A stretch of DNA of 64,000 nucleotides, from positions 3,226,501 through 3,290,500 of the forward strand of contig NC_135243.1 of the NCBI RefSeq assembly GCF_947623445.1, written 5' to 3'. Below the pieces are notes generated by a model. That model saw only the letters and a program-made list of their open reading frames with translations. It was not told the DNA's origin and did not search any database. The position numbers and the translations under genes are program-made. The stretch comes from Clavelina lepadiformis (Eukaryota > Chordata > Ascidiacea > Aplousobranchia > Clavelinidae). Below are positions 1 to 64,000 of this stretch, in pieces (position 1 is the stretch's first letter; the number at the start of each line of letters is the position of its first letter).

Positions 1-1300
1 ACAAAAGGTCTCAGTGCAAACAAAGCAAACAAAGTTTAAAGTTGGTAGAGTTATCAAAACATACAATAATCATTGAAACCATTGTATTGACCAGACGTTT
101 AAGTCAACACATCACTACAATGGATCCTCAATGTATTAGAATGCTGCAAAGTTACCTCGGTTCTAATATTTGCGACACAACCCAAGGTAATTTCAGCTTT
201 CCCACAACTGACAACATATTCGCAGTGACCTTTTTGCAAAATATGTAGATGAAAATAAGCATAAGCCCAACACATATTAAGCCTCAAATAATTCAAACTT
301 TACCGCTACTAAATACCACGCGTTACATTCACGTGAATTGATGAATCCCACTGCATACACAGAATAAGCCAGCAAGGAAACTTGTGATTATATTTGTTTA
401 GAACTTGCTTATTAAATGTTTAAACACAAATTAAGCAAATTGAACGGTCAATGTACGAAAAAAAATGAACAACTAGAAAGACATTCAACAAATTACTACA
501 TTGTTTGATCATTAGTAGACTCACCGATTGTGACGTCATGGTTTTTCCCCGATTACGTAAGTTGTAACTCACAAATAAACTAAAAACTACCAGAGCTTTA
601 CTGCCTTCAGATAAATTTTAATTTGAATTGAACTTTGCACTATACTTCGCAGGCCGCGCTTGGAAACCGGGATTGTTACGAACAAACGTCACAATGAAGA
701 AATGAAAAAAGGTCTCAGCTCAAACAAAGCTACAGAGTTGGTAGAGTTATCGAAACATAAAATAATGAATGAAACCATTGTATTGACCAGACGTTTAAGT
801 CAATAAATCACTACAATGGATTCTCAATGTATTAGAATGCTGAAAAGTTACCTCAGTTCTAATATTTGCAACACAATCCAAGGTAATTTCAGCTTCCCCA
901 CAACTGACAACATATTCGCAGTGACCTTTTGTAAAATATGTAGATGAAAATAAGCCTAAGTCCAACACATATTAAGCCTCAAATAATTGAAACTTTACCG
1001 CTACTAATTATCACGCGTTACATGCTCGTGAATTGATGAATCCCACTGCATACACAGAATAAGCAAGCAAGGAAACATGTGATTGTATTTGTTTGGAATG
1101 TTTAAACACAAATTAAGTAAATTGAACGGTCAATGTACGAGACAACATCAACGACTAGCAAGACAATCAACAAATTACTACATTGTTTGAGCATTAATAG
1201 ACTCACCGATTGTGACGTCATGGTTTTTCCTCGGTTGCGTAAGTTGTAACTCACAAATGAACTTAAAACTATGAGAGCTTTACTACCTTCAAATAAATTT
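1..1300. repeat. Tandem duplication of a ~0.7 kb noncoding unit
   Basis: Two head-to-tail copies are visible: positions 1 to about 640 match positions about 704 to 1290 with only scattered substitutions and small indels. Shared landmarks include the run starting at 47/736 (GTTGGTAGAGTTATC), the block around TTGACCAGACGTTTAAGTCAA, and the TGACGTCA motif at 531 and 1213. Neither unit keeps a long open frame, and the short frame at 42-248 is not preserved in the second unit, so I read it as noncoding. The left copy may continue beyond the window, so the array could be longer. Confidence 0.8.
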
Positions 1301-3474
1301 AAAAACGATAAATGCTGGATTTGCAGCAGAATAAAATATTATCAAAATATAAAGTCCCTATAAAACAAATTAATTCCAGGGACGGCTTGAACTACCACAA
1401 GCTGCAGTTAGTACACAGAGATAATGGCGACCAGATCTTATTTCTTTTATAATGAAGAACTCTTTCCTACAAGATGTGATACGATCTCACATAAAATTTG
1501 ATACTGGTGTATTCACTTGCGCAGAAAGTTTCCTTTGTCAAATGATGAAACAATAACCCTTGTGACGTAGCCTACATGGATTTACTGATAAACAGAGCTG
1601 TCATAAAATCAGACTTTAAAGCAATTGTATAAACATTGTATATATGGTCGAAGGAAAATTTGATACTTTCCAGATGATATAATGACCCTCATAGATATAG
1701 CAATATAAAACTACACAACATACTTTCAACTAAATGCAACAAACTGGCGGGCGATGAAGAGAGTAAACGAAGTATGATGAGAAAAACTCGTTAATTACTA
1801 CGATAAAGTTGTGGGAATATTTAAACCAATCAAATTACTGCTCACTGATAGTAGGTGACGAACGGATTTAGGTTTGTTAGTTTCAGTTTAACATTAAGTT
1901 TCGTGTTGGAGTTACAATTGATGACGGTAAAGCACCAGTCGTAGTGTTGCGTTTTCTTAGGCTCTTTAAAACCTGCAGGTTTCCGAGCAATCAACGACCC
2001 GGATAAAATAAGTGAATAAGATGTTAAAAGCACCAGATAAAAGTAGTGGCCGCTTTCCACAACAGCACAGATAGAATGAATGAAACACGAGTCATGCGCA
2101 GTCTCAACGCTTGGTCACGCTTGAGCGACGTTCCCACAATTCCAAAGACCAAGACATGCTGTGGAATGGAATTGAAATTTTCCAAGGTCCATATCCTGCA
2201 AAATCTTTCATTTCATATTCCATGCTTTGTACGATATTAACGCCTTCGAAAATGGAAGAAACCACATTGTTATAATTTTAAAAGTTTGTGGTGAACGCAC
2301 TTGATTGTGTGAATGAGCGTGCACGTGTACTGTTCTGGAAATGCGTGAACTTAGTTCAATTGTGTGAATGTGCATTCGACTTTATTATTGAAGATTCGTT
2401 CTATTCCATAAATGAAATCTTTCATTTCACTCCATGCTTTAACAATTCCATATTCCCTGCCAAAACAAAGACAACTCCGAGGAGCAAAGCACCAAGTTCA
2501 TGGCCACACGGAAGTTGTGTCTGTGTGAGAGGAGACCGAGCAGCAGGTATAAAGCTGTTGACTACGAAGGTGCAATTTATTCAACTTATATGTCACGAAA
2601 CACTGCACAGAGAAGTAAAGATTATTATTGTCATAAAACTAGGAAAGGTTTGTTTAATGCTTGGTATGATAATTAATCGTTGTCCTCGGACTGAGAACAG
2701 TATTTGCAAGTCTTAAACATGGCGACGATTTCTCATCCCTCGAGTCCCGGTTGCCGAGGTAGCCTTTGTGCAAATTTTGATTCTCACACGTTGTTTATTA
2801 GTTTCTCTTTGACTTTTATATAATAAGTTATCGCCTGAATTAAGAACAATCCACCAGGTCCACTGAACAGGAGCAAGTGTCATTAATGCCTTGTCCAAGT
2901 GCGTTACAACTGCGGGCTATAACGCCACTGGGTGTCCATAAGATAAACTCGCTGCGAGGAACAAAACGTTTCAGCAAAAATTCCTTAAAGCGGTCGAGGT
3001 TCTTATATGACTCCTATACACGAGGGCTGTAAGTTTTTATTGCTTTTGAAGAAAACGATGTTGGCAATCTGTTTTAATAGCTGCAGGGCGCCACCTTGAG
3101 ACACACTTTACAGCAACGATACTTTCTAAATGTAGCGAATAAATATAAAATTCCTTCGCATTCTACTTGTCACTCTTAATGTCTGTCCTTTTAACAAAAT
3201 CTTGAAGCTGGCAAAATAACCAAACAAGTAGCTAAAAATATTTTTAACAAACAAATAAAAAACCGTCACTAATACTTGGCCATCGCCTCATTCAATGTTA
3301 AACGGTTGCAAAATGCGCGCGAAAGACGAACAATCTTTAAAGTTTTAAAAACACAAAACTGTAATTTCTCCGCAAGAAACACGCACTTCACTCGAAACGG
3401 TAAAACTATGGGCAATGTTGCGGAAGACGAAATTCAAAATTCTCCAATGTTACGTCACGGGTCAGAGGTGTTGT
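1301..3474. other. Intergenic stretch, no gene recognised
   Basis: I see no convincing gene here. A 142-codon plus-strand frame at 2288-2716 begins with GTG, has unremarkable composition and resembles no family I know. It lies in sequence with imperfect internal repeats (for example CATTTCA...CCATGCTTT near 2210 and 2425) and a TATAAA-like stretch near 2550, so it may be a degenerate mobile-element fragment. The right boundary is where similarity to the OPLAH-B locus begins. Confidence 0.4.
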
Positions 3475-4376
3475 TGTCCTTTATGACGTAACAATCTCAC
3501 CCTGACTTCCAGGTCCACCACCTGCATTATAAGAAGGTCAAGACGACCGGATATCTGCCATAAACAAACTTGTTACCAAATAATCATCTATATGACGTCA
3601 CAATAAAACATAACTTTCCCACCTTTTCAAACATATCTTTCCGGATCAGTGCTTCTTGTGTTGGTCATGTGATTGTGAAACCCACTGCGACCGTGCCAGG
3701 TTGGTCCCTGCAAAATCGCCACGTCATCATTACGTCACGCACAACGTCATTCATAAAACGAGAACTTACCGCTTCAGCTCCACCGGCGACAGTATCGTAA
3801 TAACCAAAGCTCTCATCACCAAAGGTCGTGTTGTTCATGCAACCCTGCGCCACAGCACACGCTATAAACGCCTTCATTATGATGTCAACGATCCTCTGCG
3901 ACGTGAGCACGTTGCCACCGACGACGGCCGCGTCATCCTTGGGGTCGAGAATGGACCACTTGAGTTTGTTGACGGGAATAGGGGCGAGGCAGCCCTGGTT
4001 AAGCGGGATGTCGTAGCCCACCATGCACCTGAGGCAGTAGATGATGACAGACTTGCTGATCGCTCTCGGCGCGTTCAACTTGTTTATCACCATAGGGGAT
4101 GTCCCTTCGAAATCGAATGTCGCGCTTCTCGATATGAGCTCCTGGACCAGGTGGATACCCTAAACAGAAAGCTTCGTTGAAATGTCTGTGATTGATGCAG
4201 CTGTGACGTCATAAAGACACTTACCTTCTGGTTAGCGGCAACTAGCGCTCTCAAGTCGGCCAGGTTGCCATGGAGATCGTGGGCCCGGCTGCAACTAGTG
4301 AATTCTCCTGGGAGCGTGAGAAACGCTGTTACTTCTATGAGGTAACAAGTAAAAACAAGTTCAATAGGGTTTAAAG

Positions 4377-4692
4377 CAGTGGTTCCCAACCTGGAGTTCG
4401 CGGACCACTTGGGGGTCCGTGAGTGTCTTGGTTGCATGTAGGCTACTTTATTCCTCTATTGTTTGTGCAACGAAAGAAGAGAATCATAAACATTTTAAGA
4501 CACTATTTCATTGAAATTTGCAGCAGCTCCCAAATATATCCGATATTACAGTAAATATCCCTCAATAGTAGGTTATGCATTAAATAACAAGACATTTTCT
4601 GATTGAATTCTTGGCTAATTTTAGGTACGGGTCCGCAGGTTTGAAAATTTATTAAAAGGGGTCCGCGACTAAAAAAACATTGGGAACCACTG
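4377..4692. mobile_element. hAT-type MITE in OPLAH-A
   Basis: A 316-bp element with terminal inverted repeats: left CAGTGGTTCCCAACCTG, right end ...TTGGGAACCACTG. It is flanked by a perfect 8-bp direct repeat GTTTAAAG (4369-4376 and 4693-4700). The CAGTGGTTCCCAA-type end with an 8-bp target duplication is typical of nonautonomous hAT elements. It carries no coding capacity. It sits in an OPLAH-A stretch where an exon present in OPLAH-B (49826-50000) is missing. Copy B lacks it. Confidence 0.9.
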
Positions 4693-6702
4693 GTTTAAAG
4701 GTAATTCTGACTCATTACAAAACCAGAAATCAATTCGTCATTTCACATAACAACTACCAAGAAACTTTTCAGCATCATATGATACGAGAAAGCACGTCAT
4801 TCACAACATTATCACATAAATCACATTCACATCCCAGCATAAATCGCAACCTTCTGATAATATTTTTGTAGCGGTTAGTTAACACAAACACCGTTGTTAC
4901 ACACTATGAAATTTTTGAAAATCATATGATAAACTTCGTGATCAGATCTATAACATTGACCACATCACTAAGCAAATCACATGATCATACTCACGAGAGT
5001 AAACAGGAAGATGAACTCCTCCAGCACATGGATGATTGGAGACGATGCAATTTCTTTCATTGATCTCTATTGCCCACATCTGGTACTGCACGCCATCCAA
5101 CATGGCCTCTAGGTGGCTTGGGATGTGAGAAGCGTTGGAAACAAGACGACCATCGGGTCCGAATAGAGTGCACAAGAAGTCAAGTCGTTCCTGTCGATTC
5201 ATGTAATGTTACACAATAAACAATGAGTGTTCTAATGACACAGAATGATCAAAATAGAACTACGCCTACTCTGTTATCAAGAACATATTTACACAAGCAA
5301 GTCTTGCAATATACACAAGACTACACCGGACTTTCAACGACTGAACCACAGATAAAACGTCAAGGGCTGAGAAATCTTGGTGTAACATATGCGTTAGAAA
5401 TTTGACCAAACAAACAAAAGCAGTGTTGGACGATTATCTAGACCAGTGACGTACAAATAACAAACATGTATAAATATGACAAGTTCCAGCCAGGCAAAAA
5501 CCTTAATGTTAGTGGATATCGCTGTCTGTTGTAGAATCCTACCTGTCTGTTCTGCAATGCTCATGAACCTTTGATGTCAAAGGTCAGGGGTTATAATATA
5601 TTGATAAGACCAGTGATCCCAGTCTAGCACACACACAATAAAAGTTAATCGGAATGACAAATAACGTAACCCCACTTACAACTACCCCCATAATCATTGC
5701 ATGCATTTGATATTCAATTTCCCAGTTATTGTCTTTCGAGTAAATTGTCAGTTATAAAAATCGCTTCGAAAAATTCAGTCCACGAAATAACAATTAGCAT
5801 TTACAAATAACACCTATATATTTAAAATAACGGAGAATGACCCAGAACCCAGCCGCACCTTACAACTACCCCAATGGTCATTGCATGCATTTGATATTCA
5901 ATTTTCCAGTTATTGTCAGTTATAAACTTGCTTCCAAAAACTGTATCTACGAAATAACACTGACCTGTGTGAAAATATAGAGAATTGGATGGCGTCCAAT
6001 ACCTTGCCAATATGCTTCGGCTTTCCCTTCCATACCATGATGATGACGTCACCTGAATACGTAAAATTTCACAAAATTACAATTTCTAATCACGGCAAGC
6101 TACAATGATGTTGTCAACCTATCATGTAAGAAAAAGACTACCCTCATCAAACTCTAAGTGATGTCACCATGATGTCATAATGCAATACCTTTCTTAGTTA
6201 TCTCTGTCTTGCAGTCGGGTTCGACCAAGATTGTGCTATTCTTGTGGATGATGATCGCTGGACCGTGAATCACCTGACAGGTCCTCAATGAAATGGACGT
6301 TAATGTCGAGATGACCTCCATCGAAATAACATGACACCACCTGCACCACACATGCTTTATTATCACATCACTTATTGTAATAAACAGTCGATGCATGCAG
6401 TTGACGACATGCATTTGCTCTTATGTCTGGTAAGATCTTACGCACAGAGAATCAGAGCATACTTAGGGTGTGTAAATTTTGCCATTTTAATTAACGTTTA
6501 GTGACAGTAGTAGCACAAACTGCGACGAAGATACCTTTTGTAGCATGTTATCTTCACAATCACTTTATAAGTTACCTCGGATTGAAGCAATTATGCACGG
6601 TTTGTGATTTAAGTATTTGTAATAAGACGATAGCACAACATACACATAGGTGCAGCAAATAAAAATTTAGCATTGATATTTAACAACACTTTACATCATC
6701 AC

Positions 6703-7282
6703 TAGGGCAACCAAAAGTCAATATGTTCAATTTTTTTACCTGCTCAGAATGCTATGAAACAAGCACAAAACAAATTTCAGCTTTGTACGACGGGTGGCAT
6801 AGAAGTTATTAGGTCAGATAAAGTCAAAATGTTATGTTAGGTCAAAATACGGTCAAATTGTTTCGTTAGGTCTTTTTCTTAGGTCAAAATCTATTAAACT
6901 TGTAATTTTGTAACCATTTTGTAATATTATTCTTCCATTTTTCTCTTTTCTTGTACCGCAAACAATTCCAGTCCCGCAAATTTTACTTAAAACCAAAGCC
7001 ACAAAGAGAGGGAAGGCTTTTCAGCGCGTTTGGTGACGTCACGATGTGACGGCATTGCATTTGAAACTGCAAGTTGTCAATCTTAATACGCAGAAACGAA
7101 AAAAAGTCAACACTAGAAAAGCATTTTATCATTTTTAAATGCAGCTTTAGATAAGAAAGTTGCTGTAGACAGTGTAGAGACTATCAGTATAGCGCTTTTC
7201 CAAATGAGGTCAAAGTTTAAACGATTTAGGTCAAAATAAGGTCAAAATTTAAAATTTTTAGGTCAAAAAACTTGTTGTCCTA
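6703..7282. mobile_element. Nonautonomous hAT-like element in OPLAH-A
   Basis: A 580-bp insertion with ends TAGGGCAACCA ... TTGTTGTCCTA (imperfect inverted repeats), bounded by a perfect 8-bp duplication ATCATCAC (6695-6702 and 7283-7290). OPLAH-B at about 54610 has the uninterrupted site, so insertion followed the gene duplication. The interior is rich in repeats of AGGTCAAAA near both ends and has no long ORF. The 8-bp duplication suggests hAT; the short TAGGG-type terminus is less standard. Confidence 0.85.
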
Positions 7283-9420
7283 ATCATCACAAATCATATT
7301 GTTACCTGTCGTACAACATTTGCTCCGGCAACAACATTCCCAGACACAGATTGGCGTCACAGTTAGGGAATCCCCTTTCTGTAGCATGTGGGGCCTGGTT
7401 GGGCCCCAACAGATTCAGGGAGGACTCGGGCTGACGACAAACAAACCCAACCGGAAAAATTGCATAGACCAGACCGTGCTGCGACGGTGTCGCTGTCAAG
7501 CTGTGATGAAAATGTTCAGCTGTCATAGAAATCAAACAAAATAAGACAACATATTCTACTGTCAGTAGAAATAATGCAAAACGAGACAAGAACAAATGAG
7601 ACAAGTCGTCTTTCTCCAAATTTTGAACGTCCACTTTAATTTGTAAAAGCTAAATAGGTAAAAATATCAAAAAGCTTGAAAGAAAACAAGATAGTCAATA
7701 CAACATATACACAAAAATATAACAAAGCATGTAGAGTCCAAACAACACATACCAGCACATATCGGCACATTGAAATAAAAAACACACTTTGTTCTGTTGT
7801 TGACATTAACAGGAAAATTTGTGCCATTGTTGAAGTTTTGCTTTAATTTAAGATTTGCAAACAAAATACCTGTGGTGCTTGTATGGTGACACCAGCTGTA
7901 GTAGACTTGAACACATGCTCATATTCCCAGCCGTATCGACTTAGATCTGTTGATGTTCCTGTGTAAATAGTGTCATAAATTTCATCACAATTTAAGTATT
8001 TGCATGTCACAAAATCATTCTTTATTACAGAACAAAGAACTTGTCAGGAGATTCACAAATTCTATAAACAAGTGTCGAGCCACACGGCCACAACACCAAG
8101 CACTGGAATAAATGGTTGGGATACCACGATGACAACACAAGGACATAACTTACGTAATCTTATTAATATTTATCTAGCTTGTGCATGCATGCAATGTACA
8201 TGCTCATACTGATACTGGATATATTAGCGGCACCATACCTCTCATGTTGTACCCAAATGCTATGTTAGTCTTCAAATGACGTTATAGCGTACCACATAAC
8301 GCCACCTGCTGGGCCGGATAATATTGTTCAACTTTCATTGAACCTGAGCATAGAGGAGTGTGAGATGTTATATTTTATATCAGAAGATGTAATCCCAGTA
8401 TGGGCAACAGTTTTGAACTCATGGGTTGCTTTGGGTGTTGAGTTTGTACAGGCAGGCACAACCATATGCACAAATGACGTCATAATTAGTTTGAGTCCTC
8501 ACTTGTTTCTATTTCTAGCTACAACAGCATGAAACAAATAAACTACTATAATTACATACAGAAGTGAGGCCTACTTGAGCTCTAGTCAGACACTAGCTTA
8601 AGTCACACTAGTATTTACTGTACTAAAACTAACGGAAAACTAGAAAATCAGTAAGGGGAAATTTGAGTTTTTTGGTTGGCTTTAATGGGAAAGCAGATCA
8701 AAAAGGTTAAGAACCGCTGCTTTAAATCAAAGTAAAAAGTGGTAATAAACTCATCTCTGATTAAGTATTTAAAACCATAGAAACTATAAAATAAGCAAAG
8801 ACGAAAAATACAAAACCCACATTTAGCGTCACCAGTGGGTAGTAGCTGAATACAACTGCATTGTCAACTGGAAACATCAGAGTTGATCAGCTTACGAGGT
8901 TGAATAATTTCAGTCTGGACTAATTTCCAATGTAAAGAAGATCTATCCAACCCTTAGTGAGAGCAAGTGCCATTCTTTCACCTTTCCTCTCAAGGAGAGC
9001 ATTTGTGGTGACCGTCGTTCCAATCTGGATGAAATCGATCTTACTTGAGTCGAATGATTCGATCATCATAATTTTCAACTCCTATGTATACATAATTAGG
9101 CAGTCTATCGAATTAAACAACAATTCTTAGCAGTGGTTTTCACCAAGTCGACAAATGGTTAAACTTGAGGAAATGAAGGGAAGCTAAGTTTAATTAGAGA
9201 CAAAATTACGGATATATTTGTAATTAAACACCAGCCTTGAAATCAAACTACTTTTCATAATAATCTTTTTAGCCTTGTCAACGAAGCAAATTAGTAAACT
9301 TGAAACAACTATGAGACATAAAATCATCAATAAAATTATGATAAACTTTACCATATTGGCTATATGTTTATTTTTGTCACAAACCTCTTCCATAATCCTT
9401 CAAAATCCTTCCCCTTGTGT

Positions 9421-11100
9421 TTACTTTTCTGATTCAAAATTTGTTTCTTCTTAGAACTTGCTCATGCAGCATTTATCATGTTAAGTGTTTCCTAAAATCT
9501 AAGCATAGTGTCGGAGTGCGTCCATTATTTTCTTTCATGCCATAATAAAAGGCACTTGCAAGGCTGCCTGTAAAGTTAGGCCGATACAAACCCAAACTAG
9601 AATAGATTCGCCGAACATCATTTGCATTCAGGTGAACACAAATACTAGGCTAACGATATCGAAACTGACTACAAAATTATTATATTTCCTATATTTATAT
9701 TTTCCAGGCTAAACAAACCAGGGTCAACATTTTTCAGACAGCCAGTGTATACATGTTCTTATACAGCCTACTGAAGGCCATTTACTTAAAAATTTTGCTT
9801 TTCAAATATTATTCTTTTAAAACCAAACAATTCTTCAGCAACTACACTGGAAAAAAGTGACCGTCATTAGGCCTAGTCCAAAATTTTTATCATTGACTAA
9901 TAAGACGCTGATTTCGTTCAAAAACATTTGCCATGCCTTATTGTGGTCAAGTACCCATAAATCTGCCTACATACAGTTTGCAACGCCTTTTTATGGCTGA
10001 CTACGTCCCACCGATGCACTGGAAACAATGCTGGTTAACTAAAACCCATCATACGATGTGATTGGCGTTTACTTGGTTATATGTGAAAGACTAGTGGCTT
10101 AATCTCATTCGTGTCATGTAATATATGGAACCACTTGACACAGTCAGAGTTATTGACCTAATAGTTGCTGTTATCGCGATAAATATCACATTAATATTGA
10201 CATGGTGACATTTCGTCACTGTTTAAAAGATTCCTTATCCTTGCAATGTCATATTTTTATGAGTTTTTATTTTTCTACTAAATGCAAGGTGCAATAAGGT
10301 CAAAACAACTTAGAAGTACTCCTGTGTAAGTATAACAGGCCGACATTTTTTTACAACTTTCATTAACCTATGAAAAATTAATTTATGACAAATAATAATT
10401 TCGTTGTTGTATTACTTGGCTTGAATTATTACACAACAAACACCTTTGCCATAAAGACCGGACTTTCTCTGGCTGTTCGTGTTACCATATGAGCGAAATT
10501 CAATGTTGATTGATAGTTGTTTTACTTCTCACTCGATGGTATGAGTTCTCATTTCTCAAACGGCGTGACTATGCTGTTTTAGTTGCTTAAATTCTGTCTA
10601 TGCATATTAGTAAACGTTAAAGTCCCATTTTTATTTATTATCAGACACAAAGGCTTACACCTTTGGGCAAATCTTACTGAATGTTACATTGTGCAGTAGT
10701 AACAAGTGAATGGGAACAGTAAAAAGAAAGATTGCAAACATTATATCGGTAATTATATGGCACACCAGTTCAAGCCAGGTAGTTTCTCTGAACGTCATTA
10801 AGGAGAATTTAAGCTTGGTCTGCAACTGAATTGCAAGATCCCAAATTAAAATTTAAGCATTTCCACAACAACTCATGACTCGCGAGTCACGTGTGACGTA
10901 ATTGTCACAACCAAAAGTACTTTCTTATAAACGTAAAAACGTTTTTTTTAAATAATCCGGGAATGCTAACGCACACAAGAGCTACGATTAATTGATTTAC
11001 TTTTAACATAAAAACATGGCATTTATGTTAAAAATCATAGCAAATATATTCAAGATAACATTAATTTAAGCTAAAAAATGTGGTTCCTATCTATAGGACG
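9421..11100. other. Flank of the OPLAH-A duplication block
   Basis: No gene is seen. About 9840-11085 is colinear with 57479-59700 (next to OPLAH-B), apart from the hAT insertion present only in the latter. It shares landmarks such as TATCGCGATAAATATCACAT near 10173 and 57813. Most of the early OPLAH coding exon of copy B (57268-57375) has no counterpart here; only a stub at 9385-9416 remains. Just beyond the block, 11093-11138 holds a short internal repeat of TAGGACGTAATA/TAGGACCTAATA. Confidence 0.6.
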
Positions 11101-11652
11101 TAATAGGACGTATAGGACCTAATATAGGACCTAATATGTAATTACTTGAGTGTGACGTGTAACAGCGTTTGCTATGTTGGCAAGGTGTGACGTCATCGAA
11201 GCTTTTCATTTGTGGTTTTGTAATACAGTGACATAACAACTTACATGAAAGGCATTTAGTTAGTACATGGTATTAAGCAGGGATGATGCCACAAAGTAAT
11301 ACAATGTGCTCCTACAAATCGTTTTCCGCTGGATGGAGCGTCGGAACAACCGTTTCATGCAAAATGACCGAGCGCAATTGGTGGGAAGGTAATTGTTCTG
11401 GTCTTTCAGTTCCGGATTCGTCACAATGCCTGTCTAGCTTGACGGTTACGTGGAAATGAGTGGTGGGTGATGTGGATCGAGTCGAGTGACGTCTCACTAA
11501 ATTTAGTCATAATCATGCTTTAATATGTGAGTGTTACGTCATAAGCCAAACAGGCCGATCAAATCGAGTAATGACATGACTTCTTCGATCTGTGGCTGGA
11601 TGGGGGGAACCTTCATTTGTTAAAAAATATTTAATAAGTTGCAGATTAAACA

Positions 11653-14600
11653 TCAGCCAATACCACGGAGGTCTTTCTCGAAGCAGGGCACTCTTGTATT
11701 GTGACGCCATTTCCGCCAATTCCTTCCAACCGCGTTCAGAATTTCCGAGTTGCTCAAGCAATAAATCAAACAGACCAAGAAACCCTGCCGTGTCATAGAA
11801 AACAATAAGTTCTCTGAAATTCGTCAGAAATGTATTAATCAAAACATTTATGGCTGCGTCAGTGAAACGCCAGAGTGCTATGACATCAATATACAAATGG
11901 TAGAGAAGCGCAATTATGTGCAGATCGCGATTGTAAGACATGTAGTTAAAGGTGGAAATTGGAGATGAAAGACAATTCTGACCGCACAATCGAAGGAATC
12001 AACAAACTTACCTGAAATGACTGAAAGATGGCGTTGACGTAGAAGAAAGCGATTTCAACAGCGCCATCTCCCGGACTGGTAAAAAACAAGATGTAAGTAA
12101 TTCCAAGAAGGTTGAAGAGAAAGAAAGCCGCCTACACTGCTTTTGAATGCGTCACGGGACTTTCCAGCGAGTTCTGCTTGATGAGTTTAGTGACCAAAAT
12201 ACGGACGACATTCACCATTATCAACGCGTTGATCTGTTTAGAAGGAAATAAATGTTTTAATTCCAAAGCGTCATAAATTACTTGGTTGATGGTGGATGAA
12301 CCGTGTTGACCCAGTAGATAGTAAAATAAAAACAAGATATAAGGTGGTCGCACTATGAAGGTTAACTTTATTTTTGATTCTTCTACACGAGCGTTCGCAA
12401 GCATAAGTTTCTTTTTCAGGTTTACTAAGAAATTGATGGCAAAAATTATTTCAAATAAGTTACTCCGAGCGACTGGTAGTTCTGATCTTGACTGCTATTG
12501 CCAATACTTAATTCTGATCATTGTTATAATGTGACGTCATAAAAAACTTACCGCGAACAAGACAAAGATGGGAATCTGGTAGAAATATTCGACCCAGGTA
12601 TCCGTCGGGTTCTGCATCCAGCATTCTTTGTCCTCATAAACCGCTTTGAGCACCGCCCATATAACCGTGATTGGGACCGGTGTATCTGCGTCATAGACAT
12701 CTTGTGTTATTAGTAATTAATTAACATGTTTTCGGTGAAAATTTTTGCTGAACATATCTGATACAAACAGCTTAATGAAACAGGTATAAGCTTTGGTTTA
12801 TGCAACATCTCAGAAACACGTACAAAAACACAAATAAATCCTTTATACTCCTACAGTGCTATTAACAAAACGTTCTTAACGTAATAAAAAGAGTTGGGAC
12901 AAGTTTTAGGATGTTAATATTCGGACCAATTTTAAGTTGCGTGACATAAATGACATTAAATAACCTGACTAAGTCTGTTGTTTGGAAAGGATTTTGTAGA
13001 AGCCAAAGACAATTGTGGTAACAATGGACTTATCTGACATCACAATGGTCACTATGCGTGTAGTTCGCTTTGATATTGCCACGTGACCATGATACCCTGT
13101 CACCAAAATTTGGCAAAAATAAATAAATGTATGATGAAGAATAATTATTTCTTCAAACCGACCGACTCGTAAAATGGGAATCGAAATATTGATCAAAGCA
13201 ACTGTAATTAATCCTGACTTACCCCAACCTAGCGCCATGTATAGCTTTATGCTGAACCTGTCGTACGTGTAAGCCATGACCACCATCATGTGAAGGTAGA
13301 CGCCTTCCACGAACATCCAGCAGTAGGTGGCCACTTGAGAGTAGATGGAGATGGCGGCCAGGACGCGACATAGAATCTGGAACCAAACCTGGGCGATTGT
13401 GTGAAGAAGAAGTGGCATAAACAATTGTGCAGACTTGCACATATTATATAAAGATATTTCTTTTACCAAAAAATGTCGATACAACAAACCGTAAATTTGT
13501 AATTAAACTTAAACTTAAACATTCTAATTAGCTTCGTTGTAAGAGTAATGGTAAGCATAAGATATCGTTTACGTCATACTAATTACGTCAAAATACCTCA
13601 TTCTTTTTTCTTGCATGGTAGCTGGTGAAGAAACTATGAATTAGCCAGATGACGTTTTGCAGAATGAGTGACGTAGCAAGATTCCAATGAATGATATTTC
13701 TCCAACACCAGATGCTTCTACAACGTGATGACGTAAACAAAATGACGTATGCATGCCGTAATAAAGCCGAAATAACCTATTTTTTCCAAGAGAACAATAG
13801 AGTTGGATTTCACTTCATGCTTTGTATAAAGTGTTAGCATAGAGTTTATGCCATAGAGTCCTCCCTATACAAGAGATATTTTTCTCACATACCTCTTTTA
13901 ACTTTCAACATGCAAACCATACACTTTCTTATAACCAGTTTATTATAATTGAATCGTTGCAGAACTTCTATCGCGTAAAGCCGCGAATTTTCGTCATCAC
14001 CTCTCTGTGAATTTTCCAAAACTTCGTTTAGGTCATAATTGAATTTACTTGAAGCCACAGTATAATCATGACTCAAGGTCTCAAATGGCTAAGACTGAGA
14101 TCAAAGAATACGAGGTCAATGACCTCTAAATCGAGTTATTGCGATGTTTTAAAATCGATGTCGTCCGCCATAGATGTACCTGAGTCTCCAGAAGAGTAAA
14201 AAAGCGATGATCAATGTGAAGAGGGAAAGTCCCCTGCCTACATAGGTTATGATGACGACAATCTTGAGATGGGCATTGACGTAATCTTCGGCAGGGTCAC
14301 TCTGAAATTTAAAAATCCTGTAAATCAATTTTTAGATTTAAAAATTTCTATCCCATCCCAAGCGATGTTAGTATTGAATCATATAATTCGAGACAAGCAA
14401 GCAATCTTGACCATATAAATTGATAAAGATTGTTGAATCTTAATTGAATTTATTTAAAGTTAATTGAATGTAAGTTCTATTTGTTGTTATTCTTAAATTA
14501 TTAAATCTATCCGTGCAGGTTATAAAATTTTTATGTGAAAGCATTCATGCAGAACTGACCGAGTCCGGTATTGGACGACAAGCAGTAAAATTAATACGAG

Positions 14601-16108
14601 ACCATCTTCCGTCTGATTCACAGTTGCGAGTCGCGTTAACTGGATTTCAAAGAAAGTAACTCATAAGAATGTTCCATTTATTTTCAACGATAACCTTGTA
14701 GGCTATGAAATGTCATATAAAATTCTAAGTTTATCTATTTGCAAACAGTAGCCTAATATAGACTGCTCCATTGCAATAAGAATATAGAAAGTATACTGCA
14801 AATAACTTAATGTCGTTCAGGTTATAACCCTCATACATGAGATGTTGTAATGAACTCCATTGAGCTTCTTAAAACATCTCGTGTAGGCAATGCCGCCACC
14901 AAGCGTTTGGGGAAAGCAGACATCCGGAGGAATCATGTTGGTCACGTGGGTGTTGACGTAAGGGCAGTGACCTTTAGCAAGGAAAGTAAGGTGAGGATTT
15001 TGTGGAAATATTGAGTATTTCTAGTTTTGTGAAAATCTCAGATTGTTTGTGTGTTTGTTAGTTGAGATTGAGACAAGAGATTGTTTCGTCATAATATTGT
15101 CATACCGGGTACTTTGGTGTAATTTTGACAGAATTCGGCAATGATGACGCAACTCGTCTGTTTCTCTCCCAGAAACTCATTTTCTTTATCGTGGGGTTCT
15201 TGGCTGGGTGGAATAGGAAAAATAAATAAAGTAGTAGCATGTTCGATTAAAACAAGACGTCACAGAGAACTATTATGACATCATTTTCGATATAAAGCGA
15301 TTACATATAATTGGCGCACATCTTGTCCAAGTTTATTGAAGTGATCCCACTGACCATCAACTGAAAAAGGAATAAAAACAATGAAAAATATAAAAATTAA
15401 AAATCAATCAACTCTATACAATCCACCAGAAGTGTTGTTGATATTTGAAAGTGACGTAAGAAATGAAAGCTCGCATCCTCACAGCGGTGATATAGAGCGA
15501 ACGTCAATTCCAGTACTTGTTACGTCATCCTAGTTTATTTCGCATTTCAGTTCAAATGTACAACAGGATTTTATGGTTTAGTTTTTTATATGACTCAGTA
15601 TCAATTAGTTTTATTAATTTCAGAATAAAACATGAAAAATGTTTTTAGAAACGAGAATTCTATTTTGATCATGTTCTATCAGCTCTATACTTATTCTATT
15701 CTGTTTATTTTAAGTTTTTTTTTAAGTCGCAAAGATTATGACAGAAGTAATGAAACATTAAGACACCCAAGGTTAGTAAAAGGTTGAAGATAAATTGCTG
15801 AATCTCTTATAGAACTTTTTCTGTCAAAAAAGCCGCAGAAAATCACGTGCGCTTTTGTTTTTACCGAAAGTTTGTTTGCTCAGAAACAAACGCAGAGTTA
15901 TAAACTACAGCAATTGTTATGTGATAATTACATTGATAAACGACAAAACTCTGCATGTCTTGGTTAGTTGACAACCTACAAATGCAAATTACAGCAACAT
16001 GGTCACATTGTTAGGCGCAAGATGTTATATTTTATCACCTATTTTGAACTGTGATTTTACCTGTGCCGCCAAGAAAGCCAAAACTACTGGAACTGTTTGA
16101 AAATTCAT
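11653..16108 (-). CDS. CRF-receptor-like class B (secretin family) GPCR, one in-frame stop
   Basis: A ten-exon gene rebuilt from splice sites: 16061-16108, 15305-15360, 15106-15203, 14829-14971, 14180-14301, 13597-13717, 13223-13388, 12552-12685, 12012-12233, 11653-11784. Phases agree throughout and the total is 1,242 nt (414 codons), the usual CRF-receptor length. It starts with a hydrophobic signal peptide (MNFQTVPVVLAFLAAQ), then a cysteine-bearing hormone-binding ectodomain (TRCFKKLNGVHYN), then seven TM segments. Signature stretches are RSIWCWRNIIHWNLATSLIL (ICL1/TM2), YCWMFVEGVYLH and YTYDR (TM3/ICL2), ECW (ECL2), MVNVVRILVTKL (TM5/ICL3), LLGITYILFF (TM6), and GFLVCLIYCLSNSEI (TM7/helix 8). 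The NIIHWNL and Y-x-DR patterns point to the CRF/DH44 receptor branch, which senses peptide hormones at the plasma membrane, usually through Gs. Odd: codon 330 (12132-12134) reads TAG where the family has lysine, in KAV-stop-AAFF at the start of TM6. Everything downstream is conserved, so this may be a recent null allele, a sequence error or read-through. Confidence 0.88.
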
Positions 16109-19100
16109 TTTTATAAGAATGACACCATTGTCAGTGATGACATTACTTAAACAATCTATTAATTAAAATTTTTCTTATACAGGCCTATAGCTAATGCAAA
16201 ATGTAGGAATGTAGAGGTTGCTAGTTTGTCGAGGTTGTTGGAATGCAGAGGTTGATGCCGACAGATGCAGATGCAGAGTTTATCGATCTTATCTTACGTT
16301 ATTGACTTTAGTTAACCTACTACATTAATATCTGACTCTATTGTTGCGTGCGGTTAGAATTCTCTAACCTTATTGACAGCCTAACTTTCTTATTATTTTA
16401 TAACAAATACAGTTTACCAGAAAAGGCTTTTATTGTAGGTGCTGTACACTTTCTCAATATTACGCATAACCAGAAGTATAGCAAAACCACTGCTATTAAG
16501 ATGTCTATTGATTTGCAATCACCACGACTACCGTAGTACGGTATTACATCTGTCTATAACTTTACGTCTGCGCCATCTTGCACAGAAGTTCGAGCTTATA
16601 AAACATTGTGCGATGTGCCGGAAATATATGACAAAAAAAGGCATGAACATTTCAAAGCGTGTGAACGAGAAAAACAGTGCGTTTGCAATGCAATTTACAT
16701 TCGGTTAAAGCTGGAAACAGTTTCTTGGAAGCGACTTGGTAACGTACAAAAAGGAGTTTTCACACGAAGTTATTCAGAGCAAGTTTCCAAATATTCCAAC
16801 GATAATTGCAGTGTTTATGAAAGCTAGTTCATTAACTCAAATAAGTAACTGGAAAACACATTTCCAAGAATGATGTGGCGGAACTGAAGGTTTAAAAACT
16901 CCAATTGTTAACTGGAAAACACATTTCCAAGAATGACGTAATGGTATTACAAAAGCCACCCAGGCCGCCACAAAGCGAACAAAATTTGTTTAATTTCATC
17001 CCGACTACTTTATTAATCAAAGCATACTCATTAATTCCTGAACACATCTTCTGCTCGGGTTATATCTGTAAATCAGACACCTCGCACTAAAACTGTTGCT
17101 TTTATTGCAACGACATACGGACTTTCTATGGCTATAACTATAACTTTATAAATCTTTCATTATACCTTACTTATAAATCTTTCTTGGACGACAGAAAGTG
17201 AAAACAGTCATGATTGACACAAGCAAGTCGAACAATAAAAGTTCGAGTAAAACAACAGACCGCAAACATAAAAGAAACAACTGAGCAGAGATTTCAATAA
17301 ACACGGCAAGCTCCATCAATGCGGGTGGTTTTATAAATCCACCACGACACCGCGTCACTCTATAGCCCTGCACTGAACTGACTACCCAAGCATATGGCAA
17401 ACTACTATATGAAGAAAATTTAATTTTGCGCGATGCCATTTCTTTTGAAGTTGGACTATATCCAATTAGAGTGTAAATTCGAGGCCATATTTAGTACTTA
17501 TAACTCAATAATGCCATTTTTCTATTCATTTGTCTTGCTGCAATCCTGCCAATAAATCTTGATTTTCAAAACCTGGATTGTAATTTTGTACAATTAAGTT
17601 ATATCTGTTTTATAAACCACAATTTTTGAGTGTCTATTTGCGAGTTTCTTGCAAACGAGAAATTTTCAAGTCTATAATTGTAAAAGAGCTCGTTTGTTGT
17701 TGTCATCTGGAAAGTTTTTTTTTACCAGCTACGAGTGAAAATTACAGAAGGAAATTAAAGAAAATCGTTAAGTACAGTACGAAAGTTATCGCGAGGTAAA
17801 ATTAACGCCTTAGTGTCAAATTTCGTCCGCACTTGCTCGTCGAAGTCTTGTATTTTTAGATTCTTTTATACTGTGGGAAATTGTGTGGCAATAAAACCAT
17901 TCCTTTCAGCAACTACTCCACAAGGAAAATTTCGCAGCTAAATTTAACGATTTCGGAAAATTTGTAAGTTATGAAAGAACAGAATTTTAATGTTGATTTA
18001 TCTGTTCCTGTTAACCTCATCAAAGACACAACTGTTTCGAAGCATTCGTCATATATACTCCCCTAAGCAGCCAACTTACTTGCAATGCGCTCTAGGGTGG
18101 TCTAAAGAACCTGTAAATATTACTTTACAAACAATTATTAATATTACAAACAACTTTCTATAAAAATGCAATATTTTTAAAAAAGATTTAAGTTATAAGA
18201 GAATTGCGTGTTAACATGAATACGTAGAAAAGCTGAAGCTTCCCGTTGTTGTTCATTGTTGTTAGGTAACGAGTCATTTGGTAACAGATTCATTGTAAGT
18301 TTAGTCCCCGCATGTTGGCGCTGTGTTGGATTTTCACCAGAACCAACGCTGTGTTGACGGTCAAACAAATTCCTCCCCAATTCCAGCAATATTAACTTTT
18401 TTCGAATCGATACATCGTGAACAGACTGACGGTGCACTTCTGCACTAAGTGCAAGAATAGCAATTGATGTTTTAATGAAAGACCGTTTGCGACATGTTTT
18501 GAGTCGACTACCTCTCGAAAAATTTTATCTTTCTTTCCTATTAATAGTTCCCCTAATTATGTTATTTCCAAACTATATGATATGACTTATTAAAACTACT
18601 TAGGTCTAAACGCTTCCTGTGTTGGGCGGGAATTTTCTATGACTGACAGCTGGATTGCATTAGCCGTTAGTTGGCGGTAGCTGTGATATTTGCTATAATT
18701 GTCAGGCCACGTTAGTAAATGCAGGCAAAACCATGCGCTATTTATCTCAAGAATCTTGACGAGAAGTGTTGTGTTTGCAACATATGTCATGATAGACTCC
18801 AAAATTTATCAGAGAAACAAAATATTGACGCTATTAAATGCAGCAATAACCAAGGATTAGGGCCTATTTTCCAAGTGGGACATTTCTTAACTTTCGAAAA
18901 AGAGGGGACTGTTCCCCAAATTTTGAACAAAAGGGTGCTAAAAGCAGGACAACAAGTAAGATAAATTGACACGGTCGTTGAGTGTAAAAGAATTCTGGTC
19001 CTGAGTAGGTTTATAAAGCGGTGACTACGTTTAATGCAAATATCCATTAAAAACTTTACACGGAAAATTTTGTTTCATTTCGTATCAAAACTTTTAACTT

Positions 19101-19234
19101 TCTACTTTAACTAACTAACTTATCACTTTTTGACATCTTGGCGTTACTCCCTTGCAGGTACACCGTACCGGCAATAACTCATTTGCGGGAACTGTGTTCC
19201 GGACCGTTCCGGTTTGTTTTCACCACTGTGTATA
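16109..19234. other. Intergenic region upstream of the GPCR
   Basis: I find no gene I can support. Several 60-90 codon frames lack family resemblance and clear splice context. A direct duplication of about 32 bp, period about 62 bp, occurs at 16846-16877 and 16908-16939 (TAACTGGAAAACACATTTCC...). The stretch immediately above 16108 should contain the promoter of the CRF-receptor-like gene, but no element stands out. Confidence 0.4.
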
Positions 19235-19280
19235 CGTCATGCGTCATCATGCGTCATCATGCGTCATCACGCGTCATCAT
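19235..19280. repeat. 10-bp tandem repeat GCGTCATCAT
   Basis: About four and a half consecutive copies of a 10-bp unit GCGTCATCAT with one C variant. It lies just before the long ORF-less repeat and its GAT microsatellite. Confidence 0.85.
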
Positions 19281-19327
19281 GTGTATACTTCATGCAAAGC
19301 AGTCGCATAGCTACGATGGACGCGAGG

Positions 19328-19350
19328 CAGACTCCAATAAGCCATTGGCA

Positions 19351-19384
<34 letters not shown>

Positions 19385-20735
19385 TGATGTTTTAGCTCTG
19401 AGGCAACTTTAAATCGTGGAGCTCCATTGTCACCACGTCATAGTTATTCTGAAACAGCGGCGTAACCTAGGTTTTAGCCGCCCTGCGCTAAGGCAGAAAA
19501 TATCGCCCCATTCCCGAAGCCATATTTTGAATTTCGTAGAAAGTTGAAAGTGCTTAAAGGCTGGTTGACCATCTGTTACGTGTTTTGTGCTCGTTTGACG
19601 TGCCTTGTGTTTCTGCCTTCGGCCGGAGGCGCTGATGTTTGTAATTGCGCCTGGCTAGTTGGCGAACGTGTCACTCTACCGTTGCCTGAGCTGTGAGCAG
19701 ACGTGCCTGTTTTTACCCTTTATTTTATCAAATACAATTCTATAGTTTAACTGCAGGTCTATTCGAACCAGCATAAGAAAAGGCCGGTAACACATCTAGG
19801 CCAAAACGCGAGGGACGCAAATTTTTTTATTTTTACACATAACATAAAAGGAAGAAGCTTTGGTCGATACTTCCGCTCCGCAATGGATGTCTTTGGAGTT
19901 CTCATACTGAAAGAGGAAATTTTTGAGGTGTTACAAAAGCAAACTTATCAATTATTATGCATCCAGGACCCCGCCGAGTTTCGAGAGTTTTTATTTGCAT
20001 CTAAATAGGTTTATACCAAGTGTGTGTGCTCGCTAATGTTGCACGAAATTATAAATAACTACGCAACGTACGTAATCACGTAACGGAGCTCCTGTTACAA
20101 ACGTTTGGTACAAATTACGTTATTTCGCAAACTACTTTTTGGTACATTTTATGCACACAAACCATCGATAGCTTTTATCTGTATGAATTCTCTGCGTAAA
20201 TACGATTGAAATGCGACATCTGCACTCGGCTCTTTGCCCACTTTGCCGTTTTTCAAAGCCGGGCAATAGCAGAAAACGATGTTGATGTCGTGTCGTCATA
20301 ACCGTCCTTTAATGACTATCGCTACAACCATAAACCGAGTATGAAAGTACGGCAGTGACGCTGCTAAGCTGTTAAAGTGATATCAGATTGCACAAAGCCC
20401 ACGATAAATATCGCTTTTGCGTCTCATGCAAAAGTAGATCACGCACAACATCGACAAACTTACGATTCTCGACACAATGATGTCAGCTTAAAAACAAAGC
20501 GTTTATATCGAACCTCTAAAACAAGGTTCTGACGTGCTGCTGTGCATTGTGTTGCGTATTAAGTTGTATCCTTTTCACCGTTTTGTTGTTGAATTAGTCT
20601 CAAAGGTATAATTTTTAGTCACTACATAAAATGATGTTTTTACAGCAGTCCTTAAACCTAGCGTTGCTTGTGCAAAAAAAGAGCGAAGAGCGAATAATCC
20701 CTAAAAGGGAGTGCGGGCGTGGTTCCGTTCCGACG
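19328..20735. repeat. Long ORF-less repeat, copy 1
   Basis: This segment is highly similar, in the same orientation, to 62721-64000 and begins with the same CAGACTCCAATAAG(C/G)C...GCAGATGATGATG. A GAT microsatellite (19351-19384 here) is present in both. Shared blocks include GCGGCGTAACCTAGGTTTTA, GCTTTGGTCGATACTTCCGC and GGGCGTGGTTCCGTTCCGACG. No long frame exists on either strand, so it is probably a nonautonomous mobile element or a low-copy segmental repeat. The right-hand limit is set only by the end of copy 2 at the window edge. Copy 1 carries an extra 219-bp insertion at 19574-19792. Confidence 0.8.
19574..19792. mobile_element. Solo LTR-like insertion (fossil)
   Basis: A 219-bp insertion starting TG and ending CA, with perfect hexamer inverted ends TGTTAC/GTAACA, flanked by a 4-bp duplication CATC (19570-19573, 19793-19796). 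Repeat copy 2 near 62970 has the empty site, which confirms an insertion. A TG...CA terminus with a 4-bp target duplication and no coding content fits a solo LTR of a small retroelement. A short TIR transposon is the alternative. It is younger than the divergence of the two repeat copies. Confidence 0.55.
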
Positions 20736-21029
20736 TTGACAAAAGAGCTTTTGCTGGCTCAAACCAAATAAACAAATAAACTGCTTAACCTCTCGAGATC
20801 GTTCCTAAAGAATAGGAGCGCGTTCGAATGCCCCTGCCTTAATATGAGAGTAATAGAGCATACAGTTCATCTCGAGTCGTTAAGCACTTAATCAAGCGTA
20901 ACAAGCAAAACTTTTTCACTCCCCGCATTTTGATAGGGCTACACAGTGAGCAGACGCTGGTATTTTAAAGGGGACTTTAAAACAATTTTCCCCGCTTCTC
21001 AACGCGATTCAAAATACCTCACTGCTTGC
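20736..21029. other. Unannotated spacer
   Basis: This may be the remainder of the long repeat, since copy 2 is cut by the window end and the boundary cannot be tested. Nothing else is recognised. Confidence 0.3.
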
Positions 21030-21258
21030 CAATGTTTCCTCTAAGCTGCGCGCGTGCGCACTGCTGACACGGTTTTCGCGCACAGAAAATCTGTGCTGCG
21101 CACAAGAAAAGAATTCTACCTGAAGTGAAAACAAAATAAACGCATAATAATGGCCACAGTGCGCACGTGGCACGTCTGATGTTGCCCACAGTGGTCCAAG
21201 GACCGCTCAGGGAGTTAGTATGTTTGCTCAGACTCGTGAAGAATTCGAGGGAACATTG
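21030..21258. mobile_element. MITE with CAATGTTCCCTCTAA-type ends
   Basis: A 229-bp element with inverted ends CAATGTTTCCTCTAAGC and CGAGGGAACATTG, flanked by near-identical 8-bp sequences CTGCTTGC and CTGGTTGC (7 of 8). A second member in the opposite orientation lies at 58936-59178. The shared interior includes TGCGCAC blocks and CAGTGGTCCAAGGACCGCTC. The 8-bp target duplication suggests a hAT relative. Confidence 0.8.
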
Positions 21259-21452
21259 CTGGTTGCTAACCTGGTTGTCATAAGCACGGAGTGTAAGCAA
21301 AGACGCAGTTTCTTTCCGCATCTCAGGAAAGCATAACAGCGACTGTTTTCATAAATTTCCAGCCGAACAACGCGTAGTGAAAGTTGCAGCAAGAAGCTAA
21401 TCCCCTGATATAACTCTGTGTGTTCGATGTCTTGCCCCAACTACACGCCGCA

Positions 21453-21477
21453 TTGTTATTATTATTATTATTATTAC
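21453..21477. repeat. ATT microsatellite
   Basis: About eight consecutive ATT units in the sequence TTGTTATTATTATTATTATT. It has no other context. Confidence 0.85.
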
Positions 21478-21943
21478 TGCTGTTATTTGTCTGCTGCAAG
21501 TTGATATAAAAATTTTGGTAGCTTATATATCTGTTAATCATTGGTTACAAGGTAGAGGCAGCATTCGAGGCAGATGCTTTGGCGTATAAGCCATAGCACC
21601 AGTCGCATTAGATTTGAGCAGATTTAGACAATTTAGAGCTGAACTCTACAAAGCAATTAGCGATGATAAAAAAGCCTACTTATAACGCTTAGGCAAAAAT
21701 ATCATGCTAAAAATGTGACACAAAACCAATTTCTGTCTTACAACAAATTTTATTTCTACAAAACTCACTCTGGATATTTGAAATTACAAAAATCAGCAAA
21801 TCTAAAATATTACAGCAAATTCACCATTCAACATAATGCAGTGAATATTTATTTGAATAAGCATGTATAACAATTATAATTATGACATCACTATTAGTTT
21901 ATGTACAAATATAGCTCAATTTTATCAATCAATTGTAATTCTG

Positions 21944-22015
21944 TGGATGGCGCATCGGGTTGAGCAGTCGCTCGATGTCGCAGTACTCCGCGGTTCGATT
22001 CCCGGCCACGACGCA
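21944..22015 (+). repeat. tRNA-like sequence, probable SINE head
   Basis: It contains an A-box-like TGGCGCATCGGGT and a near-consensus B box GGTTCGATTCC at the usual spacing in about 72 nt. The ends pair poorly as an acceptor stem (GTGGATG against CCACGAC), and the anticodon arm is not a confident cloverleaf. I read it as the tRNA-derived head of a SINE or a degenerate tRNA pseudogene rather than a working tRNA gene. Confidence 0.45.
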
Positions 22016-22208
22016 ATTTCTTTTATAAAAGTGAATCGATGTGAAGAAGGAATTTTTATAAAAGTTGAGTAAATAATGTCTGTTTAAATTTCTGTTTAAA
22101 AATGAAACCTACTTACCATTATTACGTCAGCAGTGATTGCGCGGAGTGAGTATGTCGCCATCGCCATCGCCAACATCAACTAGCAACCGCTATAAATTAA
22201 AAATTAGG

Positions 22209-25200
22209 TTAAAAAATAAATTTCTGTGCAAAGTTCAAGTTGACACAAACATGACAAGATATAAAGAATACCGAGCCATGAAGCTGGTCAAGAACGAGTT
22301 GAATTTCTTGTTTCTCGCTCGAATTTGCGGAGATTCTTCCACCTTCGAAGCAACCTTCCATGCTCAGAACTTCTTCAATTTTAGCGAAAAATTCTGGTCC
22401 TGGAATGTCTTTGATTTTGTTGCCACCGATGTCCAACAATTTTACCTGCAGATGAAATGTTTGTAAACTACAACCTGGTGTATTGATGAAGCTAATATAT
22501 AACTACATACAAGTTAATATTACCATTAATTGGTTAATAACTAACCAGCACCACATGGTCAGATTTAGGCCTAGCCTACTGGTTCAACACAAATTCTTGG
22601 TTTTTGAATTAAATAGAAATAATTTTGAGCGGCCAATTAAAACCGGTATCGAGTATTAGTTGTAGAAACAAATCCTGATAATAAGTTTGCAAAAATATTT
22701 TCAGTTTTAAATAAAATGAAACTTTTCAGTTGACCCAAAAATTAACCTGTTCATGTCAGGCTAAAACTGATCCAACAAAATTTTGTCATTTTTTTATTAA
22801 AATGAAGGAATTTTAAGCGACCAAGTTTATCGCAGATTCCACATTCCTTGTAGATTCAAGTAATCACTAAACCGTCGCAAAATTATTCTGCAATTTTATA
22901 TAAATTAGCACAAAATATCCGACCTACACTGCCCAGTAATCTCAACAAACTGCCTTGAAAAATATCTTCGTACTAGCGATTATGACGTCATAAGAACAAA
23001 TGTAAACAATTCATTATGACGTCATATGCTGTTCTAAGCAAACGATAAAAAGTTGAATAAATCGTCAAACCTTTCCAGGCATCTCAGAGATCGCCGAAAT
23101 TAATCTTTCCACATCATCAGGGGAGAAGCAGTTCATCAGATAAAGCTTCTTTAACTCCTTTCGTTGTTTCCTTAAAACGTCACAAAAGATCGCGGCTTCC
23201 GATGATGACAATTTCAATAGATTCAGACTCATCTCTGTTGGAAAGCGCAGTGACGCCATATTGAAGAGTTCCATGTCGCTGGATTCGTTTAATTCGCATA
23301 AAAGCGAAATATATCTGCGTCTGTCGTCATCTAAGCAAACGTAATAGTTAATTATTTACCGGTTGTAGTTCGCCGCGTTATAGAAATAAATTTAAGACGG
23401 AAATTTTTCATGTTTAAGCACAAAGTCAAGTTGAAAGCGAAAACTTACTTTTCTTTAAATTATCTGTTTGGAACGAATTAAAAAAGAAGCAGTCATTTTA
23501 AACTGAAGATAAACTTAATACAACAACCAGAATTGATCTAAATGACATGTGGCCTATTTAGCCGGCAATTATTTTCACTTGAGTTACCGGCAGCCTACTA
23601 AGCTAGGCTCTGTACACTAGCACTGGCAATATGTTTGCAATAGACATGTAAATTACAAAACTTACCTTTACTTGGCCTAGTAGGCTGCTGTACTAGTCTA
23701 CCAGTGATTATGTGGAAATATTTCCCGGCTAAATAGGCCACATGTCATTTCAATCAAGTTTCACAAAATATTATCACACAAATATTTTCACAGCATCACC
23801 AGTCTGCCAGCAGCCTTACTGTACTAGGCCAAGTAAAGATAAGTTTTGAAATTCAACATAAATGTGTGTTCTGCTGCACATAATCCATGTCTATGGCAAA
23901 TAATGCATAACATGCACATGCAGTTTATTCAATTGTTCGCAGATTTAGGACAAAGTCAGAAAATAAACTTACCTGACCAATCATCCCACTGCAGTTTCTC
24001 AAAATCTACCAGCTGCGACTTTAGTGCTTCTGTCCAAATCCTCCTCTTTTCAGCAACATCTGGAAATAAATTATTATCAAGCTTAATACTGACAGGTGAC
24101 AAATATAGTCTAGGCCTAGACGAAATGGCTTGCAATAAAATGTAGGCTAGAATGCAGTGAATTGTACTAATTTTAAATATCGCACATTTTTTTGCATATA
24201 CTTGCTGTATACCACCAAATTTTCATTTTTCTGACTGAGTGGCTGCCATTTACTGAAGTTGCATTTTTGATTTACCAAACTGTGCGAATGGCTGCTCATA
24301 AAACAGACAATTATTTTATCGTTTTGATGCTGATTACTACAGTTTAAAACACTATTTTCATCCAAATTTGATAAACAGTAGTCTTCGAAATAGGCACAGT
24401 ATATATAATGCTAAAAACAAAAAAATGGGTTGTAGTAATATTTCCAGACTGCATGTTAAGAGCAGTTGCTGGAGGTTCTTTTATTTTATAATGGTTATAT
24501 ATAACTAGTACAACGCATTGTTTTAAATAATAAGCAAACTGTGCAGGAAACTCTTTTAATATAAAGTACATGGATCACGAACTGTCAGAGGTGGGCAGTC
24601 AGTACTTTGAAAGTACCGTCGTTAACGGTACTTGGTACTTGGCAATAAAGGATCCAACGGTTCTGGATTTGGTACTATTTCAAAAAAGTAGTCAGGTACA
24701 GTACTTCCTCGATTATCCGGCCGAGTGATCAGTGACTTTGGGAGGTGTCAACCTGTTCAGTGTTCAATGAACTGGTAGAAAAAATCAGAAAATTATTTTC
24801 TACTTGGTTCTTTTCTCCTTGTAGCCACTGCAGTGAACACATTGTGAACCGGTAGTAAAATGAACCTCAAAGTTATCAGCAGCTCCATCCTGCTATAATA
24901 CTAAGGCCCACTCTCATTAAAAATCTTACTGTACTTGTAGCTCATTGTTCAAAACTAGATCAACACTGATCAATGACCTGTATACCACCTAAAAGAAAAA
25001 TCTATCACACAATCATTTCAATTATGTCATCACAAGCAATAATTGGTGTGCCCAAACTCTGTTAAGGTTCGGTTTAACTTCTTTGTGATGTAACAAACTA
25101 ACCGACTAATTCTAGACTGGAGAATGCATTAATTGTTGCATTTCTACTAATTACAATTGTTGAATAAACAAGATGTCTCTATGGGTCCAGCAGCCCATCC

Positions 25201-28200
25201 TTCGTAATTAGTGTGAAGTGCCGAACTGCCGAAAAACGTTAATCTTCCCGCAAACAATCCAAGATTGATTCAATTTTTAGTAGATTTGCTGTTGCAAATG
25301 AAATTTAAGCGTAAATTTTTTGTAAACTGCTACATTTCGATCAGTTTTTTACCATAAAAGTGCTGAGTTATGACATTTTTCTGTACATTACTGTATTTGT
25401 TCTCTCTGTTTTTATTTCTATGATGTAAAAATACAAATTCAATTATCCGTTTTTTTTGTTTATCCGGTCAGATTTTTGAAAATATTGACCCAACTTGACC
25501 GGATAATCATGGAAGTACTGTACTTTGCCAGTACTCGGTACCAAACTACTTTTCGTACAGTGGATCATGTTACAAGTGCAACTTTTGCTGATATTATGGC
25601 CAGCTAAAGGTTACTTCAGGTCAAAAAATATGTGAACTGACTCTATGCAACTTTATTAGACATTCGTAGATTAAAAAAGAGACTAAAATTGAAATCAAGT
25701 TTCAATCAAAATCAATTGTTAAAAAACAAACTTCTGAAAACCTTGAAGTAATCATTTTAAAAGTACCAAGCTCTGGGACGAACTTAAATTTCTCGAAAAA
25801 AGTCATTCAGTACAGGGATTCGGTACTGTTCTCTTAAAGTAAGGATGGTATCGGTACTGAATATAGTACCGCGATACAATAATTTGGTACTATAGTACTG
25901 CTGTACTGCCCACCTCTGCCAACTGTACTAAATCTTGTTCAATAACCGATGCTTGATTGGTGGGGAATCATCTCTGAGGTCGTGTAAAAACTATCTTCTA
26001 AAACCATATTAGCCAAGAGAAATAAGCGAAATTATTACACTGCATGTTAATGCAGTATACTTCGTTTATTATGACTATCTTCAGACCAGACCATTTTGGT
26101 CACAATATCGGAATAGTCATAATAACCAAAGCTGCAAGCCTGATACAGCGCCATACACCAAGCAGTATCGACACAGTCAGAAACAAATTGACTAAACTTT
26201 CTAAAATCTCATACATTTCTTACATGGTGCGAAAGAAAACTCCCATGGCACAGTCATTCCTGTCACATTGCACAATTGACAAAGAAACATTGGAGGAATA
26301 AAATTGAAAAAGTGGTCGTAATACTCAAACACAGGTCATAGTAAACAGAGACATTTGTATGGCAATATTTGGGACTATATCAACATGGTCATATAAAGCG
26401 GGTAGTCATATTAAGCCAACTTTATTGCATATTTTTATAAATGTGTAGCACACCATATGGTGGCTATCATTTTTTACATCAGTGGGTAGGGGCAGCCAGT
26501 GTAAAATAACATAAGTGTTAGCCTAAACCATATTTCAGCTATAATATTTTCTGTTGGCCGAGACACCAAACAGAAACAGGTTTTGCTTACTTTAGTAGTA
26601 GTGCTGTAATTGATTTTGTAATAATAAGTAGAGGAGTACTGAATCAGTTTCAAAACCAAATTTTTGAAAAAACAATCGACACATTGCAACCAAACCATGT
26701 ATTATAGTATTGTAAACGTTTTTATTATACAGATGACTGTAAGTGTGCTTATGCTCCAAATTAGTTTATTCTAATTTTCTGCTAGTATGTTTAGTTGTGA
26801 TTTTCAATGTCAAAATACTTGTATATAGCAAAATGGCAATATAAATGACTTCCAGCTGTGACACAAAAACTTGTAAATTAGTAATTAAATTGCAATACAT
26901 TTGTTCTGTTTTAAATTTTATGAAATTTATATTCTTAGAATGACAACTCATGTGCAAAACAGCCACTGATGTATTCCACTACCACCTGCACTCAACCTCA
27001 GAGACATGCGCAACAAACACGATATCTATCTTAAGTGGCGACCATTCCACAAACATCACATGCATTTGTTTGACGTGAACGCCACCTTGTGCTGCTAGAA
27101 AAATGCTATCAAACTGCAACAGACCTGATTGAACTGTGTGTCAAACCAAACCTGATGAAAATCAATGAATAGCCTTGTTTAAGTACCGGCTTATAACAGA
27201 AGTTACAATGCTAAAACTGATCAATAGTCAACCCAAAAGTCAACCACAGACTCTTACTCCAGTAACAACTACAGAGTGATCACATGATTTGGCAATGGAC
27301 ATTGTTTATATTACTGCAACAATGTTTGTCATTATCCCTTAAAACAGAGTAAACATTGTATTCTGTGCTGCATTTGCCACAATGAGACACTGACAAAAGA
27401 AACACTTCATGCAACTTATATATGTATATTTATGGTCAGGGCTGGTCTTAGGCTATTGCCAGTGATTTAACCAACTTGGGCTCCATGCTGCTTAGTACCA
27501 AAACAGAAATAGCATTTCTTTGCGCAAATCACAGTGCTCTCAATTTGTTCTCGAAGTGTTTATTATCAATGTTATTATTTAACTCTTTCTCGAAAGAGAA
27601 TGTGAACTTGGTGAAAACATATCACAAAGCAAAAATTTGATGAGAGCTGATTTGCAAAGAGTTTATATTTGGTTAACGTTGTTATGAATATTATTTGATT
27701 AAGTTATTTCAAATTGGCAAAAAATGCCCACTATCAGTTTTTGCATTGGGTTCGTGCTTAGTAAGACCTGTCCTGTATACTATACAACACAAAAATGACA
27801 ATTTATGGACTGGCTGTGTTGAATGACTTGGATATGACAATGCACAAATTACAGTTAATGCCACGGAACTTACAAGCAATGTGCAAAAACAAATGTACCC
27901 TATATTGAGCCTTATACCACCCAAATAGATTTGTGTAATTCCGTTGATTCAAGTAATGTACAAAATGTTGTATCAGTGTTTGTGTAGCAATTTGTAATAC
28001 AGTGAAAGCTCATTAACTTGACTTCATTTCAATGGAAATTCAAACAATTTAAGGCAATTTAACCTTATAAAATGAATATAAACCGGTAATAGTAACTGAA
28101 GTGTACTTTTTGTTTCCCAGACCATAGTTAGCACTAATTATCTCAACATTAGTGAAAAAATCATCATCAGTAGAAATAAACATAAACACCATAGTGATTT

Positions 28201-31200
28201 ACTGATTTGATTCGGTAATGGGTTATTATAAGCTAGAAATTTAGCCTGTTCATCCAAAGTTGTCTAACTCAATGTGTTTTCAACTCAAAGATACGATTTT
28301 AACTTTAGCGAATCACATTTAATAACTTTAGCTGAAGGTTATACTCAAAATATGCAACAACAAATGAAAACAACTGTTATGTGAACAATTTAAGAAAGTA
28401 AACTAAGTGAGACAAAAGCAGTTCTAGAGCTCCACAACGCTAGTGTACAAAGCCTAGCATATAAGACTTAAACAGATATAGCAGTAGCACAGCAACAAAC
28501 ATGAGTGCTACATCTAATAACATCATCATGCTGTGTAATACTTCCACAAGAACAAATCACATCTAATTTACAAAAAAGAGTCATTGTAAAAGATGATAAA
28601 TGAATGGAACTATTATACCCCAGTCATGTGTTTATGGTTATTTGCAGCCAATTTTACCCGCCTATTATAACTGGAAGTAGGTTGATTGGTCCTTTTACTT
28701 TGTGCTAAAGGTTAACCACTTTTCGATGTTATTATTATGCAGTTGTGTTTAAGTTCTTGGACCTAAAAAAACAACGTCCATAAAAGCTTTTGTAAAATAT
28801 GGGCAGAGCTTTCACATTGGAACATTTCTGAAAGCAGTAACCCAGGAAATTTAGCTTGACGGTTATAACATCTATTATATGCAAGTTTTGCAATTTGTTA
28901 GCCGGTAGTTTGCTAAAATTTACAGTAGCCTAAAATGTGGGCAAAGACAAAGCAAGGCAAAAATGATTAAAAAGGATCGTAATTGCAGTTCTGTAGTTGC
29001 AAATTACACGAAAATGTGTTTACCGGTATCCTATAGCCTACATTGGCTAACTACCGTACTCAAACTACTCAGAAAACTATTCATATTTTATTTTACATCC
29101 TACCAAATTCTTTAGCCTACTATGTTTCTCATACACTGAAACATGCCGTAATCTTCGGCGACTTTTCTTGGAATATTACTAAGTTGTAGTCAGACATAAA
29201 ACGTAGGTTTTTCACATTTATGCTTATTACTGGTACTTTACCACAAGTTTCGGCTTCAGCATTACCCTTGTTCTATGGTGATGACGGGATTATTCAGACG
29301 CCACGTAAGCTCCATACCTCATTAAATTTGGTAGTTTCCATCTTAACTTCGCAACGTTTACTTTTAGAGTATAACTAATATTTTAAACAGTTGTGCAAAT
29401 AGCAGTCACAGTTAACTTCATCAATTGCAGGTCTGGATCAGTTTGATACAAAATGACAGCAATGAATCGATCACGTGACTTTGTTGTTATTTTGATTATT
29501 TTCACCGTAACCATTAGAGACGATGTTTCCATCAAACCTTTGAAAGTCTTAATAAATTCTTTGCTATGTGCTTCGTAGTATTTTAGGATTGATTTATAAT
29601 GAAAATAAAATCATTAAAATGAACAGTTATTTTTTACTCGATACCATTTAAAATTAAATTTTATTCTTTGCCGTTATATTATTGTGATGCACGTTTTAGC
29701 CTGCGAGGCAACATTTGCATGTTTTATTTGTGGTAATTATCATCGTAATTGTTTATATCTTTGCGACCACCTACGTCGGAAAAAATTTTCGTCACTCATA
29801 TTTAAGGCATAAAATAAAACGAAAAACATGTGATTGAATGGATACGTTGTTGTAGTATTATTGTAGAATTAGAAGATACGGGGTTGTCAATAAAATGAAC
29901 ATCATATTGACAAAGCTTGTCAAGTTGGGGCGAGCACAATAATATCATGACCCTTGCGACGGAATATTTCATCACCGATAGAAACGAAACTCATCCAAAT
30001 TTGGTCAGAAAACACAAGCTCTAACCTTATGACCATCAACTGTGAGTGTAGCTTAAAATTTATTGTTTTCTGCTGGCTTGTGTGCTTGGCATGAAAGAAC
30101 GCTGTGAACGCGCTTTAGAGTTGAAAAGTAAGATTTAAAGGCTTTGAGACTAATTTTTAATTCATGGTGATTTAAAAAGCAAAACTAGTGACTTGACTAA
30201 CTTTTTCTTAAGTGGGATAGATTGTGTTAGCGACATGTAGCTTACTCATTACACTGCATAACTCTTTACAACTATGCGCTTCGAAAAAATATGATCGAAT
30301 TTTACGGTTAAGTGCAATAATAATAAAGTAAACACAATAAAGTTAATGAACAATACATACCTGGAGAAAATTGATCATTCGGGAAAACTTTTTCATTCCC
30401 GGATTGTTCATGTGCTTTTTGCCTAAATACAAGGCTTGTGAGAAGTTAAAATTTTATGGTAGGCATACTTGCGATCCAAATGGCAATTGCAGGCTTTTGA
30501 AGTACGCAAAAGTTAGATGAAAACAACCTTGTACTTTCGGTTTCACTGTTGTCGGCTGCTGTGACCTGGTTGATGCTTGGATCTATGAAAGCATAAAGGT
30601 AGTTAATGAATATTCATTTCTTGGCGATAAATGAAAGAATTACAATAAAACGTGACTTAGCAAGCGAATTTGACATTGTCTTGACATACCTTTCATCATA
30701 TCTACCAGCAAGCCGCAGACAAATCTACGGATAACAGACCATTTTTCACTAGAGAAAAGCTGGTTGTCAACAAGGCCCTTAAACTCAATGAATGACAAGT
30801 TACTAATCATATGTTTAGCGGTGAAAAACTCCTGGTATAGCTGATGGGCGAAGAAATACTTCACATGGCCGTCAAACACGCGGCTGGTAGCAGTGAAATG
30901 GGCGTAAATGCCGACGACGATATCCTGTATCTCGTCTGGTTCAAGGCCAACTGCTCTGAGGTCGTCTCGTGTGATGACAACTGAAGACCTCATGGTAGCT
31001 TTGTAGGCAACTTCACTAAGCTGTCATATAAAATAAGTAATATCACGTTTTTGTTATCATTACAACTTTGGTTAATTAAAACTATAACAATCTACTGACC
31101 TGCCCCATAAGTAAAGTGATGTCTTGGTGTTTTGCGTGATTACTGCATCTCAGATTTTCCAACACAGTTGAAAAAACCCGAGTGGTTGTGTTGATTTCGC

Positions 31201-34200
31201 CAACATTTTTGGAAGGATTTAGACCTGCTGCGATTACCAATTGGAGTAACAATGGGTTAAAACACAACGAAAAGACAACTGGGGCGCTCTCAGAGAGATG
31301 TTTCCACAGCTTGTCGGCCGATTCACCCGAATAGGCATAGAATAATTTCTTCATACTCTCATAAGGGAGGTCACCAAGCAGGATTGTGGCATCAGGGCGT
31401 AGGGACTCAGGAAGTGCAATAACGCTGTGGGGCCTGGAGGTAAATATAAGTTTAACCTTTCTAAGGAAATGTTTGCAGCAAAGATTTGCAATTAGATCTG
31501 ATACACTTTGGGGAGTATCATATGACACTTTAGGTGCGTTCTTGTTGAACGACCAGTCGGCTTGATCCATTCCGTCAAAGAGCAGGAGACATTTCTTCTG
31601 ATTTTTTTTTACCCATTCCCACACGTATTCACAAGTGGCATCGTCCAGTTCTGGAAAATTATTATCTATCAGCAGTGTACGTAGCTTTAGCTTCTCGCCG
31701 TCGGGTAAATCCATAAACCTAGAGTACAAGCAAAAGTATTCTTGGGTCTTGGCCAGACGTTTCGACAACGTAGTCTTTCCGGATCCAGGGTAACCGACAA
31801 TTGCCGAGAATCGTTCGCTGGACTTTAATAAGTTGTCAAAGGAAACATTTCTATTGTGTTCCATCCCCTTCGGCTTTTCAGTTGACGGGGCATAGGTTTC
31901 ATGTTCAGGGACTGCACCTCCCTCGAAGAAAGAAATTTCACTGTAATTTGGATGAACAACTGGAATATCTGCGGCTGAAACTTTGATTCCTGCTTGTAGC
32001 CTGATGTCGTCTTCACGACGTTCAAATTGCAACTGGCAAACTTTTTTAATGGCTTCTTTCATTTTCCGATCTGATGACCGAATAAATACCAATTTAAATC
32101 TCAACATGTTAATTTTTCAAGAAATTTAACTAAGCATTTATCAATTATTCAATTGGAATTGATAAATATATTGCTTGTGTACTTACTTTTTTTGCCTGGA
32201 AATAGTTTTCCTAAAAAGTAAAATCCAACAACATTAAAACAGTAAGATTAAAAGATTATCTTTGTAACTTATAAGTATGTTATTTACTAAATAGCTGATT
32301 GAAACTAAATGCTCCATCGAATTACCAACACTACGACGATATTTCTGATGTAATTTGGATTACAGTACATATATTTGATGAGATAAACACTTACTCAGGT
32401 TTGTCATGAGTCGAGATTTTTGTTTCATATTGGTAGCATTGCTGGTGGAAAACCCTCTTTCTTGACCTGAAAGAACTTTCCAGTATTAAAATCTATTTTA
32501 CATCTTTTTTAACCTCAGCAATGCATACAAAAGAAAAACGAATATCATTAACTTAGTACGTTATCTAGTCAAATAAAAATCTTTTACCATTGAAAGGTGC
32601 TTTTATACTTGGAATTTCTTTGTTAGGTTCCATACGTGCTCTAGACGTTGATGGTTGATTGGATAACTGACTTCCTTGATCTGAAGTTGGTCAGTAGAAC
32701 AGCATTTTAAAGAGGAAAAGCACAAAATAAACGCTTATGTGTTACATATAACAATATTTTATATTTTTGAAATGTCTAATTGTCAGGAAATGTTAACAAA
32801 GTAATTGTATTTTGTGAACCTACTTTATAAGCTTAATTATAAACGTTTTTTAATTTTGATAAACTTAAAATCACCAACAAATTTTTTAATAATTGAAATT
32901 AAATTAATTGCTTTATAGAAGATGCTAGTTGTATTAAGCAGGGTGTTGGTGTTTATGCTTACTGAGGAAGCAATACCTGTATTTAATGAAGCATTCAAAG
33001 ATGGAGATGTTTCTGGGCTGGAATCTAACTGGCGTGACGTTCTTGGTAGATCAGAGTTGGCTGGTGTGTTTGCAGCTTGAGAGAACATTGCTTGCTTGGT
33101 TTGGATACCACTTGAGTTTTCTAATAAAACAATTTTGTTTTGACTGAATTACGATTATTTTCAGTGCAACAAAACAAGCAAACGAGTATTGTGGATAAAA
33201 TTTTGCATTTAAACCATCATCATAATGCTTATTTTGATTCAATAAGGGTTTAGTTGTCTGAGCCGCAAGATTGAACTTTGTTGTACAAGTAACAACACCC
33301 TGGTAATGAAATCTTTAAGTTCTACGGTACAGCCTAATGGTAACAAATTTTACAGCCTAGTAATAATAATTTTTCATCATCACCAACTACAAAACAGAGT
33401 TAGATGTAATTTGATACGTTTTAAAGGAATTCAGCTGGCACCTGAGCAATAGATCTGGATAAAGTTATTTCTATAAGTTAAATGATATTATTATTGTGAC
33501 AAGATCTTACATATCATTTTGCTTTAAATATTGATGAACTCCATGTTTTGAAGTGAAATTATTACTGTTATTTTTGGGAAAGCTTCAGTGTAGTTGGCGC
33601 CATTCAAGTAAAAATTCAAAAGATAGCTTCGATATTAATTATATGCTGCCAACAGTTGTTTAGTTGAAATATGAAAATGCGACTGTAGGCAATAAAAACG
33701 ACAGGTCAACGTCTTGTAATTCACATTTTGTTCCCGTGTTAACAAATGAAGAAGCAATGACATTGTTCATTGATCTCTCTTGGTCACTGACTCACTTGTT
33801 TCTCCACTGCTACAGTTTGTGTTAATTTTAAATTCTCAATGTTTTTCGTTCTGTTTCCGCTTATAGGAATTACAGACAATGTGTTGCTAATGTTGGTTGA
33901 CACACAGCCTAAGAAGTGATGTGTTATAGGTGTTATGAATTTCGTTTAACTAAACATAGGTTTTATTAGTTAACAAAACATGTTTAGTACCTATTAACTG
34001 CTTTATAGTATATAATCTAATCATTACCTGAAGAAGATACCTCAGTGTTCAAAGCATCGGTTTGATTGGTTAATTCTGAGATATCTGTTTTGGACTCAAC
34101 ATGTGGATTTGCTTGGATCGGTTGCTTCGGATGGGTCACATCAGGTGGGTCTAGAAATTAAAAAATGAGCAAATATTACCATAGAAACAACAGAAATATC

Positions 34201-37200
34201 TGAATTAAGATTAACATTGTACAATATAAAAAGAACTTATAAACAATAACAAATTCAGTTAATTTTTTACTGATAAAATCGTGGTCTTTTTATTTCAACT
34301 TATGAGTTTAATTACCTATTTCCTTGATAAGTTTGTCAAAGTTATCCTGAAATGATTCTTTGCTAAAATCGTAGTAGAGTTTTCCCGACACCAAAAGAGC
34401 TTTTGATAAAAATTGTAAAATTAAAAATAAAATCTGTGGTGAAAGCTGGCGATAAAAATCAATTCAGTAAAGAATATCGAAAGGTAAAAAGAGAAAAAAC
34501 ACATAAACTTACATATATTATTAGTTAAAGCAAGAGCAGAATATATAGCACTCTTAAAGTTAACATTCAATTGATTTATCACCACAAGCTTTCGTATACT
34601 TGAGTTTGCGTCTTCTGGTGTAGCAATTATGATTAATAATGAAAATAACAATACTAAATATAATGTTACCATTCAAACCTTAAGCAACATCCCATTTTGT
34701 GACATATAAGTCAATTTAAAAAAATCAACGAGTTATAGGCATTAAAATGCGTTGAAAACAACCAAGCACAGATTAAAGATATAACAAAATGCATACCTGG
34801 CCAGCCATCCATTTTATAATTGTCTTGGGTGATAATGGGTATTATACGTTTTCTCTTGTCAGCAGCAAGTTTGCCTTCCCTTTGGCAGTTTTCACTGAGT
34901 TTATAGTTTTCAGACAGAAACATGAGGACCAAGTAAGCGTTGTCAACAGCTTCATACATTTTGTCATAAATGTCTCCTCTCATCTCGTTTTTATCAATCC
35001 ACACTTTGTAACCAGCGGCAGAGAGTTCATCGGATATCTGCAAAAGTGCGAAAAAATTAAACTAGATTGTTAGGTTAAGTTTGTGAGTAGCCAATTTGCC
35101 ACTCTTCTACTTTCGTAATCTTTCTAAAACCAACAAACGGTTTCGGTTACACTGGTCAACAGCCAATTTGCTTCTGAAACGAATGAGGTCAGTCTTGGCT
35201 AATTTGGGGTCGCTGATCACGAATATCAACTTTAAATTTGTTGATTAGCTCTAGTTTTTGAGATATGGCACCATGCCAAAATGTGCTTTACTTTCTGAAG
35301 CGGAAAATAGCGTGCGTTTTTCTGTTGTACAGTAGCTTGGATCGGTCAGATAGAGTTGCGCACTTAATATATTTGTTGGAAGGTAGATGACGTTTCTATT
35401 CATATTATTTTTATTTTGACATGTTTGAGTTGGGTTGTTTGCTTGCTTCTTTTGTAAAAACTTTATGTGTTTAGTCTTAACTGCTCTTTCTGCATTTGCC
35501 TCGTAAATGCATAAAAAATGCAGACAATTTCTCTTACATTTGTGGTGAAATAACTTTTTCCAACACAAAAGCGAAGTATAACGGCTGTGGTCAGGAAAGC
35601 AAACCTTGTATTCAACTTGTATTTTGGATGCAAAGTTGGTGATCAGGACAAGAGTTGGGCCCCTCACATATGCTGTAACTCCTGTGGTGCAAATCTTCGG
35701 CAATGACCAAATGAAAAAAAAAGAAAATGTATGCCCTTCGAGAGAAGAGAGAAGAACCTACTGACCATATTAGCGATTGCTACTTTTGCATGATCTCCCC
35801 GGTTTGTAAAGATTTGTCAATATAGAAGAAGCAGAGCATCCAATACACAAATATTCCATCTGCAATTCGTTCCGTACTACAAGGAGAATTACTTCCCGTT
35901 CCTGACGCAACTAAGGAATTCACGTTATGTTACGTTGAAACATATCTTCCAAAGAACCACACCTTATAACTCCAAATGAATGGCACAATCTTATCCGGGA
36001 TTTGGAACTACCTAAAAGGCTTTAGACTTCAGCTATGGAAACTTCTGGCAGAATCATCATCTTCGAAGACGGTGAATTTGATCAAGTGCCATTTGGCAAA
36101 GAGAAAATTGCATGGGAAGCGTTTAAGTTGCTGGCCACAAAATTCTTGGGGAAAAAAAGAGCTGACAACTACACAGAATTGGTGTCCAATCTCATTAAAG
36201 CATACAGATGCATGGAGTGCAATATATCACTGAAGATACACTTTTTAGACTCGCACCTGGTTTTTTTCCACCAAACTGTGGAGATGTTAGTGATTAGCAT
36301 GGTGAGCGATTTCACCAATGCATATCTACAATGGAAAAGAGGTACCAGGGAAAACAGAACCAATCAATGCTTGCTAACTTTTGCTGGATGATATCTAGGG
36401 ATGCTCCATTAACCGTATTCAATCGACAGGCCAAAAAGGAGAAGAACAGATAAAATAGATTAGAAATTTATATTTGACAAGTGACAATTATTTGTTGCAT
36501 ACGCTATGCTGAAATATAAACGCATGCAATTATTACACTGTTTGTAGATTGTTACTGTTCTGTTCAATAAAGTGCAACAGGGCTTGCCATATGTAGATCA
36601 ACATACAAAAATAAAAAAAGTTTTTATCTTTTAAACTAGAGCTAATCAGCAATTTTAACCAACATTTTTGGATTCAGCGTCCGAAAATACATAAGAATCA
36701 GTTGTTTTCTTATCGGAAGCAAAAAATTTTTGAAAAATTGTTGACCAGTGTTATTAGCAATTTGCAAAATAACTCTAAGGTGAAAACGGAGTAGAGCATT
36801 TTATAACATCCACGTCATCTAAGTGATGGTTTTGCTGATATTTAGGGTATGTTTATGAAATAAAACTTTCTTCCTGACCCTAGCACAAATATTTTAATTG
36901 AGAGTCATTTTTTGATAATAACACTGGTCAACAAAAATTTTGTTGCATTTCTACCAACACCTGTTCTTACCTATTTTGGGGGCGCTGAATCCGAATCTGA
37001 CCTTAGTTTTTTTCTGCAAGGTCTAGATTTTTTGCAAATCGAGATTTTTTATTTTTTTTTTACTAAATTCAAATTTTCTGAAAATTACATGATTTGTCAA
37101 ATGAAGTTCTTGCTTATAGTCGAATAACCAACCTCAAAACAAAAATAGGTTCCCAGAAATTATTGTGTTACCACTAGCATTTGTATTTACAGACAATTAG

Positions 37201-40200
37201 GCACCAAATGTTTGAAAAAATGTAACAAAGAACATTTTTCCGGTAAAATACATGTAATAAGCGATTTTTTTTTTGCAAAATGACATTGAAAAGAATGATG
37301 GCAATCCATTAACTTCTGCGTTTCTACGCTTTTTGAGTTTGCTGCTTTAATTTTTGATAAAGCAGGGAAAGTGTAAAGAAGATGATGAAAGGAAACGACT
37401 CGTTGTGAGGATTTAGAGCTTTAACAAACTGTGTAATGAGACCTAGTTTGATGTGCAGGGGCGGAAAAACAATTTTGTCTCTGCTTACGATTGGGTTGTG
37501 TGTTACATTAAGCATGCCAACTTGAAATGTTTCACGTAAGGGCCACTCCTTCTGTGTCCAATGTTTTTCACATGCTCTGCTGTCCCACATGCATAGAGAA
37601 CATAGAAATTTAGTGTATTCTTTTTTCTGACCTAGCAGAAAACTAACCATTTTGAGGTTAACACAAATGATCCTGTTGTGCTCATGTTATCTAAGCAAAT
37701 CCATAACAATTCTGATGTCATCATGCTGTTCCTTTAAGACAGTGGAGTGACCAACTGGAACAGCTTCATAAAAATTTTCATTGTGTAAAAGGACACACTT
37801 GAGGCTGCGCTTGGAACTGTCCAAAAACAATCGCCATTGTTCTGGATTATACGAGGAGATACCCAATTGTTCGAGAAGACCAGGTATATCGTTGCAATAT
37901 ACCAGCTTATTTTCCTCTGAAAAATAGGGAAGAAAGAGTTCTTCTCTTTTTCGAAAAAAAGAAACCTTTACAGATTGATCTAGAACCTGTTTTTCCTTGA
38001 GTCTGGAGGCTAAGAGCTGAGCTTCTTGCTTGGACAAATCTAAATCACGTACTAAGTCATTCAGTTCTGATTGATTAAACGGCTGAACAGCTACTCTGGT
38101 TTCACCAGAAGAGTGTTCAGATTCTGTATCTGTTCTTTTATAATCCATTTCCACTACCTCTTCCCTTTCCGATTCAGTTTCCTCATCTTCGGAAAATGTA
38201 AAACCACTAAAGACTGGAGGAGGGAATCTATCAGAGTGCGGAACAGGTCGTATAGCTGATGGTATGCTGGGATAAGAATGCATTAGTCGGCTCTTCCTGC
38301 CAACACCTTTCATATTTACCATGCAAAAGTAGCAGTCAGTCGTGTGATCTTGGGGTTCACGCCACACCATTGGAATGCAAAAAGGCAGACTCTTCCGCTT
38401 TCCTTTTGTTCAGTCTCTGAGCATTTCTTCGCAGTTATGGCACACAATATGTGGAGACCATTTCTTATCTTGATCGCCAAGATGGATGCCAAAGTAAGCT
38501 CTGTAGGTAGGCTTCACGAACGATGTTATATTTCATCTTTGACGAAAAAAGCGTGTACACAGTTACACACCACTGATATAACAAAATAAATCAGGTTTAT
38601 TTTTGCATTTACGAGTGTAAAATAGAGCTTATAACCTATCCTACAGCATCTATCCGCAATACCTCACTATAATCAAACTGCTTAGCTTCTTTAAACGCCC
38701 TTAAACAGCAGTAGGCTACAACTTAAAAGAGCTGAAAGCTTCTATCTGAAACACTGGTACTGTACCATACAGACAGCTCACACTAAATATGAGCTAGAAA
38801 CGAAAAAATTTAAATTTTCGAATGCATAAAAACTAGAGCATGCATAAAGAAAATGATTGCAGATTTGATATCAGCATCCCAAAATTGTGTAGACTCAGTT
38901 AAAAAATCTCATGCAACAAAAAAAAAATTTGTTGACCAGTGATTAATTCTATTAACATTTCGTGTACTTCGTTAAAACATGTATAGCCTACTGAGAATAT
39001 AAAATATATTTACAAACCTTATGAACGAGATCCTTTGAATCATTCCAGTTATAACTGATCATTATATGCTGGTTGCCTTTGTTGTCATCCTGGTGTTGAT
39101 TGGCCCCAGGTCCACAAGGTGAATTTGTTGCTTGTGGATTATTAGGTTCTGCAAGAAGATGTAATATTTAAACAAAGATGCATCGCTCTTGCGCCGCTGT
39201 TGGAGAATAGAAACACGAAGCAATTAGTTAGAGGGCGACACAAGTAAAATAGTTCAGGAACTGATTAGCTTTTAACTCGAACTCAACTCAATTATGTTGA
39301 ATACAATGTTTTGTAGCAGAAATAAATAATTTTGAACCAAATTTAACGTTTGAAAGTGTGCTTTAGTCACCAGGTGAAGATAAAATTTGTTTAGATTTTT
39401 TTAACGTAAACTAATCTTTTTTCTAGGTTATTCTTAACTTTTTTTTTAATTTCATTTAAAACATTTTTTCCTGTTTACAATATTTGAAAAAAACAAATTC
39501 ACACAAAACTTTGGCAGAGTTTGATTTGAGTGAGATTATTAAATCTACGTATAGGTTAAACTCGAGTAACATTTTTAAACCGATGTATAAATAAAACTTT
39601 AAAAAGGTGCAATGTTGCACACTTCCAAAACATACCTGCAGATGAGGTCGTTGGTGGATTGGCTATTGAGGGACTGGTACTTGGTGCTGAAGTTTGTGAA
39701 GTTGATGCTGAAATTGGTTGTTTAGGTTGCGTAAAACCGGTTTGCTCTAAGATATGAACACATTGTATAAAACATGAAGCTTTAGTTGAAAGCAACAAAT
39801 AATAACTTGCAAATAAAACTTCATATAATTTTAAACCGTTGATTTTAGCATCTTCAGGAAAATTTGCAAATATATCAGATGTTGCCAAGATGGACAATTA
39901 CAAGCCAAAACAAACGCAGCACACAATAATGATGACTGTAACAATGGTATAGGCGTCTCAGATCATTTAGCAAATTGCTTCTTACACAATGTTTGCGAAT
40001 GTTGATTGAGGTATTATTCATCAACAACCACGTTGCATTTTAACATACGCTTGAAAGTTATGCCCCACATCCCCACAAAACAGAATTAACAGATTCACAG
40101 ATGTGTAAAATCCAATCATGTCCCAAACAACAGCAAGGACTTTTACTTTGAGTTAATAAATAAGCAAACATGATTAAATTAACTTACCTAATACACAACT

Positions 40201-41796
40201 CGTTTTCTTTTCTCCACGACATATTGTTGGTTGTTTGTCGACGTTTCCAAAAGCTGCAATAAAACAGAGATTAAAATTGTCTAAATTCAAATTATTGAAA
40301 CCAGTTTAATGAAGATAGATATAAGCACAATGAATGTTTGCAAAAGTAAAACAAATACAAAAACATTAAACTTTATTTTAAAGATAATATTTAATTGTAC
40401 ATTATTGCAGTTTCTAAAAACATAAGTGATACATTTTAAATAAATTCAAACAGAAATTGAACGTATCAAATATACACCTTGTGTTTCGGATTTTAATTAA
40501 CTGTAGAATTTGTAACCTTTTTTAAACAAAACATGATTAATACATACAGTATTCACTGTTTTTTGTCTATAATCTAATCATTACTTGTAGAAGGTATCTC
40601 AGTGTTCAAAGCATTGGATTGATTGGTCACTTCTGAGATGTCTGTGTGGGGCTCAACCTGTGGATTTGCTTCGATCGGTTGCTTTGGATGGGTCACATCA
40701 GGTGGATCTAGAAATGAAAATGTCAACAAACACTACCAACCGTACAAATGAAATAACTAACGTATGAAATAGAAAGACAAATAATAATCTAAACAAACAG
40801 TTCGCAGGTTGGCAGATAATACAAAAGCGGCATATTTGAATCAGATTTTAAACAAACGTTAAAACATTGAATATGCACCTTGTGTTTGGGTGTTTGATTG
40901 AGGAGGATCAAAGGGATTATTTACCGGATCCTGCTGCTCAATGCTTGGTTCAAATCTTTTTGCAGAATCTTTAAAATATATGGTAAGCTCAATGAGAAAG
41001 AAAAACAATGTGATACCATAAAGAAAGACAATAAGCACTTTACAAGGAAAGGTTGTACGGTCTTATAATAATCACCTAAAGGATTTATTTGTTTCTCTTT
41101 AACTTGTGTTGGTTTTATATTTTTCAAGTCCCTGATGTATTTTTGCTTATATTCTCTGTTGTCTTGGTATCGTCTTTGATCGTGATGTTGGTATTGTCTT
41201 TCATCGTGGTGATAAATTTTAGGAGCATAATTAATCATGACTGTCCCTGTGTAACCACAAAAGTTAAGATTTTCATGTATAAAAAGGCATCACAATAATA
41301 TGGAAACATAATTTGATAAATGCAACTAATAGGTTTTAGGTATTTGAAATCAATTGTGTGCCTACGTATTCAGCAAAACATCTTCATAAAACTTACCAAC
41401 TCCGCTTTCAGCCAATTTGCTTGTAAGCTCATTCCATCCTGGATCGATTCTACTTAAAGCACTCTGAGAAGCTTCAGCATTTTCCATTGTTTGCAAGACT
41501 TGATTTCCTGCATCTGCAGAATCTGGATTTTAAGCAAAGAAAAAATGAAAAAATTTATTTTCTATCAAATTTAAAGGAAAACATCAAAAAGTTCCTATTA
41601 TTAATTACAGCAAAGACAAAAACTTAATCGTTTTAATCTCAAATTACTCACCAAGAGGCATTCCCGCTTGCATTGCAACAGCACGTGATGTTCCAGGTTG
41701 TTCATCACTTTCACCTGATGAGCTCTCTTCATTGTTATCAGGTTGTACAAGTTGAGGTTTATCTTCGGTTAATCTTTGCTCTTCTGGCTTCGACAT
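22209..41796 (-). CDS. TIR-NACHT-LRR (NLR-type) receptor-like protein, 22 exons
   Basis: Exons from the ATG: 41652-41796, 41397-41522, 41076-41246, 40879-40968, 40585-40707, 40188-40253, 39636-39746, 39018-39148, 34797-35037, 34316-34399, 34028-34150, 32977-33120, 32588-32680, 32395-32466, 32187-32210, 31100-32070, 30690-31020, 30528-30582, 30361-30422, 23973-24059, 23071-23330, 22209-22445. All junctions keep phase, giving 3,747 nt or about 1,248 residues. Residues 1-300: hydrophilic linker, no known domain. About 305-428: TIR domain from HIMISYNWND through KVWIDKNEM and CQREGKLAA to KLYYDF. About 430-580: Ser/Thr/Pro-rich linker. About 581-905: NACHT, with Walker A GYPGSGKTT near 675, Walker B LLLFDGMD near 745 and sensor LIFTSRP near 790. 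Then an NLR helical region (FFAHQLYQEFFTAKHM) and LRR-like C-terminus (LDIGGNKIKDIP). By family knowledge NLRs are cytosolic STAND-type sensors that oligomerise on activation. The last exon's C-terminal tail is the least certain part. Confidence 0.87.
23534..23850. repeat. Fold-back (inverted repeat) sequence in an NLR intron
   Basis: A nearly perfect arm AATGACATGTGGCCTATTTA (extending to about 45 bp) around 23534-23580 is repeated inverted at about 23720-23765. The inner segments (GCCTACTAAGC / GGCCTAGTAGGC) also pair. A third, partly inverted unit continues to about 23850 (TACTTGGCCTAGTA against TACTAGGCCAAGTA). The transcript could form a long hairpin. It lies in the 643-nt intron between NLR exons 20 and 21 and is likely a foldback/MITE-type element. 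Confidence 0.75.
24586..25918. mobile_element. Nonautonomous hAT element in the 6.3 kb NLR intron
   Basis: A 1,333-bp element with ends CAGAGGTGGGCAGTCAGTAC and ...GTACTGCCCACCTCTG, bounded by 8-bp sequences CGAACTGT and CCAACTGT (7 of 8). The CAGAGGTGGGCAGTA-type terminus with an 8-bp duplication is a familiar hAT signature. No transposase is recognisable inside. The rest of the intron 24060-30360 shows nothing else I can name. Confidence 0.85.
25919..30360. other. Remainder of the large NLR intron
   Basis: This is AT-rich intronic sequence between the hAT element and the exon at 30361-30422. Short frames such as 26044-26301 and 27709-27924 have no family resemblance or splice context. No element boundaries were found. 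Confidence 0.5.
31100..32070 (-). CDS. NACHT NTPase exon of the NLR gene
   Basis: A single 971-nt exon encodes nearly the entire nucleotide-binding module, typical of animal NLR genes where NACHT sits in one large exon. The Walker A lysine and threonines (GSGKTT), Walker B (LLLFDGMD, with the extra acidic residue after the DG pair typical of NACHT) and the TSRP sensor arginine are all intact, so ATP binding is expected. It enters in phase 1 from a 24-nt micro-exon and leaves in phase 0 at ...LLMGQ, continuing into the helical exon at 30690-31020. Confidence 0.92.
34316..39148 (-). CDS. TIR domain exons of the NLR gene (39018-39148, 34797-35037, 34316-34399)
   Basis: Three exons make one TIR domain. 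The first ends ...DSKDLVHK with the beta-A strand ISYNW; the second begins ISDELSAAGYKVWID (alpha-A/BB loop) and contains MFLSENYKLSENCQREGKL; the third gives LLVSGKLYYDFSKESF. The glutamate in NCQREGKLAA (about residue 375) aligns by eye with the catalytic glutamate of SARM1 and plant/bacterial TIRs, so NAD hydrolysis is plausible but inferred. The 3.98 kb intron between the first two exons contains two related transposons. Confidence 0.85.
35150..36750 (+). mobile_element. DNA transposon with CACTGGTCAAC ends, copy 1
   Basis: A 1,601-bp element with inverted ends CACTGGTCAACA... / ...TTGTTGACCAGTG and a 3-bp direct repeat TTA on each side, suggesting the CACTA/CMC group. Plus-strand relics belong to a transposon-derived protein family repeated in many invertebrates: a zinc-ribbon-like start (CIKNADN, DCYFCMI, IPSAIR) and then a C-terminal part (GKEKIAWEAFKLLATKFLG, CNISLKIH, MEKRYQG, NFCWMISRD). 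The central domain is missing and the frame is interrupted, so it is an internally deleted, inactive derivative. It lies in the intron that splits the TIR domain. Confidence 0.75.
36922..38941 (-). mobile_element. DNA transposon with CACTGGTCAAC ends, copy 2 (opposite orientation)
   Basis: A 2,020-bp element with the same termini as the neighbour 171 bp away, inserted inverted. The minus-strand ORF at 37687-38370 (227 codons) plus 37324-37650 encodes the N-terminal and central parts of the same protein family: VWREPQDHTTDCYFC, IPSAIRPVPHSDRF, FLDSSKRSLKCVLLHNENFY, LLGQKKEYTKFLCSLCMWDS and LPPLHIKLG-like FPPLHIKLGLITQFVKAL. The conserved Asp in LFLDSSK and the CSLCMWDSR cysteines suggest a DDE/RNase-H-like transposase, which is inference. 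The two copies keep different parts of the protein. Flanking trinucleotides (TAA, ATT) do not match. Confidence 0.75.
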
Positions 41797-41999
41797 ACTT
41801 CAACGTTGCAGTAATTATCTTAGCTTATGTTATATACCTGGTCAAAATTGTTGACGACGTAAAAGTTGTCCAAAAAATAAAAAAGATATAAGCAGGATGT
41901 TTACGAAAAGAAATTAACTGGAATATGTAAACTGTTGTAGTAGATGTCCAGATCACATTGTTTTACACATCCTCACTCAGCATGGCCTTCTACAGTATC

Positions 42000-42610
42000 T
42001 GCCAGAATTATATTTCAGAGTTGTTTTTTGCCCACCAGAATTCCTGGAGCAACCTGGTTGTCGTTGCCTGGCAGCCGTCAGAGTTCTTAAAGCAGTGTTG
42101 TTTCCAGCCGAAAATCTTGGAGCAGCTTCATGCCCGCCTAAGTTGTGTTCCGGTGAAGCCTCGTTTCCGCTAAAGCTCCAAACCATAAATCGGACCGAAA
42201 CCGAAACAAAACCATTGCCAACGGAAATTCAAAATCGCTTCTTCTCTGTCGGATTTCAAAAACTGCCTCATTGCCGCTGGAGTACAAGAGCTGTTTCATT
42301 GCCTTCGGAGTTTCAGTGCCGCCGCGTTGCTGCCGGCATTCGAGAGCCTCCACCCTGCCGTCAGAGTTGCAGAGCAATCCTCTTGCCGCCGGAGACCTGG
42401 AGACGCCTCGTTGTCGCCGGATTTCCAGAGCGATTTCCTTTCAGCCGTAGAATTCTAGCCGTTTCTTTGCTGCAGAAGTTCCAGAGCCGCCTTTTTTCGC
42501 CGAATTTCCGGAGCCACTTTACTGCCGCCAGAGTTCCAGAGACAACTTCTTGCCGCCAGAGTTCAAAAGCCGCCTTTTTGTGCCTTGGAGTAGTCTCTTT
42601 AAAGCCACGT
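42000..42610. repeat. GC-rich degenerate minisatellite upstream of the NLR gene
   Basis: Roughly 36-40-bp units built around GCCGCC(G/A)GAGTTCCAGAGCCGCC recur about fifteen times with heavy drift. A few related units reappear at 43060-43230. The array is far richer in GC than its surroundings and creates a spurious 173-codon plus-strand frame at 42095-42616 (and a minus-strand one) with a repetitive, unprotein-like sequence. It begins about 200 bp above the NLR start codon. Confidence 0.75.
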
Positions 42611-43059
42611 CATTGACGTTGAAACTTACTACGAAAGCCATGACAGAACCACAGCTAGAATTAGGATTTTTCTCTTGTTCTGTGTAATTAGCTTGGCTGT
42701 GGAGTGTAAAACTATAACCGCGAGATGGCTCCCCTGCCTAATAAATTCACGTTTGTGGACAAACCACAGTTAAAGGCTCAGTGAATGCTGCGCTGTACTT
42801 ATGACGTGTGTTATTGTCTTAAACTTCAATTTTGTTATTGCACTGACTTAGTTAAGTTGTATCACGGCTGCAAGTAGTCACGAATTAAACCGTTCCCTTT
42901 TGTCGCTGTATAATTTGGGATTGCTCAATTTAATCATTTCCTGTTTCATAAAAACCAGTTTTATATTAACATCTCTATAAGTCGACAGAGTGGGGAGGCT
43001 ACGTACAGGGACCGGGCTATGAAGTACGCTTGATGAGCTAATATTCGTACACAAGGAGG

Positions 43060-43230
43060 AGAAAGTGCCAGCAGAGTTGGGTTCAGGGGCAGTCTCGTTT
43101 CCGACGAATATCCAAGCGCATCCCTGTGGACAACGGAAATAAGCTCGTTTCCGGCGGATTTTGGAGCGATTTTTTTGCCGTCAGAGTCCCCGAGCCGCCT
43201 CGTTGCTGCCGGGAGTCCAGATCCGAGAAA
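43060..43230. repeat. Outlying minisatellite units
   Basis: These units (CTCGTTTCC(G/A)(G/A)C..., GAGCCGCCTCGTTGCTGCCG) belong to the 42.0-42.6 kb array, separated from it by about 450 bp. That spacer shares the motif CGAGATGGCTCCCCTGCCTA with 44196-44215 (CGAGATGACTTTCCTGCTTA), which suggests a dispersed composite repeat. Confidence 0.55.
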
Positions 43231-43422
43231 CAAAGAAACAACTAAAATCGACATTTTTGCGTTAAAAAGGGGAAAGTTTCCTGGGTGAGAAAAGCCATGA
43301 GCGCCAAGCTTGTTTGCTTACGTTGATATATGGCGGTTTATCTCCTGGATACTTTATTGCGTCCTGGCACCGTATTACGCTGAGCAAACAACGCTTGAAG
43401 ATAACTCGGCAATATAACTTAC

Positions 43423-43646
43423 ACTTTTCATTGCTTTCGTGCTCAGTAAAAATGGTATATAGAATATAAATTTCATCTCTCCAGTTAATACGACATCATA
43501 TTTAGCAATCAATGCATTTAAAATCTCATTTACTTTAAGTGAATCAAAAGTCATCCTTGCATTTCGATCACCGCTAGGTAGAGAGATGGAGCAATGACAC
43601 AAACTTTTGAATTTGTCAGCCAAGCCCGTCAAAGTAGCAACATAGC
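43423..43646 (-). CDS. Orphan candidate exon, function unknown
   Basis: A 224-nt open segment bounded by a good acceptor (GGACACCAG at 43655-43647) and a donor (GTGTAAGT/GTAAGTTA at 43422). It encodes an unremarkable soluble-looking sequence (LADKFKSLCHCSISL, FDSLKVNEILNALIAKYDVV). No partner exon was identified on either side and no family was recognised. It could be an exon of an unannotated gene, a relic, or chance. Confidence 0.25.
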
Positions 43647-46600
43647 CTGGTGTCCGTAGAAACCGTGAGTTTTGTGACTAATTTTTTATCTTGCTATTGT
43701 TGCTGTTCCTGGATACCATCGGTCATGATTCGAGATAAAATATCGAAGGCAAAGACAAGAGTATCAATGAACTTCGATTCAACGTGCATCCTAGGCTACC
43801 AACAGCGTTGAGCTTTCCCACGAGCTGCAATCAGATTTAGTCGAAATTGTCCAATTGCCAATTGTGCTCAAGTACTAACGTGTTTTATTTCAGCGGCCTA
43901 TGCAACTATATATAAATATATGACGATTATACGTGCTGCTTTCCCACCAACACGTCTGTGCGCTTCGCGTCTATTCGAATTTGTCCAACTTCAACCCGTA
44001 AGTGTCCGGCAGATGTCATCCCAGAGAAGCTTGACTGACGGGATTCAGCTTAGCAAGGTTAAGAACCAATGATAAAATACAGGTTGATGCTAAATTCCAA
44101 TGCTTAGTTAAGCTAAAATATGATCGGTTTTTGATATTTTTAATCTGTTAGCGCGTTACGCGAGTTATATAAAGACGGTTGAACAATTCCAGCCTCGAGA
44201 TGACTTTCCTGCTTAACAATTATACGTTTGAGGACAAATCGTTTTAAGGAGGAAACTAAAACAAAAAAATAGATTAATGCCATGAATAATTAATATAATA
44301 AAAATAAATGATTGCTTGATTCGAACACAAACAGCGCATATACGCCTCTGTAAACAGCTAAAAGAGAAGCTGTTAATATGACCACGAGACTTAAACAAAT
44401 TCTGAGCAAAAAGTCGCATCGAAGGCGCCGATCTAAAAATATCTTTTCAAGATTTTCTTTCAAGTCTCGAAATAAATTTTCGTTCCAGTGAACGCGTGAA
44501 AGAATCTCTAAAGCTTGAGCTTTGTGGCCAACAATTTTCAAGGAAATATTTTCTCGACCGACGTACCCACTTCGTCACAAGCCAACCAGCCAAGCGTAAA
44601 GTATCTGAATATTTTTCACGAAAAAGATTTATTATTGTTAAGCACACTTTTAAGCATTTCATGTTTCAATTTAAAGTAAAAATTTTTGTCCTACAAATAC
44701 GCCCATTAACATTTTGCTGCATTCACACTGATCATATTATTAGCAGTGTCTTTCGCAGGCATAATTGGGTGTGTGGGCAGATCTTGCGTATGCATGATTT
44801 AAGCTTCTGCGGTATTTACAAATCTACTATGTGTAAGCGTATTAAGCAAACAAATAATAGATCGTTGCATGGTTATAATAACAATAGAATTTAGCAATAG
44901 CGACAAGTGCCTTACATAATAGAACCTGAATTACAGCCCACCATTTATAACATACTGAAGCAATTCACTGTCCTTGGACAATTATCTTGAAAATGGAAAT
45001 TGCAGCATGAAACAAAAAGTTTTTATACGTCATAAAGACGATTATGTGGCAGCAAATTTCAACTCTGGTGGCGGCCATCTTCCACGTCACAGTCACGAGA
45101 ATTGAACGGAAATAAGTCAGTCGTGCAATATTTAAACTTTTCACATTCCAGCTAAATTTTTCGATCTTATTTGGAAACTCATCAGTTAATCTCAGTCAGC
45201 AAAATAAAGGTTCTAATCCTTTTGGGGATTTTTGCTCAGCAAATCTTTTTCGCAACAAATCGTTTCCGACCTTCAGCGAAGTGACGTCACTCAACCCTCT
45301 TCCAAGTCAAGCGTAAAACATTTCAACATATCGCACGACTCAGGATCATCTCAGGTCAACAGTCAATTAAACATTGCACATTTTGGTAGTGATTCTATCG
45401 ATTCGGCCCCATATCAAGTGCACCGCTGGGTTAATGATGAAAAAATAGTGACGTAATAATATCAGAAGGTCTATTTGGTATTTTTTCCGACTCAAAAAGT
45501 GGAAGATACAGAATCAGAGCTTTATATAAATGAACGCCAGCTGTGGTGTTTAGTGTTAAATTATCCGCAACAAATTATCTCTTGATATTTTGCATCAACC
45601 ATCGCTTGACCAATGACGTCATGTGACAGCGTCAAATTGCAGTCGACATATTTGATGTGACTTAACATGGCAGAATGAAACGGCTTCAAGCCGCATGCGT
45701 GAAGGAAATACATCTTATATAGGAACGTAACAATTGACAGAACAGCACATCGCGTGCTCAGGTTTTATCTGATAAAAGATGGAGGACTCACCTCGCCATC
45801 AGTCCATCAAATTACAACTGAAGCGAAAATTTTAGCCAAATGCTGTAGAATGAGGCCTCATATGTTTATATTTTAACAGTTTTTAAGATTTCCGGCAAAA
45901 CAAAAATATGTCGTCATAACACTATGACGTATCAATGCACTAAGATGGAATTTGGTGGTGATCAACCATATTCAAGGAGGGTAAATTTTTGCTTTAAAAA
46001 TACTTGATTTTTGTTTCTTCCCCAGACGTTTCTTGTAAGCGTTCAACAAAATATTTTCGCCGGTTCAAATCGTCTCTGGAATTTCAACGATGACGTACCC
46101 ATACTTCGTCACAAGCAAACAAGTCAAGCGTCAAGCAGCGGGATAATTTGCACGAAACCGATTCACAGCAGCCAAGCACTTATCTAAGCATTTGACGCAA
46201 AGTTAAGTTGGTTGGTTGGTAACTCTACGTCAAACACCCCTGCTCATTCACATATAACAACATCACTGTAATAACAATAATGTCTATATAGCGACATGTT
46301 TAGGCAAAATTGTCGTTTAAAAAGTTAAACATATATGGCACAGAGATAATAGTTTTAAGAGTATATTCTACCGGGCGAAAAATAGAGCAACAAACTTCAA
46401 TTTTAAAAACAGCCCTATTGCGGTAATAAAGACAGACCCTTTTCCAAGATTCAATGCTGAAGAAATTAAATCACTCACCACAACTTGGTCGCAGTTGCAA
46501 TGAAGTCGAATTTGCCGGAGTCGCCAACTGAAGGAGAATAAAGTAGTGACTGGCGCATTCTGCTACATTACTTCTAACATAATTCTAGAAACTAATTCAC

Positions 46601-47140
46601 TGCTAATTTATGTAATGAGCTACTCATATACACTTCGTGAACACGCACAGTGGCTGTTGTTAAAAATTCTTGTCCGCCTAAATAAGCCTGAAACCTAAAT
46701 AGGATTCAGTGGCATGCGTTTCCACATATTAAAACAATTTCTGGCAAAGCCTTTGGTTAAATACTTGCAAAATAATTGAAGTGAAGAAGGCGCAAACCCA
46801 AACGCTTCGCTTGATTTATCACGCCGGCATAGATTGTCTGCTGCCAAAGATTGTCTGCTGGCTCAACTCTGGTTATTATTTTTATTGAGGCGCTTTACGT
46901 CATCACGTCGGGCGTGTTGGTTGTCTTTTGGTTTGCTGTTGCTGGTGGTCATCCAACATAAACGGTAAAATAAAGTTCTTGACGTTCAAATGTAACTTGA
47001 CCTTGCACTCGACCCTGAGAAGCGAAGGGCAAGGAAGAGGCTTTTATTCCTTCTTGCAGATTAAAACAAAGAAACTTTTAAAATAACACAAAGTATTTTG
47101 ATGCACTTGCCAACAACGACAACAAATAAAATTTGAAAGA
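43647..47140. other. Intergenic region with dispersed repeats
   Basis: No gene is supported. A repeat pair is visible: about 44545-44660 matches about 46060-46200 (GACGTACCCA(C/T)... TTCGTCACAAGC, AAGCATTT). A plus-strand frame at 45232-45456 (74 codons, Ser-rich) has no family resemblance. Exact TGACGTCA palindromes occur at 45282 and 45614. Confidence 0.4.
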
Positions 47141-47219
47141 AATGTCGATCTTTTTTGAGGACACGATCAGGATATCAGGAAATGTCGATCTTTTTTGAGG
47201 ACACGAACAGGATATCAGA
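47141..47219. repeat. 40-bp direct tandem duplication
   Basis: Two adjacent copies of a 40-bp unit beginning AATGTCGATCTTTTTTGAGG differ at one position in the compared part (GATCAGG against GAACAGG). It is recent and noncoding. Confidence 0.9.
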
Positions 47220-47309
47220 GCAGGGATTAAGCACCCACCCGGTGGTGCTGTAATATAGAACGAGTAGATAGTGTACTCCGCGATGATATCGGTAGATGGA
47301 ACAATGTAG

Positions 47310-47420
47310 TATTGTGACGTGGTCTGTGGTTTGCTCCTTCGCGCCACTTCCCATTTGTGGCGAGTTGAGCGGAATCGGCCGACGTCGGTTGGGTCGAACC
47401 CCGGCCCCCCATGCGGTGAA
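47310..47420 (+). repeat. Possible tRNA-derived SINE relic
   Basis: A B-box-like GGGTCGAACCCCGG preceded at tRNA-like spacing by TGGCGAGTTGAGCGG, which resembles an A box with an extra base. No cloverleaf can be drawn with confidence. It is weakly supported. Confidence 0.28.
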
Positions 47421-50400
47421 AGTTCATAGGAGTGGAAGTCATTTCAAAGTTTCTCTGTTACGTCACAATGCAAATTTTGTTTTCTCTTAATGCACAAACC
47501 TCAAGTTGATTTGGAATAAATGTTGATACACAAAAACTGCCACTGAAGGCGACTGAGCCAAAATCTATGGCAAAAGACGATATTATTTGATGTTAAGTTG
47601 TCAGAAGTTCGGGATTACAGTGCAACTACTTTGTACGTGACGCAAAAAAATATCTTTTCAGTAACTTTAGAAAAAGGAAAACAAAGATGAGGAAAAACTT
47701 TTCATCAGGTCAAAGGTCGTGAAAAATAAAAATCCGCTTCAACAAATTTGACAAACAAAATTGCACTTGCTAATAAAAAGTTAATTATTGAAATTAATAA
47801 GTCGCTACGATGTTTAACCTAAAATGCCCTCGACCATAAGTTCAAGAGCACGATGTCAATGCGCTTATTGCTGAGATTGGAACACGAAAACACTCCCTCG
47901 TGCAGATAACGTCGCTACCTAGCGGTGTTTACAAAGAGATGATTGGTCATCGCTAGAAGGAGCTCCATACCCGCCGCCACCAGGAGATTTGAGATGAAAG
48001 ATGTCCTGGGTGATAGAAATAGGAAGAAATGACCACAGCAAAAACAGAACGTCGTTTTCATCAAAACAAAATCAACTATCTCTAATTAATCTCTGTCCTT
48101 GTGACGTAATAGAAAGACTTACGCCTGGGTTGACGACGACAAATTTTTTGGCTCCCAAGTTAACGATAGGTCCTTTATGACGTAACAACAGGTTCTCACC
48201 TCGACTTCCGGGTCCACCACCTGCATTATAAGAAGGTCAAGTTTAGTGAAATTTGAGCAGATTCCCCACCAGAGGTCGTGCGCTGGTGATGAGTCATATT
48301 TAAGGTTTATGAAGCAAAATGGTCAGAACTTTCGTAATATCTCTCTCATCCTCGTGACACCGGTTCCTACATCGCCGCTTTTTCATCTTCCAAGATTATC
48401 AAATATTTCATCACAAACTGGTTATAAGTGGGTACACGGGGAATCCCTCTTACCATCAGCTCCATAGGGTTGGAAAACCCTCCTTTCGCTCAACACTGAC
48501 AGGGTTAAGTTCTTTCGAAAAAGAATCTCCCTCAAAACCCCGTCCCCGCCTTTATAACGCCCCTCTCCGCCAGTGCCCGGGAGAAGCCGGAAGCTTTTCA
48601 GGAGAACCGGATATCTGCCATAAACAAACTTGTTACCAAATAATCAACTTGATAACGTCACAATAAAATATAACTTTCTCACCTTTTTTCAAAAATTTCC
48701 GGATCAGTGCTTCTTGTGTTGGTCATGTGAGTGTGAACCCCACTGCGACCGTGCCAGGTTGGTCCCTGCAACATCGCCACGTCATTATTACGTCACGCAC
48801 AACGTCATTCATAAAACGGAGAACTTACCGCTCCAGCTCCACCGGCGACAGTATCGTAATAACCAAAGCTCTCATCACCAAAGGTCGTGTTGTTCATGCA
48901 ACCCTGCGACGCAGCACACGCTTTAAACAACTTCATTATGACGTCAACGATCCTCTGTGACGTAAGCACGTTGCCACCGACGACGGCCGCGTCATCATCG
49001 GGGTCGAGTATGGACCACTTGGGTATTTGGAGGTGGATAGGGGCGAGGCAGCCCTGGTTAAGGGGGATGTCGTAGCCCACCATGCACCTAAGGGAGTAGA
49101 TGATGGCAGACTTGGTGATCGCTCTCGGCGCGTTCAAGTTGTTTATCACCATAGGGGATGTCCCCTCGAAATCGAACGTCGCGCTTCCCTCCTTCGAGTC
49201 GATCTCCACGCGGAGGTTGATCACTGATCCGTCGTCCATTTTGTCCGACGCGCTGAGTACGCCGTCCATTGTCATGGAGACGTCGCGCAGCAGATTTCTG
49301 ACCGCGACCTCGGCGTGGTGTTGGATGTGTGCCATGTAAGCTTGGACAACTTCCAAACCGTAATTTGATATAAGCTCCTGGACCAGGTGGATTCCCTAAA
49401 CAGAAAACCTCGTTGAAATGTCTGTGATTGATACAGTTGTGATGTCAGAAAGACACCCACCTTCTGGTTAGCGGCAACTTGTGCCCTCAAGTCGGCCAAG
49501 TTGTCATGGAGATTGCGGGTTCCGCTGCATCCCGGGAATTTCCTTGGTGATAGCAGAACGGCCGTTACATCTGTGACGTCAGAGGGAAAATCAAATTTGC
49601 CAACATTTGCAACAGATAATTATAATTTGTATTAAAGAAATTCTTGGGCTACTGCAAAACTAAGTACACCATGGACCATAAATGGACCAATGAAATTTTC
49701 TGCAAACACACCTTTGATAGGTTTTTGGTGAGCTGAACAACAACTGAAAACCAAATGTTTTTGCAACAGATGTGTTGAAATTTTGAACCAGATGTTATTT
49801 ATAAATACCGAAAAAATAAAATCACCTTTTTCTTGAAAAATTCCATCCTTGACCAGTTTGAACGATTTAAAGACAGCGCCTTCGTCATTTATCGACGTTG
49901 AGTTTGACGGCATTGAACCTGGCATGATGCCACCGACGTCGGCGTGGTGGCCGCGGTTTGCCACGAAAAATATCGGCTTCGTGTGCTCAGGGATGAAAAC
50001 CTGGTGTGTAGTTGGAAATAATGAAGCCATGTTGCATAATGTTGTGAGAAATATTCAGGAAATTTCATATGATATAATACTAATAAAACAAATTATTATT
50101 ATGATTCATGAAAATAAAATCATGATGGAAATACCAATTGTCACAAGGGTCACGTGTATTCATGACCATTCACGTGAAAAAAAAACTTTTGATCAGTAAT
50201 ATGAAACGGAGTGGTTACGATTATTTACATGAAATGACAACCGACAATCATTAAACTGACTTTTTAGAAAACCAGAAACCAATTCATCATTTCACATAAT
50301 AACTACCATGAACCTTTTCAGCGTCATATGATATGATATAGCCCGTCATTCACAACATTATCACATAAATCACAATCACACCCCAGCATAAATCACAATC

Positions 50401-51939
50401 ACAACCCAGCAAAAATTACAATCTTCTGATAATGTTTTAGTAGCGGTTGGTTAACACAAACACCATTGCCACACATCCATGAAATGTTTGAACATCATAT
50501 GATGAACTTCGTGATCAAATCTATAACATTTATCACATCACCAAGCAAATCGCAAGATCATACTCACGGGAGTAATCACGGTGAGATCAGGAAGATGAAC
50601 TCCTCCAGCGCTAGGATGATTGGAGAGAATGCAATCTCCCTCATTGATATCTATCGCCCTCATCTGGTACTGCACCGCATCCTGCATGGCCCCTAGGTGG
50701 CCTGGGATGTGAGGAGCGTTGGAAACAAGACCACCATCAGGTCCGAAAAGAGCGCAGGAGAAGTCAAGTCGTTCCTGTCGATTCATGTAATGTTACACAA
50801 AGAATATTGAGTGTTCTAATGACACACAATGATCATAATAGAACTACACCTACTCAGTTGTCAAGAACATATTTGCACAAGCAAGACTTGCAATATACAC
50901 AACCACAAGAATATACAGGACTTTCAACGACCGAACTGAACAGAAATGTATAAATAACAAACAAGTATAAATATGACAAGTTCAAGCCAGACAAATACCT
51001 TAATGTTAGTGGATATCGCTGTCCGTTGTAGAATCCTACCCATCTGTTCTGCAATGCTCATGAACCTTTGATGTCAAAGGTCAGAGGTTATAATATAGTG
51101 ATGGGGTCAGTGACCCAAGTTTATCACACAACTCATAAAAACTAATTGGGAACGACAAAGAACCAACCTCATATTGCAGCCACCACCTTTAATCATTTTA
51201 TGCATTTGATATTCAATTTTTCAGTTATTGTCATTCGGGTGAACAGTTAGTTATATCGCTTCGAAAAATTTAAACCACAAAATAACACTGACCTGTGTGA
51301 AAATATAGAGAGTTGGATGGCGTCCAATTCCTTGCCAATATGCTTCGGCTTTCCCTTCCCTATCATGATGGTGACGTCACCTGAATACGTGAATTTTCAC
51401 AAAGTTGCAATTTCTAATCACGGCAAGCTACAATGATGTTGTCAACCTATCATGTAAGAAAAAGACCAACCTCTTTAAACTCAAGTGTTGTCACTGTGAC
51501 ATCATAAAGTAATACCTTTCTTAGTCATCTCTGCCTTGCAGTCGGGTTCGACCAAGATTGTGCTGTTCTTGTCGATGATGATCGCTCGACCGTGAATCAC
51601 GTGACCACTTAACAGGTCCTCCATGAGATGGACCCTAGTTTCGAGATGACCTCCATCGAAATAACTTGACATCACCTGCACAACACATGCTCTTTTATGA
51701 CATCACTTATTGTAATAAACAGTCAATGCATGCAGTTGACAAAATGCATTTGCTCTTATGTCAGGTAAGATCTTGATAATACAACCTGGTAATATTACCC
51801 ATTTAACAATACTTGACTTAAATATAGTATTGGACGAAATATAATTGAATTACATTGAAATTTATTCTAACGCAAATTGAAAATCGATTTCAACAGAACA
51901 GTTTTAAAATGTTTCAAACAAACAACGAACAGAAACATT

Positions 51940-51985
51940 TCCTGCGCGTGGTGGTTTACCAGTTGGCACCAGAGCATTATTCCTA
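51940..51985 (-). repeat. OPLAH: Partial duplicate of an OPLAH-B exon end
   Basis: About 45 bp here reproduce the last part of the 52053-52191 exon, which lies about 110 bp away. On the minus strand it reads ALVPTGKPPRAG against ALVAPSDKPPRVEK in the exon. It lies in the next intron and looks like a small local duplication now drifting. Confidence 0.6.
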
Positions 51986-52319
51986 GTTCAAAATAAAAAT
52001 TTGATTTAATCGAAAAAGAAAATACCACAAACAAAATCAAAAAATTGTTCACTTTTTCTACACGTGGTGGTTTATCACTTGGTGCCACTAGAGCATGATC
52101 TTCAATCCCAGAAAGTCCGATACCTCGTACCCTGACATCATCAACGATGATGTCACGTCCTGGAATTGTGAAACCAAATTCTTTCTTATATCTGCAGACG
52201 CATAAATGAATTTGATGTTAATGAAGTAAAATAAAGTTGGAATAATAAGTTTTATTTAAACAACAGATATACGACGCATTTTTATTGGTTGGTTGATTGG
52301 TTAACATTTTATTGGTTAT

Positions 52320-52525
52320 CATTTTTAATTATTTTATTTATTTATTTATTATTTATATTTTTATTGGATATACTAAGTTTTAGGTTTTAAATCGGATTGG
52401 ATATATTATTATAAATAGTATTATTTTATTTTTATTATTTTATTTATCTTATTTTTATTTTTTATTTATTATTTACTATTATATTTAGATATATTATTTT
52501 AAATTATATTGGATATACTAAGTTT
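52320..52525. repeat. AT-rich low-complexity tract
   Basis: Runs of TTTATTTATTTATTATTTATA fill an OPLAH-B intron, with GGATATACTAAGTTTTAG repeated at 52368 and 52511. This is simple-sequence expansion with no coding content. Confidence 0.8.
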
Positions 52526-55500
52526 TAGTTAAGGATAAAAAGTTTTAATCAAACTACAGTGCAACTGTTGCATAACAATTCGTTGTGAACATTCTACAAA
52601 TATCATTCGACAACAACTTATACATGGACGAGGTTCTTTGCAAACTAAATGTTGAAAATACTTCAAACTGCATCAGTGTTGATCTTAGCACCCACCTGGC
52701 TTGGAAAGTCTGCAAAAAGTCACCAAACTTTGTTGCAACGAAGTCTAAGTTTTTCACCGTGGAAGGCTGACACATGAGGGCACAGCCAGTCTTCACATAC
52801 CTCATATTCAAATAAACGTCGGTTTTGATGTTTTCAGGGGAAAAACCCTGTTCAGATAATGCTTTCGGCAATATTCGGCTATAAGCTCATCAATGATGAC
52901 ATCTAGTGTTGGTATGGTCTCTGTGATTGAAAAGCAACGAGATTGTTCTCAAGAGATTTACTTTTAAAAGAAATCAGAAAAGAACAAATTATTAGGTAAT
53001 TTGCAGTCACTCGATTCAAACAGCACTAAATGAAAAAAACCATGATTACAACATTACTACTAGATAAACAAATACAGTGCAACATTGTGATGTAATAATG
53101 GATTAGCAAATAATAAAGTAAAATAACTTAAAATTACAACTTAAAATAATAAGTAGTAGTGATCATCTAAATTGCTACAATGAGCTTAAATTATGAGATA
53201 TCAATGTCAAACTAAAACGACTAGATGATGATTTAAACAAATAATACATTGTGATGTAATGTATTGCTGAAAAATAAAGTAATGTAACTATCGTAAATCG
53301 TTAATTTAAAAAAATTCATCCATATAAATTAAATAAATAAAAAACCTTGGCAAAAAGTGTAATATTTTAATCTTGCTTAAATAAGATGTAACCTTTGTTG
53401 TAGAGAGATGCGGTTGGTCTTTGTGCTTCGTGAATAACATCAGCCAGGGCCATACCATATGCTGACAGTATGCCTGAGTATCTGCACAAGTTCAAAGTAA
53501 AACTAATTAACAGGTTTAGCTTATCACTGGGAGATAAAATGTATAAGATATAATATGTCACAATATATTTAACTGGCACTGAGCAGTTTAATTCATTGAT
53601 TCGAGTAAAATTATTTTGATCAGCACCTACCTGCAGTCTGTTCATTAATTTAATCTAAACAACACATTCTTATATGTGTTGCATAAATCAATACAAATAT
53701 TTCAAAATGCTAGCAATTACAAAATTAATTGCAAAATTGTACGAAATTGTAAGGGAATACTTATCCCAGTTGCACATCATTACATTAATTATTTTTTACT
53801 TTATTTTTATTTTTTTTACACTTTTATAACTCACAGCCTTGTCTTGTTTTATATTTGTGATTGTAAACTAAGAGTATTTTTTCTCATCAGATAAATGTTA
53901 ATGTTAATTTTATTAATGTTATAATGTTAATGTCAATATTATTATTATCTAAATATGAATTAATTCTTTATGTACTTGTGAATGAAGACTTTTGTCATTC
54001 CAAGTGACCGCGCGATGGCGCAAGCGTGCTGCCCACCTGCTCCACCAAAGCAGGACAGGACGTGACGACGTGTGTCGTGACCCCTCACTTGTGTTAGTGA
54101 TCTGATTGGCCGACACATTGACTCGTTGGCCACGTTTATGAAACCCATGGCAACCTCCTCCAAGGTCCAAAGGTCACGACCAGTTGTTTCGGATGAAATA
54201 AAGTAGTTAATTTCATCTGTGACGCAATAAATACAAAAATTAAAAGCTAAATAAGAATGTTAATTGTAAAAATGCAAAGAATCATTGAAAAAATACAGAA
54301 TTTCCAAAAAACCTCGTAATTTTTCAAATGCTTTCCTGGTGGCGTCAACATCCAAACACTGGTTCTCGCCTGGACCAAATATTTTTGGAAAATATCTAAT
54401 ATAAAACATGCACAAATGTCATGCAATGCTGTTTCTAGCAACTATGCCGCATTAAGTCGATTAGAGTAGTAAATTCAGACCTTTGCCAAGATAAGAGTTT
54501 CTACATTTGCAAATCAAAATTGTGTGACACAAGTATAAACAGCTGTAATGCTATAATGTACATTGCCACAGCAAATAAAGATTAACCATTGCTGTTATAC
54601 AACACTTTACAACATCACAAACAATATTGCTACCTGTCGTAGAACCAACACTTACTCTGGCAACAACCTCCCCAGACACAGATTGGCATCAGTCACAGTT
54701 AGGGGACCCCCCTTCCTGTAGCATGTGGGGCCTGGGTGGGCCCCAGCAGATTCGGGGCCGACTACAAACATCCCCGATCGGAAAAACAGCATGGACCCTC
54801 CCCCTGCTGCAACTGTGTTTATGTCAAGCTGCGATGAAAATGTTCAACTGTTATAGAAATCAAATAAAATAAAACAACAGAATATATTCTCATGCTCTGT
54901 ACGCAAACATAACGGACGTTGTAAAGTTTACTCGGAACGAAACAAGTCTTCTTTCTCCAAATTTTGGACAGCCAAATTATTTTGCAAAAATTAATAATAC
55001 ACATCGTAACAAAATATCAAAAGAAAACAACATACTCAATACAATATATACACAAAAATATAACGAAGCATGTAGAGTCCAAACAACACATACCAGCACA
55101 TATCAGCACATTGAAATAAAAACAAACTTTGTCCTGATGTTGATATTAACAGGAAAATTTGTGCCATTGTTGAAGTTTTGCTTTAATATAAGATTTCAAA
55201 ATAAAATACCTGTGGTGCTTGTATGGTGACACCAGCTGTAGTAGACTTGAACACATATTCATATTCCCCGTCGTATCGACTTAGATCTGTTGATGTTCCT
55301 GTGTAAATAGTGTCATAAATTTCACGATGACAACACAAGGACATAACTTACGTAATCTTATTAATATTTACCTAGCTTGCGCATGCATGCAACATACATG
55401 CTCATACTGATACTGGATATCCTAGCGGCACCATACCTCCCATGTGGTACCCATTGCTGGGTTGGTCTTCAAATGATGTCATAGTGTACCCCACTACGCC

Positions 55501-57375
55501 ACCTGCTGGGCCGGATAATATTGCTCTATTTCCATCGAACCTGAGCATTGAGGAGTGTGAGATGTTGTATGTTATATCAGAAGACGTAAACATTTGATGA
55601 ATCTTTTCCAACTCAAGGGCTGTTTGAGTGTTGAGTTTTTACAGGCGGGCCAGATCATAGGCACAAACGATGTCATAATTAGTTGGAGCTGTTACTTGCT
55701 CCTATATCTGCGTTCCTCAATCTACAACACAGTTTGCAATGATAGGTGTCACTTCGTTGGTAGCTTGCTTATCGCTGATTTAAATGAATATGACGATCTG
55801 TTGTTATACTTCATGTTAATATAATAATATAATCACAGCCTTACGAACAAACTTACTTATCAATAGGAGTGAGGCCACCATCAGACTGCATAAAGAGCGA
55901 GTTGATGTCTATGTTGCTGACGTCAGACTGAAAGCTTCTATATATTCTTTAACGCACAGTGTGAGGTAGGCATCATCGCATGTAGTGAAGTCGTGCGAGA
56001 CAATCTTGACCATGGACTTGAGATGATAGTTAAGACTTGTTTAAATCTCATCTCCATGGCAATCTTTTTAACTGCTACTTCATACTTGGAAAAGCTGCAT
56101 ACATAGACATCTGATGTCACAGTTGAACGTTAAAAATATTAAATTAAACTCGATTATGCAATAGCATAATTACTAATCAATATATAAACACAATAGACCA
56201 GCATCACAAAGTGAACAATAACCATTAACCAAACAATCGATGATGCAAAGTTTTGCGACGACAACTTAAAGCAATCGAGCTTAAACAAGACTCAAACTCA
56301 GCATTCTTTTACTTTTGCTGCCAAACAAAGCAAAACAGTTGTAAGCACCAAAACACATGCATTGCCAAGCTGTATGTAATTTCATTCTAACAACAGCATA
56401 GACTCACATGTATGAATGCATGACAGCATCAAACAAATAAACTACTATAATTACGCACAGAAGTGAGGCTTACTTCAGCTCTTGCCTGACACTAACATAA
56501 GCGTAGGTGCAGTTCTACAACCAACAGAAAACTAGGATATAATTAGGAATAGGAAAGCAGATCAAAAAGGTTAAGAACCGCTGCTTTAAATCAAAGTAAA
56601 AAGTGATAATAAACTCATCTCTGACGAAATATTAAACACCATGAAAACTATAAAATAAGCAAAGACGAAAAATACAAAACCCACATTTAAAGTCACCAGT
56701 AGGTAGTAGCTGAATACAACTGCATTGTCAACTGGAAACATCAGAGTTAATAAACTTACGAGGTCCAACATTTTTGGTCTTGATTGGTTTCCAAGAGGAT
56801 CTCTCCAGCCCTCAGTGAGAGCAAGTGCCATTCTCTCATCTTTCCTCTCGAGGAGAAAATTTGTGGCAACGGTCGTTCCCATCCGGATGAAATCGATCTT
56901 AATCAAGTCGAGTGATTAACGCATTATAATTTTCAACTCTTCAAAACAAAAATAAACTATGTATACATAATTAGGCGATCTATAGATTTAAACAGCATTT
57001 CATAGCAGTGGTTTTAGCCAAGTTGACAAATGGTTAAACTTGTGGAGATGATGAGAAACTAACATTAATTACAGACAAAATTACAGGCATATTTGTAATT
57101 AAGCACCAACAATAAAATCAAACTACATTTGATAATAATCTTTTTAGCCTCGTCAACAAAGCAAAAAATTAAACTTGAAGGAACAATGAGAAACAAAATT
57201 AATCACAAATTTATGATAAACTTTTCCATATATATAGGCTTTATTTATGTTTATTTTTGTAACATACCTTTTCCATAATGCTTCGAATTCCTTCCCTGGG
57301 AGCATCACAGTAATTTTGTGGATCGACAGACAACAGCTTCATCACTTCGACGCATAGGTCAGTCAATTGGCAGAT

Positions 57376-57902
57376 CTGTGAACTACTTCTGCTGCATTTG
57401 CAATGAATGCTTTCAATATCGATAATGAAGTTAGGACTAGCATTTTTCATGTCTAGGCTATGTAGCATAGGCCTAGGCCTACTACACTGGAAAAAAAGTG
57501 ACCGTCATCAGTCCAAAATTTTTATCATTGACTATTAAGACGTTGATTTCGTTGAAAAAACATTGTCCATACCTTATTGTGGTCCAAGTCATACCCATAA
57601 ATCTGCCTGCATACAGTTTGCAACTCCTTTTTATGGCTGACTAGGCTACGTCCCACCGATGCACTGGAAACAATGATGGCTACAACTAAAACCCAGTGTA
57701 CGATGTGATTGGCATTTACTTCGTTATAAGTGAAAGACTAGTGGCTTAATCTCATTCGCGTTATGTAATATACGAAGCCACTTGACACAGTCAGAGTTTC
57801 TTACCTAACAGTTGCTGTTATCGCGATAAATATCACATTAATATTGAGATGGTGACATTTCGTCACTGTTTAATTCAAAACCTTCCTTAGAATCCTTATC
57901 CA
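57376..57902. other. Upstream flank of OPLAH-B
   Basis: No first exon of OPLAH (the AIDRGGTFTD start) is seen here. From about 57479 it is colinear with 9840-10235. An open segment on the minus strand around 57590-57680 (SHKKELQTVCRQIYGYD, then a GT) is not conserved in the A flank and resembles nothing known. Confidence 0.45.
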
Positions 57903-59392
57903 CAGGGCTCTCACAAATGCAAACCAGAAAATCCCTAAAGCTATGCCAAAAAATCCCTAGATGGCATGAAAAATCCCTAAACCATAATTAGCGCGTTATA
58001 CTATTATTTTATCACTAGGGCGATTATTTTTTGACCTAAAAATTGAAAATTTGGACGAATTTTGACATTAAAAAACTTTTTTTGACAAATTTTGACGTAT
58101 GAAGAACTCAAGTAGTTAAATTACGCATTATTGTACAAAAAGTTAAAATTTATTGTAGTAAAAAAGGTCAAAAATCTGAACACAGACCTAGCCTATTCTG
58201 AATAGGGAAATGAGCTAATTATACAAATCACTGCCAAAAAAACTGCAACAAAAACTATTGTACAATGTAAAATGACAAGTTCACAAATAACTGCATTGTG
58301 TAGTCTATAGGTCTAGCCTACTATTGTCCATTATGTCCAGCTACTCATTTCAGCAGCAATGTGTTTATGTACTTTAGTATCAGTGGCATTGCTTTTAACA
58401 CTTTTCACCATTTTTAAGGTCAGGATGGTCTTTTACATACAGTTTGTCAGCAGGTATATCAAGGGACTTCATTCCTTGTTGTGTATGTAACAATCCAATT
58501 AAGCTTTCTCCCTTCATTCAATTTCTGTGGTCTGTTTTATCTCTTTCAAAGTGCTGAATAGTCTTTCAGCGGGGGCATTGCCAAAGGGTAGTGACAACAA
58601 GCAGGCAACAACATTACGCAGATTTTGTATTTTAATTCTCCAATCACTGATTTTTGAGAATCAATCAACAAATCATGCAGAAAAACTCCAGGTTTTAAAT
58701 AGGCTAAGCAGTTTCAATTACTCTTTAAAATTTCTAATAAACTTCTAAATGAACCAGTAGACTAGGGTACAAGAATATTTCCAAACACTTTTAACGCCGA
58801 TTTAAATAAAATAATTTCTTTTAATATTGCTACTATCGCGATATTATGGATTGATCTAAGTCGATAAGACGTTCGGCAAAATCACTTGTATTTTAGACAG
58901 CCATGAACATGAACGTAATCCTCTACAGTCTACACCAATGTTCCCTCTAATTTTTCACGAATCTGAGCAAACACACTAGGCCTAACTCCCTGAGCGGTCC
59001 TTTGGACCACTGTGAGCAACATCAGACGTGCGTACTGTAGCCATTATTTTGCGTTTATTTTATTTTCAATTCAGGTTGGATTTTTTTCTTGTGCAGAGGC
59101 GCAGCACAGATTTTCTGTGCGTGAAGACCGTGTCAGTAGTGCGCATTTGCGCCTGCGCGCAGCTTAGAGGGAACATTGCTGACACTCTAATCACAATGCA
59201 GAATGCACACCAAGGATTCCTTGGCAAGGAAGCATATGGCGGAAGCATGACTAGTCTTAATAAGTACTTTATACGTATCAACAATTTCAAAAATCCCAAA
59301 AAACTCCCTAAATCATCAAAATCCCTAAACTTGTCCCTAAAAGGGGCTAAAAGTTCCAATTTGGAACTAAATCCCTAAAAGTGAGAGCGCTG
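57903..59392 (-). mobile_element. hAT transposon with degraded transposase
   Basis: A 1,490-bp element with ends CAGGGCTCTCAC and GTGAGAGCGCTG and a perfect 8-bp duplication CTTATCCA (57895-57902, 59393-59400). The minus strand near 58500-58600 encodes a clear hAT C-terminal dimerisation motif, GNAPAERLFSTLKEIKQ, interrupted soon after. The matching site near OPLAH-A (about 10236) is empty, so insertion postdates the duplication. A smaller MITE is nested at 58936-59178. Confidence 0.88.
58936..59178. mobile_element. MITE nested in the hAT element
   Basis: A 243-bp inverted-orientation relative of the element at 21030-21258, ends CAATGTTCCCTCTAA and TTAGAGGGAACATTG. By eye the two share most bases, including AGAAAATCTGTGCTGCGC on opposite strands. 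Flanking octamers here do not match well, so the target duplication is eroded, or this block is part of the larger hAT. Confidence 0.7.
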
Positions 59393-59751
59393 CTTATCCA
59401 TGCAATGCCGTAATTTTATGAACTTTGTTACTAGGTGCAAGGTTAAACAAGGTCGAAACAACTTAAAAGTAATCCTGTGTAAGTACAATAGGCAGACATT
59501 TAATACAAATTTCGTTACCCTAATTACTTTCCTCGAAATATAAAGACCTTTTTTTAACAATCAGGGAATGCTAACGTGCACAAGTGCTACGATTCTTTGA
59601 TTTATTTTTCACATAAAAACACGGCATTTATGCCAACAATCACAACGAATATGTTCAAGATAACCTTAATTTAAGCTAAAATATGTGGTTCCTAACTATA
59701 TAATAACAAATGTTATGCACTTTGTTAGAACAAATTCAAACAGAATTACAA

Positions 59752-60372
59752 TCAAACAATCCCACTAATATCGATTATTTGAGGAATTAAAATTTTACTG
59801 TTCAACTTGTAAAATGGAAAATCCTGTATACTTACAACATGTAAATATTTAATTTCAAACAGTTCACTTTTTGCAATGCTGTAAGCATTTAATACCTCGT
59901 CCTCTGGAATCACTACATACTTTCTAACAAGAGACACGTACATAGTTTCACACAACATTACCAATTCTAGTCTCCCAAAATCAGGAAGACCATCTTGAAC
60001 ATATGTAGCAACAAAACACCGAATGTTACATTATGTACCGTAAATTTCTATCCATCGAAAGTACGAACGATTGTGTGGCATGACGCTGAAAAAAGTCAAC
60101 ACATCGGCAGAAAAATTGTTAAACAGATGAACTTTTGGTCCCAGAGTATACTTGGACGCAAATAAATTTTCGTCTTGCAACAACATACAGAGGTGGCGTT
60201 GGTGCTTTTCTGCCAAAAACTTTTGAGTGTTTTTGAATGAGGTTCTGCAAGTTAAAGACTTGAAAAGAGAGTGCTTCGCTTCAAACCACCGAAAGAGCTT
60301 TTTTTCGTTTACATTATAACCTAGAAAGTAAAGGAATTGTGGAGCAGCAACTGACAAGGGAATCCTGAGCAT
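59752..60372 (-). mobile_element. Transposon-derived coding relic
   Basis: Two adjoining minus-strand frames (60031-60372 and 59752-59964) read as one protein relic with FEAKHSLFKSLTCRTSFKNT, LAEKHQRHLCMLL and, further on, GLPDFGRLELV. This combination (FEAKH..FK, FKN, LA.KHQ..MC, LP.FG) matches a repetitive protein family I know from many invertebrate genomes and regard as transposon-derived. At least one interruption separates the parts. No termini were located. Confidence 0.55.
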
Positions 60373-62720
60373 GGCAGAGGTAAGAAATTGAAGCTGCGTG
60401 AGGCCATTTGCTTTAAACGTTGATATAACCCTATGGCAGAATACGTTTTTATATTTATTGTAGTTCAGGTACTTGCTTATCTACTGTGTCTACCTAACCA
60501 TGAGGTCTGAGAACACGACAGGGTAACGCAGCAAGAACGCGTAAGAAAATCGTGGCCTCATCCGGATCCTGTAAAACCCACCCAGCGCCACAGACATCGT
60601 CATTGACTCGAGAGTTTTACGTAGTTTTAATTCAGTAGTTTAATAGTACTGGTTTGCTGCCATGCTGGCGATGTAAGTTTGAATTTATTTCAACTTTTAT
60701 CCATTGTTCTCCATTCTCTTTTGTCCAAATTGACGATATTTGTTTGAATCTGTTTCACGACTTTTCTCCATTGATGGCTGCCGGTCGACAGGATTGGAAT
60801 CCGGTTGTTATTGTTGGAAAACAGCTTTTTTAACGCTTTTCCTTGGTTGGATTGTACCTTGGTCGCCTTTGGCAGGTTTATGTTGTTTTGTTGACTATAC
60901 CTTGTGGAAAGGTGAGAGTTGGAGTACGCTTCCTTTGTTAATTGGCAAACAGACGTTCGCATGTTTTTTGTAGCTACCTAGTGCAGTGTATATCGTCTTG
61001 GTTGGAAACCTTTAAGTATGCCTACCAATGAAGACGATTACCTTTGATTTTTTTTGCTTCTTGTCCTTTTTTTGTTGGAGTAAAGGATCATCTCCTGATC
61101 AGTGAGCACAGCCCAGTTGTACCAGTCCTTGTCATCTAAGCCAATAGGATCAGGTTTATTTGTGTTAGCCTGGTGGCGTTATCAAGATGTTTCTTGTCTA
61201 GCATTAAGCTTTCCAACATCACTTACTTGAAAACAGAGGTAGTTATAAGGATGGTGTATTCTATATCTGACATCTGCTTAACGAAGATGGCTCGTGATAA
61301 TAAATTACTTTATAACACGTTGTCTCTTTGCTTTATTGCATTTATGTTGCCCATGCACTTTAAATTGTAATTTGATTTTTATGTAGTCTACACAATTTTG
61401 TGAACTCGTGTCATGCCATATATTCTGGTGACTCCGACGACAAGTTGTTGAAGATGTCCTATCTCCAAGATATGCAAAACAACTTTTCAATTTTATCTCA
61501 AGGCCACGCCCAGGTTGCTCTTTCGCCGCTTGCCCTGGCCATAATTTTACCTGTGATTTGGCTTTTCGCGTGTCTGAGCCACCTCGGGCTGATATAGATC
61601 TTGAAATCCTTTTGTTTGGTTTCTGCGGTGATTCCTTGCTTGATTTGCCGCAAAATTTAATTCACCCTCCTACACAGCGTCACTCTGTCCAGTTTTCATC
61701 CGAGAACCCGTTTCTTCTAGACGTTCAGTTCAACCCACTCAGTCATTTTCCGGAAACCAAAACCGTGAAACTCCCGTCGTTCTGACCAGAGCGCTTTCAT
61801 TTCTTCTCCTTCGAAGAAATTTGCTGAAAACGAAGGTCATTTGCAAGATATTTCATCCTAGATACAGCATCTTGGATTTTTGTCCTATGTCGGTAGGCTT
61901 TTAGCTTTGAAACGCCTGATTTTCGATGGAATATTTTTAAAGCGGTAACACGGTGATTGTGACGAACAGCGCACGCAAAGCGTCGTTCAACAAGATGACA
62001 GTGGCTACACTACATTCAATCAAGATAACTGTAAAAGCATAAGCTATCATGCTATTTTAAGTAAAGTTCGTCCATTTAAATGCAGTTACTAATGTAGGCC
62101 TAATGTTCATTTTGTTTTTGAGTGTTTTCATTTTTAATTACAACTGTTACAACATAAGGTGTTACAACTTTACATTGGTTTACTTTACATTGCTGTTTCA
62201 GAGTGTAAAGCGTAGACATCTTACATTGCGGGATCACTCCTTATGCAAGTGATTTTGTTGGGTTTTGGTAAATATAAATGCCATTGTAGTTGTCTGAACA
62301 ATCGTAATTCTCTCCATGGAGCAGAAATATTGATGAAAGGGAGCTAAGAACGGTGCAAAAATTCAACATCTATCAAGTTGAAAACTAAAGAAATTTTTAA
62401 AAAGTAATGAAATTGTTAAGTCGAAGTTTTTAAAAGGTATTTGTTGTCTGATTCAGAATTTTTAGGGGTGGTCCTAAACGTTTGACCGCGAATGTACAGT
62501 AAGATTTAGGTTAGATTCGTTAGAAGGTAGATTTAGGTTAGGCTTATTATGTTTTAAATCTAAGTTTATAGGTTAACAAGAATCTGTGAAAAAGAGCAAA
62601 GCTTCGAACACACGATTTTTTCCGATGAAATAGCGGCAGCCAAGCTTTTTTCACAAAGGGCCAGATAATTTAATCAGAGAACTGACGATCGCGCGCCGGA
62701 CTCCAATAAGCAGACAGACT
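60373..62720. other. Intergenic region, nothing recognised
   Basis: Several 60-90 codon frames on both strands (for example 60690-60962 minus, 61558-61785 plus) have no family resemblance or splice context. The A/T-run texture and isolated frames suggest old repeat debris. Just before the long repeat the unit CAGACTCCAATAAG is itself repeated about three times (62696-62740). Confidence 0.4.
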
Positions 62721-64000
62721 CCAATAAGGCAGACTCCAATAAGCCATTGGCAGATGATGATGATGATTATGATGATGATGTGACGTTTTAGCGCTGAGGC
62801 AAAGTTAAATCGTGGAGCTCCATTGACACCACGTCATAGTTATTCTGAAACAGCGGCGTAACCTAGGTTTTAGCCGCCCTGCGCTAAAGCAAAACATATC
62901 GCCCCATTCCCGAAGCCATATTTTGAATTTCGTAGAAAGTTGAAAGCTTTTAAAGGCTGGTTGACCATCAAGGCCAAAACGCGAGGGACGCAAATTTTTT
63001 TATTTTTACACCTAACATAGGCCTAAAAGGAAGAAGCTTTGGTCGATACTTCCGCTCCGCAATGGATGTCTTTGGAGTTCTCATACTGAAAGAGGAAATT
63101 TTTGAGATCTTACAAAAACAAACGTATCAATTATTATGCATCCAGGACCCGCCGAGTTTCGCTTTTCACCTTAACTGGCCATCATGAAAAGGTCGGGATA
63201 TAACTGCCAGTTTTTCGCTGCGCAAGAGAATCAACTTTCCTGGAGAGTTTTCAATTGCACCTCAATAGGTTTATTTCAAGTGCGTGTGCTCGCTAATGTT
63301 GCACGAAATTATAAATAATTACGCAACCAACGTAACCACGTAACGGAGCTCCTGTTACAAACGTTTGGTACAAATTACGTTATTTCGCAAACTACTTTTT
63401 GGTACATTCTATGCACACAAACCATCGATAGCTTTTATCTGTTTGCATTCTCTGCGTAAATGCGATTGAAATGCGACATCTGCACTCGGTTCTTTGCCCA
63501 CTTTGCCGTTTTTTCAAAGCCGGGCAATAGCAGAAAACAATGTTGGTGATGTTTCGTCATAACCGTCCTTTGATAACTATTGATACAACCATAAACCGAG
63601 TATGAAAGTATGGCAGTGACCCTGATAAGCTGTTAAAGTGATATCAGACTGCACAAAGCCCACGACAAATATCGCTTTCACGTCTCATGCAAAAGTAGAT
63701 CACACACGACATCGACAAACTTACGAGTCTCGATACAATGATGTCAGCTTAAAAACAAAGCCTTTATATCGAACCTCTAAAACAAGGTTCTGACGTGCTG
63801 CTGTGCATTGTGTTGCGTATTAAGTTGTATCCTTTTCACCGTTTTGTTGTTGAATTAGTCTCAAAGGTATAATTTTTAGTCACTACATAAAATGATGTTC
63901 TTACAGCAGTCCATAAACCTAGCGTTGCTTGTGCAAAAAAAGAGCGATCGAAGAGCGAATAATCCCTAAAAGGGAGCGCGGGCGTGGTTCCGTTCCGACG
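62721..64000. repeat. Long ORF-less repeat, copy 2 (cut by window end)
   Basis: Direct copy of 19328-20735, very similar over its length. It lacks the 219-bp insertion of copy 1 (empty site near 62970). It has about 80 extra bases near 63160-63240 (GCTTTTCACCTTAACTGGCC...) absent from copy 1. It contains the GAT microsatellite at about 62752-62780 and continues beyond the window. Confidence 0.82.

Follow-up and report, generated by a model that had tools for sequence, protein, structure and literature searches.

Gene Architecture at the Locus

The window, a stretch of 64,000 nucleotides of chromosome 4 (C4:3226501-3290500) from the sea squirt Clavelina lepadiformis, carries on its minus strand a gene modelled between positions 41796 and 22127 as 23 exons with GT/AG introns, closed phases, and a single terminal stop. 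The predicted product of 1223 amino acids comprises, in order, a leader, a TIR domain, a linker, a NACHT domain, and a short ribonuclease-inhibitor-like LRR. Exon ends were chosen by inspection to keep phase and GT/AG, which makes the open frame in part a product of the modelling, and paralogue loci are for that reason taken as the independent test of the model; an automatic exon scan of the window retained only six pieces. A candidate exon near 33900 was omitted, a hand-set exon pattern there having found nothing. The first-pass annotation of this DNA had described 22 exons in consistent phase encoding a protein with an N-terminal TIR; the consistent phase stands, with 23 exons instead of 22, and the TIR is present, but about 275 residues precede it.

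All features of the gene lie on the minus strand. The leader comprises three exons (41796-41652, 41522-41397, and 41246-41076; span 41076..41796) that supply the start codon and, in the third, the conserved MINYAPKIYHHDERQ exon; Pfam gave no match for this region, and although its MINYAPKIY stretch prompted the idea of an amyloid-like role, none is claimed. Three low-complexity spacer exons follow (40707-40585, 40253-40188, and 39746-39636; span 39636..40707), all of phase 1-1 in the splice model. The TIR domain is assembled from (i) exon 1 at 39018..39148, which contributes strand A (HIMISYNW) and is found in the same form in paralogue loci; (ii) exon 2 at 34797..35037, the core with the NCQRE glutamate, which alone scores 59.9 bits against TIR_2 over 74 residues; and (iii) exon 3 at 34316..34399 (ALLVSGKLYYDFSKESF...), placed by the splice model and the joined TIR_2 match. 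The three exons joined reach 90.8 bits and cover profile positions 1-122 of 122, and in the whole protein TIR_2 spans residues 276-396 (E 7.9e-24, 84.9 bits), over the Pfam cut-off.

Five linker exons, again all of phase 1-1 in the splice model (34150-34028, 33120-32977, 32680-32588, 32466-32395, and 32210-32187; span 32187..34150), lead to a NACHT exon at 31100..32070 with the P-loop GYPGSGKT. NACHT is matched by this exon alone (E 2.1e-19) and by residues 639-798 of the whole protein (E 2.1e-18, 67.2 bits against a cut-off of 26.7), whereas NB-ARC reaches 14.8 bits in the whole protein, below its cut-off of 23.5; as to the switch domain, the plant-like plan proposed in the first-pass annotation does not hold. 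The post-NACHT exons of the model (31020-30690, 30582-30528, and 30422-30361; span 30361..31020) give NOD2_WH at 15 bits, below cut-off, and the C-terminal exons with the short LRR and the stop lie at 24059-23973, 23463-23449, 23330-23071, 22445-22272, and 22189-22127 (span 22127..24059). The LRR is the weaker part of the proposed TIR-NACHT-LRR order, of which TIR_2 and NACHT pass their cut-offs: no Pfam LRR family reached cut-off against the window exons or the whole protein, LRR_4 remaining below it, and the short, weak repeat region is recognised by phmmer alone, with the C-terminal 199 residues matching a ribonuclease-inhibitor chain (E 1.7e-7) and NLRP1 chains (E about 0.005).

Between TIR exons 1 and 2, the intron holds two transposon-like inserts with CACTGGTCAACAA-type ends (window 35160-38941), the far end of the second being recognised by eye; one carries an open frame of 240 residues (37687-38409) for which no Pfam family passed its cut-off, and the compact paralogue L069 has neither insert. 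Elsewhere, at 12969-13502 of the minus strand, the window holds one exon that matches 7tm_2 (E 5.1e-15), from a seven-transmembrane receptor of the secretin family.

A Tandem Array on Chromosome 4

The genome searched is a 209.06-Mb assembly of 95 contigs. The search for paralogues suggested by the first-pass annotation revealed a tandem cluster: the NACHT exon has at least 108 matches in the genome, of which at least 53, the window gene included, fall within a 3.4-Mb stretch of chromosome 4, and PF13676 has at least 77 TIR_2 matches, at least 29 of them on chromosome 4 below 4 Mb. As only the best candidates are scored, each part may be more numerous than counted, and a gene without a match may still have the part. 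The third leader exon has at least 56 matches, at least 51 on chromosome 4; genes share it whether or not they have a TIR match, and it also occurs beside NACHTs of chromosome 7. Among the matches listed, a leader match lies no more than 12 kb 5' of 48 of the 53 array NACHTs, and a TIR lies shortly 5' of 27 of the 53, in each case on the strand of the NACHT. By composition, again among the matches listed, the 53 genes comprise 26 with leader and TIR, 22 with a leader and without a TIR match, one with a TIR and without a leader match, and four with neither. Direct reading of two TIR-less genes, L072 and L071 (the latter to 1.4 kb before its NACHT exon), showed no TIR exon between leader and NACHT.

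The array bears directly on whether the TIR and NACHT exons belong to one gene. A NACHT follows on the same strand within 9.1 kb 3' of 27 of the 29 array TIRs, and within 4 kb of 25; none of the 29 chromosome 4 TIR matches below 4 Mb contains a stop codon, and 52 of the 53 NACHT matches are stop-free. An in-phase NACHT acceptor is present in all 21 TIR-bearing loci examined, the window copy among them, and in 16 of these the last TIR exon lies within 1.5 kb 5' of the NACHT exon. The same in-phase linker exon recurs in 17 of the 21, the other four being the window's own class, with differing linker exons that the pattern did not fit. In compact copies about 0.7 kb separates the last TIR exon from the NACHT exon, with a single in-phase linker exon; L069, where the distance is 693 bases, can be read continuously from its start codon into the NACHT by way of leader, TIR, and linker. 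This spacing and the single linker exon make it very likely that TIR and NACHT are encoded in one transcript.

That the TIR and NACHT exons form two neighbouring genes is thus extremely unlikely. It could be argued from the two of 29 array TIRs without a NACHT within 10 kb 3', among the matches listed, and from the many TIRs elsewhere in the genome that lie far from the NACHT matches compared, in a comparison covering 67 of the 77 TIR matches and, beyond chromosome 4, a subset of the NACHT matches; the short distance in L069 and the recurrent linker exon speak against it, as does the position of the leader, which precedes the TIR in 26 genes and the NACHT directly in the 22 genes without a TIR match, so that leader and NACHT bracket the TIR. 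For the predicted protein, a TIR-NACHT-LRR architecture in one animal gene is supported, less strongly so for the LRR.

Decay of the window copy within the array is very unlikely as well. The two inserts in one intron are what such a copy might show, and the array is repetitive, many of its co-amplified oxoprolinase exons being interrupted by stops; nevertheless, the frame is open through 23 exons, and the NACHT is 99-100% identical over 323 residues to three other copies, each with a TIR.

The oxoprolinase (Hydantoinase_B) exon pieces co-amplified with the NLR array lie in the window at 3665-4159 and 48805-49395, on the minus strand. Among the matches listed there are 66 in the genome (56 on chromosome 4, four on chromosome 5, and six on chromosome 1); those on chromosome 5 occur among NACHT matches at 0.68-1.17 Mb, those on chromosome 1 at 2.5-3.9 Mb, and many contain an internal stop.

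Contrasting Divergence of the TIR and NACHT Halves

Divergence was estimated by simple Nei-Gojobori counts on 14 genes (91 pairs), drawn from 17 TIRs and 30 NACHTs extracted, where 27 linked pairs are known; L029 was excluded, its exon 3 not fitting the pattern. Between the window gene and the 13 others, the TIR shows dS 0.05-0.11 and dN 0.015-0.039, and the NACHT dS 1.6-2.1, near saturation, and dN 0.21-0.23, values that point to strong purifying selection on the NACHT. The mean dS across the 91 pairs is 0.062 for the TIR and 0.381 for the NACHT. At the DNA level, window and L069 are 84-91% similar in the main blocks, introns included, with one 64-base block at the 5' end at 75%; the similarity ends about 90 bases past the last TIR exon and returns at 70% in the NACHT exon. 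On these estimates, the TIR-bearing genes compared combine a young, near-identical leader and TIR cassette with old NACHT halves, a pattern read as homogenisation of the leader and TIR half by gene conversion or unequal exchange.

The joining of TIR to NACHT looks older than the present TIR copies of the array. Chromosome 7 preserves the same order, all on the minus strand, with leader at 944188 (weak, E 0.007), TIR at 941842, and NACHT at 937969; the TIR match has two counted stops flanking an open core of 82 residues, and the divergence of this core from that of the window TIR, dS about 1.2, is the ground for the suggested age.

Mapped onto a NACHT tree that covers 30 of the 53 array genes, TIR presence requires six changes (five to six over bootstrap trees, at least three being forced by well-supported branches). 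Both old NACHT clades include genes with and without a TIR, and the TIR label is only modestly more clustered than shuffled labels (41 of 500 shuffles as low). The contrast extends to NACHT genes that hardly differ from each other, one having a TIR match and the other none, for example those at 3257600 and 1723449 of chromosome 4, which are 97% identical. By this reconstruction, the TIR is gained or lost repeatedly across the array.

Spacer exon 40707-40585 resembles linker exon 34150-34028 (DPPDVTHPKQP...), and the pair flanks the TIR cassette; one DPPDVTHPKQP spacer occurs in the stretch read of the TIR-less L071. Exchange between two such spacer exons could delete the TIR. A different origin of TIR-less receptors would be splicing, with the three TIR exons skipped so that one locus yields receptors with and without a TIR, the latter acting via the leader. 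The three exons sum to 456 nucleotides and run from phase 1 to phase 1, which makes their removal frame-neutral, and the 22 array genes with a leader and without a TIR match, among the matches listed, would fit a TIR-less form; however, the array already encodes the two forms in separate genes, which makes splicing superfluous as a source of the TIR-less one, and an optional cassette of this kind is considered unlikely.

Class and Putative Catalytic Residues of the TIR Domain

A phmmer search of the joined TIR against the PDB returned 14 matches up to E 1, all weak (best E 5.7e-4), each named TIR protein, ADP-ribosyl cyclase, RPS4, Cat1, molecular chaperone Tir, or SARM1, with neither TLR nor MyD88 among the 14. 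The profile of seven Clavelina TIRs gave 48 matches, likewise weak (best E 3.2e-6), led by Cat1, 3h16, RPS4, two SEFIR chains, tir-1, and SARM1, with Toll-receptor-related 2 (E 0.09) and TLR1 and TLR2/15 (E 0.44-0.54) lower down. The control, a TLR-type TIR from the same genome represented by one 79-residue exon (L001), ranked TLR1, 2, and 6 highest (E 9e-14), ahead of TIR-STING and TLR10, and further down IL-1 receptor-family chains and MyD88, with Roq1 (E 1.1e-5) among its 42 matches and SARM1 absent. Since this control also matches plant TIRs, as the Roq1 match illustrates, sequence affinity separates the classes only by rank; by rank, and with weak scores, the window TIR appears nearer to the NAD-cleaving TIRs of SARM1, bacteria, and plants than to TLR TIRs, which upholds its description in the first-pass annotation as enzyme-type.

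The alignment of the NCQREGKLAA glutamate with SARM1, asserted in the same annotation, is likewise borne out: the residue (E71) pairs with E642, in the chain numbering of the solved structure, in the alignment and in a profile comparison that places it at the SARM1 KE with probability 90.7. It is invariant in the nine aligned rows and in all 17 array TIRs extracted; the strand-B Asp is present in the same nine rows and the strand-A Ser in those covering it. The glutamate is not specific to enzyme TIRs, because the TLR-type L001 also has it (SAWCQYE). The Trp of the WxxxE motif lies four residues before the glutamate in SARM1, Cat1, 3h16, and RPS4; at this position the window TIR and the 17 array TIRs extracted have Asn, and the remaining Clavelina rows that were inspected have either Asn or His.

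In the portion of PMC11374754 covered here, W204A is reported to inhibit the NADase of AbTir and the matching change of W240 in TcpC to be without effect; the same source credits Manik et al. with the finding that the Trp is strongly conserved in TIRs making cyclic ADP-ribose and less so in non-catalytic or non-cyclising TIRs. As one change inhibits and the other does not, the Asn weakens the NADase reading only in part. If NAD+ is cleaved, the replaced Trp would make plain ADP-ribose a likelier product than a cyclic one. NADase activity of the window TIR is plausible, and the suggestion that the receptor may signal by cleaving NAD is accordingly left in an intermediate position, favoured by the enzyme-class affinity and the aligned glutamate, and weakened by the Asn and by the glutamate of the TLR-type TIR.

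The same residues admit a reading in which the gene is as modelled and the TIR is a non-catalytic scaffold, NACHT-driven clustering recruiting TIR adaptors or other partners through TIR-TIR contacts. The Asn or His in place of the Trp would suit it, as would the weaker conservation of this Trp in non-catalytic TIRs, which according to Manik et al. (per PMC11374754) is shared by TIRs with non-cyclic products; TLR-type TIRs, moreover, are encoded in the genome (L001). On the other hand, the affinity for NAD-cleaving TIRs exceeds that for MyD88 or TLRs when set against the TLR-type control, and the glutamate, strand-B Asp, and strand-A Ser are retained, which leaves the scaffold a tentative alternative with the odds against it.

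Proposed Mechanism and Relation to Known Systems

The preferred reading is a working cytosolic receptor of leader-TIR-NACHT-LRR order whose clustered TIRs act on NAD+, to which a probability of about 0.5 is attached. The C-terminal part would sense a microbial or cellular signal, the NACHT would oligomerise with nucleotide exchange and bring the TIRs together, and the clustered TIRs would then act as enzymes on NAD+, presumably by hydrolysis to ADP-ribose rather than to a cyclic product. Different sensor bodies may gain, lose, or come to share one homogenised signalling head by recombination around the phase 1-1 exon cassette. A broader proposal, put forward with some doubt and at less than even odds, is that of a plant-like TIR-NLR system in a chordate, in which an enzymatic TIR head, as a recombining cassette transferred nearly intact onto the old, diverse NACHT-LRR sensors of a large array, would let many sensors feed into a single death or alarm response that consumes NAD and needs no TLR adaptors.

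Plant TIR-NB-LRR receptors comprise a TIR, a nucleotide-binding switch, and an LRR. RPS4 and Roq1 share with the Clavelina gene this order of TIR, switch, and LRR and an enzyme-class TIR with the aligned glutamate; they have an NB-ARC switch and the Trp of WC..E, whereas Clavelina has NACHT and NC..E. SARM1 has ARM-SAM, not NACHT-LRR. The TIRs of SARM1 and tir-1 resemble the window TIR as animal enzyme-class domains with the glutamate, the strand-B Asp, and the strand-A ISY, although in the Clavelina TIR both the Trp before the glutamate and the Arg-Arg after ISY of SARM1 are replaced, the latter by Asn-Trp in the window copy. L070, a 395-residue open frame considered as a possible Clavelina SARM1, was set aside as membrane-receptor-like by eye.

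The contention that a TIR on such a receptor is unusual for animals is overstated; the plan is not new there, animal TIR-NACHT genes having been listed since 2008 (PMC2575513, in the part covered). That source describes amphioxus TIR-NACHT genes, together with TIR-[NB-ARC]-WD40 genes, and tabulates four TIR and 49 NACHT proteins for Ciona intestinalis. The amphioxus genes are likened here by description, not by sequence, as invertebrate chordate TIRs joined to NACHT; the part of the source considered mentions neither LRR for TIR-NACHT nor tandem cassette, whereas Clavelina has the cassette and a short, weakly recognised LRR. In Cassiopea xamachana, TIR is given as the commonest domain found with NACHT (PMC8260672, in part), a like combination in a cnidarian. 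Ascidian NLRs are said to be without an N-terminal domain, as NACHT-LRRs or NACHT only (PMC11508797, in part); the Clavelina gene resembles them as a tunicate NACHT-LRR and differs by its TIR.

The literature searched, partially covered and with most subscription papers outside its scope, concerned animal NLRs and TIR with NACHT, and yielded no tunicate TIR-NACHT gene and no functional study of an animal TIR-NACHT gene. Within it, the apparently new elements are the tunicate array, the near-identical leader and TIR cassette on old NACHT halves, and the repeated gain or loss of the TIR. The locus is a compact, many-copy chordate example with built-in controls in the form of nearly identical NACHT genes, some having a TIR match and others none, and makes testable both NLR signalling in animals by NAD cleavage, as in plants and bacteria, and the swapping of signalling heads in receptor arrays.

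TIR Domains Elsewhere in the Genome

A second cluster, at 22.4-23.9 Mb of chromosome 5, comprises at least 18 TIR_2 matches, the nearest NACHT match among those listed being 0.92 Mb away. On chromosome 6 (19.13 Mb), TIR_2 exons are followed within one locus, L023, by Fibrinogen_C exons on the same strand, a candidate single gene. At 9.0 Mb of chromosome 7, a TIR locus related to the chromosome 5 cluster (L025) is followed, on its own strand, by a Kelch exon.
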